Shown here piece after piece: positions 1 through 64,000 of a stretch of 64,000 nt of DNA. The position numbers and the translations under genes are program-made. Positions within the stretch are counted from its first letter, which is position 1. Each line of letters opens with the position of its first letter. The notes under the pieces were generated by a model. The model made no database searches. It was not told where the DNA came from and saw nothing but the letters and a program-made list of their open reading frames with translations. The DNA is from Sneathiella chungangensis (lineage in GTDB: Bacteria; Pseudomonadota; Alphaproteobacteria; Sneathiellales; Sneathiellaceae), in the NCBI RefSeq assembly GCF_009882935.1, contig NZ_WTVA01000004.1, forward strand, positions 245,117 through 309,116, read 5' to 3'.

Positions 1-60
1 CACCACGCCGACAGAACCTGCAGAATAGCCATTTTGTTTCTTCGGTAATTTGTTTCTATA

Positions 61-91
61 GAAGGTATTCTCGTTCTAAGGGAATACCTTC
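61..91 (-). terminator. Hairpin downstream of the PLP decarboxylase
   Basis: A perfect 10-bp inverted repeat (61-70 with 82-91, 11-nt loop) begins 11 bases past the stop codon of the leftward decarboxylase gene. No clear U-tract follows on that strand, so it may be a weak intrinsic terminator or an mRNA 3'-end stabiliser. Confidence 0.5.
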
Positions 92-101
92 CGTTGCTGA
101 A

Positions 102-1496
102 CTATGATTCGTCGGATACGATTTCCCTGTCTATTGCTTTCACGGTTCGTTTGATGTCGCTTTCCTGCGTTACCCATGAAGATATGCTGATCCTTATGGC
201 GTTGCGACCGCGCCATGTCGTTGGGCCGAGCCAGGCCTCTCCCGATTGCTGCACGCGGCTGGCCAATTCAGCCATCTTGTCTTCATGTCCGGGGAAGGTC
301 GCAACGACTTGGTTCAAGACAACATCATTCAATATCTCGAATCCGATGGACTTCAGCGCGTTTGCCAGGGTCTCAGCGTGCCGGCAGCAGCCATCCACCA
401 GATCCTCAACGCCTTCGCGTCCGAGGCTTCGCAAGGCGGCCCAGACTTCGATGGCGCGGGCGGAGCGGGAAAATTCAGGAACCATGTCCTTCGGGGCCGC
501 AGTTTCGCCAGCTTTCAGGTAAGGTGCCACCGTCGCCATCACGGCATGGACGTCTTGCGGTGTGCGGCAGAAAGCGATGCCGCAGTCATATGGCGTATTC
601 AGCCACTTATGCGCATCCGTGACCCAGCTATGGGCCTTATCGAATCCCTGCAGGAGAGGTCGTTTGCTTGTTGATGCAGCGGCCCAAAGTCCAAAGGCAC
701 CGTCGACATGAACCCAGGCGCCGACTTGATTTGCCCTATCCGCGATTTCCCCAATTGGATCGAAGCCGCCGGAATTTACATTTCCGGCCTGGGTCAGCAC
801 CAGCGAATTTGCCGTGAGTTCCGGCAGCGCATCAAGTCGGATAGCGCCATTTTCATCACAGGGAACATATTCAATATCGGCGGAGCCAATACCCAGCAGT
901 GAAAGGATTTTCTGGTTAATCACATGCATTTGTTCCGACGCGACCACATGGATTTTCGGCGCGCCCCAGAGGCCCTGCTTCTGAACATCCCAGCCGGCTT
1001 TTCGAAGCAGGGAATGCCGGGCAGCGGACAGGCATACGAGTGTCCCGGCCGTCGTTCCGGTAACGAACCCGACGGACGCCTTGGCGGGCAAACCCAGAAT
1101 GTCCAATAACCAATCAGCGGTTACTTTTTCTAGGGCGACGCCGACCGGACTTGTGGCGTCGTTGAAGACCACCTGATCCCACGCAGAAGTCATGATGCGG
1201 GCGCCAAGCGCAGCGGGCAGGGCGCCACCAACGACCAGTCCGAAGAAGCGGCCGGCGGCGGTTGCCGTTGTTGCTGGCGCGCCATATTTCGCCAATAAAT
1301 CCAAAGTATCCTGTGGGTCGCTTGACTGCGCGGGGAGGGGTTCCAGAAACCGTCTCAGGTTGTCGATGTCCCCGTCCGAGGGAAACACCCTGCGCGCTTC
1401 CAGCCCGGACAGATAATCGCGGCTATGGGCGTGGGCGATGTTCAACGCCTGAATGGAATTTTCGAGACGATCGGCGGTTTTTATGATAGAGGACAT
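102..1496 (-). CDS. Pyridoxal-dependent (group II) decarboxylase family protein
   Basis: A 464-residue fold-type I PLP enzyme of the aromatic-L-amino-acid/glutamate/diaminobutyrate decarboxylase family, which removes CO2 from an amino acid in the cytoplasm. The PLP-binding lysine is in WVTDAHKWLN (K297) and the aspartate contacting the pyridine nitrogen is in HVDGAFG (D265); the GTTAGT phosphate loop is near residue 147. Length is normal for the family and the gene looks intact. The substrate cannot be read from sequence; some members are aldolases or deaminating synthases instead. It is transcribed away from an ArsR-type regulator only 31 bp off, which suggests that regulator controls it. 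Confidence 0.85.
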   Translation of the reverse strand: MSSIIKTADRLENSIQALNIAHAHSRDYLSGLEARRVFPSDGDIDNLRRFLEPLPAQSSDPQDTLDLLAKYGAPATTATAAGRFFGLVVGGALPAALGARIMTSAWDQVVFNDATSPVGVALEKVTADWLLDILGLPAKASVGFVTGTTAGTLVCLSAARHSLLRKAGWDVQKQGLWGAPKIHVVASEQMHVINQKILSLLGIGSADIEYVPCDENGAIRLDALPELTANSLVLTQAGNVNSGGFDPIGEIADRANQVGAWVHVDGAFGLWAAASTSKRPLLQGFDKAHSWVTDAHKWLNTPYDCGIAFCRTPQDVHAVMATVAPYLKAGETAAPKDMVPEFSRSARAIEVWAALRSLGREGVEDLVDGCCRHAETLANALKSIGFEILNDVVLNQVVATFPGHEDKMAELASRVQQSGEAWLGPTTWRGRNAIRISISSWVTQESDIKRTVKAIDREIVSDES

Positions 1497-1520
1497 GACA
1501 AACCTATATTGGAGTTAATC

Positions 1521-1542
1521 TATATAGATGAATGACTATATA
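1521..1542. promoter_or_regulatory. Candidate operator between decarboxylase and arsR-type gene
   Basis: A perfect 7-bp inverted repeat, TATATAG (1521-1527) and CTATATA (1536-1542), spaced by 8 bp, straddles the ATG of the ArsR-type gene and lies within 25 bp of the divergent decarboxylase start. ArsR proteins bind AT-rich palindromes near their own promoters, so this is a reasonable autoregulatory site. The alternating AT content makes chance occurrence possible. Confidence 0.4.
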
Positions 1543-1875
1543 ACTTTTGAGGCTGAGTCAACGGCTGATATTCTCAAGGCGCTCGCAAATATTAACCGGC
1601 TCCAGATTTTGATCTGGATTCTGGATCCGCGAAAATATTTCCCGCCGCAGCGGGACGGTGATCTTGTGGACGATGGCGTTTGTGTCGGATTTATCACCGA
1701 GAGGGTCGGGCTTAGCCAGCCGACGGTTACCAACCACATGAATATTCTTGCGGATGCGGGCCTGGTTACACAAAAGAAAATAAAGAACTGGGTCTTCTAC
1801 AAACCCGACAGGGAAAAAATTGACGAATTTAAAGAAAGGCTGGGTCTGGCATTGGATACCACGGGCGTTTCGTAG
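1528..1875 (+). CDS. ArsR-family winged-helix regulator
   Basis: A 115-residue DNA-binding repressor. The N-terminal helix (ADILKALANINRLQILIWIL) is typical of ArsR proteins; the recognition helix is VGLSQPTVTNHMNIL at about residues 63-77, followed by the beta wing GLVTQKKIKNWVFYKP. There is no ELCVCDL-type metal motif; a CxxxI insertion occupies that place, so a metal sensor role is unsupported. GGAG at 1511-1514 is a distant ribosome site. It diverges from the PLP decarboxylase and has an inverted repeat over its start, so it probably represses both genes. Its ligand is unknown. Confidence 0.8.
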   Translation: MNDYITFEAESTADILKALANINRLQILIWILDPRKYFPPQRDGDLVDDGVCVGFITERVGLSQPTVTNHMNILADAGLVTQKKIKNWVFYKPDREKIDEFKERLGLALDTTGVS

Positions 1876-2005
1876 CATCGTCTCCGGGCGGCTTAATTTA
1901 CGATAAACACATATGTAACTTTAAATTTGCTTTTATTTCAGATCACAATCCTGTAGCGTCAAAGTTGGGGTTGAAATATTGCAGCACTGCGATTGAGCAA
2001 ATGAG

Positions 2006-2605
2006 ATGACCAAGAAGAGAGCCTATAAGATGCGCGATCGTGCCCGGTCGCAGCAGGCAACGCGCGATCGAATTGTGCAGGCGGCGATGGAGCTTCACGA
2101 AGAAGTCGGACCGCGGCTGACGACGATTAGCGGAATTGCGGAACGCGCCGGTGTTCAGCGGTTGACCGTATACCGTCACTTTTCTGACGAAACCGCTATC
2201 TTTCAGGCCTGTACGTCTCATTGGCTCGAGTTAAATCCCCCGCCGACGCCCGATGCCTGGGAGAATATTGCGGACAAATCAGATCGGCTGAACGCTGCAC
2301 TTCGCGCCTTTTTCGATTACTACACAAAGACCGAACGAATGTGGAGTCTGTCATATCGGGATGTAACTCTTGTTCCGGCATTGCAGGCGCCGATGAAGGA
2401 ATTTGAGGAGTCGGTCAATATTCTGGCCGATCAGTTCGCGGGTGAGTTGGCCGGATCCAGTGCCAATTGCGAATTCCTGAAGGTCACAATTAGGCACGTT
2501 TTCAGTTTCTCGACCTGGCGTAATCTGGATGAGCAAATTCCGGATAATTCGAAGAAAGTTCAAATTGCCAGTCTTTGGATTTCCGCCATTTTGAGCGAAC
2601 AGTGA
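2006..2605 (+). CDS. TetR/AcrR-family transcriptional regulator
   Basis: A 199-residue one-component repressor. The N-terminal TetR helix-turn-helix spans about residues 16-62, with ISGIAERAGVQRLTVYRHF as the recognition region. The C-terminal helical ligand domain has no family I can name. The ATG used has a weak ribosome site; ATG 2030, preceded by an AAGAAGAGAG stretch, is an equally good start and loses only eight residues. The next operon begins 236 bp downstream on the same strand behind a strong promoter with inverted repeats, so this protein is the likely regulator of that operon. Ligand unknown. Confidence 0.8.
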   Translation: MTKKRAYKMRDRARSQQATRDRIVQAAMELHEEVGPRLTTISGIAERAGVQRLTVYRHFSDETAIFQACTSHWLELNPPPTPDAWENIADKSDRLNAALRAFFDYYTKTERMWSLSYRDVTLVPALQAPMKEFEESVNILADQFAGELAGSSANCEFLKVTIRHVFSFSTWRNLDEQIPDNSKKVQIASLWISAILSEQ

Positions 2606-2762
2606 CGGACACCGTCCTCACCAGATCTTTGCCTTTTTCGCTAAGCCCCTGAAATCCCGGCACCGTCCGCGCCGATAGATTCTTATCTGTCCGTTTGCTG
2701 GGTCTCGCGCCTATTTGATACATCATCTAACATATTGAATGAACATATTTGTTTATTTAATA

Positions 2763-2791
2763 TTGACATCTGCTTTCACGTGCCCTAGATA
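2763..2791 (+). promoter_or_regulatory. Sigma-70-type promoter of the 2.8-5.6 kb operon
   Basis: TTGACA (2763-2768) and TAGATA (2786-2791) are separated by exactly 17 bp, a near-consensus housekeeping promoter. Direct repeats AACATATT occur just upstream (2729-2736 and 2742-2749), a possible regulator site. Confidence 0.6.
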
Positions 2792-2823
2792 TTTCAACGA
2801 ACAATAATGTTTAATGAAATATC
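2788..2823. promoter_or_regulatory. 9-bp inverted repeat overlapping the -10 element
   Basis: GATATTTCA (2788-2796) and TGAAATATC (2815-2823) form a perfect 9-bp inverted repeat with an 18-nt gap. The left arm overlaps the -10 hexamer and the right arm ends just before the ribosome site. It could be an operator for the upstream TetR protein or a 5'-UTR hairpin. Confidence 0.45.
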
Positions 2824-2841
2824 AATGGAAGGAGAATGGCT

Positions 2842-3651
2842 ATGGCCAACCTCAGCGCGCCTGAAATGTTTGATAATCAGGCAGTGACGAAAAACTGGAA
2901 AATGCTGTCTGCCTGGATGCCCGTACCTGAGCTGGGTGTTCTGCCCGTCAACAGCTTTCTGCTGAGGGGGCGCGAGGCACTTCTCGTCGACACCGGGCTC
3001 GGCATGCTTGCTGACGATTTTCTGGAACGGCTGGAAAGCGAGATTGACCTCGAGGATCTGAAATGGATCTGGCTCAGTCATATGGATGCTGACCATATCG
3101 GCAATTTGCGCTCGCTCCTTAATGCCGCGCCGAACGCCCGTGTCCTTACAAATTTCCTTGGAATGGGAAAACTGAATCTTGCCGGATTTGATGTTTCACG
3201 CGTCCATCTCATCGATCAGGCGGGCGTGCCGGACATTGCGGGGCATAATTTGGCTCCCGTGCGTCCGCCTTACTATGACGCGCCGGAAACGATAGGTTTC
3301 TTTGATCGTGACGACGGCGTTTTCTTTGCTGCGGACAGTTTCGGCGCCCTGCTACCCAATGTCGTCCAGGATCTCGCGAGTGTCTCAGATGCTGATCTGG
3401 CGGATGGTCTTTCGCGCTGGTCGGCAATAGATGCGCCGTGGCTTTCTCTGGTTGATAAGGGCGCTTTCAGTCGAAATTTGGCCGGTTTGAAAAGGCTTGA
3501 TCCGGCGATCATGGTCTCCAGCCATCTGCCGGTTGCCAGACACGGAATATCCGAAATGACCGAGATCATCACAAAGGCCTATTGCGGCGATGCCGCAATT
3601 GTCGCTGATCCGCTGTCAGTCGATCACCTGCTTCGCTCATTTGCCGCTTAA
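2842..3651 (+). CDS. Metallo-beta-lactamase-fold protein, flavodiiron/ODP-like
   Basis: A cytoplasmic metallohydrolase-fold protein of 269 residues. The metal motif is SHMDADHIGN (H80, D82, D84, H85), so the second His of the usual HxHxDH is an acidic residue, as in the diiron flavodiiron and ODP branches rather than zinc hydrolases. FFAADSFG supplies the bridging Asp (D165) and SSHLP the last His (H228). The His normally expected around residue 143 is not evident (RPPYYDAP). Start chosen at ATG 2842 because GGAAGGAG ends seven bases before it; ATG 2836 would sit one base from that site. First gene of a four-gene operon. Either O2/NO chemistry or hydrolysis is possible. Confidence 0.7.
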   Translation: MANLSAPEMFDNQAVTKNWKMLSAWMPVPELGVLPVNSFLLRGREALLVDTGLGMLADDFLERLESEIDLEDLKWIWLSHMDADHIGNLRSLLNAAPNARVLTNFLGMGKLNLAGFDVSRVHLIDQAGVPDIAGHNLAPVRPPYYDAPETIGFFDRDDGVFFAADSFGALLPNVVQDLASVSDADLADGLSRWSAIDAPWLSLVDKGAFSRNLAGLKRLDPAIMVSSHLPVARHGISEMTEIITKAYCGDAAIVADPLSVDHLLRSFAA

Positions 3652-3669
3652 CCGTAAGGGACCCTGAAA

Positions 3670-4113
3670 ATGACGTCACTCAGTCTTGCAGAGAAAAATA
3701 GAGAAATCGCCGAAGCCTTTATGGCCGGAGTACATTCGAACAATGTCGAACATTTTTCGATCATCGACAAAGTCGTTGCGCCGAATGTCAAATGCCACGG
3801 TTTTCCTGGCGGGAATCCAACAGACCCCGAAAGCTATAAGAACTGGTTCTTTGGTTTTCGGGAGTCCTTTTCCAATCTCGAATTCGAAAATACAGCCGTC
3901 ATCGTCGATGAGACCGCGGTTGCTGTCCGCTGGGTGGTTAGTTGCGATCATACTGGCCCCTTTGCGGGTGTTGATGCCACACACAAGCGGGTAACCTTCG
4001 ATGGCATTGTCATCTATCGCATCGAAGCCGAACTTATCTCTGAGGTTTGGCTGCAAATCAATGAATTGCTCCTGCTCAGCCAAGTCGGCGCAATTGGACA
4101 GGCCGCAGCTTAA
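3670..4113 (+). CDS. SnoaL-like / NTF2-fold protein
   Basis: A 147-residue protein of the NTF2-like superfamily, most similar in pattern to SnoaL-type polyketide cyclase or ester cyclase proteins: an N-terminal helix, VVAPNVKCHGFPGG, then NWFFGFRESFSNLEF and a beta sheet ending IYRIEAELISEVWLQINELLLL. Members range from cyclases to carrier or stress proteins, so no reaction can be assigned. It lies 18 bp behind the diiron-like lactamase-fold gene and before a YdhR-like gene in one operon. Confidence 0.65.
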   Translation: MTSLSLAEKNREIAEAFMAGVHSNNVEHFSIIDKVVAPNVKCHGFPGGNPTDPESYKNWFFGFRESFSNLEFENTAVIVDETAVAVRWVVSCDHTGPFAGVDATHKRVTFDGIVIYRIEAELISEVWLQINELLLLSQVGAIGQAAA

Positions 4114-4144
4114 CAACAACATTCTTAGAAACGGAAAAATCATC

Positions 4145-4483
4145 ATGCAACCAACATTAGCCCTATTTAGTTTTCCCTACGCAGGCCCCTGGAGAAAGGA
4201 AATGACCAATAGTCATATCGACCTCGCGCAAGACATAGCGAAGGAAGAAGGAATTCTTTGGAAGCTTTGGCTTGAGAATGAAGAGGAACAGACCGCTGGC
4301 GGTGTGTATCTGTTTGAGGATTCTCAATCGGCCGATCAATACTGCGATAAGCATAAGCAGCGTATGCTGGCGATGGGTTATAGGGATATCGAAATACGGA
4401 CGTTCAGCATCAATGTTTCGTTATCTCGCATCACCAATGCGGACCCCGAAATGCTGAAAAGGATTACGCCGGTCTTCGCCTAA
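4145..4483 (+). CDS. YdhR-like putative monooxygenase (dimeric ferredoxin-like fold)
   Basis: A 112-residue protein. The centre, KEEGILWKLWLENEEEQTAG, followed by GGVYLFEDSQSADQYCDKH, is the signature of the YdhR family of small cofactor-less monooxygenase-like proteins. The reading frame is open upstream, but the start is placed at ATG 4145 where homology begins. Operon position between SnoaL-like and nitronate-monooxygenase-like genes suggests a shared oxidative or detoxification role on an unknown small molecule; that is inference. Confidence 0.7.
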   Translation: MQPTLALFSFPYAGPWRKEMTNSHIDLAQDIAKEEGILWKLWLENEEEQTAGGVYLFEDSQSADQYCDKHKQRMLAMGYRDIEIRTFSINVSLSRITNADPEMLKRITPVFA

Positions 4484-4555
4484 TGGCTCAGGTTTATTAG
4501 AGCAATTCGCAATCGCTGATCTGCTATTTTTCCTAAATCTATGTGAGTGAATTAA

Positions 4556-5584
4556 ATGTTGGAAACAAGAATTACAAAAGACTTCAACCTGTCGACGCCA
4601 ATCATAAATGCCGGGATGGCAATGGTCGCGCGTCCGAGGCTGGCCGCGGCCGTGTCAAATGCCGGTGGTCTCGGGACAATCGGCTGCGATATAAATCCGC
4701 CGGCAATATTACAAAATCATATCCAGGAAGTGAAGGCATTGACAGACAAGGCGTTTGGCGTCGATTTGATTGGCGATTTTCTGACAGATGATCATATGGA
4801 CATTCTCGTTGAAGAAGGCGTTCCCCTCGTCATCTTTTTCTGGTCGCCGCCGACACTGTCCCAGGTTAAGCGATTGCAGGAAAATGGATCCCGCGTCTGG
4901 ATGCAGGTCGGCGCCGTCTCGGAGGCGCAGGAAGCTATACGTCTGGGGATGGACGGCCTGATCATCCAGGGTGCGGAGGCGGGAGGCCATAATCGTTCCG
5001 AAGCGTCAACCATGACATTATTTCCGAGAATTCGGTCACTTTTTCCAGACATTCGGCTTATCGCTGCTGGCGGAATCGTCAATGGTGCGACAATGGCGGC
5101 GGCCCTTGCGCTTGGGGCAGACGCCGTCTGGTGCGGCAGCCGGTTCCTTGCAGCATGTGAATCGGCTGCTCATGACGACTACAAATCAGCCGTCGTCAAT
5201 GCAGATGTCGGAGATACCCTAGTAACGTCAATTTACGGACCGGAATGGCCGGGGCAAAAAATGCGCGTCATTGTGAATAATGGCGCGAAGACTTCTATCG
5301 GCCGAGAAGACGACGCCATACGTGAAGCGGCAGGAGCTGTTATCGGCACCACCAATCTGAATGGTGAGAAAATTCCGGTGCCGAGATACAGCGCTATCCT
5401 GCCAACATCTGATTTTGAAGGGGATATCGAACAGACTTGCCTCACCGCGGGTCAAAGCATCGGAAATATTTTTTCCGTATTGTCCGCGGCAGATATTATT
5501 CAGCAGATGACCACCGAAGCAATCGCGACTATCAACGCCTTATCGTCTGGAATATTGTCGCGAACGCCTGCGCCCGCCATATGA
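4556..5584 (+). CDS. Nitronate monooxygenase-family flavoprotein
   Basis: An FMN-dependent TIM-barrel enzyme of 342 residues in the nitronate monooxygenase/2-nitropropane dioxygenase family. The glycine-rich N-terminus (NAGMAMVARPRLAAAVSNAG) and the flavin-phosphate and substrate loop IQGAEAGGHNR are diagnostic, with GADAVWCGSRF near residue 195. The same family also holds enoyl reductases and denitrating enzymes, so the substrate is open. Last gene of the 2.8-5.6 kb operon, 72 bp after the YdhR-like gene, with a weak ribosome site. A second family member is at 60.9 kb. Confidence 0.8.
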   Translation: MLETRITKDFNLSTPIINAGMAMVARPRLAAAVSNAGGLGTIGCDINPPAILQNHIQEVKALTDKAFGVDLIGDFLTDDHMDILVEEGVPLVIFFWSPPTLSQVKRLQENGSRVWMQVGAVSEAQEAIRLGMDGLIIQGAEAGGHNRSEASTMTLFPRIRSLFPDIRLIAAGGIVNGATMAAALALGADAVWCGSRFLAACESAAHDDYKSAVVNADVGDTLVTSIYGPEWPGQKMRVIVNNGAKTSIGREDDAIREAAGAVIGTTNLNGEKIPVPRYSAILPTSDFEGDIEQTCLTAGQSIGNIFSVLSAADIIQQMTTEAIATINALSSGILSRTPAPAI

Positions 5585-5600
5585 CGCTGTATGTTACGGG

Positions 5601-6536
5601 CTATAGCGCGCCGGTCGCGTCATATTGAGCTGTCGAATAAATCTGTTCCTTCAACCAGGAAAGAAGCAGCTGATATTTTCCTGATTGCGCAAAAGAGGCG
5701 GTAGTGACCAGCCAGTACGTGGACCTTGTACTGGCTGGTGGCCCCACCACCTTTAAAAATCCAGCAGCAATATCATTTTCAATCAGGAGAGTTCTTCCAA
5801 GGGCGATGCCCATTCCGCTCATGGCGGCTTGCAGCATTAAATCCGCCCTGTCGAAAGAATGTCGCCGTGCCGCATTGGGTTTGGCGGCGTGAATTTCCTG
5901 AAAATAATTATCCCAGCTGTAACCGGTGCCGTCATGTTGGCCGCGCCGGTCCGAAAGCAGTGTCAGATTTTCCTCCGCCAGATCCCAGAAATTGTGATCC
6001 GCACCAATTTCGAAGCTGGTTTGTGCCACAGGAGTAAACTCGCAATGTGCCAGATGGTCTACATGAAATCCGGGGTAGGGACCCGGTCCGAAACGAATAG
6101 CGACATCAGCCTCCGCAGCATGGAGATCAACCATACTGTCATTGACGTCAAGGGACAGGTCCAGACCCGCTTCATCCATGCGGGAAATCGCCGGCACCAA
6201 CCATTTCATGGCCAGGGAGGAGGGGACGGTAAGTTTAATTTGATTGGACTGGCGATCGGTTCTGATTTTCTCTAACGCGGCGTTCCAGACGAGAGTCGCG
6301 CTTTCCGCGGCGTCACATAAAATCTTTCCCGTTTCGGTGAGGGTTATTTTTCGTGTCGTTCTTTCAAACAACGGCAACCCGATCGCATCTTCAAGCATCC
6401 GGATACGATGGCTTATGGCCGATTGATCGATGGATAGTCTCAAAGCGGCCCCTGCGAAGCTTTTCTCCTCCTTAATGGCAATGAGAAAAGCCGCTGATTT
6501 AGCCAATTTGTTTACTAATGCTGAATTTTTATTCAT
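5601..6536 (-). CDS. LysR-family transcriptional regulator (GcvA-like)
   Basis: A 311-residue LysR-type regulator: N-terminal winged helix-turn-helix (AGAALRLSIDQSAISHRIRML, about residues 28-48), linker helix, then a periplasmic-binding-protein-like effector domain. It is convergent with the nitronate monooxygenase gene (16 bp apart) and divergent from the PhzF-family gene, with a 94-bp AT-rich shared promoter region, so PhzF is the expected target. Effector unknown. Confidence 0.85.
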   Translation of the reverse strand: MNKNSALVNKLAKSAAFLIAIKEEKSFAGAALRLSIDQSAISHRIRMLEDAIGLPLFERTTRKITLTETGKILCDAAESATLVWNAALEKIRTDRQSNQIKLTVPSSLAMKWLVPAISRMDEAGLDLSLDVNDSMVDLHAAEADVAIRFGPGPYPGFHVDHLAHCEFTPVAQTSFEIGADHNFWDLAEENLTLLSDRRGQHDGTGYSWDNYFQEIHAAKPNAARRHSFDRADLMLQAAMSGMGIALGRTLLIENDIAAGFLKVVGPPASTRSTYWLVTTASFAQSGKYQLLLSWLKEQIYSTAQYDATGAL

Positions 6537-6630
6537 GAAAAAAATGCACTTATATGTGAATTTATATCCATTGAAATAACATAAAACTGCCTATAAATAA
6601 AAAATAATTCATAACATAAGGAAATAAGCC

Positions 6631-7542
6631 ATGTCAGAAATTCATGCAGTAAGCAGCATTATAAACGCGCAAATAGTTAATGGCTTTGTTCGTGGCCAGG
6701 AGGGGGGTAATCCGGCGGGCGTTGTACTGGATGCTGACAATCTCACAGAGGCAGATATGCTGAATATTGCCGGAAAAATAGGTCTGTCTGAAACAGCTTT
6801 CGTATCAAGATCGAAAACCGAGGGTTTCAAGCTTGATTTTTTCACGCCTAATCGCCGCATCGCCCATTGCGGCCATGCGACAATCGCAACTTTTTCCTAT
6901 CTGGCCGAAATAGGATTAGTTGCGGATGGATTGACGTCAAAGGAAACGGTGGACGGGCCGCGGAAGATCATCATAAAGGAAGGCGCTGCGTACATGGAGC
7001 AATTGGCGCCCCGCTATCGTCAGTCGTCTGACTGGACGGAAGAAGGTGTCTCTGCCGAAGACATTTTAAAATCTCTTAATCTTGCTCCGCAGGACCTGGA
7101 TCAGAGAATTGATCCAGTTTTGGTGAATACGGGGAACAGCTTTGTTGTCATTGCTGTTAAAGACCGGCAGGTGCTGCATAACATTCAGCCGGATTTCGAC
7201 GCAATTACCAGGATCAGCGATAAGCTCGATCTCATCGGTTACTACGTTTTTACGACCGATGTGGGGTCACAGGAAATCGATGCAACAACGCGTATGTTCG
7301 CGCCACGCTACGCCATCGAGGAGGAATCTGCGACAGGAATGGCCGCGGGTCCGCTTGCCTGTGTGTTGTTCGACTATCTGGGGCTTGAGAAAGAAAAAAT
7401 TGTTATCGGGCAGGGCAGTTTTATGGCTCCCCCGTCACCGAGCCTTATTACAGTTGAGCTAATTCTCGACAACGGGAAGATCGCCGGCCTTATGGCGGGA
7501 GGATATGGGAAGGTGATGAAAAAGATGGAAATCGAGATCTGA
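6631..7542 (+). CDS. PhzF-family isomerase/epimerase-fold protein
   Basis: A 303-residue member of the PhzF superfamily, which shares the two-domain diaminopimelate epimerase fold. Visible signatures are QEGGNPAGVVL near residue 24, SETAFVS near residue 53, the FFTPNRRIAHCGHAT motif near residue 71 and EEESATGMAAGPLA near residue 231. No other phenazine genes are nearby, so phenazine synthesis is not implied; most members isomerise unknown small metabolites. AAGGAAA precedes the ATG. Likely controlled by the divergent LysR protein. Confidence 0.85.
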   Translation: MSEIHAVSSIINAQIVNGFVRGQEGGNPAGVVLDADNLTEADMLNIAGKIGLSETAFVSRSKTEGFKLDFFTPNRRIAHCGHATIATFSYLAEIGLVADGLTSKETVDGPRKIIIKEGAAYMEQLAPRYRQSSDWTEEGVSAEDILKSLNLAPQDLDQRIDPVLVNTGNSFVVIAVKDRQVLHNIQPDFDAITRISDKLDLIGYYVFTTDVGSQEIDATTRMFAPRYAIEEESATGMAAGPLACVLFDYLGLEKEKIVIGQGSFMAPPSPSLITVELILDNGKIAGLMAGGYGKVMKKMEIEI

Positions 7543-7677
7543 AGGATTTCCACAAGCAATCAATTACTCAATATATGACGGCGAACCAAAGCTCGCCTTC
7601 ATAAGCCGACGCTAAAATATCGCCGATATCATCAAAAAAAACTAACTTTCATCTGTTCCGAATAGATTCTTGCTCAC

Positions 7678-8532
7678 ATGTTCAAGATGGGCAGTCATCG
7701 CCTGGCGGGCCATAAAGACAATCATTCCGGTCTTATGAATAACCAGCAGATGGACGAATTCCGGATCAAGATGGACGTTGACGCGGGATCGGAGTGGGAG
7801 CCGCTTTGTACGATGCAGAAAAAAGATCGCGGTTCCGTATCGGCGTTTCTCAAGGATGTTTCCTTCTTCAGTAAAGGGCCGCGGCGCTATAACGCCGCGA
7901 GGATAGAGGTGCCGGCGCCAGCATTCCTTGACGATAATGTCCTGTCCACCCAGGCTGGCTTTGGCAAGATCCTTGATCCAATAGCAAAAAATGGTGGCGA
8001 TCTGGCGGACCGGATAGTAACGACCTCTCCGGATGTAACGGTGTCTACAAATCTCGGGCTATGGGTTAATCGTCGCGGTATTTTCGCGAGAGATGCCGTT
8101 GCGGATATCGTGATTGCCTATCAGGGATGTGTTGCTCCGGAGGCGATTGAGGCCGCCGGACGAATCATGTGCGACCGTCGCGACATTGGCGTTCTCGCAG
8201 TCACCTCGGCTGACCGGCTCAACGCTGGTTGGACGGCGGCCAAGCGGGCTCGCCATCGTGGAATGATCCATGCGGAAAGCTATGTGGAGCGATTGATGAC
8301 GCAGCTGCCCTCCCATTGCGTTATTGTCACGGTAATTGATGGCCATCCCCTGACCCTCTCCTGGCTGGGGTCCGTTGCCGGGCACAAAGTTGTTCCTCTC
8401 GGCGTGGAACATTTTGGTCAAACGGGAACGATCGCAGACCTACATAACCATTTCTCAATAGATGCGGATGCCATTGTGGATGCTGTCGAGCAACTGTCTC
8501 CTGGCAAGCCACTTCGTTTCCGGGCCGTGTAA
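7678..8532 (+). pseudogene. Internally deleted transketolase/pyruvate-dehydrogenase-E1-like remnant
   Basis: A 284-codon open frame made of pieces of a large thiamine-diphosphate enzyme. RLAGHKDNHSGLM is the segment that ends the N-terminal TPP domain in long transketolase-like proteins, and about 240 residues before it are absent. DRIVTTSPDVTVSTNLGLWV opens the pyrimidine-binding domain, but ARDAVADIVIAYQG joins straight to the C-terminal domain, dropping roughly 180 residues. The C-terminal domain (VTSADRLNAGW, VEHFGQTGTIADLHNHFSID) is complete. With the cofactor and active-site regions gone it cannot be a normal enzyme. The frame is still open, so a short product could be made; deletion sizes are estimates from family memory. 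Confidence 0.75.
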
Positions 8533-8566
8533 TTCCGGGAGCGGATCAACGGGATCGTCATCCATA

Positions 8567-8584
8567 GGCACTTCCCGAAGTGCC
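8567..8584 (+). terminator. Hairpin after the transketolase remnant
   Basis: GGCACTT (8567-8573) and AAGTGCC (8578-8584) form a perfect 7-bp stem with a CCCG tetraloop 34 bp past the stop codon. There is no run of T after it, so termination strength is doubtful. Confidence 0.45.
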
Positions 8585-8626
8585 ATTATCCTTGGAGAAA
8601 ATTAGTTGCTCTGTTTTCGATAAATA

Positions 8627-8833
8627 TTTCCCTGTTAGTTTTCGCAGGGAAAATCAGAAAACGTCGTTAAAAATAAAAGAGTTTTGTAGAATAGGTGGTC
8701 GATTTGCGACCAAATTCATCAAAAATCCCTGTTTTGCCCTGTTTATCAGGGAAAATGGCGTAGACGGGTTCGCATGAGACGGCAACCTCGACCACTTCTT
8801 CAAAGGTGAACCTGAATCCTGTCCAGGTTCGCC
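8627..8833. repeat. Cluster of four short hairpins
   Basis: Four inverted repeats lie within 207 bp: TTTCCCTG/CAGGGAAA (8627-8652), TGGTCG/CGACCA (8696-8712), CCCTG/CAGGG (8737-8751) and GGTGAACCTG/CAGGTTCGCC (8805-8833, one wobble pair). The first and third share the CCCTG-loop-CAGGGAAAAT pattern, so they look like copies of one unit. Origin unknown; scars of a mobile element or repetitive extragenic units are possible. Confidence 0.45.
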
Positions 8834-9613
8834 CTCTGAGCAGGACAGAACCGGGACATTCAGGGCTATCCAGTGTTGGTAGAGACTCTCCGTTGAGGCC
8901 TCATTCTGTAAATTTTCCCATTCGTCTCTGTCGTCCTGTTTCAAGGTCCAGACCATCGGGAAGTACAATTGACTTTTGAGGGAATCCGAACTGTTCCCGT
9001 TGCTCATTCCAGTCGGATGGAGGCCTGATCTTTTTCTTAACGGTTTTGACATTCAACGGACTCCACATGTTAAAGCCGCCAATGAGTTGGTCGCTTGCCT
9101 CGCCTGGAGCAGCCGTACAAAGGCAAGAACAATCCCCCAAATGTAAACTCCATTTCGTAGCTATTCACTGCCCAAGCCATTTGTGCCTGGCGTTACTATT
9201 CACGACTTTCTCTTAGAAAGAAATATCAACGCTTTATCAATATGGCTGGCCTATAGCGCGGATTGATAGCGTAGGTAAAGTTTCAAGGGGCAATCAAATA
9301 TGGGATAACTGAAAATATGGGTGGTCAGCAGCATTGCCACTTTTATCTTGCATAGAAAGCGAAGTGCACTAGACGCTTTCCGTCGGTAGGCGATGCGAGC
9401 TATTGACCATAGACCGAAGAGATACATAAATGACAATGCTATCGATGCATTAGCCGGGCAAATTGACAGCAAAAGAGCTAAAAATCCCGTTGATAATTTA
9501 CATCTACCTGTCAGACGACGAGGGAGAAAAATGTGACATGCGTAGGCTTGTTTAATGAATCCAACGGATATCATCAAGGCTACGTTTATCACACTCGGCA
9601 TAAATTGTTTCAC
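8834..9613. other. Gene-poor stretch before the TetR operon
   Basis: No gene can be supported here. Open frames on the minus strand (for example 9251-9613, a hydrophobic frame starting GTG; 8901-9140) show no family motif and no good ribosome site. Base composition is more AT-rich than the operon that follows. It may be degraded sequence at an insertion boundary. Confidence 0.4.
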
Positions 9614-9664
9614 TTGACTCCATACCCATTAGTAGGTATGAGTTGGACCAACCAGTAGGTATGG
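9614..9664 (+). promoter_or_regulatory. Promoter with operator repeats for the TetR operon
   Basis: TTGACT (9614-9619) and TATGAG (9637-9642) sit 17 bp apart. CATACC (9621-9626) and GGTATG (9635-9640) form an inverted repeat inside the promoter, and AGTAGGTATG is repeated at 9631-9640 and 9654-9663. The layout is what an autorepressing TetR operator would look like, covering the -10 and start region. Confidence 0.6.
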
Positions 9665-10293
9665 AGCCAATGACTGTCAATTTTCATCCATCCAAGACGA
9701 AGCTGCTAGACGCGGCGCTGCAGGTTATTCGCGCAAAGGGATATTCGGCGACGCGGATCGAGGACGTCTGTGCGGCGGCAGGGGTAACCAAGGGTAGCTT
9801 CTTCCATCACTTTAAGAGCAAGGAAGATCTGGCGCTGGCGGCGGCGGATTACTGGTCCTCGACGACCGCGGAGTTATTCGCCCGCGCGCCCTATCACGAT
9901 CATGCCGATCCACTCGACCGCGTGCTTGCTTATGTGGAGTTCCGCAAGTCACTACTACAGGGCACGGTCGAGGAATTTACCTGCCTCGTTGGAACCATGG
10001 TTCAGGAGGCTTTCGCGACCGATCCAGCGATCCGCGATGCTTGCGACGCCAGCATCTCGGGACATGCCGCGACCCTGGAAGACGACATCGCGGCGGCGAT
10101 GACGCTCTACGGTGTAAAGGCGGACTGGACCGCCAAAAGCCTCGCGCTCCACACCCAGGCGGTGCTCCAAGGTGCCTTCATCCTCGCCAAGGCGAAGGGC
10201 GGACCCGCCGTTGCCATCGACAGTGTCGATCATCTGAAACGCTACATTAAATTGTTGTTCACGGCGGACAGCCCGGCGGAACCTTCAAGATGA
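9661..10293 (+). CDS. TetR/AcrR-family regulator of the GST-PhnB operon
   Basis: A repressor of about 210 residues. The helix-turn-helix (TRIEDVCAAAGVTKGSFFHHF) is classic for TetR proteins that control detoxification genes; the rest is a helical ligand domain. Start is uncertain: GTATGG at 9661 is used here because the predicted transcription start falls near 9649, which rules out ATG 9643; ATG 9670 is the other candidate. Its stop overlaps the GST start by four bases (ATGA), tying it to the six-gene operon. Codons are visibly more GC-rich than in the flanks. Confidence 0.8.
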   Translation: MEPMTVNFHPSKTKLLDAALQVIRAKGYSATRIEDVCAAAGVTKGSFFHHFKSKEDLALAAADYWSSTTAELFARAPYHDHADPLDRVLAYVEFRKSLLQGTVEEFTCLVGTMVQEAFATDPAIRDACDASISGHAATLEDDIAAAMTLYGVKADWTAKSLALHTQAVLQGAFILAKAKGGPAVAIDSVDHLKRYIKLLFTADSPAEPSR

Positions 10294-10952
10294 CCTCCCG
10301 ACCCAAACCCATCATTACCGTCTTCGAACGTTCGCCCGATGAAGGCAAGGGATTGGCGCGTGACATGCGCGTGCGCTGGGCGCTGGAGGAAGTCGGCAAG
10401 CCCTACGAGGCCCGTTCCGTCTCATTTGCCGCCATGAAGGAGCCTGCCCACCGGGCACTCCATCCCTTCGGGCAGATCCCGACTTTTGAAGAGGGTGATC
10501 TTTGCCTTTTCGAGACGGGCGCGATCGTGTTCCACATCGCGAATAGGCACGCGGGCCTCCTTCCGGACGAAGCGAATGCAAGAGCACGCGCGATCGCCTG
10601 GATGTTTGCGGCGATCAGTACGATTGAACCCGTGATCATCGACCGCGAAGTGGTCCACTATCTCGAACGGGATGAAACCTGGTTCGAGCAGCGCCTGCAT
10701 ACTGTCGAGGATCGTATCCGCAATAAGCTGACCGATCTGTCGCGGCACCTCGGCGATGCCGACTGGCTCGACGGTATGTTCAGCGCCGGCGATCTGCTGA
10801 CGGCCGATGTTCTGCGCCGATTGAATGGATCGGGATTGCTCGATGAACATCCCAACCTCTTGGCTTTTGTCGCTCGCGCCGAAGCGCGTCCGGCTTTCAG
10901 GCGGGCATATAAGGCACAATACGCTTTCTTCAATGCCGCTGTATCGGTTTGA
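10290..10952 (+). CDS. Glutathione S-transferase family protein
   Basis: A 220-residue two-domain GST. The N-terminal thioredoxin-like half has MRVRWALEEVGKPYEARSV, then the cis-proline and glutathione-binding part FGQIPTFEEGDLCLFETGAI; the C-terminal half is helical with GDLLTADVLRRL in the conserved N-capping position. It conjugates or reduces substrates with glutathione, or acts as a peroxidase; substrate unknown. Co-transcribed with the TetR gene through a 4-bp overlap. Confidence 0.85.
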   Translation: MTSRPKPIITVFERSPDEGKGLARDMRVRWALEEVGKPYEARSVSFAAMKEPAHRALHPFGQIPTFEEGDLCLFETGAIVFHIANRHAGLLPDEANARARAIAWMFAAISTIEPVIIDREVVHYLERDETWFEQRLHTVEDRIRNKLTDLSRHLGDADWLDGMFSAGDLLTADVLRRLNGSGLLDEHPNLLAFVARAEARPAFRRAYKAQYAFFNAAVSV

Positions 10953-11003
10953 GCGATGGCAAGCCCTCACGATTACACGTCAACACCAGGGGAGACATCA
11001 GAA

Positions 11004-11426
11004 ATGGAACCGACAATATACCTGTTCTTCAAAGGGAACTGCCTTGAGGCGATGTCCCACTATGCCGAAGTTCTCGGCGGCGAGATCATCTGCGTTTTCC
11101 GCAATGGCGACGTTCCTGATCCCGAAAGCCGCATGCCCGGCGGCGACGATATAGTGATGAATATGGCCATGAAGCTCGGCAACTCCACTGTGATGGCTTC
11201 CGACAATAGCGAAGAAATGTATGACAAGCCGCAGGGCTTCCGCGTCTCCATCGCGCCGTCATCGCGTGCTGAATTCGACCGTATCCATGCCGCACTTGCG
11301 AAGGACGCTCAATCCGTCGAAATGGATCCGGGTGAGACATTCTGGGCCGAACGCTTTGCCATGTTCACCGACAGTTACGGCACACCCTGGATGCTAAACT
11401 TCGATGGCGCCAAGGCGCAGAACTGA
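11004..11426 (+). CDS. PhnB-like VOC-fold protein (first of two)
   Basis: A 140-residue protein of the glyoxalase/VOC fold, PhnB subgroup: TIYLFFKGNCLEAMSHYAEV, then GGEIICVFRNGDVPDP and the C-terminal MFTDSYGTPWMLNFD. Such proteins are often annotated as 3-demethylubiquinone methyltransferase-like but lack that activity. The frame is open to 10956, yet GGGGAG at 10989-10994 lies nine bases before ATG 11004, which is therefore the start. Second of the post-TetR genes; function within the operon unknown. Confidence 0.75.
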   Translation: MEPTIYLFFKGNCLEAMSHYAEVLGGEIICVFRNGDVPDPESRMPGGDDIVMNMAMKLGNSTVMASDNSEEMYDKPQGFRVSIAPSSRAEFDRIHAALAKDAQSVEMDPGETFWAERFAMFTDSYGTPWMLNFDGAKAQN

Positions 11427-11438
11427 AGGAGAAACCAG

Positions 11439-11921
11439 ATGCCGGAACTTGCGACATGCCTGTGGTTCGACGATGGCGAAGCACGCAAAGCTGCTGAATT
11501 TTATGCGGCGACATTTCCTGACAGCCAAGTCGGCCGGGTAAACGCGGCCCCCGGCGATTTTCCGGGCGGTCGGGAAGGAAGTGAACTGACCGTCGAATTT
11601 ACCGTGCTGGGGCGGCCATTTATCGGGCTGAATGGCGGCCCTATTTTCACGCCGAATGAATCGGTCAGCTTCATGATTATCACCGAAAATCAGGAAGAGA
11701 CAGACCGTTACTGGAACGCAGTCATTACCAACGGTGGTATGGCGAGCGAATGCGGGTGGTGCAAGGACCGTTGGGGTTATTCCTGGCAGATTACGCCAAG
11801 ACGGCTCATTGACCTGACGACCAGCGCCGACCGCGCGCAGGCCAAGCGCGCCTTCAATGCGATAATGAAGATGCAGAAGATTGATATCGCGGCTCTCGAT
11901 GCTGCGGTCGAAGAAATGTGA
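11439..11921 (+). CDS. PhnB-like VOC-fold protein (second of two)
   Basis: A 160-residue VOC-fold protein of the 3-demethylubiquinone-9 3-methyltransferase-domain type: [20 protein letters not shown] at the N-terminus and [17 protein letters not shown] near residue 105, the usual signatures. It is a different subgroup from the preceding PhnB-like protein rather than a recent duplicate. A good AAGGAG-type site precedes its start, 12 bp after the previous stop. Confidence 0.8.
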
Positions 11922-11933
11922 AGGAGATATGAC

Positions 11934-12338
11934 ATGAGTTACATCGACGGTTTCGTCATCGCTGTGCCGACCGCTAACAAGCAGAAGTTTATCGCCCACG
12001 CCGAAATGGGCGACAGCGTTTTCATTGACCTCGGCGCAACGCGCGTCACGGAATGCTGGGGCGATGACGTGCCGGTTGGCAAGGTCACGGATTTCCGCAA
12101 GGCCGTGCAGGCCAGAGACGATGAAACGGTCGTCTTTTCCTGGGTTGAATGGCCCGACAAGGAAACCCGTGATGCGGCCATGACGACGATGACCGGCTGG
12201 ATGGAAAATCCGGAAAAGGGCGATCCGCGCATGAATCCGGAAAAGAATCCGATGCCGTTTGATGGTATGCGGCTGATCTATGGCGGCTTCACGCCGCTGG
12301 TCGTCGTCGGAGCCAATGTGCAAGGGAAGGAAAAGTAA
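11934..12338 (+). CDS. DUF1428 family protein (YbaA-like)
   Basis: A 134-residue cytoplasmic protein of DUF1428: YIDGFVIAVPTANKQKFIAH at the start, ECWGDDVPVGKVTDF in the middle and MPFDGMRLIYGGF at the end. It has a ferredoxin-like alpha/beta fold in known structures and no assigned reaction. GAAGGAGATATGAC gives an ideal ribosome site. It commonly travels with PhnB-like and AHSA1-like genes, as here. Confidence 0.85.
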   Translation: MSYIDGFVIAVPTANKQKFIAHAEMGDSVFIDLGATRVTECWGDDVPVGKVTDFRKAVQARDDETVVFSWVEWPDKETRDAAMTTMTGWMENPEKGDPRMNPEKNPMPFDGMRLIYGGFTPLVVVGANVQGKEK

Positions 12339-12339
12339 C

Positions 12340-12783
12340 ATGCCCGGTACCGTAACCCTGCACCGCGTTTTCACCGCCAAGCCAGAGAAGGTCTATCGCG
12401 CCTTTCTTGAGCCAGACGCGATGGCAAGCTGGGTGCCTCCCTTTGGCTTTACCTGCACGGTGCATGAGCTTGAAGCGAAGGAGGGTGGACGGTACCGTAT
12501 GTCCTTTCGCAACTTCACGACCGGCGACATTCATTCCTTCGGCGGCACCTATCTGAAACTCATCCCCGGCGAGGCGCTCGTCTACACGGATAGATTTGAC
12601 GATCCAAACCTGCCCGGTGAAATGACGGTGACCGTCACGCTGAAGGCAGTGTCGGTGGGCACGGAAATGACGGTGGTTCAGGAAGGGATACCCGACCTGA
12701 TCCCGCAAGAGGCGTGTTACCTCGGATGGCAAGAGTCTTTGCGAAAACTTGCCAAACTCGTCGAGCCGAACATCACCCAATAA
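12340..12783 (+). CDS. SRPBCC/AHSA1-family protein
   Basis: A 147-residue START-like protein (Activator of Hsp90 ATPase homologue 1-like). HRVFTAKPEKVYRAFLEPDA and MASWVPPFGFTCTVHELEAK are typical, as is the C-terminal GWQESLRKLAKLVE helix. These domains form a hydrophobic pocket for small ligands. Start at ATG 12340 immediately after the DUF1428 stop, with AAGGAAAAG before it. Last gene of the TetR operon; the IS6 remnant begins 35 bp downstream. Confidence 0.8.
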   Translation: MPGTVTLHRVFTAKPEKVYRAFLEPDAMASWVPPFGFTCTVHELEAKEGGRYRMSFRNFTTGDIHSFGGTYLKLIPGEALVYTDRFDDPNLPGEMTVTVTLKAVSVGTEMTVVQEGIPDLIPQEACYLGWQESLRKLAKLVEPNITQ

Positions 12784-12817
12784 CCAGACTGTTCTCCGTC
12801 AGATCATGTTGGACAGG

Positions 12818-13200
12818 TTAGGGACAGTCCAGAATTTCCGCCCACCTTTTGATTAGCCAGCGGTGCTTGCTCCTTCCCGGAAGCCGAAATGCCTTATGAT
12901 TGGATTTCAATTTATCAGTGACGATCTTTGACGGCGTATATCCTCGTTTCTTCAATAGCTTGCCTATTGGCTTTAAAGCAGCGTTGGTAATTCTCTTTAG
13001 GCGTCGGAGGAAATGCAGCACGTCGCCTTGGCTATCAACAGCCCGCTACAGAAAATGGTACTTACCTCGAATAATGATGTCCAATCTCGCGCCACCAAAA
13101 GGTCTTCGACATCCCGATAGCTCAGTGTAAATCTGGCAAATAGCCAAACAGCATAGTGGATGATATGATGTGGAAAGTGGTGCCGGGAAAAAGTGAAATT
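12818..13200 (-). pseudogene. IS6-family transposase remnant
   Basis: Two stretches in different frames on the minus strand match IS6/IS26-type transposases. The N-terminal part (about 13194 to 13083) reads RHHFPHHIIHYAVWLFARFT and SYRDVEDLLVARDW. The C-terminal part (about 13050 to 12818) reads RITNAALKPIGKLLKKRGYT, then SKIVTDKLKSNHKAFR and a broken RWAEI for the usual NNRAE. The second and third residues of the DDE triad are thus recognisable, but the middle with the first Asp is deleted and frames are shifted. No terminal inverted repeats seen. Dead element marking the edge of the TetR operon. Confidence 0.75.
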
Positions 13201-13387
13201 GTGCATCAGGTGAGGCCAATTCAGCGCTCCTTCGATGGCAAGCAAAATTCGAATTTGTTTTTGATGCTTCGCCAAATGCTGCACAAAAGGTAATACCGGT
13301 TGATCTTGACCAGGATCAATGCAAATTAATTGGTTTGTTACATAGTTACTGCTCCCCGATCCATATTTTTTACGTGAGGAGTGAGAC

Positions 13388-13990
13388 ATGACTAATGAAA
13401 GCAAAGTCCATCCCTATATTGAATGGGCCAAAAGCCGTCTTGATGAAATGGATGCGACCTTGTCCACGCTTCAGGGCAAGGTTGAGGAACTCGGGGAGGA
13501 TGCCCAGGTGAAAGCAAAGGAAGCGCTCACCGATATGGAGGCGCAACGCGATGCCTTCAAGGCGTTTCTCGACAAGAATCTTGAAAGCGCGGAAAGCGTC
13601 TGGGACGCACAGTCGGCGAAGCTGAAAGAGGACTGGAAAGCGTTTGAGGACGAAGTCGAGATCTATGTGAAAAGCACCAAAAACAATGCCGAGCAATATG
13701 AGGCGGCTTTCAAGGCGCGGGCGGATGCGCAAGTGAAGGCCTGGCAGGAAATGATGAACAATGCTTTCGCCGCCGCCGCAAAATTTCCAGAAGAGCGCAA
13801 AGCGGATTTCGACGATGCTGTCACCAAGATGAAAAGCGAAGCCGATGCCGCCGAAAAGCGCCTTGCCGCCATGAAAAAAGCGGGACAGGAATCATGGTCG
13901 GCGCTCGATGCGGCCCTGGCGGAATCCAGAAAGGCGTTCGACAAGGCGAGCGAGGACATGCAGAAGGCGTTTAAGCGCGCCCTGAAATAG
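13388..13990 (+). CDS. Charged alpha-helical, coiled-coil protein
   Basis: A 200-residue protein almost wholly made of heptad-like helix, rich in K, E, D and A, with no cysteine, no signal peptide and regularly spaced Trp residues (IEWAK, SVWDAQ, KEDWKAF, KAWQEM, QESWSAL). I do not recognise a family; phasin-like or apolipoprotein-like amphipathic behaviour is possible but unproven. GAGGAGTGAGAC precedes the ATG. It stands alone between the IS6 remnant and the propeller/cytochrome pair. Confidence 0.65.
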   Translation: MTNESKVHPYIEWAKSRLDEMDATLSTLQGKVEELGEDAQVKAKEALTDMEAQRDAFKAFLDKNLESAESVWDAQSAKLKEDWKAFEDEVEIYVKSTKNNAEQYEAAFKARADAQVKAWQEMMNNAFAAAAKFPEERKADFDDAVTKMKSEADAAEKRLAAMKKAGQESWSALDAALAESRKAFDKASEDMQKAFKRALK

Positions 13991-14471
13991 AGCATTTCAT
14001 GACTGAGGCAAGGGGGAAGCGGCGGACGCGGATGAATGCTTCATCCAAGCCGTCTCAATATCATCCGCCGTGCCGTGATGAGGTGCGTCAGGTTTCCCCT
14101 TTCCCATAGCAATGTCGAAGATTTTCTTCATGAACGCGGCACCGAAATCTGTCTTGAGATAGTTCGCAATTAATGAAAACGGTTCTCTCCGCGGTTTGCA
14201 TGCGAGATATGTGAGAAAACTCCTCCTCTCCGGGTTCATTCCAACTGGCAAGCGAACTTAGTTGAAGTTGCGCTGTTGTTATAACGGTAGGCCCGCTTAA
14301 TGATCTTCTCTTGAAGAGGGGCCGGATTATTGTAACGGTTATGTGTTCGGGGTTGGTATTCTCTTTAATGTTGGCGGCGAATATTTGTGGCATAATGTCG
14401 ACGCGTTTCTTGCCCGTTTGGCTGGGTTTGCGGGTGTCTGTCCGTATCGAGGAAACGAGAGGAGATATATG
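13991..14471. other. Intergenic region with a possible small minus-strand frame
   Basis: The only candidate is a minus-strand frame from 14251 to 13997 (84 codons) whose second half (NYLKTDFGAAFMKKIFDIAM, then DDIETAW) looks protein-like but matches no family I know. It could be a remnant. The right part should hold the promoter of the propeller gene; no clear hexamers stand out. Confidence 0.3.
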
Positions 14472-15473
14472 ATGAGACCAATTTCGCGACGGGACTTCAC
14501 AATCGCGGCTGCGTCTTGTGCGGCGGTTCTGTCAATTCCAATCGGTGGCACCATACAGGCCGCTCAGAATGCCAGTGTTACTTATTTCAATGCCCGGCCC
14601 GGGTCGCGTTCCCGCGATCTGGCCTTCGATCGCGACGGCATGGTCTGGTATTGCGGTCAGAGGGATGGCACGCTGACCCGGCTGGATCCGTCGGACGGTT
14701 CATTGCATCCGGTTTCGCTTGGCGAAGGGGCCGCGCCCCATGGCGTGATTCTGGGGCCGGACGGCGCCATGTGGATCACGGAAGGGGGACAGAACGCCAT
14801 CGCCCGACTCGATCCGGAAACAGACGCTGTCGATCTGTTCCCCTTGCCAACGGAATTCGCCCGGGCAAATCTCAACACCGGGGTGTTCGATCATGATGGC
14901 GTTTATTGGTTCACGGGACAGAATGGCGTATATGGCCGCGTCGACCCGGCAACGGGCAAGCTTGACGCCTGGCCGAGCCCGGGCGGACCCGGCCCGTATG
15001 GGATTACCGTTACCCCGGGGGGTGAAATCTGGTATGCGTCGCTCGCCGGAAGCCATATCGCCCGTATCGATCCCGCAACTGCCCAGACAATACAGTTCGA
15101 CCCGCCAACCCCGCGGCAGGGCGCGCGTCGGGTCTGGTCGGATTCGCATGGCCATTTGTGGATCAGCGAGTGGAACAGCGGGCAGGTCAGTGTCTATAAT
15201 CCTGCCGATGAGTCGTGGAAACAATGGAAACTGCCAGGCGATGGACCGCGCGCATATGCCGTCTATGTCGATGAACGTGACATGGTATGGCTTACCGATT
15301 TCGGCGCCAACGCCATCGTCATGTTCGATCCGGAGAGTGAGAGCTTCACGAACTACCCGAGTGATCAGTCCGGCGCGAACGTCCGCCATCTGACCGGCCG
15401 CAGAGGGGAAGTCTGGGGCGGTGAATCCGGTAATGATCGCATCGTCCGTATCCGGTTCGGGGATACTGCATGA
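14472..15473 (+). CDS. Tat-exported Vgb-like beta-propeller protein
   Basis: A periplasmic six- or seven-bladed propeller resembling virginiamycin B lyase (streptogramin lyase) proteins, about 333 residues. The N-terminus RPISRRDFTIAAASCAAVL is a twin-arginine signal, cleaved near AQA. Blades repeat a W-(Y/I)-x-G/E...RLDP pattern (MVWYCGQRDGTLTRLDP, MWITEGGQNAIARLDP, HLWISEWNSGQVSVY). GGAG at 14461-14464 lies seven bases before ATG 14472, so the long upstream frame is not used. The lyase active His residues were not verified; antibiotic cleavage should not be assumed. Stop overlaps the cytochrome gene by four bases, implying a redox or sensor role together. Confidence 0.75.
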   Translation: MRPISRRDFTIAAASCAAVLSIPIGGTIQAAQNASVTYFNARPGSRSRDLAFDRDGMVWYCGQRDGTLTRLDPSDGSLHPVSLGEGAAPHGVILGPDGAMWITEGGQNAIARLDPETDAVDLFPLPTEFARANLNTGVFDHDGVYWFTGQNGVYGRVDPATGKLDAWPSPGGPGPYGITVTPGGEIWYASLAGSHIARIDPATAQTIQFDPPTPRQGARRVWSDSHGHLWISEWNSGQVSVYNPADESWKQWKLPGDGPRAYAVYVDERDMVWLTDFGANAIVMFDPESESFTNYPSDQSGANVRHLTGRRGEVWGGESGNDRIVRIRFGDTA

Positions 15474-15850
15474 AGCCATTCACAGGGGGTATTGCCCTGG
15501 TTGTTTTTTGCGGTGTCGTGTCAGGGGCGATTGCCGAGGACGTTTCCGGGCGCGAGGCTTTTGCCCCCTGTCGTGCGTGCCATAGTATGGAGAGAAATGC
15601 CGGCGTGATGGCGGGACCATCATTGTCTGGCCTGATTGGTCGCGCCGTCGGCGGGGACCCGGAATTTCAGTATTCCCCGGTCCTGCGGAAAGCAAAAGAC
15701 GAGGGTCAGATCTGGACAATCCGCCGGCTGGAAGAATTTCTTGCCGATCCAGAAGGTATGTTCCCGGGTATGTGGATGTCTTATCCGGGCATCCGTGACG
15801 AGGAAGAACGCGCGGCCTTGACGAGATATATCGTTTCTGCGGGCGACTGA
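15470..15850 (+). CDS. Periplasmic class I cytochrome c
   Basis: A 126-residue monohaem cytochrome c. A Sec signal peptide (residues 1-22) is followed by the haem site CRACH (C34-H38), GPSLSGLIGRAVG, and a likely axial Met in the segment FPGMWMSYPG. It should carry electrons in the periplasm. Translationally coupled to the propeller gene by an ATGA overlap, so the two products probably work together. Confidence 0.85.
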   Translation: MKPFTGGIALVVFCGVVSGAIAEDVSGREAFAPCRACHSMERNAGVMAGPSLSGLIGRAVGGDPEFQYSPVLRKAKDEGQIWTIRRLEEFLADPEGMFPGMWMSYPGIRDEEERAALTRYIVSAGD

Positions 15851-15876
15851 TATTTCGCGTTTTAGTTATGTCAAAG

Positions 15877-15900
15877 GACGCCACCCTTATGGGTGCCGTC
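15877..15900 (+). terminator. Hairpin after the cytochrome gene
   Basis: GACGCCACCC (15877-15886) and GGGTGCCGTC (15891-15900) pair with one mismatch around a TTAT loop, 27 bp past the stop. No T-run follows on the plus strand. Confidence 0.45.
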
Positions 15901-16041
15901 AGAGAAAAACCGGTCTTTGACCTAGTCTTGGCAAATCCATAAACCCTCGGAATGAAAAATCATCATCCTTTCCGGTGTTTCAAAGCCTCCCTTGTAGTTT
16001 TTTGGCTGAATTTGAGTTTCCCTCTCGATATCTTGGGAAAA

Positions 16042-16533
16042 TCAGACTATTTCTTTCAACCTATCCCTATGGAGGCGCAGTTTTTTTGATTTTTGGCCCC
16101 GAAAATTTTTCTGATCGACGAAAAGAACACTGATCTCAAAATCCTTATTGATTTTCACGATAAGTAGCTTGTTGAAGTGGCCAGCGAGATTAATTTCAAC
16201 TGTGTCATGCTTTTTGAACGGAGTAATTGTCTTTACTTCAACAAAATCGTTGCCGAGGCGGGCATCCGAGCCTTGGGCATAGTTCCGGTGAAGCTTCAAT
16301 CCAAGTGTAATTGCGCCGTAAAGTTCACCTATGTCTCCATATATCTGGAGATGTTTTCCGGTGAGTTGATGGTATTCTTCGGCGGTCGAAAGGAATGACT
16401 CAAAAATTGGAACCAATGAAAGGTCACCATCCGGATATTTAACTCGCCATTCCTTGTGTTGGATCTGGGCGTTGATTTCATCCCAGCTAATCCATTCCCC
16501 GTCATCCCAAAATGAATCTTCATTTCCCGGCAT
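16042..16533 (-). CDS. Orphan PD-(D/E)XK nuclease-like protein
   Basis: A 163-residue protein of unknown family. The middle looks like a restriction-endonuclease core: a helix with Glu (GDIGELYGAI, E70), then GSDARLGNDFVEVKT, giving an Asp (D90 or D96) and the E-x-K pair (E99, K101), followed by a beta strand FNKLLIVKI. The N-terminal 50 residues are Trp- and acid-rich (WDDGEWISWDEI). No methyltransferase, Cas or toxin partner is adjacent, and the surroundings are AT-rich and gene-poor. It may be a nuclease, a decayed restriction gene or a structural relative; biochemical function is inference. Confidence 0.55.
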   Translation of the reverse strand: MPGNEDSFWDDGEWISWDEINAQIQHKEWRVKYPDGDLSLVPIFESFLSTAEEYHQLTGKHLQIYGDIGELYGAITLGLKLHRNYAQGSDARLGNDFVEVKTITPFKKHDTVEINLAGHFNKLLIVKINKDFEISVLFVDQKNFRGQKSKKLRLHRDRLKEIV

Positions 16534-17073
16534 AGCGCACTCGCGATATTAGCAATAATCGATAATACTAGTGCCAAAAGGTTACCTCTTCGTTTCCAGG
16601 TGTAATTCGGATTCAGAAAACCTGAAGTTATTAAGTAGTGCCACATTAACTTCCCGTTGGCTTAGATATTCTCGATGATTGGGCTTGTTGCTGTCCAAGC
16701 ATCGATCGCTTCGTCATGGAACTGCTTGCCGTGAATGCGATTGAATAGGTGGCCTTGAATAGCGAAGGAATTTTAAGTGACAACACCATGCCGAAGTAGT
16801 TCTATTACTCCGATGTTTTTAGTACAATTTCCCTTGAAATTTCCTGCGTATGATGTCCGACCTGATAGAGCGGTTTTCCTGCGGCTGATGGTGTTCTTGA
16901 AAACATTGGTGCGGCGTTGGGTTGGAGTATGCCGTCAACCGTAACAACAGATTCCCTCTCTTTCAGATGTGGGTGGTCCGCAAGCCACGGCTGCTCTTGG
17001 CAGGTGCGCACCGCGCGCGAGCCGAGGAAACCATTCGCAATGCCCTTGTGGTCCGTCCGGAAATTCCGAAAAT
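16534..17073. other. Degraded region upstream of the hydroxyproline cluster
   Basis: No intact gene seen. A short minus-strand peptide (16772 to 16662) ends HLFNRIHGKQFHDEAIDAW before a stop and reads like the C-terminus of a lost gene, but I cannot place it. Together with the aldehyde dehydrogenase scrap to the right, it suggests decay. Confidence 0.35.
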
Positions 17074-17202
17074 GTGAGTGGTGTAATGGACTATCATGTT
17101 CCCTTCGGCGGGACAAAAGGGTCAAGCTTTGGGTCGCGTGAGCAAGGCAGTTATGCGGCGGAATTCTATACAACTGTAAAAACTGCCTATACGCTGCCGG
17201 GA
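17074..17202 (+). pseudogene. C-terminal remnant of an aldehyde dehydrogenase
   Basis: The frame reads VSGVMDYHVPFGGTKGSSFG then SREQGSYAAEFYTTVKTAYT, the conserved last ~40 residues of aldehyde dehydrogenases of the alpha-ketoglutaric semialdehyde dehydrogenase group. No catalytic Cys or NAD-binding part exists upstream, and the frame runs on past the normal end without a stop. In hydroxyproline clusters this enzyme performs the last step, so this is probably the relic of the local copy. Confidence 0.75.
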
Positions 17203-17269
17203 TCGGGATTATTATCGGAACAGGCAACAGGGCCGAACAGGCTCTCACATGGTGAATTAGAAGGATGCG

Positions 17270-18538
17270 ATGACGCAATTCTCGGGGATCACGGATCAAC
17301 AGCCGGAAATTCTGGTGATAGGTGCTGGAATAATCGGCATATCGGCGGCAATTGAGTTGCAGGCCCGGGGAGCCAGGGTAACTGTTGTCGACCGCACCGC
17401 CGTTGCGGCGGAGGCGTCGCGCGGGAATGCAGGCGCCTTCGCCTTTTCCGATGCGACACCGCTGGCGTCACCAGGTATCATGAGAAAAGCGCCGAAATGG
17501 ATGCTGGATCCGCTCGGTCCCCTTTCCATTCCGCTTCCCTATCTTCCCCGCATTGCGCCCTGGTTATATCGCTTCTGGCGGGCGAGTTCTCCCGACCGGG
17601 TGCAGGCCGGGATCGCGGCTTTGGTCGCGCTTATGCATCTCTCTAAAGAGAGATTGTTCCCCTTCATGGAAAGAAGCGGCACTCATGACTTGCTGCGGCA
17701 CCATGGAAATCTCCAGCTCTTTGAAAGCCGCAAAAAGTTCGACGAAACGCTTCCCTCCTGGCAGGCCAGGGCCGATCATGGCGTCAAATTCACTCATCTT
17801 TACGGTCCGGAAGAAATCGCCGGGCATCAGCCGGGACTCGACCCCCGTTTTATTGCGGCAACTTACACGGCCGACTGGTACGGAATTGCGGACCCCAGGG
17901 AATATACAGAGGCTTTGGCGCGGTATTTTGAATCCTGTGGCGGTGTTATTCGCATTGCCGAAGGTCGCGCCCTTGAAGCGGATGCGACGTCGGCATCCCT
18001 CGTTCTCACGGACGGAACAAAACTGACGGCGGATCACATCGTCGTTGCCGCCGGAGCCTGGTCACATCAGCTTAGCCGGACGATGGGGGATCATATTCCG
18101 CTGGAGACGGAGCGGGGGTACAATACGACCCTGCCCGTAGGTGCCTTCGATCTCAAGCGTCAGCTCTCCTTTGAGGAGCATGGCTTCGTTGTCACGCCCC
18201 TCGCCAGTGGTATACGTGTCGGAGGAAGCGTTGAACTTGGTGGCCTAAAGGCGCCGCCCAATTTCCGTCGCGCCGACGTTCTGCTCGCCAAGGCCAAGGC
18301 TTTCTTGCCGGACCTTAAGACAGAGGGCGGGACACAATGGATGGGATTTCGTCCGTCCTTGCCGGATTCATTGCCTGTGATCGGCCACTCTGCGCGTTCT
18401 GACCGGGTGACCTATGCGTTTGGTCATGGGCATCTTGGATTGACCCAGTCGGCGGGGACAGCGGCATTGGTGGCAGAAGTTGTTTTTGGCGGGAAGAGCA
18501 GTATCGATATGACCCCTTATCGCTCAAACCGGTTTTAG
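17270..18538 (+). CDS. DadA-like FAD oxidoreductase (probable D-hydroxyproline dehydrogenase)
   Basis: A 422-residue D-amino-acid dehydrogenase-type flavoprotein. The ADP-binding motif VIGAGIIGISAAIELQARGA is at residues 15-34 and the C-terminal FAD segment WMGFRPSLPDSLPVIG near residue 355. In hydroxyproline catabolism such an enzyme oxidises cis-4-hydroxy-D-proline after epimerisation, passing electrons to the respiratory chain. The next gene, 8 bp on, is the epimerase, which supports that substrate over D-alanine. GAAGGATGCG serves as ribosome site. Confidence 0.8.
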   Translation: MTQFSGITDQQPEILVIGAGIIGISAAIELQARGARVTVVDRTAVAAEASRGNAGAFAFSDATPLASPGIMRKAPKWMLDPLGPLSIPLPYLPRIAPWLYRFWRASSPDRVQAGIAALVALMHLSKERLFPFMERSGTHDLLRHHGNLQLFESRKKFDETLPSWQARADHGVKFTHLYGPEEIAGHQPGLDPRFIAATYTADWYGIADPREYTEALARYFESCGGVIRIAEGRALEADATSASLVLTDGTKLTADHIVVAAGAWSHQLSRTMGDHIPLETERGYNTTLPVGAFDLKRQLSFEEHGFVVTPLASGIRVGGSVELGGLKAPPNFRRADVLLAKAKAFLPDLKTEGGTQWMGFRPSLPDSLPVIGHSARSDRVTYAFGHGHLGLTQSAGTAALVAEVVFGGKSSIDMTPYRSNRF

Positions 18539-18546
18539 GATCTCCC

Positions 18547-19548
18547 ATGGCACAACATACATTCCTTTGCATAGATGGTCATACTTGCGGTAACCCGGTG
18601 CGCGTCGTGGCGGGCGGTGGGCCGATGCTGGAAGGCAAGACAATGCTGGAGCGGCGGGCGCATTTCCTAACTGAATTCGATTGGATCCGGACCGGACTTA
18701 TGTTTGAACCGCGCGGCCATGACCAGATGTCGGGATCGATCCTGTATCCGCCGACACGGGACGACTGCGATGTCGGCGTGCTCTTTATCGAGACGTCCGG
18801 TTGCCTGCCAATGTGCGGGCACGGGACGATCGGGACCGTGACGATCGCCATCGAAAACGGGTTGGTGACACCCAAAACGCCGGGCGTTCTAAATCTCGAT
18901 ACGCCTGCCGGCAAAGTTGTCGCGAAATACCGGCAGGAGGGCCGCTTCGTGGAAGAGGTTCGGCTCACCAACGTGCCCTCCTTTCTCTATAAGAAAGACC
19001 TTACCGCCGATTGTCCCGGGCTGGGCGAACTCACCGTGGATGTCGCCTATGGCGGAAATTTCTACGCGATCGTCGAGCCACAGCCGGCGTATCAGGATAC
19101 GGCTGATCACCGGGCGCTCGATCTCGTCGGATGGAGTTCTGCCTTGAGGGCCGCGTTGAACGAAAAATATGACTTCATACATCCTGAACAACCCGACATC
19201 CGGGGACTGACGCATATTATCTGGACGGGCAAACCGACAAATCCGGAAGCGACCGCGCGGAATGCGGTCTTCTATGGAGAGAAGGCGATTGACCGCTCGC
19301 CCTGCGGAACGGGAACCTGCGCGCGGATGGCGCAATGGGCGGCCCGTGGCGACCTGAAGGTTGGCGATGAGTTTATCAATGAAAGCATTATCGGTTCCCT
19401 GTTCACCGGACGGGTGGAAAGTTTGGCCAAAGTCGGGGAACTTGACGCGATCATACCGTCAATTGGCGGCTGGGCCCGGGTAACCGGCCTGAATACAATA
19501 TTTATCGATGACCGGGATCCCTTTGCCCATGGTTTTGTCGTTATCTGA
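18547..19548 (+). CDS. 4-hydroxyproline 2-epimerase (proline racemase family)
   Basis: A 333-residue, cofactor-independent epimerase converting trans-4-hydroxy-L-proline to cis-4-hydroxy-D-proline. Both catalytic cysteines are present: C90 in PMCGHGTIG and C253 in DRSPCGTGTCA, so it is an epimerase and not the Thr-containing dehydratase variant. The N-terminus FLCIDGHTCGNPVRVVAGGG is typical of the hydroxyproline epimerase branch. Sits between the DadA-like oxidase and the cis-3-hydroxyproline dehydratase, all on one transcript. Confidence 0.85.
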   Translation: MAQHTFLCIDGHTCGNPVRVVAGGGPMLEGKTMLERRAHFLTEFDWIRTGLMFEPRGHDQMSGSILYPPTRDDCDVGVLFIETSGCLPMCGHGTIGTVTIAIENGLVTPKTPGVLNLDTPAGKVVAKYRQEGRFVEEVRLTNVPSFLYKKDLTADCPGLGELTVDVAYGGNFYAIVEPQPAYQDTADHRALDLVGWSSALRAALNEKYDFIHPEQPDIRGLTHIIWTGKPTNPEATARNAVFYGEKAIDRSPCGTGTCARMAQWAARGDLKVGDEFINESIIGSLFTGRVESLAKVGELDAIIPSIGGWARVTGLNTIFIDDRDPFAHGFVVI

Positions 19549-19560
19549 GGAGAGTTGAAA

Positions 19561-20664
19561 ATGAAAATTACCGCGATCAAGGCCTGGCAGGTGGACTTGC
19601 CGTTGAAGGAGGGACGCTATAGCTGGTCCAACGGCAATTTCGTTGAGGTCTTTGACAGCACGGTCGTCGCCGTGGAAACCGATGAAGGGCTGACCGGTTA
19701 TGCGGAATGCTGCCCGCTCGGCTCCGCCTACCTGCCGTCCTATGCCAAGGGGGTGCGGGCCGGGCTTGAAGAACTAGCGCCGCATCTGATTGGCAAAAAT
19801 CCGCTTGCCCTGAACAAGATAAACCATTGCATGGATGCGGCATTACGCGGGCATCCTTATGCGAAGGCGCCGATCGATATCGCCTGCTGGGATATTCTTG
19901 GGAAGGCGACGGAACAGCCCATCTATATGCTGCTCGGCGGGGCCATGCAGGAGGATGTTGCTTTGTACCGCGCCATTTCCCAGGAAAGCCCGGAACAGAT
20001 GGCGGAGAAGATTGCAGGCTACAGTAAGGAAGGCTACACCAAGTTCCAGCTCAAAGTCGGTGGCGACGCCAATGACGATATTGATCGTATCCATGCGACG
20101 CGGGCGGTATTGAAAAAGAGCGACCTGCTTGTGGCGGATGCCAATACCGGCTGGACACGGCATGAATCGGCACGGGTGGTCGGCGCGGTGGCCAAGCTCG
20201 ATGTCTATATCGAGCAACCCTGTCTGACCTACGAGGAATCGGTGTCGATCCGGCGGCGGACGGCACTTCCCTTCATTCTGGACGAGGTCATTGACGGGGC
20301 AGGGACCCTGGTCCGCGGTATCGCGGAGGATGCGATGGATTGCATTAACCTGAAAATCTCGAAAGTCGGCGGTTTTACGAAAGCGCGGCTGATGCGCGAT
20401 CTCTGTGTTGCCTCCGGCATTCCCATGACGATTGAGGATACCTGGGGCGGCGATATCACCACGGCGGCCATAGCTCATTTAGCCCGCTCAACGCCGGAAG
20501 AATTTTGCTTTTCCGCGACGGATTTTAACTCCTATGGCACCGTAACAATCGCGACAGGCGCACCGCAACGGGTAAACGGCCGGATGACCGCGGCCGATCG
20601 TCCCGGCCTTGGTATTTCGCCCGATTTCAATGTTCTGGGTGAGCCGGTGCTTACTATTTCATAA
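19561..20664 (+). CDS. cis-3-hydroxy-L-proline dehydratase (enolase superfamily)
   Basis: A 367-residue mandelate racemase/muconate lactonising-type enzyme. [20 protein letters not shown] and the recurring blocks match the characterised cis-3-hydroxy-L-proline dehydratase group of marine alphaproteobacteria, which yields delta-1-pyrroline-2-carboxylate. Mg ligands are D193 (VADANTGW), E218 (YIEQP) and D241 (ILDEVID); catalytic lysines lie in TKFQLKVGG (K165) and NLKISKVGG (K265). Start set at ATG 19561, six bases after GAGGAGAG, rather than TTG 19555. Last gene of the hydroxyproline operon. Confidence 0.85.
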
Positions 20665-20996
20665 TCAATAACCGCATGATTTTTCAGTGATAATCCAGAT
20701 TAATTGAGCGCTCAGCATTTCTTCACGATACCGTTTACGATTAATATCCAGGCGTCAACGATCTCAGAATAATGACGGTTGGGATCTTCAATCGTACTCT
20801 ACATTGACAGCCCGCGAAGCAGGCAGACCGTCATAGTCATAAGAGTATAAAGATAGCTTTCCGGAACGGAGCAACGGCAATGCCGTCTGTTGATATCGCA
20901 TGTGCGGGCCACCTCCTCGAAGAAAAGAAGTCTGGCAATCTTTGAGAACACGGTTCATTTGAATATAGCGCTTACGCAGATTGCGTTTCCGTAAAA
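20665..20996. other. Intergenic, between convergent genes
   Basis: No gene, repeat or clear terminator stands out in these 332 bp between the convergent dehydratase and LysR genes. Confidence 0.4.
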
Positions 20997-21845
20997 TTAG
21001 TATTGTTCAGAAGCAACTTTCCTAATTGTCTCCACCGCAGTAGCAAGATGTTTCTTTTCGCTTCTTGACGTGTAAACAATAAACGCTGGCAGCAAAAAAT
21101 CCGGCGCGCCTGCAATTTGTGTCATGCGCCCTTCGTCGATTATCGCGCGAACATGGCGTTCGGGGAAATAACCTGAGCCGCCATGCTTCAGTATTTGATG
21201 GAGGCCCAGCCATCCGACATTGGCGGAAAGCGCGGCGCCCGTGAATTCCGGAAAGCTCGCGCTATGCTGGACATAAAATTCGGGTCCCCAATCGATATAG
21301 ACATACCCCGGACCGGGTTCCGGGAGATCGTTAGGGTTAGTCGACACAAGGATAAGGCGCTCTTCAATCAACGGCTCGACGGTGAGGCCGGGTCGATTAT
21401 GCGGCGTATACATGACGCCGATATCCAGCCGGGCTTCTATAAGACCCTGCATGAGCTCCGGCTCAAAACTTATTTCGGCGCGGATCGAAATGCTGGGCGC
21501 GAGTTGTTGCATACGCGGCAACCAGTCCAGAAGAAGCTGATCCCAGAGGCCGAACCTGCCGCCGATGGTAATTGCGCCCGTAAAGCCGCTTGGAATCCCG
21601 ACATCCTGACGAGCCTGTTCAACTGTACGCACAAGGGTGGAGGCATGTTTTTGAAATTGCGCTCCTGCGGGCGTAAGCGTCGTGCCCGCCTTGTTTCTGA
21701 TGAACAAAATGCATCCGAGCTGTTCTTCGAGAGAATGAATGCGAGCGCTGACGGTGGATTGCGTCACATGAAGCCGGTCCGCTGCCTGGATAAAGCTGCC
21801 CGTTGCGATGACCGTAAGAAACGTTCGGGCTAACTCTGTGTCCAT
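20997..21845 (-). CDS. LysR-family transcriptional regulator
   Basis: A 282-residue LysR regulator: helix-turn-helix QAADRLHVTQSTVSARIHSL near residues 20-39, then an effector domain. The ATG at 21845 is chosen because GAGGAG (21853-21858) lies seven bases upstream; a TTG in the same frame farther up overlaps that site. It faces the hydroxyproline operon tail to tail and diverges from the SOD gene. Controlling the hydroxyproline genes is plausible from position; control of SOD is the alternative. Confidence 0.8.
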   Translation of the reverse strand: MDTELARTFLTVIATGSFIQAADRLHVTQSTVSARIHSLEEQLGCILFIRNKAGTTLTPAGAQFQKHASTLVRTVEQARQDVGIPSGFTGAITIGGRFGLWDQLLLDWLPRMQQLAPSISIRAEISFEPELMQGLIEARLDIGVMYTPHNRPGLTVEPLIEERLILVSTNPNDLPEPGPGYVYIDWGPEFYVQHSASFPEFTGAALSANVGWLGLHQILKHGGSGYFPERHVRAIIDEGRMTQIAGAPDFLLPAFIVYTSRSEKKHLATAVETIRKVASEQY

Positions 21846-21996
21846 AAGTCGACTCCTCATCAAAAAAACCGAAAAATTAATATCGGCAAAATCGATAATA
21901 TAAACAATTTTTTATCGTTTGTTAAATATTAGAATTAGCTCTATATCCAAAATTGGACATAAAACTGCGATTTTAAGGCGAAAGGAAAGTCTAGGG
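21846..21996. promoter_or_regulatory. Divergent promoter region LysR / SOD
   Basis: AT-rich, with two inverted repeats: CGATAA and TTATCG spaced 12 bp (about 21891-21916), and TCCAA/TTGGA (21946-21957). Either could be a LysR or redox-regulator site. No FNR box was found. Confidence 0.3.
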
Positions 21997-22752
21997 ATGC
22001 CCATCCTGTTGCCTGATCTTCCCTATGCGTATGACGCGCTGGAGCCGTATATCTCAGCGGCGGCGATGGAAATCCATTATGGAAAACATCATCGCGCCTA
22101 TGTGAGCCAGGTTAACTACCTGGAGAGATTGCGGCAGTCAGTTCATGACATCAAATATCAAGAGCGGACACTGGAGGAAATTCTAGACGAAACCGCAGGG
22201 CAAGCTCGATTCCAGCGGTATTACAATAATGCGGCCCAGGCCTGGAACCACACTTTTTTCTGGCATTCAATGAGTCCGATGGGCGGGGGCATGCCATTCG
22301 GAGACATAAAAGAGAAGATAATTGCGGACTTCGGTGACTATGACGCCTTCGCCCATCAATTTAGAAATGCCGCCTTGGACCTGTTCGGCTGCGGTTGGCT
22401 GTGGCTGGTCCTGGAGAATGATGTCCTTCGTATAATCCAAACGTCCAACGCAGATACACCTGCATTGGGGCGCCAAACCCCACTCCTTACAATCGATCTG
22501 TGGGAGCATGCCTTTTACCTCGATTACCAGAACAAACGAAGTGATTACATCGATGTCTTCCTCGAGCGTCTAATAAACTGGGAATTCGTCAATTCGAACA
22601 TAGCGAAACTAAATCGGGCGCGTTGCGATCAAGCAACGAAAGCGCCCTGGCAAAAACATTGTGGCGGCGGTGACAACCGGTTTTCCAATTGGTGCGTCAA
22701 TAAAGATGCCGACGAACGACGAAAGGAAAATATCGTAGATGAAGAAATATAA
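21997..22752 (+). CDS. Fe-type superoxide dismutase with C-terminal extension
   Basis: A 251-residue iron/manganese-type SOD that converts superoxide to H2O2 and O2. All metal ligands are visible: H27 (IHYGKHH), H85 (WNHTFFWHSM), D167 and H171 (DLWEHAFYLDY). The SOD fold ends near residue 206, and about 45 extra residues follow, with two Cys and many charges (HCGGGDNRFSNWCVNKD), longer than the usual ~195. The extension overlaps the next gene by 14 bases. AAAGGAAAG precedes ATG 21997. No signal peptide. First gene of the NO/low-oxygen island. Confidence 0.85.
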   Translation: MPILLPDLPYAYDALEPYISAAAMEIHYGKHHRAYVSQVNYLERLRQSVHDIKYQERTLEEILDETAGQARFQRYYNNAAQAWNHTFFWHSMSPMGGGMPFGDIKEKIIADFGDYDAFAHQFRNAALDLFGCGWLWLVLENDVLRIIQTSNADTPALGRQTPLLTIDLWEHAFYLDYQNKRSDYIDVFLERLINWEFVNSNIAKLNRARCDQATKAPWQKHCGGGDNRFSNWCVNKDADERRKENIVDEEI

Positions 22753-23275
22753 GAGTTTCGGAGAAAAATTCAGGAACAGAGAGCTCCCCCAGAAATCGTC
22801 GCGGTGCATGTTTCGAGAATCAGAAACTGACTTTTTTAGTGATGAAGAAATACTCGAGCTATTGAATTCATTGTTGGAGGCGGAACGAGCGGGAGCCCGC
22901 GCAGTGTCGGCGCTAAGTCATCAGTCCGACGATACCGCGGACAGATCAACACTCCATGAAATCGCCGTAGATGAAGGGAGGTTCTGCGCCATGTTAACCA
23001 ACCATATTATCCGCTTCAACGGCCTTCCAAGCTTAAAAACCGGTGAATTTCTGAACAAGATTATGGCCCTGGAAAGCTTCGATGAGAAGCTGGAATTACT
23101 TGATCGCGGGCAGTTCTGGGTTGTTCGCAAACTGCAAGGTGCGCTCTCTCGCATTGGCGATGAAAAACTGCATGACGACTTAATGGATATGCTCGAGGTT
23201 CATGAAATCAACATGAAAAGTGCGGCGGCGTTGCGGACATCCCGCGGAACGCTGACCACGCCCGGTGTCAATTAG
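22739..23275 (+). CDS. DUF6306 ferritin-like protein
   Basis: A 178-residue helical protein of DUF6306. The core is EERAGAR-type helix (LLEAERAGARAVSALS), then EIAVDEGRFCAMLTNHIIRF, RGQFWVVRKLQGAL and MLEVHEINM, with spaced Glu and His residues that could hold a di-iron centre as in ferritin-like bundles. Function unknown; the family recurs near denitrification and NO-stress genes. Overlaps the SOD reading frame, so the two are translationally linked. Confidence 0.65.
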   Translation: MKKYKSFGEKFRNRELPQKSSRCMFRESETDFFSDEEILELLNSLLEAERAGARAVSALSHQSDDTADRSTLHEIAVDEGRFCAMLTNHIIRFNGLPSLKTGEFLNKIMALESFDEKLELLDRGQFWVVRKLQGALSRIGDEKLHDDLMDMLEVHEINMKSAAALRTSRGTLTTPGVN

Positions 23276-23294
23276 GTGGAACTGGATATTGATA

Positions 23295-23948
23295 ATGAAA
23301 TTTACTGATACCGGAACGGGATTTTCCTCACCGCCCTGTTTCGCGCATGAACTTGAGCTAAGCGGCGATGGTTTTTCGATGGTGGATTTGCAAACGGCCA
23401 TAGAGGTAGAGCGCTGGCGGAAAGCGAAAAGAGCCGAACTGATTGCCGCGCGTCTTAACTTATCGGACGATGACCGCCGCAGCCATGCGGGGCGGGTGGT
23501 CAATCAGCTTGAACAGGCCATAGAAGACAAGGAAAATCTGGTTATCGGCGTTTACTGGCCGATCAAGGGTGAAGTCGATCTTCGTCACTGGATGCACGGG
23601 GTAGTCGGGAGGGGAGGCCGCATCGCCTTGCCGGTTGTGGTTGAGCCGCGACAGCCGCTGAAGTTTCATGCCTGGACACCGGGTTCGCGCATGAAACTGG
23701 GTGCATGGAATATTCCTATCCCCGCCCAGAATAAAGAAGTCAAACCTGACATTGTCATCGCCCCATTGGTCGGTTTCGATTCCGATTGTCACAGGCTCGG
23801 CTATGGAGACGGATTTTATGACCGTACGTTGATGTCGCTACCTACTCGGCCGAAAGTCATCGGGGTTGGCCATTCATCGGGCGCTCTCACTACAATATTC
23901 CCGCAACCACACGATATTCCGATGGATTCGATAGTGACCGGGGAGTGA
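23295..23948 (+). CDS. 5-formyltetrahydrofolate cyclo-ligase family protein
   Basis: A 217-residue protein of the MTHFS family, which uses ATP to turn 5-formyl-THF into 5,10-methenyl-THF. VIAPLVGFDSDCHRLGYGDG then FYDRTL is the family signature near the C-terminus, with IGVYWPIKGEVDLRHW in the middle. The N-terminal ~25 residues are extra. Start at ATG 23295, inside the frame opened by the end of the DUF6306 gene. Its presence in this island is noteworthy, as a folate enzyme; it may be a paralogue rather than the housekeeping copy. Confidence 0.8.
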   Translation: MKFTDTGTGFSSPPCFAHELELSGDGFSMVDLQTAIEVERWRKAKRAELIAARLNLSDDDRRSHAGRVVNQLEQAIEDKENLVIGVYWPIKGEVDLRHWMHGVVGRGGRIALPVVVEPRQPLKFHAWTPGSRMKLGAWNIPIPAQNKEVKPDIVIAPLVGFDSDCHRLGYGDGFYDRTLMSLPTRPKVIGVGHSSGALTTIFPQPHDIPMDSIVTGE

Positions 23949-23981
23949 CGATTACTTTACTTCCATTAAAGGAGACTCTTC

Positions 23982-24200
23982 ATGCCAAATAACTCAATTC
24001 AGAAAAGCGTCCGTTTGGTTGTTGATGGGGTGGTTGTCTCAGTAATCGGATTAGTTTCGTATTTTCTTGCCTCCTACCTGTTGGAAACCGATCAGCGAGA
24101 GATCCTGACAATCAGCGGCAGCCTTAACCTGATCTGTTTAGGTACAATCATTTGTCTTGTTGGATGTGTTCAATCGCTGGAATTAGTGATTAAACGGTGA
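23982..24200 (+). CDS. Small two-helix membrane protein
   Basis: A 72-residue protein with two hydrophobic helices (about residues 14-34 and 46-65) joined by a short polar loop. A strong AAAGGAGA site precedes its ATG, which supports translation. No family recognised. It lies between the cyclo-ligase and the NsrR-type operators, so it ends the first part of the island. Confidence 0.6.
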   Translation: MPNNSIQKSVRLVVDGVVVSVIGLVSYFLASYLLETDQREILTISGSLNLICLGTIICLVGCVQSLELVIKR

Positions 24201-24304
24201 CATTTCTCGATTTGGTTTTTTCGGTGTACCGCCCGTTACCGCAAATGCAACCACCACTGTTGGTGCGATCATTTGCCGCATGAAATTTACGGGTCACCGT
24301 AAAA

Positions 24305-24356
24305 TAGTAATTGAAATACTAGTTAATCTGATATAATTAGCATTTAAAATACTAAT
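24305..24356. promoter_or_regulatory. Two tandem NsrR-type operators
   Basis: Site 1 is TAGTAATTGAAATACTA (24305-24321), site 2 a 21-bp palindrome at 24336-24356 with ATTAG and CTAAT arms around ATTTAAAAT. Both follow the NsrR pattern of an 11-1-11 palindrome with an ATTT-N-AAAT core. Centres are 33 bp apart, three helical turns, so dimers would bind the same face. The sites lie upstream of the ric gene; nsrR itself is encoded next. Confidence 0.65.
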
Positions 24357-24511
24357 TATAAATTGGTCTCAAAAGCCCCTTGTGGAACGAGAGCTCGCTG
24401 CCGAGCCGAGAAGATATTTGGAGCTAACATATTGCGCGGAAACAGCACTGGAATACGACGCTTTCATTATTGCGGCAATTCCGGTCGACACTAAACTGAC
24501 GGAGGTTCACG

Positions 24512-25186
24512 ATGACAGTTCAATTTACCAAGGCTTCCCTGCAGGATCAGACTGTAGGACACATTGCCGCGACTCTTCCGGGGGCTTCGGCAATATTCAG
24601 AAATTTCAAGATCGACTTCTGTTGCGGCGGGGACGTCACATTGGATATGGCGGCAAAAGATTTAGGTCTTGATGTATTCGTTATTGAGCAAGCGTTATCC
24701 GCGCTGGAATCAGATGAACTGCCGGCTTCAACCAATTTGTCGTCGGGTGAATTGACAGAATATATTCAAAGCCGGTTCCACGATACGCATCGGCGCGAGA
24801 TTCCAGAGTTGATACTTCTTGCCCGCAAAGTCGAAGCTGTACACAGAGACAATCCGAAAGTACCGGCGGGTGTTGCGACGCTCCTCAAGGAGATGGAAGG
24901 CGAGTTGGAAGTCCATATGAAGAAGGAAGAGCTCATTCTGTTCCCGGCAATGCGCTGGGCGGATACAACGTTGGACGCGCCGATTTCTCAAATGCGCTAC
25001 GATCACACGGATCATGGCGTGTATCTGCAAAGATTGGCCGAACTGACGGATAATTTCACGTTACCGGAGGGCGCCTGTCGCTCCTGGCAGGCCCTGTATG
25101 CCGGCCTTGCAAAACTGACGGAGGATCTGCAGGACCATATCCATTTGGAGAATAATGTCCTGTTTCCCCGCTTTGAGACGGTTTGA
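24512..25186 (+). CDS. ric: RIC: iron-sulfur cluster repair di-iron protein (YtfE/ScdA/DnrN)
   Basis: A 224-residue cytoplasmic protein that repairs iron-sulfur centres damaged by NO or peroxide. The N-terminal ScdA domain has FKIDFCCGGDVTLDMAAKDL; the C-terminal hemerythrin-like bundle carries spaced His and Glu ligands (HDTHRREIPE, HMKKEELILFP, YDHTDHG, HIHLENNVLFPRFE). GGAGGTT precedes the ATG. Two NsrR-type palindromes lie 155-207 bp upstream and nsrR is immediately downstream, matching the known NO regulation of this family. Confidence 0.9.
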   Translation: MTVQFTKASLQDQTVGHIAATLPGASAIFRNFKIDFCCGGDVTLDMAAKDLGLDVFVIEQALSALESDELPASTNLSSGELTEYIQSRFHDTHRREIPELILLARKVEAVHRDNPKVPAGVATLLKEMEGELEVHMKKEELILFPAMRWADTTLDAPISQMRYDHTDHGVYLQRLAELTDNFTLPEGACRSWQALYAGLAKLTEDLQDHIHLENNVLFPRFETV

Positions 25187-25252
25187 TGGAGGATTTTGGC
25201 GCATTGCTTTATATATCCGATATCGGCGTACTTTAAAGATTGAGGATGGATC

Positions 25253-25678
25253 ATGCGACTGGCGGCTTTTTCGGACTTTGGATTAAGGGTAATGATGCGG
25301 TTGGCCGATAATCCCGATGCCATGCTTACGACGGGGGAAATCGCGAAGGAGTTCAATATTTCCTATCATCATCTGACCAAGGTGGTGCAGGATCTCGTTC
25401 GCGGAGGATTTCTGCAGACCAAGCATGGTGCCGGCGGGGGTATTAGTCTTGCCAGGTCACCGCAATCGGTCACTCTGGGAGAAGTCGTTCGGTATCTGGA
25501 GCAAAGACATGCCCTTGTAGAATGTTTTCGCCAAGACGGTGGCGATTGCCGGTTGATGCCTAAATGCCGATTAAAAAGCCGCCTTCATAAAGCGAGAGAA
25601 GCATTTTTTGCGTCTTTGGACACATCGACAATCGCCGATTGCGCCTATCCTGGAGATCATCCGGAAATTTCACGGTAG
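25253..25678 (+). CDS. nsrR: NsrR, NO-sensing Rrf2-family repressor
   Basis: A 141-residue Rrf2 regulator. The winged helix spans residues 1-80 with TTGEIAKEFNISYHHLTKVV as recognition region; three cysteines C91, C99 and C105 (CFRQDGGDCRLMPKC) match the [Fe-S]-binding loop of NsrR. NO destroys the cluster and releases DNA. It is 66 bp behind ric, whose upstream region holds two matching operators. IscR or RirA are alternatives, but the cysteine spacing and neighbours favour NsrR. Confidence 0.88.
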   Translation: MRLAAFSDFGLRVMMRLADNPDAMLTTGEIAKEFNISYHHLTKVVQDLVRGGFLQTKHGAGGGISLARSPQSVTLGEVVRYLEQRHALVECFRQDGGDCRLMPKCRLKSRLHKAREAFFASLDTSTIADCAYPGDHPEISR

Positions 25679-25703
25679 ATGTAGGACATCAAGGTAGAGG
25701 AAG

Positions 25704-25997
25704 ATGGAAAAAGTGATTGATGTCCTGTCGACGGGACCGGAGAGCGACATAGAAGTCGAGGCGGAGGTTATTGCCAATGGCCTCGGAATGTCTGTGGCGA
25801 AGCTCCAGAGTGAAATGCGCAAGGGAGAGGTTACCAGTCGCGTCGAGCAGGGAATGGAAGAAGATCAGGGGCGGCTTCGACTGACTTTTTCTTTCGATCG
25901 CCGCCAGTTCCAGATCATCGCGGATACAGAGGGGAGGGTCATCAAGAGTTCGTCCATTAATTTCGGGAGGCGCGTCCCCGCAAAACAGAAACCGTAG
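25704..25997 (+). CDS. DUF6522 family protein
   Basis: A 97-residue protein of DUF6522: VEAEVIANGLGMSVAKLQSE, MRKGEVTSRVEQGMEEDQGR, then LTFSFDRRQFQIIADTEGRV. Soluble, no cofactor motif seen, function unknown. The family is repeatedly found beside NO-response and terminal oxidase genes. It sits between nsrR (26 bp) and ccoN (69 bp), probably in one transcript. Confidence 0.7.
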   Translation: MEKVIDVLSTGPESDIEVEAEVIANGLGMSVAKLQSEMRKGEVTSRVEQGMEEDQGRLRLTFSFDRRQFQIIADTEGRVIKSSSINFGRRVPAKQKP

Positions 25998-26065
25998 ATT
26001 AGTCGAATATCTGGCGCCGTAGATGGTGCAAAAACCAGTTAGTAGAAACATTAGAGGAGCTGTTA

Positions 26066-27730
26066 ATGGTTGGACAATTGACCGTTAATGAGCGGAAATT
26101 AGCATTTTTAATACTTATTTTGATTGCCGTTGTTGGCCTGGCGATGGCGATAACCGGTGCGGATAAGCTTTTTGTGGTACATGGCCTGATTATCTTCCTG
26201 TCGGCACTCGGGACGATATTCCTTGTGATTTCCGGGTATTTCTTACCGCCGCCGGATATTGAAAACGCCAAACATTATTACGATGATCCGACGCGGGCCG
26301 GAATTATTATCGCAATGGTCTGGGCGGTTTTCGCCATGTTCATCGGTGACTGGGTTGCCTGGTTGCTCGCCTTTCCGGAAATGACTTTTGACGCCGCCTG
26401 GGCCAGCTTTGGCCGTCTTCGGCCCGTCCATACTACGGGCATCATTTTTGGCTTTGGCGGAAATGCCCTGATCGCCACCTCATTTCATGTTGTCCAGCGA
26501 ACCAGCCGGGCAAGAATGCCGGACAACCTGAGCCCCTGGGTAGTAATTTTCGGCTATAACCTGTTCTGTCTTCTGGCCGTGTCAGGCTATTTCATCGGGA
26601 TCACGCAATCCAAGGAATATGCGGAACCGGAATGGTATGCCGATATCTGGCTCGTCATCATCTGGGTTACCTATTTCATTTTGTATTTACGGGTCCTCGC
26701 GCGCCGGAAGGAGCCGCATATATATGTCGCCAACTGGTACTATATGGCCTTTATCCTTGTCGTCGCCATTCTGCATATTGTGAATAATCTGGCGATCCCG
26801 ATTTCGCTGATGCATGCAAAGAGCTATTCTGCATTTTCCGGCGTGCAGGATGCCATGACCCAATGGTGGTATGGCCATAATGCCGTCGCCTTTTTCCTGA
26901 CGGCGGGCTTTCTCGGCATGCTTTACTACTTTCTGCCCAAGCAGGCCGGAAGACCCATTTACTCCTACCGGATGTCAATCGTCGGATTTTGGGGCATCAC
27001 ATTTTTCTATATGTGGGCGGGATCTCACCATCTGCATTATACGGCGCTGCCAACCTGGGTGCAGACGCTGGGAATGACTTTCTCCGCCATGTTGCTGATC
27101 CCGTCCTGGATTGCCGCCGGGAATGCCCTGATGACGTTGAATGGCGCCTGGCACAAGGTGCGGGATGACGCGACACTCCGGTTTATGATGGTTGCTGCCG
27201 TCTTCTATGGACTGTCTACTTTTGAAGGATCGTTTATGGCGATCAGGCCCGTAAATGCGCTGTCGCATTATACGGATTGGACGATCGGTCATGTCCATGC
27301 AGGGGCGCTGGGCTGGGTGGCTCTGATTACATTCGGGGCGATTTATGCGCTGGTTCCCTGGCTATGGAAACAGAAGAGAATGTATTCGCCAAAACTGGTG
27401 GAAGTTCATTTCTGGCTCGCGCTCTCCGGCACGCTCATCTACGTCTTCTCGATGTGGAATTCCGGTATTATTCAAGGGCTTATGTGGCGGACCTATAATG
27501 AGAGCGGAACGCTTGCCTACTCGTTCGTTCAGTCCATGGTCGAAATGCATCCCTATTATATTGCGCGAGCGATTGGCGGCCTGTTCTTCCTCATTGGTGC
27601 AATTGTCGGTTGTTACAATATCTGGATGACGGTCCGATCAGCGCGGATGCTTGCGGGGGCTCCAGAATTCGAAACTCCTGATCTTGGCATCGCGTCCGCC
27701 CAAGAAATCAAGGCAGGAGAACAGGCGTAA
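26066..27730 (+). CDS. ccoN: cbb3-type cytochrome c oxidase subunit I (CcoN)
   Basis: A 554-residue haem-copper oxidase catalytic subunit with about 12-14 membrane helices, holding haem b, haem b3 and CuB in the inner membrane. Histidine-bearing blocks fit the cbb3 type (RPVHTTGIIFGFGGNALIA, TQWWYGHNAVAFFLTAGFLG, GSHHLHYTALPTWVQ, WTIGHVHAGALGWV). NorB is excluded by the following ccoO, ccoQ and ccoP genes. Its stop overlaps the ccoO start by one base. High-affinity oxidase for microaerobic respiration; also relevant to NO tolerance. Confidence 0.92.
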   Translation: MVGQLTVNERKLAFLILILIAVVGLAMAITGADKLFVVHGLIIFLSALGTIFLVISGYFLPPPDIENAKHYYDDPTRAGIIIAMVWAVFAMFIGDWVAWLLAFPEMTFDAAWASFGRLRPVHTTGIIFGFGGNALIATSFHVVQRTSRARMPDNLSPWVVIFGYNLFCLLAVSGYFIGITQSKEYAEPEWYADIWLVIIWVTYFILYLRVLARRKEPHIYVANWYYMAFILVVAILHIVNNLAIPISLMHAKSYSAFSGVQDAMTQWWYGHNAVAFFLTAGFLGMLYYFLPKQAGRPIYSYRMSIVGFWGITFFYMWAGSHHLHYTALPTWVQTLGMTFSAMLLIPSWIAAGNALMTLNGAWHKVRDDATLRFMMVAAVFYGLSTFEGSFMAIRPVNALSHYTDWTIGHVHAGALGWVALITFGAIYALVPWLWKQKRMYSPKLVEVHFWLALSGTLIYVFSMWNSGIIQGLMWRTYNESGTLAYSFVQSMVEMHPYYIARAIGGLFFLIGAIVGCYNIWMTVRSARMLAGAPEFETPDLGIASAQEIKAGEQA

Positions 27731-28473
27731 TGTTCAATTTTCACTACCGGCTGGAACGGTATTCAATCCGATTTGCCATATTGGTCGTCATCGTTGCGAG
27801 CATTGGCGGATTTGTCGAGATTGCGCCTCTTTTTACGATTGATGAAACGGTTGAGCCAGCGCCGGATATGCGCGTCTATACACCGTTGGAGCTTGCCGGA
27901 CGCAACATTTACATTCGGGAGGGATGTTACGCCTGTCATTCGCAAATGATCCGGTCCCTTCGCGATGAGGTGGAACGCTATGGACCCTATTCGCTGGCTG
28001 CTGAATCCCAATATGATCATCCGATGTTATGGGGCTCGAAGCGGACAGGTCCGGATTTGGCGCGGGTCGGGGGCAAATATTCCGACTACTGGCATGTGGT
28101 TCACATGAATAATCCGCGCGATGTCGTGCCAGAATCCGTCATGCCCTCCTATCGCTGGCTGGGCCGAAATGAGCTGGAGCCGGCCGATTTTGACCTTCAC
28201 CTCCGCGCACAGCAAAAGGTAGGTGTGCCCTATACCGACGAAATGGTGGCAAACGCCATAAATGATCTTTCCGGACAGGCAAATCCCGATGGAAAAAGGG
28301 CGGAGGGTGTCCTGGCGCGCTATGGGGAGGCCACCAATATCCGCGACTTTGACGGCGACCCGACGAAGGTGACCGAGCTTGATGCACTGATCGCCTATCT
28401 CCAGATACTGGGCCGTCTAACGGAAGTTGCCCATCAGAATCCGGTGATGAAAAAATTGGAGGGCCCGAAATGA
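27730..28473 (+). CDS. ccoO: cbb3 oxidase monohaem subunit (CcoO)
   Basis: A 247-residue membrane-anchored cytochrome c. One N-terminal helix (residues 14-35) precedes the haem site GCYACHSQMIRSL (C66-H70) and the conserved RTGPDLARVGGKYSDYWH block; an axial Met lies in PESVMPSYRWL. It passes electrons from CcoP to CcoN. Coupled to both neighbours by overlapping start and stop codons. Confidence 0.92.
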   Translation: MFNFHYRLERYSIRFAILVVIVASIGGFVEIAPLFTIDETVEPAPDMRVYTPLELAGRNIYIREGCYACHSQMIRSLRDEVERYGPYSLAAESQYDHPMLWGSKRTGPDLARVGGKYSDYWHVVHMNNPRDVVPESVMPSYRWLGRNELEPADFDLHLRAQQKVGVPYTDEMVANAINDLSGQANPDGKRAEGVLARYGEATNIRDFDGDPTKVTELDALIAYLQILGRLTEVAHQNPVMKKLEGPK

Positions 28474-28640
28474 ATTTCGAACATGAAATGCTGGTCGGCT
28501 TTGCAAAATCCTATGGCCTGTTTTATTTGCTCGCCCTCTCCCTTCTGGTGCTTGTCTATACCTACTGGCCATCCAATAAAAAACCGTTTGATCGCGCGGC
28601 CAGAAGCATCATCGATGATGAGGACCGGCCATGGGAATAG
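28470..28640 (+). CDS. ccoQ: cbb3 oxidase subunit CcoQ
   Basis: A 56-residue single-helix membrane protein (MNFEHEMLVGFAKSYGLFYL start, hydrophobic through residue 33, then WPSNKKPFDRAARS and an acidic tail). Size and place between ccoO and ccoP identify it as the stabilising subunit CcoQ. Its ATG overlaps the ccoO stop by four bases and its end overlaps ccoP by ten. Confidence 0.88.
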   Translation: MNFEHEMLVGFAKSYGLFYLLALSLLVLVYTYWPSNKKPFDRAARSIIDDEDRPWE

Positions 28641-29530
28641 AGGAACGGGATAGATACACCGGTCACATGACAACCGGTCATGACTGGAACGGCATCAAGG
28701 AACTGAATACCAAGGTTCCCAAAGCCGTCTGGATTTTTCTCTTCATTTCATTTGTCTTCTCGGTCATTTGCTGGATCCTTTGGCCTGCCTGGCCGCTCGG
28801 CGAGACATATACCAGGGGAATACTTGGGACGGATCAGCAAAAACGTGTTGACCAGGTTGTTGAACGGGCAATTGAAGACCGGGCAATCTGGACAGGCCGG
28901 ATAATGGATATGGACTATGGCGAGATCCTGTCGGATCAGAGTTTGATGCAAATTGCGCGGGAGAATGGGGGGCGTCTCTTTCTCGACAATTGTGCGGCAT
29001 GCCATGGCAAAAAGGCAGAGGGTGGTCCGGGTTTTCCTGCCCTAAAGGATACGGCCTGGCTCTGGGGCGGTACGCCGGAAATAATTTCTGAATCGATCCG
29101 TGTCGGGATCAATTCCGGGCATGAGGATAGCAGAGCGAGCGAAATGCTGGCCTTCGGTCGCGACCAACTGCTACCTCGGGACGAGATCCTGACGGTAATT
29201 GACTATGTTCAATCACTGTCGCCGGTATCCGCTGATCAAGAGCCGAAACAGGACCGCAATGCGGCTGGAAAAGCATTGTTTCTTGAAAATTGCGCGTCCT
29301 GCCACGGGGAAAATGCAAAGGGAGATGTCGAGACGGGCGCTCCGGACCTGACCGATGATTTCTGGATATACGGCGGAACACGGGCGGCGATTTTTGCCAC
29401 TGTCTGGAATGGTCGGAAAGGGCATATGCCGGCCTGGCAAGGCCGCCTGTCCGATGTCGACCGGAAAATACTGACCCTCTTTCTGCTGGATCTATCCGGG
29501 ATGGACGTCGATGGGAGGTCGAACAATTAA
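28631..29530 (+). CDS. ccoP: cbb3 oxidase dihaem subunit (CcoP)
   Basis: A 299-residue dihaem cytochrome c that accepts electrons from soluble cytochromes. One membrane helix (about 33-52) is followed by two haem sites, CAACH (C121-H125) and CASCH (C221-H225), each with its family surroundings (LWGGTPEIISESIRVGINSG; MPAWQGRLSD). The N-terminal DWNGIKELNTKVPKAV is typical of CcoP. Length normal. Confidence 0.92.
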   Translation: MGIEERDRYTGHMTTGHDWNGIKELNTKVPKAVWIFLFISFVFSVICWILWPAWPLGETYTRGILGTDQQKRVDQVVERAIEDRAIWTGRIMDMDYGEILSDQSLMQIARENGGRLFLDNCAACHGKKAEGGPGFPALKDTAWLWGGTPEIISESIRVGINSGHEDSRASEMLAFGRDQLLPRDEILTVIDYVQSLSPVSADQEPKQDRNAAGKALFLENCASCHGENAKGDVETGAPDLTDDFWIYGGTRAAIFATVWNGRKGHMPAWQGRLSDVDRKILTLFLLDLSGMDVDGRSNN

Positions 29531-29540
29531 AGTGGCAGGG

Positions 29541-29726
29541 ATGAACGGAAAATCTGGCAAGCGGACACTTGTGATCTGGTGTGTCTTGGCAGGGCTGGCG
29601 ATTATCGGCGCCGCGAATGCCCATCTTGTTTATGTCGCGGTGACGAGTGATCCAGACTGCCTGCTGTCAAAATCTGATGCCGCCGCGGCGGATAAGAAGT
29701 ATCGCCCCGTGAAATCCGGATGCTGA
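29541..29726 (+). CDS. Small membrane protein of the cco operon
   Basis: A 61-residue protein with one N-terminal hydrophobic helix (about 9-28) ending AANAHLVYVAVTSDPDC and a C-terminal cysteine (KSGC). Similar small proteins with this HLVYVAV...DC pattern often follow ccoP; their role is unknown. Start set at ATG 29541, after ccoP ends, though an in-frame ATG at 29511 exists. The paired Cys residues could bind metal or form a disulphide outside the membrane. Confidence 0.6.
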   Translation: MNGKSGKRTLVIWCVLAGLAIIGAANAHLVYVAVTSDPDCLLSKSDAAAADKKYRPVKSGC

Positions 29727-29772
29727 CTGGGGAGGTGGGAATGTCGAAGACGATCTGTGAGGAGAATGCATC

Positions 29773-30552
29773 ATGACAAGGATACCGAAAACCGTTCCAC
29801 CGTTACCTCCGGAGGTTTCGTTGGACCGGCACCTCAGCCGTATGGCCGCCGTGGGCTGGTTGAGGGCCGGATGGGAAGACATGATGACGAACCCGCTGAC
29901 AAGTTTGGCCTATGGCGCAGCGGTCTTTATTGCGTCCCTTCTTGTGGTCGCCAGCCTCTATACCCTTTCTCTGGATTATATCCTGTTTCCGGCGTTGGCG
30001 GGTTTTATGGTTGTTGGTCCGGCGCTCGCGATCGGGCTTTATGAAAAGAGCCGCCGGATTGCCGAAGGAACGAACGCGTCCCTATTCAGCATGATCCTTG
30101 TCCGGCCGAAATCCGGCGCCCAGATCCTGTTTATTGGCGTCATGCTTTGTCTGTTGATGTTGCTGTGGATGCGCGCGGCCGTCTTGCTATACGCGCTCTT
30201 CTTCGGCCTGCTGCCGTTCCCGGGCCTTGACCATATTTTGCCGATTTTAACGACACCGGAAGGTATACTATTGCTGATCGTCGGAAGTCTGGTCGGGGGT
30301 CTTTTCGCCTCTTTCTCATTTGCGATAAGCGTGTTCGCCGTTCCCATGTTGTTGAATGAAGCCATGGATGCGCTGACCGCGATGGGCCTCAGCATGGCGA
30401 TCGTGTGGAATAACCTGTCGGTGATGCTGACCTGGGGCGTCATTGTTCTGGCGTCATTTGTGGTTTGCCTGCTGACGGGGCTTCTGGGTTTGATCGTTAT
30501 TTTTCCAGTTTTGGGGCATGCTACCTGGCACGCCTATAAGGCGCTCCGCTAA
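29773..30552 (+). CDS. DUF2189 integral membrane protein
   Basis: A 259-residue membrane protein with about six hydrophobic helices. GWLRAGWEDMMTNPLTSLAY near residue 28 and VGPALAIGLYEKSRRI near residue 82 are typical of DUF2189. The family is widely linked to cytochrome oxidase operons, but no activity is known. It follows the cco genes on the same strand and precedes nnrS. Confidence 0.75.
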   Translation: MTRIPKTVPPLPPEVSLDRHLSRMAAVGWLRAGWEDMMTNPLTSLAYGAAVFIASLLVVASLYTLSLDYILFPALAGFMVVGPALAIGLYEKSRRIAEGTNASLFSMILVRPKSGAQILFIGVMLCLLMLLWMRAAVLLYALFFGLLPFPGLDHILPILTTPEGILLLIVGSLVGGLFASFSFAISVFAVPMLLNEAMDALTAMGLSMAIVWNNLSVMLTWGVIVLASFVVCLLTGLLGLIVIFPVLGHATWHAYKALR

Positions 30553-30625
30553 CGCCTGTTCTATCGGCGGCGTGAGTTTCCTTACATCACTCGAGTTTTT
30601 CGTCCTATTTCTGAAGGATTGGACA

Positions 30626-31807
30626 ATGGCAATACCCAGATTACGAGACTATCAGGGCCCGGCAATATTGAGCTATGGATTTCGCCCGTTTTTCTTTTTC
30701 GGTTCTCTTTTTTCGGCACTTGCAATGATGGCCTGGTTGCCTGTGTTTTATGGCACTCTGGAATTATCGAGCTTGTTTGGCCCGATTGACTGGCATGTTC
30801 ATGAGATCTTTTTCGGGTACCTAGCCGCGATCATCTCCGGTTTTTTGTTCACGGCGGTCCCGAACTGGACCGGGCGCATGCCCATACAGGGACGGCCCTT
30901 GCTGCTGCTTGCGGTGATCTGGGCCGCTGGACGTATCGCCGTCACATTCTCTGTTTATCTTGGCTGGGCATTGACCATGATCATCGACATCGCTTTTCTG
31001 ACGGCCATTGTCTTTGTGATCGGGAACGAAGTCATTGCGGGGAAAAACTGGCGAAATCTTAAAGTTCTTATACCGGTTTCACTTTTTTGGGCGGCGAACA
31101 TCGGTTTTCACCTTGAGGCGCATTTTTTCGGGATAACTGATTATAGTCAGCGCCTAGCTATGGCTGTTGCCATTTCCCTGATCATGCTGATTGGCGGTCG
31201 AATAGTTCCAAGCTTTACGCGAAATTATCTCGTTCGCAGGAACCCCGGGCGGTTGCCCGCGCCTTTTAGTCGATTTGACGCCCTATCGATTGCTTTGGGT
31301 GTTGCCGCCTTTGCCGTTTGGATCGTATTGGCCGATGGATGGATCGTTGCCGGGTTTATGGGGGGCGCGGGAATTATGCAATTCGCAAGGCTTGCCCGTT
31401 GGGCCGGGGACCGGACGCGCGGTGATTTTCTGGTCGCTATCCTGCATATCAGCTATCTTTTCATTCCTGTTGGGTTTGTTTTGATCGCGCTTGCGAACAT
31501 TTGGCCGGCGTATTTTTCTCCCGTTGCCGGAATGCATGCTTTTGGCGTTGGCGCCGTCGGATCAATGACCCTATCCGTGATGATCCGGGCGACTTTCGGT
31601 CACACCGGCAGGCCGCTTAAAGCCGATATAAGCACGAAGCTGATCCTCACCATGGTCTGGTTATCGGCAATTAGCCGCATAGCCGCGGCGCTTTATTCCC
31701 CCGGCATGGAGCATTTGCTTCATATCGCCGCCACGACATGGGTGTTGGCATTTCTTGGATTCAGTCTGGCTTTCGCACATCTCCTGCTCAGGCCGAAAGG
31801 TACTTAG
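30626..31807 (+). CDS. nnrS: NnrS family haem-copper membrane protein
   Basis: A 393-residue membrane protein with about 12 helices. LSYGFRPFFFFGSLFSALAM at the start and DWHVHEIFFGYLAAIISGFL near residue 55 are the NnrS signatures. NnrS proteins protect cells against NO by relieving iron-nitrosyl stress and are regulated by NO sensors. Start placed at ATG 30626 (MAIPRLRDYQGPA), after TGAAGGATTGGACA; the longer upstream frame overlaps the DUF2189 end. Fits the NsrR island. Confidence 0.88.
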   Translation: MAIPRLRDYQGPAILSYGFRPFFFFGSLFSALAMMAWLPVFYGTLELSSLFGPIDWHVHEIFFGYLAAIISGFLFTAVPNWTGRMPIQGRPLLLLAVIWAAGRIAVTFSVYLGWALTMIIDIAFLTAIVFVIGNEVIAGKNWRNLKVLIPVSLFWAANIGFHLEAHFFGITDYSQRLAMAVAISLIMLIGGRIVPSFTRNYLVRRNPGRLPAPFSRFDALSIALGVAAFAVWIVLADGWIVAGFMGGAGIMQFARLARWAGDRTRGDFLVAILHISYLFIPVGFVLIALANIWPAYFSPVAGMHAFGVGAVGSMTLSVMIRATFGHTGRPLKADISTKLILTMVWLSAISRIAAALYSPGMEHLLHIAATTWVLAFLGFSLAFAHLLLRPKGT

Positions 31808-31827
31808 CGCATTATTTTTTCAATGTC

Positions 31828-31856
31828 GGGAACTTTTCTGGCCGCGGGTCGTCTAA
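31828..31856 (+). promoter_or_regulatory. ECF (RpoE-like) promoter of the sigma factor gene
   Basis: GGGAACTT (31828-31835) and TCTAA (31852-31856) lie 16 bp apart, the E. coli sigma-E arrangement GAACTT-N16-TCTRA. The predicted start near 31862 would give a very short leader just holding the AAAGGAAA ribosome site of the ECF gene. Suggests self-activation. Confidence 0.55.
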
Positions 31857-31874
31857 TGGGCAAAAGGAAATACG

Positions 31875-32564
31875 ATGATGCCCCTGAAACTCGCAAATTT
31901 TGAAATGATGGATGACGTCGAACTTGCACGTCGCGCCGCCCGCCGGGAAGCGCTTGCCGTCCGCATAATAACTACCCGAAATAATCAACGGCTCTTTCGC
32001 ACGGCCTGGAGTGTTTTGCGTCACCATGCCGATGCGGAAGATGTTGTTCAGGAAGCTTATCTGAAAGCATTTAGCTCGATCGAAAGCTTTAGTGGAAAAT
32101 CCAGTTTATCAACCTGGCTTACACGTATTGTCTATAACACCGCCATTGATCGGCAACGGGCTATTAAACGCCGGCAGAAAGAACTCCAGAAAAAAGATGT
32201 CGCTGTCCTTGATGACTATCAGTCGGGGTATTCAATGGAATCCATTTCCCGGTCGCCGGAATCAGAAATCATCCGAAAACAATTCTCGGAGCTCCTCAAA
32301 CAATCTGTCGCCAGACTGCCCGATGAATATAGATCTGTTTTTGTGCTGCGCGATATCGAGGGTTTGTCCATTTCGGAAACCGCAGATTCCTTGCAAGTCA
32401 AGGAGGCTACGGTCAAATCCAGACTGTTCAGAGCGCGTCGCGATATTCGCAAAAATCTGGAACTAAAGTTTGAAACGATTTTTACGGATACCATCAAATT
32501 TGCCGGGGCCGATTGCGATGCAATGACAAACCGAGTGTTAGCCGCCCTGGGAATTCAATCTTAA
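31875..32564 (+). CDS. ECF RNA polymerase sigma factor
   Basis: A 229-residue extracytoplasmic-function sigma factor. Region 2 has RTAWSVLRHHADAEDVVQEA and SSLSTWLTRIVYNTAIDRQR; region 4 has PDEYRSVFVLRDIEGLSISE and the helix KEATVKSRLFRARRDI. It directs RNA polymerase to a stress regulon. No anti-sigma gene lies next to it, so control must be elsewhere or by its own promoter. A ferritin-like Tat protein follows 22 bp on and is the likely first target. Confidence 0.85.
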   Translation: MMPLKLANFEMMDDVELARRAARREALAVRIITTRNNQRLFRTAWSVLRHHADAEDVVQEAYLKAFSSIESFSGKSSLSTWLTRIVYNTAIDRQRAIKRRQKELQKKDVAVLDDYQSGYSMESISRSPESEIIRKQFSELLKQSVARLPDEYRSVFVLRDIEGLSISETADSLQVKEATVKSRLFRARRDIRKNLELKFETIFTDTIKFAGADCDAMTNRVLAALGIQS

Positions 32565-32586
32565 AATAGAAAATAGGAGTTAATCG

Positions 32587-33159
32587 ATGCCAGATATTAC
32601 CCGGAATCCGTTTTCACGTCGCCATTTGCTGACCGGAGCGGGAAGAACGCTTTCATTGGCCGCCGTCTCATTAATAGTCGGAAGTAAAATGAAGACGGCC
32701 TCCGCCGCGGATGTTTCGCAAGATGTCAAGATCCTAAACGCAGCCATTTCCCTTGAGCATGAGGGAATAGCGGCCTATCAAATCGCGGCAACAAGTGGTC
32801 TTTTGCAGCCGGCCGTCGTGGAAATCGGCGTCGCATTTCAAGGGCATCACAAGGGGCATAGAGACCTGTTGGTAAAAGCCGTTGAAACGCTTGGTGGAAA
32901 GCCATCCGCGGAAAAATCTTTGGATGAATATGCGAAAGATCTCAATGCTGCGTCTCTCAAGAACCAAACCGATGTACTGCGGCTGGCGCTCGGGCTTGAG
33001 CGTGGAGCAGCGAACGCCTATCTCGGATTAATCCCGTCCCTGGGACCAGATTTTCATCAGGTTGCCGCGCAAATGGCGGGCGATGAGGCGTTCCACGCCG
33101 CCATCCTCGCAAATGCTCTTGGCGAACCAATTCCCAAAGACGCACTGATCTTCGGGTAA
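32587..33159 (+). CDS. Tat-exported ferritin-like domain protein
   Basis: A 190-residue periplasmic protein. A twin-arginine signal (NPFSRRHLLTGAGRTLSLAA, cleavage near ASA, residue 40) leads a four-helix ferritin-like bundle with ILNAAISLEHEGIAAYQIAA, FQGHHKGHRDLLVKAVETLG, LRLALGLERGAANAYLGL and MAGDEAFHAAILANAL. The E..H pairs could bind a di-iron centre. Substrate unknown. Tightly linked to the ECF sigma gene upstream and a cytochrome c downstream. Confidence 0.78.
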   Translation: MPDITRNPFSRRHLLTGAGRTLSLAAVSLIVGSKMKTASAADVSQDVKILNAAISLEHEGIAAYQIAATSGLLQPAVVEIGVAFQGHHKGHRDLLVKAVETLGGKPSAEKSLDEYAKDLNAASLKNQTDVLRLALGLERGAANAYLGLIPSLGPDFHQVAAQMAGDEAFHAAILANALGEPIPKDALIFG

Positions 33160-33189
33160 ATCACATAATTGATGTTGTGAGTACAAGAG

Positions 33190-33663
33190 ATGAAACGTCA
33201 GTTGAATATCATGTTGTGTTGTTGTGCCGCTTTGCTTTCGAGTAGCGTGTTTGCGAATGATGCAAAAATACCAACAGCCGCAACGGCAACACAACTGATA
33301 TCAGAAGGAGACAGCGTCGCCCCCAACGCTGTCTCCGACGATCAAATTGCTGCAGGTGGACGGCTTTATAAACAACGCTGTGGTGGGTGTCATTCGCTGG
33401 ATCGTAATCGGATCGGGCCGCGCCACCGCGGGGTTTACGGCCGCAAAGCCGGGTCGGTCGGTGATTTCAGCTATAGTGAGGCTCTGCAAAACTTTGATGT
33501 CGTTTGGACGGAAAGCACTTTGGACAAATGGCTGGAAAATCCGACGGCCTTCGCCAATGGCACATCGATGGGTTTCCGGCTCCGTAAGGCCGAAGAACGC
33601 AAGGTCGTTATTGCCTATCTGAAATCCCTGTCGGACACGGCAGAGAGCCGAGGCAAAAAATAG
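33190..33663 (+). CDS. Periplasmic class I cytochrome c
   Basis: A 157-residue cytochrome c with a Sec signal (residues 1-23, ending VFAND), a low-complexity linker and haem site QRCGGCHSLD (C64-H68), NRIGPRHRGVYGRKAGS and a likely axial Met in NGTSMGFRL. Size and motifs resemble cytochrome c550/c2, a plausible electron donor for the cbb3 oxidase encoded upstream. Confidence 0.85.
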   Translation: MKRQLNIMLCCCAALLSSSVFANDAKIPTAATATQLISEGDSVAPNAVSDDQIAAGGRLYKQRCGGCHSLDRNRIGPRHRGVYGRKAGSVGDFSYSEALQNFDVVWTESTLDKWLENPTAFANGTSMGFRLRKAEERKVVIAYLKSLSDTAESRGKK

Positions 33664-33698
33664 TGCCCATAACCTATTCAGCCATTCCGGGAGTTCAA

Positions 33699-34331
33699 AT
33701 GTCAAACGCCACTTTTCCAGTCAGCAAAGCCCTTCAGAAAAAGCCGTTAAGCCCAAACACAAATTCGGTGAGCCGCGAAGCAGCCGAGGAAGCGGTCAGG
33801 GTATTGATCCGCTGGCTCGGGGACGATCCGTCACGAGAGGGACTGACCGATACTCCGGCCCGGGTCACGCGCGCCTTTGGCGAGTGGTTTTCAGGCTACA
33901 GCGAGAGTCCCGCGGATATTCTTTCCCGCACGTTTGAGGAGGTGGCGGGCTACGACGATATCGTCATTGTGCGGGGGATTGGCTTTGAAAGTTTTTGCGA
34001 GCACCATATGGCGCCGATCATCGGCACGGCGCATGTTGCCTATCTGCCGGACCGGCGGGTCATCGGCCTGTCGAAGCTGGCGCGGCTGGTTGATATTTAT
34101 GCAAGGCGCCTGCAGATACAGGAAAAAATGACGGCGGAGATTGTCAATTCCCTACAGGTATTCCTGAAGCCGAAGGGGGCCGCTGTGATGATCCGGGCCG
34201 ATCATCATTGTATGTCAACCCGCGGCATTCGGAAACATGGAACGGACACCGTTACCAGTAGTTTCACAGGTGTATTCCGGAGCGATCCGCTCTGGCAGCA
34301 ACGCTTTTTACATCTGGTCGGGCTGTGCTGA
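33699..34331 (+). CDS. folE: GTP cyclohydrolase I (FolE)
   Basis: A 210-residue enzyme converting GTP to 7,8-dihydroneopterin triphosphate, the entry to folate and tetrahydropterins. Zinc ligands appear in GFESFCEHHMAPIIG and HHCMSTRGIRK; the RVIGLSKLARLVDIYARRLQ helix is diagnostic. Start at ATG 33699, five bases after GGGAG; a GTG at 33663 in frame is less likely. Its position behind NO/respiration genes is unusual for a housekeeping folE. Confidence 0.88.
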   Translation: MSNATFPVSKALQKKPLSPNTNSVSREAAEEAVRVLIRWLGDDPSREGLTDTPARVTRAFGEWFSGYSESPADILSRTFEEVAGYDDIVIVRGIGFESFCEHHMAPIIGTAHVAYLPDRRVIGLSKLARLVDIYARRLQIQEKMTAEIVNSLQVFLKPKGAAVMIRADHHCMSTRGIRKHGTDTVTSSFTGVFRSDPLWQQRFLHLVGLC

Positions 34332-34380
34332 CCATGCGATAATGGACGATACAAGCAAGAAGATCGGGGGATCCGGAATT

Positions 34381-35172
34381 ATGAAAATTGCCTATGGCAG
34401 CGATCTGCACCTGGAACTTGATATCGCGAAGCCGGATCTTGCGCCGGTTCAGACGGCGGATGTGCTGGTGCTCGGCGGGGATATTTGGAAAGGACGGAAC
34501 AAGTTGACGGGCCGCCCGAATATTGTTGAATATGCTGAGGAATGTGCAAACACCCTGTCCATTCCCGTGCTGATTATTTGCGGCAATCATGAACTATACG
34601 GTCAGGAAATTACCGGTTTTCTCGCCGACTGTCGTAGGTTTGCCGAGATGTCGGAAAATGTCTTTTTTCTTGAGAACGACGTGCTTGCGCTGGGGGGTGT
34701 CCGCTTTCTCGGCTGCACCCTCTGGTCTGATTTTGCTATGGCGGAGGATTCGGTTCCAGCGATGGATCTTGCGCGCGAGGTCATTCATGACTACCGCCGA
34801 ATAAAGCATGCCGACCCGGTCGGGGAGGGACGCTATATCCTGCCCGAAGATTCCCGTCGCTGGAACGCGGAAAGCCGTGCCTTTCTCGAGAAATGGCTTG
34901 CGACGGAATTCGATGGAAAAACGGTCGTGATCACTCACTTCCCGCCGATCCCCATGAGTGCGCCCGAATTTGCGGAAAGTCCGCTTACGCCCTATTTCAA
35001 TAACAATTGGACAGCGGAAATCGCTTCCGGCGCTCTTTCGCCCGACATCTGGATTTCCGGCCATACCCACCATATGGAAGAATTGACCCTTGGGAGAACC
35101 CGCGTCCGGTCCAGCCAGGGCGGCTATCCGGGCGAGCTTGGTCCGTTCCGCTGGGGGATGATCGAAATATGA
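34381..35172 (+). CDS. Calcineurin-like metallophosphoesterase
   Basis: A 263-residue metal-dependent phosphoesterase. All blocks are present: YGSDLHLE (D-x-H), LVLGGDIWKG (GD), IICGNHELYG (GNH), VVITHFPP and WISGHTHHMEE (GHTH). It hydrolyses phosphomono- or diesters; substrate unknown. Start at ATG 34381, where homology starts, although ATG 34342 is in frame. A hairpin spans its stop codon, so it closes the island's transcript. Confidence 0.82.
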   Translation: MKIAYGSDLHLELDIAKPDLAPVQTADVLVLGGDIWKGRNKLTGRPNIVEYAEECANTLSIPVLIICGNHELYGQEITGFLADCRRFAEMSENVFFLENDVLALGGVRFLGCTLWSDFAMAEDSVPAMDLAREVIHDYRRIKHADPVGEGRYILPEDSRRWNAESRAFLEKWLATEFDGKTVVITHFPPIPMSAPEFAESPLTPYFNNNWTAEIASGALSPDIWISGHTHHMEELTLGRTRVRSSQGGYPGELGPFRWGMIEI

Positions 35173-35190
35173 CAAGCGCCTCGTCATATT
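35166..35190 (+). terminator. Hairpin at the end of the NO/oxidase island
   Basis: AATATGAC (35166-35173) and GTCATATT (35183-35190) form a perfect 8-bp stem with a 9-nt loop that includes the stop codon; a second GC-rich repeat CCGCCC/GGGCGG follows (35194-35221). No T-run, so possibly a 3'-end stabiliser or Rho-linked end. Confidence 0.45.
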
Positions 35191-35221
35191 CCCCCGCCCT
35201 ACCCACCATTTCCCGGGGCGG

Positions 35222-35638
35222 AATCTAGATCGACTTTGGTTTCTTCGTCACATTCATAATCTAACCAGTCTCGACATCAGATCTGTCTACGCTTCTTTTA
35301 TATAAAACCGACAAGACAGCGTTATCCGGAGAGTCCATGACATTTTCTCCGACATAGCATAAGTCTGACTATCTGTTGTAAAATGAAATGTAATTTCGTA
35401 TTATGGCTATAGGTTTTGAAAAATAACTTGGCGAAGCAGGGCCCTTTTCGGCGTGGCGATATACTGGATGAGCTAACGATGGGCGCCATTCCCAATAAGC
35501 CAGAAGAACTTTTGACCATAGAGTGTCAAGAGATGTCGACAGACCGGTGAGGTTTTTAAGGTGCTGATTGAAGGCGGGCTTAAGCCATGACAACTGGGCA
35601 ATTTGATGTTTGCGGAAAATACGGGAGTAGGGTTGGTT
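35222..35638. other. Intergenic with a possible small frame
   Basis: The one protein-like segment is a plus-strand frame from TTG 35416 to 35550 (44 residues, containing KQGPFRRGDILDELTMGAIP), without a proper ribosome site. It could be a gene fragment. The rest should carry the promoter of the acyl-CoA synthetase gene. Confidence 0.3.
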
Positions 35639-37573
35639 ATGAATAGAGACGATCAAAATACCTGGTATCCAAGCGAGCAGCAGATCGAACAAAGTCAAAT
35701 CATGAAACTTTGCCGTCATCTCAATCTGGAGAGTTATGACGCCCTTTACGAATTTTCCTTATGCGACCCCGATGCTTACTGGCGGGGGGTGAATGATTTT
35801 TGCAAAATACAATGGAGTACAGACTACCAACGCTATCTTGATTTATCGCGCGGCATCGAATTTCCGTCATGGTTCACGGGCGGTGAGCTGAATTGGGTCG
35901 ATACAATTCTGGACAATGGTTTTGACGATAAGAAAACGGCGATAATCTCGGAAACTGAAAAAGGTGCGCCGCGAAAAATTACCTATGCAGATTTGCGGGA
36001 TGAAGTTAAAGGCGTGGCTGCCGGGTTGCTCTCCATTGGCGTGCGACGGGGGGATCGAATTGGGCTCTTAATGGAAAACGGAATAGACGCGAGCGTTGCC
36101 TTTATTGCACTCAGCTATATCGGCGCGATCGTGGTTCCTTTGTTTAGTGGATTTGGCCCAGAAGCGATTGTGGCGAGGCTGGATTCCTGCCAGGCACGCG
36201 GGATAATAACGTCTAACGGATTTCACAGGCGGGGGCAGTTTGTAGATGTGTCCAAAACGGTCAGCGACGTCTGCAATCAGTTAGACGATATAGAGTTTGT
36301 CGTTATCAAGCCTTCCTCCGATGATATTCAGCCCATGCCCGATCAGGTAACAACCTATAGCTGGGACGAGATAAAGCAGCCATTGGAAGCGGCTCCCCCT
36401 TCTTCTCGAATGGCGCCAAACGATCCGTTTATGGTGATTTTTACCTCAGGCACAACAGGAAAGCCAAAAGGCATTGTACATGTGCATGGCGGCTTTCCAA
36501 TAAAAATTGCCCATGATGCAGTCATTCACTTCGATGTCGGTGCGGAGGATGTTTTTTGTTGGCCCGCTGATATGGGCTGGATTGCTGGATCATTGGTCTT
36601 GTGTACCGCTTTGATGCGGGGCGCGACATTGGTGTGCTACGATGGCGCGCCGGACTTCCCCGATTGGTCGAGGTTGCCCAAATTAGTGGAACGGTATCGG
36701 ATCACACATTTCGGATCAGCACCCACATTAATCAGGGGTTTTTTCGCCAATCACGATGTTTATGCGAATGTCGACATGTCTTCTATTCGCTTATTGATCA
36801 CCGCGGGGGAAACGATAGCGCCTGAGCATTTCTTGTGGTTTGAGCGGGTATTCGGACGGGGCGAGGCACCATTGATCAATTATACCGGCGGGACCGAAGT
36901 TTCCGGCGCTTTGCTTGGAAGTGTGGTCGTGCGGCCAATAGTGCCCGCTGGTTTCAATTCACGGTCCCCCGGAATTGAAATTGACGTTGTTGACGCCTCG
37001 GGAACTCCCGTTCAGGAACAGCCGGGTGAATTGGCCGTCCGCGCTCCCTTTGTCGGCATGACGGCAAGCTTCTGGCGAGATGAAGAGCGTTACCTCGATA
37101 CCTACTGGAGGACTATTCCAGGTATGTGGATCCATGGCGATCTTGCCATGCGTGATGGTGAGGGAAATTATTTTATTCTGGGGCGGTCAGATGACACCCT
37201 GAAGGTTGCCGGTAAGAGGGTCGGACCAGCTGAAATAGAAGAAATTCTCATCGAAATTGACGGTGTAATGGAAGCTGCCGTCATTGGGGTGGACGATCCG
37301 GTAAAGGGGCAAGCAATTGTTGCATTCATTGTATGCTTCAAGCAGGTCGCAGATATCGGGCAATTGGTGGCGATGCGTGTTAGGGAACAGCTGGGCAAAC
37401 CGTTTGTGCCAAGTGCTGTTATCATCGTTTCTCAGCTTCCAAAAACTCGAAGCTCAAAGATAATGCGTCGCGTCATTCGTAGCGCTTACTCCGGTATGCC
37501 GAAAGACGATATTTCCTCAATCGTTAATCCTGAATCCATTGACGAAATTGAGCTGGCCGTAAAAAACAGATAG
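35639..37573 (+). CDS. AMP-forming acyl-CoA synthetase (acetyl-CoA synthetase type)
   Basis: A 644-residue adenylate-forming ligase with an acetyl-CoA-synthetase-like N-terminal cap. Motifs: ATP loop IFTSGTTGKPKGIVH, NYTGGTEVSG (A5), GMWIHGDLAMRDGEGNYFIL (A7), GRSDDTLKVAGKRVGPAEIE (A8) and the C-terminal RSSKIMRR with the acetylatable lysine. It makes an acyl-CoA from an acid, ATP and CoA; the acid is unknown and is probably not only acetate given its neighbours. ATG 35639 is preferred over TTG 35603 for its upstream GGAGTAGGG. Forms a pair with the SDR gene that follows. Confidence 0.85.
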   Translation: MNRDDQNTWYPSEQQIEQSQIMKLCRHLNLESYDALYEFSLCDPDAYWRGVNDFCKIQWSTDYQRYLDLSRGIEFPSWFTGGELNWVDTILDNGFDDKKTAIISETEKGAPRKITYADLRDEVKGVAAGLLSIGVRRGDRIGLLMENGIDASVAFIALSYIGAIVVPLFSGFGPEAIVARLDSCQARGIITSNGFHRRGQFVDVSKTVSDVCNQLDDIEFVVIKPSSDDIQPMPDQVTTYSWDEIKQPLEAAPPSSRMAPNDPFMVIFTSGTTGKPKGIVHVHGGFPIKIAHDAVIHFDVGAEDVFCWPADMGWIAGSLVLCTALMRGATLVCYDGAPDFPDWSRLPKLVERYRITHFGSAPTLIRGFFANHDVYANVDMSSIRLLITAGETIAPEHFLWFERVFGRGEAPLINYTGGTEVSGALLGSVVVRPIVPAGFNSRSPGIEIDVVDASGTPVQEQPGELAVRAPFVGMTASFWRDEERYLDTYWRTIPGMWIHGDLAMRDGEGNYFILGRSDDTLKVAGKRVGPAEIEEILIEIDGVMEAAVIGVDDPVKGQAIVAFIVCFKQVADIGQLVAMRVREQLGKPFVPSAVIIVSQLPKTRSSKIMRRVIRSAYSGMPKDDISSIVNPESIDEIELAVKNR

Positions 37574-37582
37574 GAGAAAACC

Positions 37583-38362
37583 TTGGATCTTTTCTTGCGT
37601 GGAAAAAAAGTACTTATTACGGGGGCATCCCAAGGCATCGGCGCTGGTCTTGCGGAAGTTTTTGCTGAAGAAGGGTGCGAGCTTTATCTCGTTGCTCGGT
37701 CAAAGGAAAAGCTGGATAGTCTGGCAGATCGGTTGCGTGGCGATTTCAAGGTCGACGTTTCGGTTATTGACTGTGATATTTCCGAGCCTGGCGCGGCCGA
37801 GAAAATAGCGGCTGATGCTGGCGATATTGACATTCTGATTAATAATGCCGGTGCGATCCCGGGAGGCGATCTTTGGCAGGTTAACGCAGATGATTGGCGT
37901 GAGGGATGGGAAGTTAAGGTATTCGGCTACATAGATCTTTGTCGGGAATTCTATGCAAAATTCAAGCAGCACGGCGGGGGTGTTATCCTCAACAATATCG
38001 GCAATGGCGGTGAAAATTTTGATTTCCGTTATATCGCCGGAACGACGGGCAACGCGTCGTTAATGGCGTTCACTCGAGCGCTTGGCGGGAAAAGCCTTGA
38101 CGATAATATTCGTGTACTCGGCATTAACCCGGGCCCGGTGGCGACGGATCGAATTGTAAAAATCATGAAGGCCCGCGCGGTGGAACAGTGGGGGGATGAA
38201 CACAGATATGCTGAGTTACTCGGGCAATACCCCTTGGGACGCGCGGCGACTGTACGGGAAGTCGCGGATTTATTTGCATTTCTCGCATCGCCCCGGTCAA
38301 GTTATACGTCGGGGACAATTATCACGATTGACGGTGGCCTGACGTCGCGCCGTTCAATCTGA
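37583..38362 (+). CDS. SDR-family protein with altered catalytic motif
   Basis: A 259-residue Rossmann-fold protein. The NAD(P) motif TGASQGIG and NNAGAIPGG are normal, but the YxxxK site reads YIAGTTGN (Y150, with Thr or Asn where Lys is expected), and the preceding Ser is absent (NNIGNGG). It may use another proton relay or act as a hydratase or decarboxylase-like relative. TTG start six bases after GGAG, overlapping the upstream stop. Co-transcribed with the acyl-CoA synthetase. Confidence 0.75.
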
Positions 38363-38397
38363 ATTGAAGTGCGGGAAAAGATAATATCGTTCGTAAG

Positions 38398-40023
38398 TTA
38401 CCGCGACTGAACCAGCTCCATGAGAACATGTCGTTGAATTTTGCCGGTCGGGGTAAATGGCAATTCATCGAAAAATTCCAACCTTTCAGGAAGTTTATAG
38501 GTTGCGATCGTATCTTTCAGAAAATCCACAAGCTCTTTGAGAGTGGGTTTTTGTTGATCATTCTTTGCAACGACGCAGAGACAGTTGCTTTCGCCTAATC
38601 GTTCATCCGGCAGGCCGATGATGGCGGCATGCAGGATTTTTGGGTGGGTATACAGGATTTCTTCGACTTCCCGCGGATAGTATTTTTTCCCGCCACGATT
38701 AATCATTTCCTTGAGACGGCCCACAATTCTGAGATTGCCGTCCGGATCGATCATGCCAAGATCGCCGCTTCTAAACCATCCATCGTCTGTATACGACTTG
38801 GCGTTGGCGTCCTCATCTCCAAAATAGCCAAGCTGAATAGACGGACCCGCGCTCTGGATCTCGCCGACTTCGCCATCGGTGACCGGGGTTGATCCGCCTG
38901 TAGAGCATATCCGAAGTTTCATTTCCGTTCCCGGCTTTCCGACCGAGCCGGCGACGCTTTCCGGATCGTCCTCTCGCCGGGTATAGGTATGGTATCCGCC
39001 GCATTCCAGCATGCCATAGAGCTCTATTAAATTACCATCCAGGCGGCGCTGAAATTTACGGACGAGTTCAACCGGGCAAGACGTTCCGCCGGTAATAACA
39101 GTTCTTAAAGACGATAAATCATACTTTTCCTGGTTGGGAGCATTCAGAAGAGCAACAATCGCGGCCGGTGCGGTTGGTATGTAGGTAACCTTTTCAGTTT
39201 CAATTATTTCCAACGCCTTGCGGGCATCGAAATTTTCCATTAGCACAAGCCTGCAGCCCGCCATGACAGTCTGGAGTACGGTCAGGTATCCCCAATTCAA
39301 TGCGAGAGGTAAATAAAGCAGCATCACTTCATCGGACCCTAAATCCATGTCTTTGTTTAACATGCGGGCTGGCCAGAGGGAGGTGTTGTGGTTATGCGTG
39401 ACGCCTTTCGGATTCCCGGTTGTCCCGGAGGTAAACATCATGCGCATGATGTCGTCAGGATTGGTCGCTACCGGGACAAAATCATTCGGCGAGGACGTTG
39501 CGGATAGGGCTTCATCAATTTCAACTGCATCCGAATTTCCGTCACGGCTCCCGCGCACGACGCCGATAAAAGTGAGATGGGGAAGGCTAGGGCGTAGTTT
39601 GTTGATCATTTCCAAATGATCAAAATTTTTGAATGACCGGCAACAAATTAGACCCCTGCAGTTTGCCGTTCTTAAAACATATTCGACTTCCCGGCTTCGA
39701 AAATCGACGCTTATGGGAATGCCAATGGCTCCGATACGCTCAATGGCAAAATAGATCAAAACGAACTCGATCCAATTTGGAATCTGGACAGCGATAAAAT
39801 CGCCTTTATCCAGTCCATGGCGCCTAAGTAATGCAGCGACTTTATTTATGCCGTCGTCAAGCTCCCGGTATGTTAATCGGGTCCGTCCATCGGTAATCGC
39901 TTCCCTTTCTGGATCTGACTTTACCAGCTTGTGCAGTAAATCTGCGAAAGTCTCGTCCGCCCATATTCTTTTTTCGCGATAAAATCGAATGTTATCTGGG
40001 CCGAACACCTGCTCAATATTCAT
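38398..40023 (-). CDS. AMP-forming acyl-CoA synthetase (medium/aromatic-acid type)
   Basis: A 541-residue class I adenylate-forming ligase: MMFTSGTTGNPKGVTHNHN, LYGMLECGGYHTYTRRED, WFRSGDLGMIDPDGNLRIVG, RLKEMINRGGKKYYPREVEE and the C-terminal TPTGKIQRHVL with catalytic Lys. It resembles cyclohexanecarboxylate- and fatty-acid-CoA ligases and would activate a carboxylic acid for the adjacent beta-oxidation operon. Convergent with the SDR gene to its left and divergent from the SDR gene to its right. Confidence 0.87.
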   Translation of the reverse strand: MNIEQVFGPDNIRFYREKRIWADETFADLLHKLVKSDPEREAITDGRTRLTYRELDDGINKVAALLRRHGLDKGDFIAVQIPNWIEFVLIYFAIERIGAIGIPISVDFRSREVEYVLRTANCRGLICCRSFKNFDHLEMINKLRPSLPHLTFIGVVRGSRDGNSDAVEIDEALSATSSPNDFVPVATNPDDIMRMMFTSGTTGNPKGVTHNHNTSLWPARMLNKDMDLGSDEVMLLYLPLALNWGYLTVLQTVMAGCRLVLMENFDARKALEIIETEKVTYIPTAPAAIVALLNAPNQEKYDLSSLRTVITGGTSCPVELVRKFQRRLDGNLIELYGMLECGGYHTYTRREDDPESVAGSVGKPGTEMKLRICSTGGSTPVTDGEVGEIQSAGPSIQLGYFGDEDANAKSYTDDGWFRSGDLGMIDPDGNLRIVGRLKEMINRGGKKYYPREVEEILYTHPKILHAAIIGLPDERLGESNCLCVVAKNDQQKPTLKELVDFLKDTIATYKLPERLEFFDELPFTPTGKIQRHVLMELVQSR

Positions 40024-40212
40024 TGCGTCGCCTATTTCATAGCTCGAATTTGCCTTATTCTTGGATATCTCATTCGGAACAAAAAATAAATAAAAAAAGA
40101 ATTAAGTTTTGCAATACGAAATCAAATACCGCATATTTTCCATGAACGGATTATATGACAAACGGCGCTATCGTCGGTAAAAGCGACACTGCAAACATGG
40201 GAGATAATTCAG

Positions 40213-41040
40213 ATGTCCAACCAAATGGCGGAATTTCACAACGTCGAGGGAATAGCCGGCCTTTCCGGAGTGGAAGGAAAAGTTGTGCTCATTACCGGGG
40301 GGACCAGTGGCGTTGGGTTGCGATCCGCGGAAATACTGGCGACGGCCGGAGCGAAAGTCGTTGTAAATGGCCGGTCAACGGCTGGCGGAAATTCAGCTCT
40401 TGAACGATTACGGGAACTCTCGCCGGAGTCCTATTTTGAAAGAGGCGACTTGAATATTTACGACGATGTCCGCCAGGTTGTAAAAAACACGGTGGAGCGG
40501 CTTGGCGGAATTGACATTCTGATAAGTGCTGGTGCGGAAGGCCTGGTGGGGCCTCGTCCCTTCAGCGAAATGAGTGTCCAAGATATCGAGGATACTTTCA
40601 GAACTCGGTTTTACCCAAGAATTTTCCCTGTGCATGCAGCTCTCCCGGCATTTCGCGAGCGCGGCTCCGGATCCATTGTTATGCTGACAACTGATGCCGC
40701 CCGGCATCCCACGCCGGGGGAGGGTATCGTCGGAGCCGCCGGAGCATCGGTGATACTGGTAACGAAATCCTTTGCCAAGGAATTCGCGCGTTGGAATATT
40801 CGTGTGAACACCGTCGCCATGACCATTACCTCAGACACCCCCTCATGGGATAGAATTTTTTCCAAAGAAGGGTTTTCCAGCAAACTCTTTGAAAAGGCGA
40901 TAAGTCGATTTCCAAGTGGCCGGCCCCCGAACGCGAATGAAGTCGCGCAAGTAGTCACCTTTCTTGCATCAAATGGCGCAGCACAAGTGAACGGGCAAAC
41001 AATCAGCGTAAACGGTGGTTTGTCTTTCGGCGGATGGTGA
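40213..41040 (+). CDS. SDR-family protein lacking catalytic Tyr and Lys
   Basis: A 275-residue Rossmann protein with ITGGTSGVG near residue 27 and a good C-terminal GQTISVNGGLSFGG. Where SDRs have YxxxK it reads IVGAAGAS: V173 replaces Tyr and G177 replaces Lys, while the frame around it is well conserved. It is therefore unlikely to be a standard dehydrogenase. GGGAGA precedes the ATG. Divergent from the acyl-CoA ligase gene and convergent with the racemase gene. Confidence 0.75.
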   Translation: MSNQMAEFHNVEGIAGLSGVEGKVVLITGGTSGVGLRSAEILATAGAKVVVNGRSTAGGNSALERLRELSPESYFERGDLNIYDDVRQVVKNTVERLGGIDILISAGAEGLVGPRPFSEMSVQDIEDTFRTRFYPRIFPVHAALPAFRERGSGSIVMLTTDAARHPTPGEGIVGAAGASVILVTKSFAKEFARWNIRVNTVAMTITSDTPSWDRIFSKEGFSSKLFEKAISRFPSGRPPNANEVAQVVTFLASNGAAQVNGQTISVNGGLSFGGW

Positions 41041-41135
41041 ATTAGACGGCGCATATTGTTGTGAATTCATCATCTGTTGCTTGCCAGGGAGCCTCCTGTG
41101 AGCGGCTGCCTTCGCGACGGCCCTCACGTCTTCAA

Positions 41136-42299
41136 TTAACTTTGATTGTCTTCTCTGGAAAAGAACACTCCCGACTTGAGACCCTTGGTGAGAATCTCTT
41201 CTTTAATCCCCCATTCTCGTAACGCCTGAATGGTGTGCTGCCCCGGCTTTGGCGCGGGATACCGGATCTCGCCCGGGGTCGCTGAGAAACGAGGCGTTGG
41301 TCGGGGCTGCGTGACACCGTCGACGTCAGCAAGCAGCGATCGCGCCTTGTTGTGCGGATGGCTGTTTACTTCCTCAAGGGAAAGAACTGGGGAAAAGCAG
41401 GCGTCTGTTCCCTCCAAAATATCTGACCATTCGTCGCGGGTTTTCTCCCGGAATATGGTCGCAAACCGTGCTTGAAGTTCCGGCCAATTATTTCGATCAT
41501 TACGATCGGGAAGGTCCTCAAACTTGAGCCCTATCAATTCGATCAGGGTTTTATAAAACCGCTCTTCAATGGCACCTATTGCTATATATTGGCCGTCTTT
41601 TGTTTCGAAGCAGCCATAATATGGCGCTCCGCCATCAAGCACGTTGGAGCCGCGCTCTTTATGCATTTCCCCCATTTGTTGAAAGGCGTGGAATACTGTC
41701 ATCAAGCTTGTGACACCATCGATCATTGACGAATCCACGACCTGTCCGGTGCCGGATTGTTTTGCCTGAAAAACGGCGCACATAATCCCGAAAGCCAAAT
41801 ATAGCGCACCGCCGCCGTAATCACCCAGCAAGTTGAGGGGCGGGACGGGGGGACCATTTTTTGCTCCGATACAATGTAATGCGCCGGTGAGCGCGATGTA
41901 GTTGATATCGTGACCGGCCGACATTGCGAGCGGTCCGTCCTGTCCCCAACCGGTTGCCCGGCCATAAACGATCCGAGGGTTTAATCGATGGCAGTCATCC
42001 GGCCCGATCCCCAGCCGCTCCGCGACGCCGGGCCTGTACCCTTCGATCAAGACGTCCGCCTTTTCAATCAAGGAATGTAGAGTCGCCAGCCCGTCCTCCG
42101 TCTTAATGTTGATGGCAACGGATTTTTTATTGCGGTTGCGGAGATCAAATTTCGTTGGAAATTCAATGCCAAGATCAACCGATGAAACGCGGTCAATACG
42201 CAAAACCTCGGCTCCGAGATCCCCAAGAAGCATTCCTGAGAATGGAGCCGGCCCCAAGCCCGCCATTTCGATTACCTTAAGTCCGGCCAGTGGTCCCAT
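41136..42299 (-). CDS. Alpha-methylacyl-CoA racemase (CoA-transferase family III fold)
   Basis: A 387-residue protein that interconverts (2R)- and (2S)-methylacyl-CoA. The catalytic pair is H130 in SAGHDINYIALTG and D160 in NLLGDYGGGALYLA, matching H126 and D156 of the mycobacterial enzyme; PLAGLKVIEMAGLGPAPFSG at the start is also racemase-like and not transferase-like. Racemisation is needed before beta-oxidation of branched side chains. Last gene of the nine-gene leftward operon. Confidence 0.85.
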   Translation of the reverse strand: MGPLAGLKVIEMAGLGPAPFSGMLLGDLGAEVLRIDRVSSVDLGIEFPTKFDLRNRNKKSVAINIKTEDGLATLHSLIEKADVLIEGYRPGVAERLGIGPDDCHRLNPRIVYGRATGWGQDGPLAMSAGHDINYIALTGALHCIGAKNGPPVPPLNLLGDYGGGALYLAFGIMCAVFQAKQSGTGQVVDSSMIDGVTSLMTVFHAFQQMGEMHKERGSNVLDGGAPYYGCFETKDGQYIAIGAIEERFYKTLIELIGLKFEDLPDRNDRNNWPELQARFATIFREKTRDEWSDILEGTDACFSPVLSLEEVNSHPHNKARSLLADVDGVTQPRPTPRFSATPGEIRYPAPKPGQHTIQALREWGIKEEILTKGLKSGVFFSREDNQS

Positions 42300-42331
42300 T
42301 TCGACGTCTTTCTTTTCCGGTTTCCTTGTTG

Positions 42332-43252
42332 TTAAACAGGCTCCCAGCCCATTACATCCATAATTACGTCCAGCGGCACAAAAGACGGCTGAAGTGCCTT
42401 GATACCATGGTCGATAATGGATTGCGGTGTCCAGCCTTCAGAACGGTGAACCGAACGTACGGGGCGGGTATGACCAAACAGGATAAGCTCGTTTCCGCGC
42501 GTACCAAATATCTGGCCGGTTATGTCCTTTGCCGCGTCGCTCGCAAGGAAGACGGCCATTGGCGCATTCTTCTCCGGGCTGAGAAATTTCTCTGACATCT
42601 CGGCAATACGTCTTCTCTCGGGTGTATCCAACGGGATATTCGCGACCATGCGGCTCCATGCCGACGGTGAAATGCAGTTTGATCGAACATTATAGCGGGC
42701 CATATCTATGGCAATACCTTTGGATAAGCCGACAATCCCCAATTTGGCCGCGCCATAGTTTGCCTGTCCCGGGTTTCCGATAAGGCCGGTATTCGAGGTT
42801 ATGTGAATGTAGGATCCGCTATTTTGTTCGCGGAAATACTTGGCGGCGGCACTGCTGACATAGAACGATCCCATCAGGTGGACATTGATTACGGCCTCAA
42901 ACTCCTCAGCGGACATTTTGTGAAAATACTTGTCTCTCAGGATACCCGCATTGTTAACGACGCAATCAACTCTGCCGAAGGTATCGACGGCTGTCGCCAC
43001 AATAGCTTCGCCACCGCTCGCGCTCGCGACACTATGTAGTGAAGCAACAGCGTCGCCGCCGGCGGCTTTGATTTCCTTGACGACTTCGTCGGCAGGGCCT
43101 CCGTCTGTTCCTTCTCCCGCCACCGAGGCTCCGATATCATTCACGACGACTTTCGCGCCCTCGCTGGCCATCATAAGCGAGATGGCTCGGCCAATACCGC
43201 GCCCGCCGCCCGTGACGACAACAACTTTACCTTCTACCATTCCTTCAGACAT
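42332..43252 (-). CDS. SDR 3-hydroxyacyl-CoA dehydrogenase (MFE-2-like)
   Basis: A 306-residue short-chain dehydrogenase. TGGGRGIGRAISLMM, NNAGILRDKYFHKMS and the intact active site S...YGAAK (NYGAAKLGIVGLSKGIAIDM) match the dehydrogenase domain of multifunctional enzyme 2, which oxidises (3R)-hydroxyacyl-CoA. A C-terminal tail of about 50 residues exceeds a plain SDR. ATG 43252 is chosen since GGAGA (43262-43266) lies before it; ATG 43267 overlaps that site. Works with the MaoC hydratase in the same operon. Confidence 0.82.
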   Translation of the reverse strand: MSEGMVEGKVVVVTGGGRGIGRAISLMMASEGAKVVVNDIGASVAGEGTDGGPADEVVKEIKAAGGDAVASLHSVASASGGEAIVATAVDTFGRVDCVVNNAGILRDKYFHKMSAEEFEAVINVHLMGSFYVSSAAAKYFREQNSGSYIHITSNTGLIGNPGQANYGAAKLGIVGLSKGIAIDMARYNVRSNCISPSAWSRMVANIPLDTPERRRIAEMSEKFLSPEKNAPMAVFLASDAAKDITGQIFGTRGNELILFGHTRPVRSVHRSEGWTPQSIIDHGIKALQPSFVPLDVIMDVMGWEPV

Positions 43253-43254
43253 AC

Positions 43255-45399
43255 TTACTTTCTCCATTTATGAGTTACTTGAGCCGCGTGAGCAGCTGAA
43301 ACTTGTGCATTTCTGTTTTTCAGTGCGATGACGGCATCGACGGCGACAACGCCTTTTCCTTGCGGCAGAACCAGCAGCGGATTGATATCGACGGAGTCTA
43401 TCTGCGAGGCATTGGCGACGGCGAAGTCACCCAAAGCGACAATTGCATCGACGAGACCCTCGATATCCGCCGGGGGCTTGCCCCTTACGCCGTGAAGGAT
43501 TTTTTGTCCGCGTAGCTCCGCAAGCATGCTTTGGGCCTCAGCCTTGGAAACCGGTGCTTTGCGGAAACTCACGTCCTGCATAATCTCAATAAAAATTCCG
43601 CCAAGGCCGACCATCAGCATGGGGCCAAATACCGCGTCATTCTGAATCCCCAGAGAAAATTCCAGACCGTCAGAGATCATCGGTGAGACGAGAACGCCGT
43701 TGATACGGGCATTCGGTGCGTTTCTGCGTATATTCTCAATGATCCGATCATAGGCCAGTCCAACCTCTTCCGGATCTTCCAACGAGAGTTCAACGCCTCC
43801 GATATCAGATTTATGCGGTAAATCAGGACTAACGATTTTCATTGCGACAGGACCCCCGATTTGCGCGGCAGCCTCCATGGCGTCAGTCCGATTTGAGACG
43901 AGCGCTTCTTTCGGGATGGGGACGCCCGCATCAGAGATAATTTTCTTGGCGGTCGTTTCGTCCAGGATTATATCGCTCGACGGGTTGGAAAACGGCTCTA
44001 TCGACGATACTTCCGCAGGATGTGACGTAAAAGATTGTCCAAAGAAGCGTAGAGCAGCGAGAGGACGCATTGGCTCGGACGCATCTTCAAATACTAAATA
44101 GCCCAACTTTTCGTACCCTTCCCGGATTTCGGGGGTAGGGGACAGGACCAAGGCAACAATTGCCTCCGGATTCTTCTCGCGGAAGCTTTTCAGAACCGCA
44201 TAAATCTTTGGCTGGAGCGTCGGCGAGTTGTCGAGCCCGACCAGGTAGCAGGCAAGCATGTCGCAATTGCCGGACGTTGACACAATCTCCATCGATTTTT
44301 CGACGAGAGAAAAGTCGTTGAGGAGTTGCGCCGTTGTATCAATCGGATTGCGAACACTCGAAAAGGGCAGGAGTTCGCGAAGGTTGTCCTGGACTTCTTC
44401 GGGAAGGGCCGGGACCTTCAAACCGGCGCGGGACGCGGCGTCGGCCATTAATACCCCGAAGCCACCGGATATCGTGTAAACGCAAAGGTTCCCACCTTTT
44501 GGCAATGCGGGGGCGTACAAACAGGTATAGGCGACCTGCATGGCCTCCTCCACCGTCTCCGCGCGATAAGCGCCATATTGCTTTAGCACGGCGTCATATA
44601 GCGCATCTTCTCCGGCCAATGTTGCTGTGTGCGACGCCGCAGCTATCGCGCCGGCTTCAGAGGACCCGACCTTGACGATCACCACCGGTTTTCCGTTTTC
44701 TCGCGCTTTTTTTAGCGCGTTTGCCAGTTTGTTGCCGTCTCTGATACCCTCAAGATATCCCAAAATCACTTTGGTATCTGGATCGGTCGCCAGATACTCC
44801 AGACACTCCGAAAAATCGACGTCGCACTGATTACCAAAGGCAATCCAGTGATTTAGTCCTATGTTCCGCTGTTTGAGAAGAGACAGGACAAGGGAGGCAA
44901 ATCCGCCGCTTTGTGTGATCACACTGAGTTCACCGACGGGCGGCAAATGTTCGGCGCCACCGGCGAAGGTCGCCCATGAGCCAATTTTGTTGTTACCGAC
45001 GCCGATGCAATTTGGCCCGATAATCCGTATTCCGCCCTCGCGCGCCGTGGCAATGATCTCGTCCTGCAATGCAGTTCCGGCCTCCCCTTCTTCCGCAAAT
45101 CCGGAACTCATAATGATACAGGCGTCTATGCCCTTTTTTATGCAGTCTTTGAGGGCGTCATTAACAATCGGGGCCGGGAGGGCGATGAGTGCGAGATCGA
45201 TATCCTTTTCCACGTCCAGCAAAGACGAATAGGCCTTTATTCCCTGGATTTCAGGGCGACTGAGATTAATCGGATAGATCTCACCCGAATAATTGCGTTT
45301 GAGAAGGTCAATGGGCCTTCCGCCAATACGCTTCGGATCATTCGACGCCCCGATAACCGCAATTGATCTTGGGTTCAACAAATGATGTAGGGGCGTCAT
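43255..45399 (-). CDS. ADP-forming acyl-CoA synthetase (fused alpha-beta)
   Basis: A 714-residue NDP-forming acetate-CoA ligase-type enzyme: N-terminal CoA-binding domain (IAVIGASNDPKRIGGRPIDL), two flavodoxin-like succinyl-CoA ligase domains (GPNCIGVGN; VVIVKVGSSEAGAIAAASHT with the phospho-His) and a C-terminal ATP-grasp domain (GGPVAMKIVSPDLPHKSDIG). It interconverts acyl-CoA plus ADP with acid plus ATP. Stop and start overlaps tie it to the DUF35 gene. In related clusters it activates the acid substrate. Confidence 0.85.
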   Translation of the reverse strand: MTPLHHLLNPRSIAVIGASNDPKRIGGRPIDLLKRNYSGEIYPINLSRPEIQGIKAYSSLLDVEKDIDLALIALPAPIVNDALKDCIKKGIDACIIMSSGFAEEGEAGTALQDEIIATAREGGIRIIGPNCIGVGNNKIGSWATFAGGAEHLPPVGELSVITQSGGFASLVLSLLKQRNIGLNHWIAFGNQCDVDFSECLEYLATDPDTKVILGYLEGIRDGNKLANALKKARENGKPVVIVKVGSSEAGAIAAASHTATLAGEDALYDAVLKQYGAYRAETVEEAMQVAYTCLYAPALPKGGNLCVYTISGGFGVLMADAASRAGLKVPALPEEVQDNLRELLPFSSVRNPIDTTAQLLNDFSLVEKSMEIVSTSGNCDMLACYLVGLDNSPTLQPKIYAVLKSFREKNPEAIVALVLSPTPEIREGYEKLGYLVFEDASEPMRPLAALRFFGQSFTSHPAEVSSIEPFSNPSSDIILDETTAKKIISDAGVPIPKEALVSNRTDAMEAAAQIGGPVAMKIVSPDLPHKSDIGGVELSLEDPEEVGLAYDRIIENIRRNAPNARINGVLVSPMISDGLEFSLGIQNDAVFGPMLMVGLGGIFIEIMQDVSFRKAPVSKAEAQSMLAELRGQKILHGVRGKPPADIEGLVDAIVALGDFAVANASQIDSVDINPLLVLPQGKGVVAVDAVIALKNRNAQVSAAHAAQVTHKWRK

Positions 45400-45803
45400 T
45401 TCTGCACCTGGAATACTGGAAGTGAAATGGAGTCTGAAACGGTTATAAACTGAACGGCAACGCGCTGGCCGATTGCGACCTCCTCAGGCGCCAGTCCCAC
45501 GATGTTGGAGAGCATTCTCGGTCCTTCCTCCAGATCGATGAGGGCGACAATATACGGCACGTCATCCTTGAATTCATTGCCTGCCGGGCGACGCTGCACG
45601 GTATAGGAATAAATTGTGCCGTTGCCGGAAACCTCCTTGTAGCTGAGGTCTGTCAAATGACAGTGGGGGCATAGTGTGCGCGGGTAGTAATGGAATTTGC
45701 CGCAGCTAGAGCAGTGCGGGAGCTTCAACTTCCCCGACAATCCCGAGGCCCAGAAAGGCTCTGAGTCGGAATCTACAACCGGAATAGGCTTGTTGTATTC
45801 CAT
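45396..45803 (-). CDS. DUF35 zinc-ribbon/OB-fold protein, aldolase or hydratase partner
   Basis: A 135-residue protein with a rubredoxin-like zinc ribbon (C31, C34, C45, C48: CSSCG and CPHC) and a C-terminal OB fold (VSGNGTIYSYTVQRRP, PYIVALIDLEEGPRMLSNIV). Such DUF35 proteins form complexes with thiolase-like proteins, as the DUF35 part of ChsH2 does with Ltp2 in steroid side-chain cleavage. The thiolase-like gene lies two bases upstream, so a complex is expected. Confidence 0.82.
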   Translation of the reverse strand: MEYNKPIPVVDSDSEPFWASGLSGKLKLPHCSSCGKFHYYPRTLCPHCHLTDLSYKEVSGNGTIYSYTVQRRPAGNEFKDDVPYIVALIDLEEGPRMLSNIVGLAPEEVAIGQRVAVQFITVSDSISLPVFQVQK

Positions 45804-45805
45804 GA

Positions 45806-46975
45806 TTATGCCCTCCCAAGGATACAGGTTGCGCCGCTCGACAAATATCCCCCGGTGCCATGAACCAGCGCCAGGCGGGCGTCATCGACCTGACGGGATC
45901 CGCACTCTCCGCGAAGTTGGCGAACGGCTTCTATTATCAGGAAAATGCCGAACATCCCCGGATGCATATTCGATAACCCGCCACCGCCTGTATTGATGGG
46001 AAATGCGCCGCCTGGGGCAATTCTTCCGTTTCTGACGAATTGCGCCGCCTCTCCGCGTTTGCAAACACCAATTGCTTCAAGCGTAAGCAAGACAGTGATG
46101 GTAAAGGAGTCATATAATTGCATAACGTCGATGTCGGTAAGGGATACCCCCGCCATTTCAATGGCGCGCCGGCTCGACATTTCGGCAGGTAGAAGCCGGC
46201 ACAGATCCTCCATTTCTGAAACAAGCAGGCTGGCCTGTGCTTCGCCGAAACCAAGGACGTCGATCGGTTGCGATTTCAAGTCTTTCGCGCGCTCACTTGT
46301 CGTCACGATTACGGCGCCGGCTCCGTCCGTCACAAGGCAGCAATCTGCCGCGCGGAGCGGGTCGCAGATTTGCGGGCTGTTGAGGACGTCCTCTATCGTT
46401 AAATCGTCTCGTTTGAATGCCGCGTCATTGAGTTGTGCCCAACGTCGTGCGGAAACCGCGACTTCCGCCAAATCCTCGGGCCGGGCTCCGGTTTCATGCA
46501 TATACCGCATTGTGGCGAGCGCATAGGTGCCGACCGGGTTGGCAAGACCATAAGGAACGTCATACTGGAAGTTAAGATCCGTTGGCCTGCCACCGAATGA
46601 TCTCGCTCGGGCGCTGCGCTGGGCGCTGCCATAAACGATCAACGCAACCTCACACTGTCCGGATTGAATGGCGAGCGATGCATGACCTAACTGGGCCTCG
46701 AACACTGATCCGCCAATATTCGTACTGTCCATATAACGTGGCGTGATGCCCAAATATTCACCGACCGTCACGGGCATAAGTATTCCCGGCCCGTTCAATC
46801 CCCATACGCCGGAGGTCAGCAGCCCGTCGACATCTGACATTTTGAGCCCGGCATCATCAAGCGCGGCCAATGCGGCCTTCGCCTGTGCTTGCAGAACGTT
46901 TTCACCACCGGCAAACTTTCCGTTCTCGAGCGGCAAATCGGCGACACCAACAATTACTGGCGTGTTATTTTTCAA
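45806..46975 (-). CDS. SCP-x/Ltp2-like thiolase-fold protein
   Basis: A 389-residue thiolase-fold protein of the lipid-transfer (SCP-x) group. The nucleophile loop reads TNIGGSVFEAQLGHA, with no Cys at the expected place, and the C-terminal blocks NTGGGGLSNMHPGMFG and VHGTGGYLSSGATCILG match Ltp2-type proteins, which are retro-aldolases rather than thiolases. With the DUF35 partner next door, cleavage of a 3-hydroxyacyl-CoA to a ketone or aldehyde plus short acyl-CoA is likely. TTG start, seven bases after GGAG. Confidence 0.8.
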   Translation of the reverse strand: MKNNTPVIVGVADLPLENGKFAGGENVLQAQAKAALAALDDAGLKMSDVDGLLTSGVWGLNGPGILMPVTVGEYLGITPRYMDSTNIGGSVFEAQLGHASLAIQSGQCEVALIVYGSAQRSARARSFGGRPTDLNFQYDVPYGLANPVGTYALATMRYMHETGARPEDLAEVAVSARRWAQLNDAAFKRDDLTIEDVLNSPQICDPLRAADCCLVTDGAGAVIVTTSERAKDLKSQPIDVLGFGEAQASLLVSEMEDLCRLLPAEMSSRRAIEMAGVSLTDIDVMQLYDSFTITVLLTLEAIGVCKRGEAAQFVRNGRIAPGGAFPINTGGGGLSNMHPGMFGIFLIIEAVRQLRGECGSRQVDDARLALVHGTGGYLSSGATCILGRA

Positions 46976-47008
46976 TTTATTTCTCCAGATCCCGCATTTT
47001 CCACTCTA

Positions 47009-47833
47009 TTAAGTCTTCTTGCGCCAGTTTGAGCGCCCGAAGCCTGAGAAACTAAATGGCTGCTTATTAAGAAAACTGCTGACCGACGATTTATGGTCGT
47101 CGGTTCCGACGCAGGCGCCCTGAGCAAAGGCCTCCAATTCGATCATTGCGGCCTGATCCGTGTGGAATGACCGGTTGAGCAGCACTTTTGATAATCCAAT
47201 CGCGGTCATGGAGGCGCCTTGGAATTTTTGTGCAAGAGTCATCGCCGCGTCGTCAATCTCATCCTCCTCTACGATGTCGTAGACGATGCCATAGGATTTG
47301 GCTTCATCCGGTTTCAGGATGCAGGACGAAAAGACGATTTCTTTGGCACGTTGAAGCCCGACAATTCTTGGCAGCAGATAAAGCGCGGCTAGATCGGGGA
47401 TTAGACCCATGCGCGCAAACACCGAGCAGAACCGCGCATTTGGCGTCGCCAGGATAAAATCAGCTGCCAGGCTCAGACTGAAACCGGCCCCGAACGCGGG
47501 ACCATTGACGGCAGCAATAACCGGCATTTCCAAATTTACAAGATCGGAAAACCAAGTGTGGGCCTCAGCAATTCGATTGCGGATCATGGCCGTGGTTCTT
47601 GATATTGTCATTCCCTTGACATCACCGCCGGCCGAGAAGGCGTCACCCGCTCCTTTGATTATCAGCGCTCGCACATCCAGGTTTTTAGTATCAACCCCTT
47701 CGCGCAGCCGGCGTACTACGTCGGCAATTTCAACGCGGATATCATTATCGAGCGCATTTTTTACTTCCGGGCGGTTCAATGTGAGAACGGCTATTTTATC
47801 GGATATTTCAAACTGGATTGACGCGTATTTCAT
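47009..47833 (-). CDS. Enoyl-CoA hydratase/isomerase
   Basis: A 274-residue crotonase-fold enzyme: KGAGDAFSAGGDVKGM and VNGPAFGAGFSLSLAADFIL form the oxyanion hole and CoA pocket; ARMGLIPDLAALYLLPRIVG follows. The two usual hydratase Glu positions are not both evident (a Pro-Asp occurs in the second), so isomerase or another crotonase reaction is possible. Fourteen bases after the MaoC gene in the operon. Confidence 0.82.
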   Translation of the reverse strand: MKYASIQFEISDKIAVLTLNRPEVKNALDNDIRVEIADVVRRLREGVDTKNLDVRALIIKGAGDAFSAGGDVKGMTISRTTAMIRNRIAEAHTWFSDLVNLEMPVIAAVNGPAFGAGFSLSLAADFILATPNARFCSVFARMGLIPDLAALYLLPRIVGLQRAKEIVFSSCILKPDEAKSYGIVYDIVEEDEIDDAAMTLAQKFQGASMTAIGLSKVLLNRSFHTDQAAMIELEAFAQGACVGTDDHKSSVSSFLNKQPFSFSGFGRSNWRKKT

Positions 47834-47847
47834 TTATAACCATCCCC

Positions 47848-48702
47848 TCATGCAAATTTTGCGAAGCCATTGTCCAGGACCATCGCGTCGCGTTCCCGTA
47901 CCCATGCCCTGAACCGCGCCTCGTTATCCGAGCGCCAGATGTCCACAGAGATCGTTTCTCCTGGAAAGACGGGCTTCGTGAACCGGCATTCGAATTGCGA
48001 CAGGCGGGAAGCATCATAATCGCAGCATGCCTTGACGACAGCATGTGCCGCCATACCCCAGCTGCATAAACCATGAAGGATCGGCGCTGGAAACCCGGCT
48101 TGCGCCGCAACGGCAGGATCTGCATGAAGGGGGTTTCTGTCGGCGTTCAACCGATAGTAAAGCGCGGATTGGGGAGTTGACGGCAAGCCGACAACTATAT
48201 CCGGGGTGCGCTCTGGGGGCGTTTTCGGTTCGGCGGGTTTTCCCGGTTTTCCGCCGAATCCGCCATTTGCGCGACAGAATATAGTAGATGTCAGTTTGGC
48301 CAGGAGTTCGTTATTTTGATGATTAGCTATACTTCGCTCTATGACCACCAGTGCGCCGCGGCCTTCCCCTTTATCAATAACATCGACTATCTTGTCGCGG
48401 GCACGGATCGTGCCTTCCGCGGGGAGGGGGGAGAATATCGTAAGTCCCTGCTCACCGTGAACGACTTTTGTCCGATCAATGCCGGAGTTAGGATCCGCGG
48501 TTATTGGGGTGGAGGTGCCAAGGACGGCCGCCATGGTAGGAAAGCTGACCAGATTATTTTCATAGACATATTGAAGCTGATTAACGTCGGTAGGGATATA
48601 ACCTAGTCCGATGCTCAAGGCATAGAAAATCGAATTGTCTTTAGTATAGGTCTGAATCACGTCCTCGAAAGGCCAGTTCAATAATGTTTCTTGATTAATC
48701 AA
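47848..48702 (-). CDS. MaoC-family 2-enoyl-CoA hydratase (double hot-dog)
   Basis: A 284-residue (R)-specific enoyl-CoA hydratase like hydratase 2 of peroxisomal MFE-2. The N-terminal hot dog recognises the acyl tail (FYALSIGLGYIPTDVNQLQY); the C-terminal one carries the motif YRLNADRNPLHADPAVAAQA then PILHGLCSWG, with catalytic Asp and His. TTG start with a weak site. Pairs logically with the SDR dehydrogenase in the same operon. Confidence 0.85.
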   Translation of the reverse strand: MINQETLLNWPFEDVIQTYTKDNSIFYALSIGLGYIPTDVNQLQYVYENNLVSFPTMAAVLGTSTPITADPNSGIDRTKVVHGEQGLTIFSPLPAEGTIRARDKIVDVIDKGEGRGALVVIERSIANHQNNELLAKLTSTIFCRANGGFGGKPGKPAEPKTPPERTPDIVVGLPSTPQSALYYRLNADRNPLHADPAVAAQAGFPAPILHGLCSWGMAAHAVVKACCDYDASRLSQFECRFTKPVFPGETISVDIWRSDNEARFRAWVRERDAMVLDNGFAKFA

Positions 48703-48746
48703 TTTTCTTCATCCCGTTTATTAGTATTGTTGCTGGGCGGGGAGAT

Positions 48747-49904
48747 TTATTGCGATGGCATTTCCAAAACGGCCTTCGCAAGAATGTTCCGCTGAATTTC
48801 ATTGCTTCCGGCGTAAATTGTCCCGGGGCGGGAGAAAAAATAATACCCGAGCGGATCAATCGAGGCGTTGCCGAAATTGCTCGGCCCTAAATGAGGTCCT
48901 TGCTCGCCGGCCACCTCCAACATTAATTCCGTGACACGTTGATAGAGTTCGGATGATACTATTTTGAGGATCGACATTTCCGGTCCAAGAGAGCCGCCGT
49001 GTTTAAGCGCGTCTGCATATCGACGATAGGTTCCCACATGATCGTCAATATCCATCTTCAACTTTATGAAGTCATTGACGAATACGGGATCGTCAAAAAG
49101 ACCCTTTTCCCTCGCAAGCTCCTTAAGGCTGCCAAACGCTATCATCGCAAATTTAGGGCTGCCAATTGTCAGGCGTTCGAAACCAAGCAGGGTTTTCGCC
49201 ATCGTCCAGCCTTCGTTGATGTTACCGACAATGTTTTCCTTGGGAATTCGGACATCATCGAAAAACACTTCACAGAATTCTTCCTCACCACCCAAAGTCC
49301 GAATTGGCCGAACCGTAATTCCAGGCGTATCCATTCGGGCCAGAAGAAAACTGATGCCCTCCTGTTTTTTTGCAGTTGGGTCAGTGCGAACGAGCATGAA
49401 TATATCTGTCGCGTCCTGAGCGACCGTAGTCCAGATTTTCTGTCCGTTGACGACCCAGTGGTCCCCGTCCAGTATCGCTTTTGTACGCAACGAGGCGAGA
49501 TCGGATCCAGAACCAGGCTCGGAATAGCCCTGGCACCAGATGTCTTCGCAGGCCAGAATTCTTGGCAAATAATATTTCTTCTGGGCGTCTGATCCGAACC
49601 GGATAAGCAGCATGCCAATCATCACGATGCCCATATCGGGGGCCCTTGAAACACCAGCGGAATCGAAAATGTCATGGTAGGCTACCATCTTTTCGATATC
49701 GAGCCCCATGCCTCCGTGCTCAACCGGCCACGCCGGGGCGAGCCATCCTTTTTTCGAAAGTTTGAGCGTCCAGGGTTTGATTTCTTTCCATCTCACCCGA
49801 CGACCTTGATACCTGAGGCTGGCCGGACATTCCTTTTCGATGAAATTTCGCAGCATGTCGCGAAATTCTTCGTCCGGCATTGCGTTGTAATCTACTTCGG
49901 TCAT
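48747..49904 (-). CDS. Acyl-CoA dehydrogenase (pair member 1)
   Basis: A 385-residue FAD enzyme introducing a double bond into acyl-CoA. CQGYSEPGSGSDLASLRTKA and VNGQKIWTTVAQDATDIFML are the flavin and substrate blocks. Near the C-terminus RPGTIYAGSNEIQRNIL has A365 where MCAD-type enzymes have the catalytic Glu, so the base lies elsewhere, as in several steroid-type dehydrogenases. Its start overlaps the end of a second dehydrogenase gene, suggesting an alpha2beta2 heteromer. Confidence 0.85.
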   Translation of the reverse strand: MTEVDYNAMPDEEFRDMLRNFIEKECPASLRYQGRRVRWKEIKPWTLKLSKKGWLAPAWPVEHGGMGLDIEKMVAYHDIFDSAGVSRAPDMGIVMIGMLLIRFGSDAQKKYYLPRILACEDIWCQGYSEPGSGSDLASLRTKAILDGDHWVVNGQKIWTTVAQDATDIFMLVRTDPTAKKQEGISFLLARMDTPGITVRPIRTLGGEEEFCEVFFDDVRIPKENIVGNINEGWTMAKTLLGFERLTIGSPKFAMIAFGSLKELAREKGLFDDPVFVNDFIKLKMDIDDHVGTYRRYADALKHGGSLGPEMSILKIVSSELYQRVTELMLEVAGEQGPHLGPSNFGNASIDPLGYYFFSRPGTIYAGSNEIQRNILAKAVLEMPSQ

Positions 49905-51043
49905 GATTTGCCCTCACTGGAAATGAACAATTTCGCATAACGAGCGCGATGGGCCCGTGCGTTTCCAAGAAAAGTCGCCAGAACGATAGTTCGGTGAACA
50001 TATAGGCTGAGATCGTATTCATCGGTGTATCCGATCGCGCCATGGAACTGAATTCCCTGCTGGACGACGGATAGCCCGGCTTCGGAGCATCGCCATTTCG
50101 CCGCAGAAACAGTCATTGCACGGGCATTTGGGTCTGCTCCCGCCTCTATTGTCTCAACCGCCCGCCAAAGAGCCGTGCGCGCCAGTTCAATCTGAATATA
50201 GAGATCTACTGCCTTGTGTTGCAGGACCTGAAACGATCCGATTGACCGGCCGAACTGCTCGCGTTGCCGTAAATAGGTGAGGGACATATCCAGCACTTGC
50301 TGCATGTTTCCAAGCAACTCTGCACTTACCGCGACACGAGCGATATCTAATAGGTCGTCGAGCAGGGATGAGCCATGTTCTGGATCTGCAATAACAGACT
50401 CAGGGGGCACCGTCAGTCCGTCGAATGTCAGGTTTCCTTGGGACGTCCCGTCTGACAACGCTGCAGAATCAATTGAAACATGCGTCAGGTCGTCCAGAAA
50501 AAACAACAGGATGCCGTCTGAACTTCTGGCCGCGACGATATAGGCGTCCACACTATTAGCGAGGGGGACATATCGTGCGGTCCCGGAAATTTGCCAACCG
50601 CTGTCGCTGCGGACGGCGACGGGGCCGACATTGGTGGTATCAAGACCCGTGCTTTCCCCCAGCCATGCCAATGTAGCGGTCAGGTTTCCGGAGATTATTC
50701 CTGGCAATTTTTCTGTTCTAAGTCGGTCGTTATGGCCTAACGCGACCGCCCGTGCCGCCAGCAGGGCCGTGACGACCAGTGGTTCCCGAATTGAGGCCCG
50801 GCCGATTTCTTCATGTAATGCGGCGACTTCGCCAAGACACAGTCCTAATCCTGCGGCCTCTTCCGGAATCAACAACCCGGTCCATCCAAGCTCGGCCATC
50901 GACTTCCACCTGTCGCGAGAATATCCTTCAGATGCTTGTGAATTTTTTCTAATCGAATCTGGGGAAGCTTCTTTGCGGACGAAAAGTGCGACACTGTCCC
51001 GGAGTTGTCGTCGATCTTCGTTTTCAATTAATTTTTGATACAA
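49901..51043 (-). CDS. Acyl-CoA dehydrogenase (pair member 2)
   Basis: A 380-residue acyl-CoA dehydrogenase-fold protein, divergent in sequence. MAELGWTGLLIPEEAAGLGL, SGTARYVPLANSVDAYIVAA and REQFGRSIGSFQVLQHKAVD are visible; the C-terminal part (GAIGYTDEYDLSLYVHRTIV) lacks the usual EGT catalytic block. Likely the partner of the overlapping dehydrogenase, as in FadE28/29-type heteromers. TTG start just after GGGAGA. First gene of the nine-gene operon. Confidence 0.82.
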   Translation of the reverse strand: MYQKLIENEDRRQLRDSVALFVRKEASPDSIRKNSQASEGYSRDRWKSMAELGWTGLLIPEEAAGLGLCLGEVAALHEEIGRASIREPLVVTALLAARAVALGHNDRLRTEKLPGIISGNLTATLAWLGESTGLDTTNVGPVAVRSDSGWQISGTARYVPLANSVDAYIVAARSSDGILLFFLDDLTHVSIDSAALSDGTSQGNLTFDGLTVPPESVIADPEHGSSLLDDLLDIARVAVSAELLGNMQQVLDMSLTYLRQREQFGRSIGSFQVLQHKAVDLYIQIELARTALWRAVETIEAGADPNARAMTVSAAKWRCSEAGLSVVQQGIQFHGAIGYTDEYDLSLYVHRTIVLATFLGNARAHRARYAKLFISSEGKS

Positions 51044-51395
51044 CCTATTCTCCCAAGCGGATTATCTCTTGCGGCCAATTTACAATTCTGCGGATGATAT
51101 CGCAACAACATTTTGACTATCGAAATTAAATTTCATTATTATAGAACATAGTTTCATCGATATTGCGTAGGCCGCACAGAGTATTTTATGCGGTTCGATG
51201 ATGTTGACTGTTCTTATCTATGCACATTAATGGGTTACGGAGTATCGTAAAAATGCTATATCAATTATTAAATCAAAATAATAAACTGCATAATGAAATT
51301 AGATTTTTCAATACAACCTGTTTGCTTTTTTTGCGGTGATCCCTTAAATCAGGTTAGTTATGCGTCCATGTTAATGGTGATTACGAAATTGGAGA
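51044..51395. promoter_or_regulatory. Divergent promoter region with IclR-like palindrome
   Basis: AT-rich 352 bp between the leftward operon and the iclR gene. A perfect odd palindrome GAAATT-A-AATTTC lies at 51122-51134, 78 bp above the first dehydrogenase start. A related half-site (AATGAAATTA) recurs at 51292-51301 in opposite orientation. Both fit AT-rich IclR-type operators; this is inference. Confidence 0.4.
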
Positions 51396-51401
51396 TTGAA
51401 C

Positions 51402-52229
51402 TTGGCAAAGCCATTTAGAACAATGCTTGCTCTTCCGGGTCCTGCCGATGAAAAAATTGATAGGCAATTTATTACGGCGCTGGCCAGAGGGCTTGAAGTT
51501 CTGAGGGTGTTTGAGCCGGGTGAAAATTTCCTAGGAAATCAGGAAATAGCAGAACGGGCGAATTTACCCAAGCCAACGATTACGCGGATAACCCGGACGT
51601 TAACGATGCTCGGCTATCTGGAATATAACGGACGTTTGGAGAAATACTCGCTTGGTACCCCGGTACTTTCCCTTGGCTACGCCTGCCTGGCCAATCTTGG
51701 TGTGACACGTGCGGCCCGGCGGCATATGCAGGAGTTGGCGGATTTCGCCGGAGCTTCGGTAACCGTCGCAAGCCAAGACAGGCTGGACATGACCTATATC
51801 GAAATCGTTCATGGCGGTAGCGGCGGACATCTGCGGCTGGATGTCGGAGCCAGATTTCCTATTTGGCGCACAGCCATGGGAATGGCGTATTTGCATGCCT
51901 TGCCGCAAGACGAACGCGAATTCATGATTGAGCAGATAGAAAAGCAAATTCCCGAAGAAAGTGCAGACTTCCGCGATCGTCTTGATGACGCGTTTCAACA
52001 GTTGGATACTAAAGGTTATTATAGTACTTCTGGCATATTTGAGCGGGGGCTAAACGGGGCTGCGACGGCGATTGTGCTGCCAGATAGTGGTACTATCTAC
52101 AGTATTACGATCCTCGGTCCGGCGTATCAGCTGCCACACGATCGCATCGATGAAGAAATCGGTTATCGCCTGGTTTCAACGGCACGGAATATCGAGTCGG
52201 AACTCCATAACCGTCCATTGGCAATTTAG
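51402..52229 (+). CDS. IclR-family transcriptional regulator
   Basis: A 275-residue regulator: N-terminal winged helix (QFITALARGLEVLRVFEPGE, AERANLPKPTITRITRTLTM) and a C-terminal GAF-like effector domain (GARFPIWRTAMGMAYLHALP). TTG 51402 is chosen because GGAG (51391-51394) lies seven bases before it. It sits between two catabolic clusters and is divergent from one, convergent with the TRAP genes. IclR proteins of this PcaR/PobR-like kind sense aromatic or small carboxylic acids, so it may control either cluster. Confidence 0.85.
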   Translation: MAKPFRTMLALPGPADEKIDRQFITALARGLEVLRVFEPGENFLGNQEIAERANLPKPTITRITRTLTMLGYLEYNGRLEKYSLGTPVLSLGYACLANLGVTRAARRHMQELADFAGASVTVASQDRLDMTYIEIVHGGSGGHLRLDVGARFPIWRTAMGMAYLHALPQDEREFMIEQIEKQIPEESADFRDRLDDAFQQLDTKGYYSTSGIFERGLNGAATAIVLPDSGTIYSITILGPAYQLPHDRIDEEIGYRLVSTARNIESELHNRPLAI

Positions 52230-52330
52230 CCCCTTCCGCAATAATCAGGCTTGACGCCCGCCTTGTGAAGACGGACGTCCAGTTCAAACAAACTCCGGAT
52301 AGAAGGCTCCCCTGTTTTAGAGTAGCCCAG

Positions 52331-53617
52331 TTAATGCATATTGTTGGGAAGCCAAAGGGTCAGTGCGGGGAACAGCAGCAAAATTCCGATTGCAATTATA
52401 TGCGTCAGAACATGCGGCAACACGCCAATAAAAATTTCTCTGAGCGGCAGGCCTGAATATTTCGACACAATAAAGCAGTTCAGTCCCATCGGCGGCGTCA
52501 CCATGCCGAGCTCTGCTGAAATGATGACGATAACACCAAACCAAACCAGGTCAAACCCCAGCGCGTGAACGAGAGGCGCTGCGATAGGGACGGTAAGCAC
52601 CAATATGGCCAATTGGTCCATAACGCAGCCAAGGACAATATACAACAGAACTAATCCAAGGATCACCATCCATGGTTCAACGTCCAGCGTGCCAATAAAG
52701 GTTACGACATGCTGGGTTACGTTGGTAACCGCAAAAAACGTTGAAAAAATGTGAGCGCCTAAAACGATAACAGCAATCATGCAGGATGTCTTTACCGATC
52801 GGGAAATCACATCAAACGTCTCAGTTAACGTCCTTTTCTTTCGGGTAAAATAGAATACACCGGCGACAAATGCGCCAAAGGCTGACGCTTCTGTCGGTGT
52901 TGCGACGCCAAGATAGATCACGACTGTCACAGCAACAAACAAAACCAGCATCGGTCCAACCAAACGGGTGAGTTTGATTTTCTCCATAAAGGAAACTTTT
53001 ATCGGAATGGGGGCTCGTTTGGGATCCTGTATCGCGAGAAACATCGTAGTGACAATGATTGTGGTCATGACAACAATGCCGGGTATAACACCAGCGATAA
53101 GTAGCTGACCGACATTAACATCAGCGATTAGACCATAGATAACCATTGCCACACTGGGCGGAATAAGCATTGCCAAAGTGCCGGAAATCGCGACTACGCC
53201 GGCGGCCATTCTGGGTTCATACCCTCGTTCAATCATCGCCTTCAGAGAGGTCGATGACAAGGTGGCGGCAGACGCTGTTGAAGAACCGCAAATTGCTCCG
53301 AAAGCGGCGCCTGCAAAAGCCGTAGCGATCCCTAAGCCGCCTGGCAGTCGACCACACCAGGCAGATGCCGCAGTATATAAATCATCGGCGATGCCTGAGC
53401 GCAATACGAACTCCGCCATCAATAGAAACATTGGAATGACAACAAACATATAAACGGCGGCAGAATCATGCGGCGTTGACGAAAATATGGCTATTACAGC
53501 CGTCATACCGCCAACCATATACAAACCTAGCGCCCCGCTGATTGTCATTGCAAAACCAACGGGAGTTCCAAAAGCGAGCAGTGTAAATAACAGCACAATA
53601 ACGATAAAAGGAATCAT
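52331..53617 (-). CDS. dctM: TRAP transporter large permease (DctM)
   Basis: A 428-residue inner-membrane protein with about 12-13 helices; the TRAP large subunit that moves substrate with sodium. GAAFGAICGSSTASAATLSS and SGTLAMLIPPSVAMVIYGLI are family signatures, as is the ending MGLNCFIVSKYSGLPLREIF. Overlaps the DctQ gene by four bases. No anion of choice can be read from it. Confidence 0.88.
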   Translation of the reverse strand: MIPFIVIVLLFTLLAFGTPVGFAMTISGALGLYMVGGMTAVIAIFSSTPHDSAAVYMFVVIPMFLLMAEFVLRSGIADDLYTAASAWCGRLPGGLGIATAFAGAAFGAICGSSTASAATLSSTSLKAMIERGYEPRMAAGVVAISGTLAMLIPPSVAMVIYGLIADVNVGQLLIAGVIPGIVVMTTIIVTTMFLAIQDPKRAPIPIKVSFMEKIKLTRLVGPMLVLFVAVTVVIYLGVATPTEASAFGAFVAGVFYFTRKKRTLTETFDVISRSVKTSCMIAVIVLGAHIFSTFFAVTNVTQHVVTFIGTLDVEPWMVILGLVLLYIVLGCVMDQLAILVLTVPIAAPLVHALGFDLVWFGVIVIISAELGMVTPPMGLNCFIVSKYSGLPLREIFIGVLPHVLTHIIAIGILLLFPALTLWLPNNMH

Positions 53618-54180
53618 GTTGATTGCTCACCATCAAAAATAACTTCCGGGTCATTTCCTTTAGTTATCAACGCAATGACGTGGAGGGTAAGCCTGATAAT
53701 AAGCACACAGGTCCCCACAAATATAGGAACATATGATAGCCACACAGGCCAAGATATTATCCCTTCATAATGTTGATTTTGCACGAAAGTCTCAAAGATG
53801 CTTTTCCAGTTTGCGTAGGCGATCAATCCAAATGCAATAATCGATAGTAAGACCCAAGTAATATCAGCAATGAGACGCACGTTTTTGCTCATTCCAAAGC
53901 GGAAGAGATCTATCGATATATGCACGCCATCACGGAAAGTTGCTGATATTGCAAAATAAAAGCAAATTACAATCAGGTAATAAGTCGTAAGGTTATAAGC
54001 CCATGAAAGAGGAGAATTGAAAACATACCGGAGCAATGTATCCGCGCTAATAACCACAACCATGATTGCAACGCTGATACATGCAATTACCAGTAAGATC
54101 TGCTCTGAAATTTTAGTAATCCGGTTTAACATATCTCTATATGTCCTAAGGTAGGCTTGAAGCCGGGTTGAGCTAACCAT
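53614..54180 (-). CDS. dctQ: TRAP transporter small permease (DctQ)
   Basis: A 188-residue four-helix membrane protein of the TRAP small-subunit family (SADTLLRYVFNSPLSWAYNL with the conserved R.....P..W, then DGVHISIDLF). ATG 54132 (MLNRITKISEQ) is an alternative start since the first 16 residues are atypical and the ribosome site is weak for both. It bridges DctM and the periplasmic binding protein. Confidence 0.85.
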   Translation of the reverse strand: MVSSTRLQAYLRTYRDMLNRITKISEQILLVIACISVAIMVVVISADTLLRYVFNSPLSWAYNLTTYYLIVICFYFAISATFRDGVHISIDLFRFGMSKNVRLIADITWVLLSIIAFGLIAYANWKSIFETFVQNQHYEGIISWPVWLSYVPIFVGTCVLIIRLTLHVIALITKGNDPEVIFDGEQST

Positions 54181-54270
54181 TCTTATTCATATTGCTTCCA
54201 AATTGTGCCAAAGAGTAAACCAACTAATGAACAACGTTTGGATTAGGTGAGTTTACACACAGTTTAGTGC

Positions 54271-54301
54271 GCCATGGCCCTTATTCTTTTAGAGCCATGG
54301 C
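54271..54301 (-). promoter_or_regulatory. Intercistronic hairpin between dctP and dctQ
   Basis: GCCATGGC at 54271-54278 and again at 54294-54301 (each self-complementary) can form an 8-bp stem with a 15-nt loop, directly after the dctP stop. A hairpin here would keep dctP mRNA levels above those of dctQM, as the binding protein is needed in excess. Confidence 0.5.
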
Positions 54302-54321
54302 ACAACTTCGATAGCTAGTGC

Positions 54322-55344
54322 TCAGTTTCCTGAAGCTTTATAGGCTTCAAGCGTTTCCTTGCCCTTGCGGCCGGCGTCCTCCATTTTCTTTACCCAAATA
54401 TCCCAAACTCCAGAAACGCGGTCCTGCCAAATTTTTTGCTGCTCTTCGGTCAGGGTGACAACATTCATGCCCTCATCGATAACACGCTGACGGCTCTCGG
54501 TGTCGCGACGATCCTGATATTCACATAGAAAGCTTTGCGCCTTAGCGCCTTCTTCGGTGAATATATTTTTTGTTTCATCAGAAAGCGAGTTCCAGGCTTT
54601 GTCACTGATCACCCAAAGAATAATACCGGAACCAAGCTGACTGCCTTCAACCACGTGATCGAATAGTTCGTTAAGTTTATATCCAAACAAACCACTGTAA
54701 GGATATAAAGCTCCGTCGATTACTCCTCGTGTCAAAGCGTCGTATGTTTCAGGTGACGAAACTTTAATAGGTACAGCGCCAAGTGAGCGTGCGGTGTTGC
54801 TCATACCTTCACCATTGGCACGCAGCTTCAGGCCCTTTACGTCATCAATCGTTTCAATGGCCTTGTCGGTCGTGAAAATATTGTACGGTGGTAAACCACC
54901 CGCAAAAATCACTCTAAATCCTTGGACTTTATATTCGGCGTTGTCTAAAATACCGCCAGGTTTTGCGACGCCCCACATTTTTTCGGTAGACTCGCATGAA
55001 GAAGAAAACATACCTGGCAGCTCTGCAACTGAGCTTAGTGGAAATTTATCTGCATGATATGATGTTGAAATCATAGCCGCATCTGCTAATCCTGCCTTCA
55101 ACGCCGCAATATTATTGCCTAGTTGCCCGGCTGGATAGAGTTCCCATTGTATTTTCCCGTCCGTGCGTTCTGTGACAGCATCGGCAAATACTTTACCTCC
55201 GTTTTCCCACAGATAGTGATTTGCCGGGAATAGCCAGGCGACTTTTAGTGTTTTGGCTTCTTCCGCCATCGCCTGATAAGCGTTGGCGGCCGTTAGTGTG
55301 AAAGCGGCAAGAGCAACGGTCGCTAATTTTAAGCGCATATGCAT
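54322..55344 (-). CDS. dctP: TRAP transporter substrate-binding protein (DctP)
   Basis: A 340-residue periplasmic binding protein. Sec signal at residues 1-27 (LATVALAAFTLTAANA), then LKVAWLFPANHYLWENGGKV, IQWELYPAGQLGNNIAALKA and KLRANGEGMSNTARSLGAVP with the Arg that binds a carboxylate in DctP proteins. GGGGGAG precedes the ATG. Ligand is a carboxylate; the neighbouring genes make a C5-dicarboxylate such as itaconate attractive. Confidence 0.88.
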   Translation of the reverse strand: MHMRLKLATVALAAFTLTAANAYQAMAEEAKTLKVAWLFPANHYLWENGGKVFADAVTERTDGKIQWELYPAGQLGNNIAALKAGLADAAMISTSYHADKFPLSSVAELPGMFSSSCESTEKMWGVAKPGGILDNAEYKVQGFRVIFAGGLPPYNIFTTDKAIETIDDVKGLKLRANGEGMSNTARSLGAVPIKVSSPETYDALTRGVIDGALYPYSGLFGYKLNELFDHVVEGSQLGSGIILWVISDKAWNSLSDETKNIFTEEGAKAQSFLCEYQDRRDTESRQRVIDEGMNVVTLTEEQQKIWQDRVSGVWDIWVKKMEDAGRKGKETLEAYKASGN

Positions 55345-55711
55345 TTTATATTCTCCCCCTGTTTGTATTAATTGCTGGCGATGTTAATTGCGTCTGACTG
55401 ATTTGATACCGCTGAAAGCAGTTCTTGTCCTTCATCAATCTCTCGATTTCGCAAATTCTCAATAATTCATGAAGATCTAAAACATATTTTCATAACAGTA
55501 GTCCGTCAAGCAAAATTATAAACCGCACTGCAAAATTAATAATTGACTATGGCCGATTTCTCATCTTAGCTTGTCGTGCAACTTTGGGGTTGAGGGTTGA
55601 TCGCGACATCAGATGAATGCCGCGTGTTCGGTTGCTCCGTTTTGTCTAGCTGACCTGTATGTCCCTAAGATACTGAAATTAAATAAATAAATGTAAATAT
55701 GGATCTCTGTT
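55345..55711. promoter_or_regulatory. Divergent promoter region dctP / acyl-CoA dehydrogenase
   Basis: AT-rich 367 bp. GCAAAATTA is repeated at 55510-55518 and 55530-55538, 20 bp apart. The 19-mer at 55520-55538 shares 13 positions with 51283-51301 upstream of iclR, a possible shared regulator site. No clear -35/-10 pair beyond TTGACT near 55543. Confidence 0.4.
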
Positions 55712-56878
55712 ATGGAAAACACCCTAAGTGAACAACAGCTGGAAATCCGCGAGGCAGCGCTGAAATTATGCCGCCAGTTTGACTTGGATTACTGGCTTGA
55801 ACGAGATAGAGAGGGAGGATTCCCGGAAGAATTTTATCGGGCGGTCGCGGATGCCGGTTGGCTTGGCATTGCTATGCCTGAAGCCTATGGAGGTTCCGGT
55901 CTGGGGATTTCCGATGCAGCCGTCTTTTTACAGGCTGTGGCCGAATCCGGTGGCGCGGCTCAGGCATGTTCCGCAATTCATATGAACATTTTCGGCCTTC
56001 AACCCGTGGTCATCTTCGGATCTGAAGAGCAAAAGCAACGCATGCTCCCGCCGCTAATTAGAGGTGAGGTCAAGGCCTGTTTCGGTGTTACTGAGCCTGA
56101 TGCAGGCCTTAATACGACCAAGCTCAAAACGCGCGCTTTACGCGATGGAGATCGCTATGTCGTGAACGGAAAGAAGGTTTGGATTTCGACGGCGCAGGTC
56201 GCTGACAATATATTGCTTCTCGCCCGCACCACGCCCATCGAAGAATGCAGAAGCCCGACAGAAGGTTTGAGTATTTTTTATACGAAACTGGACCGGGACT
56301 ACGTAACGATCCGAGAAATAGACAAAATGGGTCGGAAGGGGGTTGATACCAATGAAATTTTCTTTGAAGACATGCCCATCCCGGCGGAAGACCTGATTGG
56401 CGAAGAAGGGCAGGGCTTTAAATACATCCTCCACGGAATGAATGCGGAACGGGTATTCGTCGCGGCTGAAGCCGTCGGCATAGCGCGCGCGGCAAATGAA
56501 CGCGCAATACAATACGCAAAAGACCGTGTCGTATTCGGTCGCCCGATCGGCATGAACCAGGGCATACAGCATCCGCTGGCGCAAAACTGGGCCAATCTGG
56601 AAGCCGCTAATCTTATGATGCTTCATGCGGCCAAGCTATATGACCAAGAATTGCCTTGCGGGTCCGAGGCGAACGCGGCGAAGCTGCTTGCGTCGCAAGC
56701 GGCTGTTGAAACCTGTAAAAATGCGATCCTGACGCATGGCGGATATGGCTATGCGAAAGAATACCACGTCGAACGGTTCCTCCGGGAAGTAATGATTCTT
56801 TATATCGCCCCCGTCAGTCCGCAACTCATTCTTTGTAACATCGCAGAGAAAAAGCTGGGTCTGCCGAAATCCTACTGA
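55712..56878 (+). CDS. Acyl-CoA dehydrogenase of the dicarboxylate cluster
   Basis: A 388-residue FAD acyl-CoA dehydrogenase: GIAMPEAYGGSGLGISDAAV, CFGVTEPDAGLNTTKLKTRA, VNGKKVWISTAQVADNILLL and ILTHGGYGYAKEYHVERFLR. At the C-terminal active-site block it has LYIAPVSPQLIL, so the usual EGT Glu is absent. A dehydrogenase of this kind stands in the Pseudomonas itaconate cluster too; its step there is not established. Opens the rightward operon. Confidence 0.82.
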   Translation: MENTLSEQQLEIREAALKLCRQFDLDYWLERDREGGFPEEFYRAVADAGWLGIAMPEAYGGSGLGISDAAVFLQAVAESGGAAQACSAIHMNIFGLQPVVIFGSEEQKQRMLPPLIRGEVKACFGVTEPDAGLNTTKLKTRALRDGDRYVVNGKKVWISTAQVADNILLLARTTPIEECRSPTEGLSIFYTKLDRDYVTIREIDKMGRKGVDTNEIFFEDMPIPAEDLIGEEGQGFKYILHGMNAERVFVAAEAVGIARAANERAIQYAKDRVVFGRPIGMNQGIQHPLAQNWANLEAANLMMLHAAKLYDQELPCGSEANAAKLLASQAAVETCKNAILTHGGYGYAKEYHVERFLREVMILYIAPVSPQLILCNIAEKKLGLPKSY

Positions 56879-56892
56879 GGGAGGGAACTAAA

Positions 56893-57768
56893 ATGAAGCC
56901 GGTAAGGTCGTTTCTCTTTGTTCCAGGCAACAAAGAATCGTGGATCGAAAAATCAGTAAAATCAGGCGCCGATGCCTTGATCCTTGACTTGGAAGATAGC
57001 GTTCCTTTCGAGGGAAAAGAAGAAGCCCGAAAAATCGTATCTAAAAAAATCGGTTGGCTCGCGGATCAAGGACAGCGTGTCTATGTCCGTATCAACCGCA
57101 GTCCGCATATGTATGACTTCGATGACCTGCTTGCCATCGTGCAAGACGGCCTTGAGGGAATTTTTATCTCAAAGCCGATCGGGCCGGAAGATGTCCATAG
57201 CGTCGACATGATGCTATCCGAAGCGGAAATGCGTTATGGCATGGAAATAGGGAAAACACGCGTCATTCCCTTACTTGAAACGGCGCGGGCCAGTCAAATG
57301 GCTTTCGAGATCGCGCAGCATCCGCGTGTTCCGGCAATTGTCGGCGCCACCGCGAAAAACGCCGATGTTGCCCGGGCGCTGGGATATCTGTGGTCGCCGG
57401 AAGGCACGGAAACACTCTATCTCAAGTCACGCGCGGTGATGGCGGCGCGGGCGGCAGGAAAACTTCCTATTGGCGGGGTCTGGCAACAGGTCGCTGATTT
57501 GGAGGGATTGCGAAAGGCCTCCAGGGCGGACCGGGCGCTTGGCATGAGTGGGGAACTCGTACTGCATCCTTCCAATGTAGCAATCGTCAACGAGAGCTAC
57601 AGCCCGACGGAAGAAGAGATCAACTACTACAAGGGAATGATCGACGCGCTTGAAAAGGCGCAGGAGCAAGGCCGTGCATCGGTGATCTACGATGGAGAGC
57701 ATATTGATATTGCGCATGTCAAAACGGCCAAGGAGATAATTGCTCTGTCCGAGATGTTGGAAAACTAA
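56893..57768 (+). CDS. CitE/HpcH-type lyase, probable citramalyl-CoA or malyl-CoA lyase
   Basis: A 291-residue Mg-dependent TIM-barrel C-C lyase. RSFLFVPGNKESWIEKSVKS, ALILDLEDSVP (Mg-binding acids), RVIPLLETARASQM and GMSGELVLHPSNVAIVNESY are CitE-like signatures. No citrate lyase alpha or gamma subunit is near, so it is a stand-alone CoA-ester lyase. With the MaoC and CoA-transferase genes it best fits (S)-citramalyl-CoA to acetyl-CoA plus pyruvate; beta-methylmalyl-CoA is the alternative. Confidence 0.82.
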   Translation: MKPVRSFLFVPGNKESWIEKSVKSGADALILDLEDSVPFEGKEEARKIVSKKIGWLADQGQRVYVRINRSPHMYDFDDLLAIVQDGLEGIFISKPIGPEDVHSVDMMLSEAEMRYGMEIGKTRVIPLLETARASQMAFEIAQHPRVPAIVGATAKNADVARALGYLWSPEGTETLYLKSRAVMAARAAGKLPIGGVWQQVADLEGLRKASRADRALGMSGELVLHPSNVAIVNESYSPTEEEINYYKGMIDALEKAQEQGRASVIYDGEHIDIAHVKTAKEIIALSEMLEN

Positions 57769-57800
57769 ACCAGTTAAAGAATAATAAGGAGAATTTGGAA

Positions 57801-58292
57801 ATGCCTGTAAATTATGAAGAACTTACCACCGGTAAATACTACGAAGAACTGGAACCGGGTAATGTCTACAAGCATTCGATCACCAGAACTGTAAGTGAGG
57901 CCGATAACCTGTTTTTCAGTGCGTTGACCTACAATTCCGCATGGCTTCATACAGACGAAGAATATTCGAAGACCACCATGTGGGGCACGCGCATTGTAAA
58001 CAGCATGTTTACCTTGGCGCTTGTTTGTGGCGTCGGGGTCAATGATGTGACTCTCGGTACAACTTTGGGCAATCTCGGATTTACGGAAATCAAATTTCCA
58101 AACCCTGTTTTTATTGGAGACACAATCCATGTCGAAACAGAGGTGATTGGCAGACGGGAATCCAAATCACGCCCTGATACCGGTATCGTCGAGTTTGAAA
58201 CAAGGGGCTACAATCAGCGCGACGAAGTCGTTGTTACATTGCGGCGGACGGGACTAATGCTGAAGCGCAGTTCGCGCTCTGACGCCAGCTAA
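57801..58292 (+). CDS. MaoC-family hydratase, probable itaconyl-/mesaconyl-CoA hydratase
   Basis: A 163-residue single hot-dog hydratase. FFSALTYNSAWLHTDEEYSK and TTMWGTRIVNSMFTLALVCG hold the catalytic His/Asp region; EIKFPNPVFIGDTIHVETEV follows. Start at ATG 57801, nine bases after AAGGAGA, not TTG 57795. It is shorter than the two-domain mesaconyl-CoA hydratases of the ethylmalonyl-CoA pathway. Adjacent to the CitE-like lyase, it should supply that enzyme's hydroxyacyl-CoA. Confidence 0.8.
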   Translation: MPVNYEELTTGKYYEELEPGNVYKHSITRTVSEADNLFFSALTYNSAWLHTDEEYSKTTMWGTRIVNSMFTLALVCGVGVNDVTLGTTLGNLGFTEIKFPNPVFIGDTIHVETEVIGRRESKSRPDTGIVEFETRGYNQRDEVVVTLRRTGLMLKRSSRSDAS

Positions 58293-58432
58293 CCATTCAG
58301 GCTGGCTCGCTGGCCAGGCCAATAATTTGGTGGATATCTTCGAATAAATACCGATTATTGCCTGGCTCGCGTCCGAACCAGCGGAGATTGTTGCTATAGA
58401 CATGAGAGTTAGCCTAGTGCGTGGAGATTGAT

Positions 58433-59704
58433 GTGAGCGAATACCAATCCATCAACAATTTGGACTTGGCAAAATATATTCAGTCCGGCGATACAATCGT
58501 TGTGGGGCAGGGCGTTGCCGAACCAATTGTACTCACGCAGGCGCTCATCGATCAACGCGACAATCTCGGTCAGGTAAATGTGTTTATCGGCCCCTTGTAC
58601 CAATCCCCTTTTTCGGCAGAACATGCCGATCACCTTAAATTCCTGACTTACTGCGGCGCGGGCACCAACAAGTCGATTATTGAGGCTGGCGCGGCGGAAG
58701 TTATCCTGGCAAATTATTCCGAATTGGCGCCGCTATTTGCCCGAGGGTCATTGCCAAGTGACGTCGTTTTTCTATTGCTCGGTGAGGCGCGAAATGGGCG
58801 CTATAATACCGGGTTGGTGAACGATTACATGATTGACGCCGCCCGACGCGCCCGTGTTGTCATCGCCGAAATAAGTGACCGGGTGCCCTGGACATGTGGC
58901 GCCGAGTTACCAGAGGACATAGTGCCCGACGTCATCGTCAGAACTTCCCGGGAACCTATTTCTCTCGGGTCTTCGGCGCCTACTGAAGACGATTTAAAGC
59001 TCGCTCGCAACGTCGCGGAATTTATCCCTGACGCCGCAACGATTGAGATCGGCATCGGGACCATACCGGATCTGGTTCTGGAGGCCCTTTCCGGGCATAA
59101 AAATTTGGCGCTTCACTCGGGTGTTATCGGCGATGTGGCCGTAGAATTGATTAAAAAGGGTGTGATTGACAATTCACTCAAACCGTTTGATCAGGGCGTT
59201 TCGATCGCGGGCTTCCTGCTCGGTACCCGAAAACTATTCGATTATGCTCATGAGAATCCTTCAATACGCCTTGCGCCCACGTCCCATACCCATGACATTC
59301 GTGTCCTATCTCGGTTGCAGAATTTTTACGCCGTGAATGCCGCCCTGGAAGTAGATTTAACAGGGCAGGTAAATGCCGAAGTAATCGGAAATCGTTACCT
59401 GGGTGCCGTTGGCGGTCAGGTTGACTTTTCACGGGGAGCTAATCTTTCGGAAGGCGGTCGCGCGATCATCGCGGTCTCCTCAACTGCGCGTGGCGGCTCT
59501 GTCAGCCGAATTGTTAATCGGATCGAGAGCGGAATCGTCACAACACCACGGGTGGATGTTGATATCATTGTTTCAGAGTGGGGTTCCGCTGAACTTCGAG
59601 GCACCACTCTCAAACAACGGGCCGAAAGATTATGTGCGATTGCCCACCCCAAATTTCGAGAGGGTCTCGAAAGAGAGGCCCATAAGATGTTTCAAACACT
59701 TTGA
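58433..59704 (+). CDS. Acetyl-CoA hydrolase/4-hydroxybutyrate CoA-transferase family (RipA-like)
   Basis: A 423-residue family I CoA-transferase. IEIGIGTIPDLVLEALSGHK binds CoA, LALHSGVIGDVAVELIKKGV follows and the catalytic Glu lies in AVNAALEVDLTGQVNAE; GGQVDFSRGANLSEGGRAII is typical. GTG 58433 is chosen, six bases after GGAG. In Yersinia the homologous RipA activates itaconate with CoA from an acyl-CoA donor, and RipB (MaoC) and RipC (CitE) are encoded with it as here. Confidence 0.8.
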   Translation: MSEYQSINNLDLAKYIQSGDTIVVGQGVAEPIVLTQALIDQRDNLGQVNVFIGPLYQSPFSAEHADHLKFLTYCGAGTNKSIIEAGAAEVILANYSELAPLFARGSLPSDVVFLLLGEARNGRYNTGLVNDYMIDAARRARVVIAEISDRVPWTCGAELPEDIVPDVIVRTSREPISLGSSAPTEDDLKLARNVAEFIPDAATIEIGIGTIPDLVLEALSGHKNLALHSGVIGDVAVELIKKGVIDNSLKPFDQGVSIAGFLLGTRKLFDYAHENPSIRLAPTSHTHDIRVLSRLQNFYAVNAALEVDLTGQVNAEVIGNRYLGAVGGQVDFSRGANLSEGGRAIIAVSSTARGGSVSRIVNRIESGIVTTPRVDVDIIVSEWGSAELRGTTLKQRAERLCAIAHPKFREGLEREAHKMFQTL

Positions 59705-59726
59705 AGAAAGTCCAGGGAGACGTAAA

Positions 59727-60905
59727 ATGAACGAAAAACCGCTAGCTGGAATTAGGGTGCTTGAACTGGGAGCATATATTTCTGCACCCTATGCTGGCTC
59801 CATTCTGTGTGCGCTGGGCGCGGAAGTCGTCAAAATCGAACCGGTCGATGTTGGCGAGGCGTTTCGACGCGGGGTCGATGATCAAAGTCCCTATTTCGTC
59901 CAGTATAACAGTGGCAAGAAAAGTCTCGCCCTGAATTTAAAGGACCCCAAGGGCGTAGAGATCGTGAAATCCATGTTGCCGGAATTCGATGTTGTCCTGG
60001 AAAACTATCGGGCCGGAAAAATGGCCTCCCTGGGGCTGGGAGCGGACGACTGCCGCGCCGTAAATCCTTCCATTATATATGCGTCTGTTTCCGGGTTCGG
60101 GAGCGGCGGGCCGCTTCGTGACCGGCCTGCATACGACTCGATCGGCCAAAGCATGGGCGGGTTATATTCAATTCTGAGTGACGCCGGGAACCCTCAATCC
60201 TCGGGAACCTGCCTTGCGGATATGACGACGGCCATCGGCACGGCAATGGGAATTATTGCGGCTCTTTTTGGTAGGGAGCGCGACCCGGAACGTCAGGGGA
60301 CAAATCTCGAAACCTCGATATTTGAAGCCGTTTCTCTTCTAACCGTCGATGCGGTAACGCAAATGCATGAATTGGGGGACGATCCGACACGCGGCAGCAG
60401 ACTGCCGCAGGGGCAGAGTTACTGCTTAAAAACTGCGAGTGGTGAGTCCATTACCCTCCATATGTCCTCCTCGCAAAAGTTCTGGAGATCGCTTACGGAA
60501 GCAATTGATTTGCCGGAGCTCGCGAATGATCCACTTTACTTAACCTATGACGATAGAATGGAAAATTTTTCGCAGCTTAAAAGTCTGCTTCAAAGCGAAT
60601 TTTCGAAATACACGCTGAATGAACTCGAAGAACGATTGGGCCGGTCGGATGTTCCTCATGCGCCTGTCCTGACGATATCTCAAATGGTTAGCAGTTCCCA
60701 GGCAAATTGGCTTCAGCTTTTCGACAAGCAGACAGATGATTTACCCTTAGTCCGGCTTCCCTGGCGCTTCGATGGCAAGCGCCCGACGCGATCAAATGCC
60801 GTGGCAAAGGTCGGCGAGCATTCGCGCGAAATTCTAGAAAATGTTATGGATGAAAAAGAACTCAACAACCTGTTTGAACGCGGCATTACCTCAACACCGC
60901 ATTAA
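59727..60905 (+). CDS. CaiB/BaiF family III CoA-transferase
   Basis: A 392-residue CoA-transferase: PLAGIRVLELGAYISAPYAG, VVKIEPVDVGEAFRRG and the catalytic Asp D165 in GTCLADMTTAIGTAM. The His of racemases is absent (RPAYDSIGQSMGG), so this one is a true transferase. A protein of this family serves as the itaconate CoA-transferase in Pseudomonas, so the cluster carries two unrelated candidates for the same step. ATG 59727 is preceded by AGGGAG. Confidence 0.84.
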   Translation: MNEKPLAGIRVLELGAYISAPYAGSILCALGAEVVKIEPVDVGEAFRRGVDDQSPYFVQYNSGKKSLALNLKDPKGVEIVKSMLPEFDVVLENYRAGKMASLGLGADDCRAVNPSIIYASVSGFGSGGPLRDRPAYDSIGQSMGGLYSILSDAGNPQSSGTCLADMTTAIGTAMGIIAALFGRERDPERQGTNLETSIFEAVSLLTVDAVTQMHELGDDPTRGSRLPQGQSYCLKTASGESITLHMSSSQKFWRSLTEAIDLPELANDPLYLTYDDRMENFSQLKSLLQSEFSKYTLNELEERLGRSDVPHAPVLTISQMVSSSQANWLQLFDKQTDDLPLVRLPWRFDGKRPTRSNAVAKVGEHSREILENVMDEKELNNLFERGITSTPH

Positions 60906-60937
60906 TTTCGATTTCAATAAGGAGAGATGAGGGCACC

Positions 60938-61933
60938 ATGGCGTTGGATGCAAAAATACGGGAATCGATTGTACTCCCCGCCGTTTGTGCGCCGATGTTT
61001 CTGGTTAGCGGTCCCGACTTGGTGCGCGAAGCGTGCAAGGCGGGCCTGATCGGAGCGTTGCCGCGCCAGAATGCGCGGACGGTTGAAGAATTCGAAGTCT
61101 GGTTAAGGGACATACGACGTGATCTTGAAGCTTATACGGCCCAAACACCCGACCGGATCGGGCCGATTGCCGTAAATCTGACGACGCGCATTCCAGAGAC
61201 TGAACTACCATTACTTCTGGATATCTGTAAGCGTTATGGAGTTGAGATTATCATAACAGTGGCAGGCGATCCGACAGCTTTGGCACGTCGCGCCCATGAC
61301 ATGGGTATGAAAGTCTTTCATGATGTTACGAATATACGCTTTGCTGAAAAGGCAATTGCCGCGGGTGTTGAAGGGTTGATTTGTATCGGTGCGGGCGGCG
61401 GAGGTCACTCCGGCACCATCAGCCATCTCACGTTAATTCGCAAAGTCCGGGCAATTTTTGAAGGAACGATCGTTCTAGCCGGAGCTGTTTCTGACGGAGC
61501 GACAATCCGGGCGGCCGAAATTCTCGGAGCGGATCTGGCTTATCTGGGCACCCGCTTTATCGCAACGCAGGAATCTATGGCTCCCGATGAATATAAACAG
61601 TTGCTTGTCTCTCAGACGTCGTCTGATCTGACCTATACAAGCAGGGTTGCGGGCGTGCCGGCAAATTGGATGAAAGAATCAATCCGCCGCAACGGCCTCG
61701 ATCCGGACAGCCTGCCTGAACCGCGGGGTAGAGGTATCGGGCATGACCATCTACCGGTTGGGGCTCAACCCTGGAAGACGATTTGGAGCGCGGGCCAGGG
61801 CATAGATCTCATAGAAGATATTCCGACCGTGGCAAATCTCGTAAGGCGCTTGCGGAGGGAATATGTCGCGGCCTGCGAGACGTCAGATATGTCTGATGCT
61901 GCGCGGTTGGTCGACGAGGTTTCCTCGTCTTAG
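60938..61933 (+). CDS. Nitronate monooxygenase-family flavoprotein (second copy)
   Basis: A 331-residue FMN TIM-barrel protein: LPAVCAPMFLVSGPDLVREA, CKAGLIGALPRQNARTVEEF, LICIGAGGGGHSGTISHL and LGADLAYLGTRFIATQES. Only distantly like the copy at 4.6 kb. In CoA-dependent clusters members may act as enoyl-CoA or acyl-CoA-handling enzymes rather than on nitronates. Thirty-two bases behind the CaiB gene, in the same operon. Confidence 0.8.
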   Translation: MALDAKIRESIVLPAVCAPMFLVSGPDLVREACKAGLIGALPRQNARTVEEFEVWLRDIRRDLEAYTAQTPDRIGPIAVNLTTRIPETELPLLLDICKRYGVEIIITVAGDPTALARRAHDMGMKVFHDVTNIRFAEKAIAAGVEGLICIGAGGGGHSGTISHLTLIRKVRAIFEGTIVLAGAVSDGATIRAAEILGADLAYLGTRFIATQESMAPDEYKQLLVSQTSSDLTYTSRVAGVPANWMKESIRRNGLDPDSLPEPRGRGIGHDHLPVGAQPWKTIWSAGQGIDLIEDIPTVANLVRRLRREYVAACETSDMSDAARLVDEVSSS

Positions 61934-62049
61934 ACCCGAAAGTGAAATTGCCATTTCTGCAACGCGACCAAATGACAATAACTGAATAGTCAAATATCGT
62001 ATTAACGATGTCATCGTCACGGTGACTTGATAGAAAAGAAAGAAAGCAA

Positions 62050-62859
62050 ATGACCGACCGCTACTCTGATTACAATAAGTTAAAGTTCGATTATCCCGCT
62101 GATCGTGTTTTGAGAATTACCTTTAATAAACCGGAAACTTACAATTCCGTGGATGCTGAAACGCATACTCAAATTACAGATGTGTGGCGAGACATCGACC
62201 GTGATCCGGATATCAATGCCGTTATCGTAACGGGGGAGGGGAAGGCATTTTCTGCGGGCGGTGACTTCGGGATGATCGAGAATATGACAGGCAATTTCAA
62301 TGAGATTATGAAAACCTGGAAGGAAGCCAAGGACCTTGTTTACAACATCATCAACTGCAATAAGCCCATTATTTCTGCCATCAATGGCCCGGCGGCCGGC
62401 GCCGGTCTGGTTGTCGGGATTCTTGCGGATATTTCTATTGCCGGAAAACGCGCCAGAATTGTCGATGGCCATCCCAGGCTGGGTGTTGCGGCAGGCGATG
62501 TGGCCGCAATCGTCTGGCCGCTCCTGTGCAGCATGGCGAAAGCCAAATATTACTTGCTGACCTGCAAAGCCGTTACAGGTGAGGAAGCTGAGCGTATAGG
62601 GCTGGTTTCTTTATGTGTTGAAGACGAAGAATTACAGAAAACGGCCTTAGAAATCGCAATGGACCTTGCCAATGGATCCCAAAGTGCGATCCGTTGGACA
62701 AAATATTCACTGAACAACTGGCTTCGTCAGGCAGGCCCAATCTTCGATGCATCGACAGCGCTTGAAATGCTTGGATTCATGGGAGATGACGTAAAGGAAG
62801 GCGTCGCGTCCCACCGCGAGAAACGCAAGCCTGAATTTCGGAAAGACTGCCCCCTTTAG
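62050..62859 (+). CDS. Enoyl-CoA hydratase/isomerase family protein
   Basis: A 269-residue crotonase-fold protein: [20 protein letters not shown] and [20 protein letters not shown] form the oxyanion hole; [20 protein letters not shown] follows. The standard catalytic Glu pair is not evident. It may process an acyl-CoA of the neighbouring dicarboxylate route or be independent; the gap to the previous gene is 116 bp. Confidence 0.82.
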
Positions 62860-62925
62860 GTTGCGGCTCGTTCGGTCCTGTCGTCTCCTACTGGATATGC
62901 CAATGATATTGTTGAGGCAAAAAGG

Positions 62926-62940
62926 TGGCAGTGACCTTGT
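62926..62940 (+). promoter_or_regulatory. Candidate sigma-54 promoter
   Basis: TGGCAGTGACCTTGT keeps the GG and G dinucleotides 10 bp apart as in the -24/-12 consensus, with GT in place of GC. It is 114 bp above a gene for a sigma-54 activator, so self-regulation is possible. Single match, moderate quality. Confidence 0.3.
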
Positions 62941-63053
62941 CGCGATGCCGTCGATTGACGACTCTAAGGATCAACAGCGACAGGACTCTGACACATTTTC
63001 CCGCCACTATGGTAAAGTGACAATCCCATTTATGCGAACGGGGGTGAGTGTGA

Positions 63054-64000
63054 GTGACGACTGACGGTTTGAGCAGGGGATTCCTGATCGGCGCCGCCAT
63101 TGGTTCGGGCAGCAACGCAGTTGCCGCGGAGCAGGGCGGAGCGGATTTTTTACTGGCGATTAATGCCGGGCGCCTTCGGAACATGGGTGTTCCGTCAATT
63201 TCAAGCATGTTGCCCGTCCGTAATGTCGATGCGCTTACGCTCGGATTTGCCCGCGATGAGCTGCTGCCGCTTTGCAAAATTCCTGTTCTGCTTGGCGTCA
63301 ATGTCTGGGGCGTCGATTTCGATCCCGTAAGGCAGGCGGCGGAAATCGCCCGTTCGGGCTTCGCCGGCGCGGTGAATTTCCCAAGCTGCATGCACTACTC
63401 CCGGCCCATGCAGCAGATTTTGTCGAGGGCCGGCCGCGGAATTGAGCAGGAGGTCGCCCAGCTAAAGGCCGTGCAGGATGCCGGGATGATGTCGATGTTC
63501 TATTGTGCGTCGCGGACTCAGGCGCGGCTCGCTGCTGATGCCGGTATTGCGCTGATTTGCCTGAATATCGGCTGGAATGCGGGAGGAATACTGGGACATC
63601 GGACCCGGTCGTCAATTGAGGAGGTCGCAACGGAGGCGCGCGAGATAGGCCGCCTTGTAAAACGCATCAATCCCAAAACAAGATTTCTTCTTGAGGGCGG
63701 TCCCATTGCGACGCCGGAGGATCTGTCCCGTGTTCTGCGGCTTGCGCCGCTTGATGGCTATGTAGGGGGCTCGACGATTGACAGGCTGCCACTTGAATCC
63801 TCGGTCGCCAGTCTCATCGACGGCTTCCGTCAGGCCAGTGTCCGTCCCAACCGTCTCGACGCGGAAAACCGGACTCTTTTCGCCTGGTCGGAACAATACG
63901 GGTTTGTCGGAACCTCCGACGCTCTTCTTTTATGTTTAAGAAGGCTTCGCGCCCTGGGTGCCGCGCGCGATCCGGTGCTGATCGTATCTGAGCCCGGACA
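63054..64000 (+). CDS. Sigma-54 activator with N-terminal PEP-hydrolase/TIM-barrel domain (partial)
   Basis: Open to the right edge; 315 codons visible. From GTG 63054 (GGGGTGAG five bases before; an in-frame TGA lies just upstream) it reads RGFLIGAAIGSGSNAVAAEQ, GGADFLLAINAGRLRNMGV, LGVNVWGVDFDPV, GFAGAVNFPSCMHYSRPMQQ and FLLEGGPIATPEDLSRVL, the phosphoenolpyruvate hydrolase/TIM-barrel signal domain. Near residue 280 it passes into YGFVGTSDALLLCLRRLRAL and PVLIVSEPG, the start of a sigma-54 AAA+ domain at Walker A. The AAA+ remainder and DNA-binding domain lie beyond the window. It probably senses a small metabolite and activates a sigma-54 promoter. Confidence 0.82.
   Translation, partial: MTTDGLSRGFLIGAAIGSGSNAVAAEQGGADFLLAINAGRLRNMGVPSISSMLPVRNVDALTLGFARDELLPLCKIPVLLGVNVWGVDFDPVRQAAEIARSGFAGAVNFPSCMHYSRPMQQILSRAGRGIEQEVAQLKAVQDAGMMSMFYCASRTQARLAADAGIALICLNIGWNAGGILGHRTRSSIEEVATEAREIGRLVKRINPKTRFLLEGGPIATPEDLSRVLRLAPLDGYVGGSTIDRLPLESSVASLIDGFRQASVRPNRLDAENRTLFAWSEQYGFVGTSDALLLCLRRLRALGAARDPVLIVSEPG

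Follow-up and report, generated by a model that had tools for sequence, protein, structure and literature searches.

The window analysed here, a stretch of 64,000 nucleotides from Sneathiella chungangensis, carries between positions 51396 and 62859 eleven genes, all of them open frames with family matches, which comprise an IclR-type regulator, a divergent TRAP dctPQM set and a run from an acyl-CoA dehydrogenase (ACAD) to a crotonase. The regulator (51396..52229, + strand) scores above the cut-offs of Pfam HTH_IclR and IclR_C and is called from a TTG start, although its true start may lie further in. The transporter genes occupy the − strand and encode the large permease DctM (52331..53617; TIGR00786 dctM, 292 bits, cut-off 268), the small permease DctQ (53614..54180, overlapping dctM by 4 bp and recognized by a weak match to the YiaM profile only, 29 bits) and the solute-binding protein DctP (54322..55344; Pfam DctP, 152 bits; NF037995, 127 bits, cut-off 50). 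On the + strand lie the ACAD (55712..56878), a CoA-ester lyase of the CitE/CLYBL superfamily (56893..57768; Pfam HpcH_HpaI, 118 bits), a MaoC-type hydratase of 165 residues (57795..58292), a protein with the fold of the Cat1 subgroup of family I CoA-transferases, hereafter the Gly234 protein (58421..59704), a CaiB-type family III CoA-transferase (59727..60905, from an internal ATG that we chose as the start in a frame listed from 59403), an NMO/FabK-like flavoprotein (60938..61933; Pfam NMO, 85 bits; FabK profile, 84 bits, cut-off 453) and an EchA15-type crotonase of the PRK07327 subfamily (62050..62859; 437 bits, cut-off 292), which lacks glutamates at what we take to be the two classical hydratase positions. 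With the starts as given, these seven genes are separated by gaps of 14, 26, 128, 22, 32 and 116 bp, so that a single operon is plausible; scans for promoters (25 sites against 16.6 expected) and terminators (13 against 14.0 expected) were not used as evidence. Neighbouring genes at 35.6-51 kb of the window resemble those of beta-oxidation. The initial annotation had recognized an itaconate-type parts list at this locus, and all of the parts that it named (TRAP dctPQM, ACAD, CitE, MaoC, CoA-transferases, NMO-like protein and crotonase) are indeed present.

Homology of the Gly234 protein to family I CoA-transferases extends over residues 11-424 of 427 (E 5e-73 with 3eh7). Its best PDB matches are 4-hydroxybutyrate CoA-transferases (250 bits; 34-35% identity, 34.5% to 3eh7), and the chains 3qli and of the 4n8 series, which we take to be RipA, score 206-208 bits. 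The position of the nucleophilic glutamate, filled by Glu in all five aligned PDB chains, is occupied by Gly234 (codon GGT at 59120-59122), while His291 stands where Glu-type family members have Asn. Across 49 aligned rows (29 wider matches, being those with loci, 15 first homologs and the five PDB chains) residues 234 and 291 are Gly/His in 37, Glu/Asn in 11 and Gly/Asn in one, the first two pairings covering 48/49. The glycine is present in 18/18 first homologs, two rows of which represent one locus; the 15-row alignment was obtained from these by dropping one duplicate locus and two matches below 200 bits. Other features of the site are retained, with Gly211 and Gly213 of the loop conserved along with the GG pair at 331-332, and Arg145 and Gly328, invariant in the 15-row alignment, are present in only 28/38 Gly rows of the wider set. 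In the QxGhG loop the window protein and five other Gly rows have Glu209 where 32/38 Gly rows have Gln. A structure model based on a 6-row alignment was poor (mean pLDDT 60). Decay of the gene was rejected as the cause of the missing glutamate because the frame is intact and glycine is found in every examined homolog of at least 40% identity. Since the nucleophile is absent both here and in relatives from other bacteria, the protein probably does a different job from ordinary CoA transfer. The label ‘RipA-type’ used in the initial annotation is loose in view of the best PDB matches.

The ACAD groups in one 45-row clade with a Marinobacter enzyme taken, from its five-gene cluster, as a proxy for methylsuccinyl-C4-CoA dehydrogenase (Mcd); it lies in the other half of that clade and is 44% identical to the Marinobacter gene. 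Glu246, presumably at the base position of isovaleryl and long-chain acyl-CoA dehydrogenases, is found in 45/45 rows, and the ACAD shares the predicted active-site layout of the methylsuccinyl-C4-CoA dehydrogenases. Enzymes from such five-gene clusters in C. necator and P. aeruginosa have been assayed as (RS)-methylsuccinyl-C4-CoA dehydrogenases (PMC12290011). The lyase forms its own clade in a 117-row tree, apart from the P. aeruginosa citramalyl-CoA lyase, Mcl and CLYBL, the Ccl references (8khl, L117, L116) making up a separate starred group, and is 28% identical to the lyase of the Marinobacter five-gene cluster. Matches to the equivalog models of RipC/Ccl (NF038242, lyase, 105.8 bits, cut-off 375) and RipB/Ich (NF038241, MaoC, 138.6 bits, cut-off 340) are significant but below cut-off. 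The RipC model gives the Marinobacter lyase, as a control, only 151 bits; the missed RipC cut-off therefore speaks only against the Yersinia type, and was rejected as evidence in itself against itaconate. The hydratase exceeds the cut-off of the mesaconyl-CoA hydratase profile and shares Asn47 and His52 with 45/45 aligned rows, and the Marinobacter Ich has no meaningful match to it (E 0.08 over 17 residues). In the CaiB protein Asp165, which we take from the family motif to be the catalytic Asp, is conserved in 31/31 aligned rows (no PDB chain among them), and the protein is 49-51% identical to CaiB proteins encoded at actinobacterial loci with a related lyase; CaiB is likely the true activator. 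The initial annotation placed two unrelated CoA-transferases side by side, which is correct as to their folds, but only CaiB retains its catalytic residue. Two parallel itaconate activators are improbable because the supposed RipA-type transferase is without its nucleophile.

Homologs of MmgE/PrpD, a family that acts on substituted 1,4-diacids, occur in 9/23 loci of the window’s lyase clade against 4/57 other CitE loci of the same scan (Fisher p 0.001; 80 loci of unequal lengths, plasmid and same-genome loci excluded). A whole-genome search with PF03972 located the single copy of this genome on contig C12, outside the cluster. A branched C5-type dicarboxylate route, as the initial annotation proposed, is likely on the basis of TRAP uptake, the CaiB Asp, the ACAD clade, the mesaconyl-CoA hydratase match of MaoC and a lyase of the CitE superfamily. 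Itaconate in particular is unsupported, given a lyase outside the Ccl clade, the missed RipB and RipC cut-offs, the non-matching Ich and an ACAD that would be superfluous; the phylogeny that had been suggested as a check comes out in between, as the lyase nonetheless falls inside the CitE/CLYBL superfamily. The substances named there as alternatives fare better, in that the ACAD clade with its active-site layout and the MmgE/PrpD enrichment near the lyase clade make a substituted succinate of the methylsuccinate/mesaconate type the likelier substrate.

From gene content and order, residues kept or lost, phylogeny and the recurrence of the kit we infer a route, with all of its reactions, substrates and order of steps, in which a TRAP-fed operon would serve a substituted succinate of this type, or a larger acid yielding one, with the Gly234 protein as an intramolecular CoA shifter. 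We regard this as the best explanation while placing it somewhat short of an even chance. The diacid would be imported by DctPQM, and CaiB would transfer CoA from a donor such as succinyl-CoA to one of its carboxyls. The Gly234 protein could then move CoA between both carboxyls of one molecule, bringing the ester into the position that the following enzymes require; the free carboxylate of the substrate would replace the lost enzyme glutamate, giving a short-lived cyclic succinic-type anhydride that is re-opened by the CoA thiolate, with His291 as a candidate helper. The ACAD would form a mesaconyl-type enoyl-CoA, MaoC would add water to give a citramalyl-type CoA and the CitE-type lyase would release acetyl-CoA and a 2-oxo acid, the NMO-like protein and the crotonase providing putative accessory steps. 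Such a role of the Gly234 protein has a precedent in ThnP, an intramolecular CoA-transferase for dicarboxyl-CoA in anaerobic naphthalene degradation, which belongs to the same Cat1 subgroup, shows the same Glu-to-Gly difference, was assayed for this transfer and has an ACAD partner (PMC11659651). The likeness is to the description of ThnP in that paper rather than to its sequence, and pathway and organism differ. The alternative Glu269 proposed for ThnP is without counterpart in the Gly234 protein (Phe265 by count; Glu in 1/38 Gly rows), and the missing glutamate may have separate origins in the two proteins, because a Porphyromonas transferase matches ThnP at 46% identity (PMC11659651) whereas the Gly234 protein and 3eh7 share 34.5%. 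Two further points count against this route: a carboxylate may still be near the site, since the window protein has Glu209 where most Gly rows have Gln, and the lyase falls outside every reference clade.

Most of this gene set is found again in other genomes of the class, which favours the preferred route: two loci (L173, L174) have the order CaiB-ACAD-Gly protein-CaiB-MaoC-CitE-IclR, and a third (L176) has dctP/IclR and ACAD-NMO-CitE-Gly protein-CaiB-crotonase-dctQM. Against it, of the five extended Gly loci one combines ACAD and CaiB with no lyase and one has neither (L175, L177), and cluster B is without the Gly protein. Four genus relatives carry a CitE-Gly protein-crotonase-dctQM-NMO run without ACAD or MaoC, three of them also without CaiB there, so that activation might fall to the Gly protein itself; three of the four have AMP-forming ligases close by, and one has an ACAD 4.5 kb upstream. 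In the genome that contains the window, cluster C (L008) was set aside because its lyase sits in another clade. Searches for the window lyase were negative in 23 other genomes of the genus (E 1e-60) and in 384 further genomes of the class (1e-70), with at most six candidates scored per genome; its recent acquisition is possible.

Comparison with characterized systems bears on the other readings of the locus. IpdAB, a C-C hydrolase of steroid ring C/D breakdown with a CoA-transferase fold, likewise carries a glycine (Gly57) in the nucleophile position; no CoA transfer was seen when short acids were offered to it, and its partners are the FabK-like flavoprotein IpdC and the crotonase EchA20 (PMC5380842). 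The window could hold a similar accessory set, with the Gly234 protein splitting a C-C bond of a beta-ketoacyl-CoA by retro-Claisen hydrolysis, together with the flavoprotein and the crotonase, and with ACAD, MaoC and CitE degrading the product. The neighbouring beta-oxidation-like genes would fit, as would plasmid loci of the Gly family: nine, out of 15 rows, were opened, and 6/9 include a thiolase while 8/9 have a CitE lyase no more than about 10 kb away. However, the Gly234 protein belongs, like ThnP, to the single-chain Cat1 subgroup and not to the two-subunit glutaconate-type branch of IpdAB, no thiolase is found among the eleven genes and the crotonases are of different types. We know of no ring-opening activity in EchA15-type crotonases, and on balance this reading appears unlikely. 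We consider it quite unlikely that the Gly234 protein is an ordinary intermolecular CoA-transferase using another mechanism (for example Glu209, His291 or a substrate carboxylate), which would give the operon two activators: the conserved loop glycines and GG pair, Glu209 and the compact relatives without CaiB are consistent with it, but the papers on RipA and ThnP describe this glutamate as essential to, or conserved among, the known enzymes of family I (PMC3180442, PMC11659651).

An itaconate cluster with both transferases as activators, followed by itaconyl-CoA hydration and citramalyl-CoA cleavage, fits the parts list and the significant, sub-threshold matches of MaoC and CitE, and the P. 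aeruginosa cluster has an adjoining transporter, ACAD, Ict, Ich and Ccl (PMC9875883). The Pseudomonas/Cupriavidus ich-mcd-msi-ict-ccl cluster (with a transporter in P. aeruginosa) has in common with the window a CaiB-type transferase, a same-clade ACAD, a MaoC-family hydratase, a CitE-superfamily lyase and transporter genes, whereas the window has a lyase of another clade, another hydratase type and no MmgE/PrpD isomerase in the cluster, and adds the Gly234 protein, the NMO-like protein and the crotonase. Yersinia-type ripABC shares the Cat1-fold protein, the short MaoC and the CitE-type lyase, but the window reaches only 106 of the 375 bits needed for RipC and 139 of 340 for RipB, adds ACAD, CaiB and TRAP genes, and has glycine in place of RipA Glu249 (PMC3180442). 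With an ACAD step that itaconate would not need and a lyase outside the Ccl clade, we judge this scheme distinctly improbable. The same module might instead run on mesaconyl-C1-CoA, which would be hydrated to beta-methylmalyl-CoA and then split into propionyl-CoA and glyoxylate, as the best PDB chains of the lyase (malyl/beta-methylmalyl-CoA lyases, 117 and 109 bits) and of MaoC (beta-methylmalyl-CoA dehydratase, 92 bits) would suggest; yet in the tree it is a different gene of this genome (L010), and not the window lyase, that falls beside the Mcl references, and the ACAD is akin to a C4-specific enzyme, making this chemistry highly unlikely.

Beyond this locus, we offer as a doubtful generalization that a large, diverse Cat1 branch without the glutamate, and with a conserved His, may move CoA back and forth between the C1 and C4 ends of substituted succinyl-CoAs through the second carboxylate of the substrate, by way of a five-membered cyclic anhydride. 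This branch would be the family I counterpart, in TRAP-fed diacid operons, of the mesaconyl-CoA C1-C4 transferase Mct, which catalyses the same kind of reaction and is a family III enzyme with an active-site Asp and another fold (PMC9196870). Glu209 of the window protein speaks against it, as does a tree of the 49 rows in which a single change divides Gly from Glu rows and the midpoint root, used for drawing only, nests the latter within the former, so that the change may have run in either direction. Literature searches on itaconate, TRAP transporter and CoA ester lyase in a marine setting, and on mesaconyl-CoA/alkylsuccinate with an HpcH-type CoA ester lyase, returned no matching paper. Should the Gly/His branch move CoA within diacids, or else break C-C bonds, the catabolic gene clusters in which it occurs would have to be reinterpreted, and the open mechanism of ThnP would become testable on a second family, as nearly the whole branch is without both the glutamate and its proposed substitute in ThnP. 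Substituted succinates, beyond itaconate alone, would also be indicated as bacterial substrates. The nine opened plasmid genes of the branch carry the annotation acetyl-CoA hydrolase/transferase, which is doubtful because the nucleophile is missing.

Gene calls and profile matches place each of the eleven genes listed in the initial annotation at 51396-62859 of the window, which spans 245117-309116 of contig C15 in a genome of 3.81 Mb and 15 contigs. The TRAP genes run leftward and the seven catabolic genes rightward, starting from a 367 bp gap, the latter seven 14 to 128 bp apart, while the IclR gene lies beyond the TRAP genes, convergent with dctM. The same contig carries a second TRAP-ACAD-CitE-MaoC set, here cluster B (L007 3742-18117, at about 179.7-194.1 kb), which comprises IclR, dctMQP, ACAD, CitE, MaoC, an AMP-forming CoA ligase, CaiB, crotonase, two more CaiB genes and an SDR. 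Its CitE is 53% identical to the window lyase, from which it lies 117 kb away, and the AMP-forming CoA ligase occupies the place of the Cat1-fold protein. Cluster C (L008 3888-11468) holds ACAD, a flavin (FAD) hydroxylase, MaoC, CitE and, by eye, a PhyH-like gene; lyases scoring similarly to its own occur in many genus genomes.

The reading of this set as an itaconate pathway was not borne out by curated models, with RipC at 106 bits against 375 required and RipB at 139 against 340. These models say little about the Pseudomonas type, because a five-gene Marinobacter cluster (MaoC, ACAD, MmgE/PrpD, CaiB, lyase), our proxy for Mcd and Ict, has a lyase that scores only 151 bits with the RipC model, and a 117-row lyase tree was therefore built. 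The window lyase falls within a 31-row clade (support 100/100) of Burkholderia, Paraburkholderia, Paracoccus, Nitratireductor, cluster B, actinobacteria and a few uncultured bacteria. The comparison with citramalyl-CoA lyases proposed in the initial annotation sets it outside the clade of 8khl (P. aeruginosa, 99.6%), which we take to be Ccl and which shares a separate starred clade with the lyases of Marinobacter and P. luteola; the references for Mcl and human CLYBL also lie elsewhere. A search at E 1e-60 of 24 genus genomes gave no match besides the lyase's own gene and cluster B, and at 1e-70, with up to six candidates per genome scored, the only match in 385 same-class genomes was in this genome. 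The observed gene set is confirmed and its itaconate interpretation partly supported: the set is predicted to form a known kind of operon for a branched diacid, its lyase belonging to a clade in which we know of no assayed member.

The window ACAD belongs to a 45-row clade (SH-aLRT 100; 75-row tree, midpoint root) that divides in two, the Marinobacter gene standing among 10 rows and the window gene among the other 35. Glu246, at the site that supplies the base in isovaleryl- and long-chain enzymes, is kept in 45/45 rows, and a C-terminal site reads APVS in the window protein and APIS in the Marinobacter one against YEGT in other rows. Mcd of Cupriavidus and Pseudomonas oxidises both methylsuccinyl-C4-CoA isomers (PMC12290011). 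MmgE/PrpD homologs, at about 26-30% identity with the Marinobacter one, occur at 9/23 loci of the window lyase clade against 4/57 other CitE loci in the same scan (p 0.001). One stretch of Paracoccus versutus plasmid pBEN (L111 3145-15757) combines parts of the Pseudomonas methylsuccinate set with a window-type set; there an ACAD 66% identical to the Marinobacter Mcd, a CaiB 46% to Ict and an MmgE/PrpD gene at 25% adjoin window-type ACAD, lyase, CaiB and MaoC. Together the ACAD clade, the MmgE/PrpD enrichment and these neighbours point to substituted succinates as the probable substrate class. A window-type lyase with TRAP genes is also found in Rhodobacteraceae UBA6141 (L034).

The two CoA-TRANSFERASES of the eleven-gene set differ at their catalytic residues, the CaiB having a conserved Asp and the Cat1-fold protein (58421-59704, + strand) lacking the nucleophile Glu. 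Asp165 of CaiB is present in 31/31 aligned rows, and the protein is 49-51% identical to CaiB at related lyase loci of actinobacteria (L038-L041). At the nucleophile motif of the Cat1-fold protein, H[ST]E in all five aligned 4-hydroxybutyrate CoA-transferase chains is replaced by HSG, Gly234 being encoded by GGT at 59120-59122, and Gly occupies this place in all 18 first homologs. Arg145, Gly234, Thr290, His291 and Gly328 are each found in 15/15 Gly rows aligned with the five transferase chains, which carry Glu, Asn and Ser at 234, 291 and 328. A wider sample, with a homolog at 1e-50 in 55/385 same-class genomes, added 29 loci (Gly 23, Glu 6), with His291 in 22/23 Gly rows and Asn in 6/6 Glu rows. 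Residues 234/291 over all 49 rows are Gly/His in 37, Glu/Asn in 11 and Gly/Asn in one (L151), the single exception to a near-perfect pairing, and on the tree a single change at residue 234 and two at residue 291 suffice, in either direction. Arg145 and Gly328 are each kept in 28/38 Gly rows, which leaves Gly234 together with His291 as the lasting signature. Residue 209 in the QxGhG loop (59045-59047) is Glu in the window protein and five other Gly rows and in no Glu row, Gln being found in 32/38 Gly and 11/11 Glu rows. The Gly branch of the Cat1 family is diverse and kept rather than decayed, and its Gly/His pair yields a clear prediction open to experiment.

Two published proteins with Gly at the nucleophile place offer a guide to function, the only two found among open-licence papers, some of them judged by title. 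ThnP transfers CoA intramolecularly in a dicarboxyl-CoA, and its authors consider two mechanisms, one through a distant Glu269 and the other through an internal anhydride (PMC11659651). In the window protein the residue 31 places past Gly234 is Phe, and Glu stands there in only 1/38 Gly rows; ThnP Glu269 is therefore without a general counterpart, which would favour the internal anhydride, a five-membered ring in the case of a succinate, if the two proteins do like jobs, barring such a role for Glu209 of the window protein. IpdAB, with Gly57 at this place, is a ring-opening hydrolase for which CoA transfer was undetected with the short acids tried, and its pathway includes a FabK-like flavoprotein and a crotonase (PMC5380842). 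The Cat1 subgroup, the diacid neighbours and ACAD kin acting on a C4 ester lead us to rate CoA shifting above C-C hydrolysis as the predicted role of the Gly234 protein.

Of nine plasmid loci with a Gly234-type protein, examined from 15 matches listed, 8/9 have a CitE-type lyase at a distance of up to about 10 kb and 6/9 have a thiolase. Four genus relatives (L138-L141) share the order CitE-Gly protein-crotonase-dctQM-NMO-like. IclR is upstream wherever the contig extends that far (three loci), two loci have dctP and one has CaiB; L139 and L141 are truncated at contig ends. ACAD and MaoC are absent from this run, an ACAD (41%) lying about 4.5 kb upstream in L138, and AMP-forming ligases are found near the run in L138, L141 and, judged by eye, L140. 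Five further same-class loci, a non-random choice by neighbours or rank, include two (L173, L174) with CaiB-ACAD-Gly protein-CaiB-MaoC-CitE-IclR and one (L176) with dctP and IclR followed by ACAD-NMO-CitE-Gly protein-CaiB-crotonase-dctQM. No lyase was seen at L175 (CaiB-ACAD-Gly protein) or at L177, where the Gly protein adjoins MmgE/PrpD. This recurrence in genus, same-class and plasmid loci indicates that the genes of this set belong together, no single partner being obligatory. Gly-type Cat1 proteins directly adjoin MmgE/PrpD at L177 (8881-11663), L158, L164, L168 and L172.

The window crotonase is of the EchA15 type (320 bits to 3qk8; over the PRK07327 cut-off) and has no Glu at either of the classical hydratase sites where typical rows carry one. 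Its five nearest relatives among the compared loci (57-66%; L007, L053, L111, L112, L038) all come from loci whose lyase belongs to the window clade; the crotonases of L138-L141 and L176 share only 24-25% identity with it. The NMO-like protein keeps a GGGHxG-type stretch, as in FabK; a Mycobacterium branderi plasmid encodes a 69% relative amid many acyl-CoA genes (L126 14001-14996). A neighbouring acyl-CoA catabolic set at 35603-51043, assigned partly by eye, holds AMP-ligases, SDRs, CaiB, an ADP-forming CoA ligase, a DUF35-like and thiolase-like pair, a crotonase, an MFE-2-type MaoC and two ACADs; its SDR at 40213 shares 61% identity with the final gene of cluster B, about 92 kb off. By eye, genes at 26066-31807 resemble those for a cbb3-type oxidase and NO-related functions, and a 750-residue frame at another locus (L011 6886-9138) resembles an ABC ATPase joined to an unrelated second domain.
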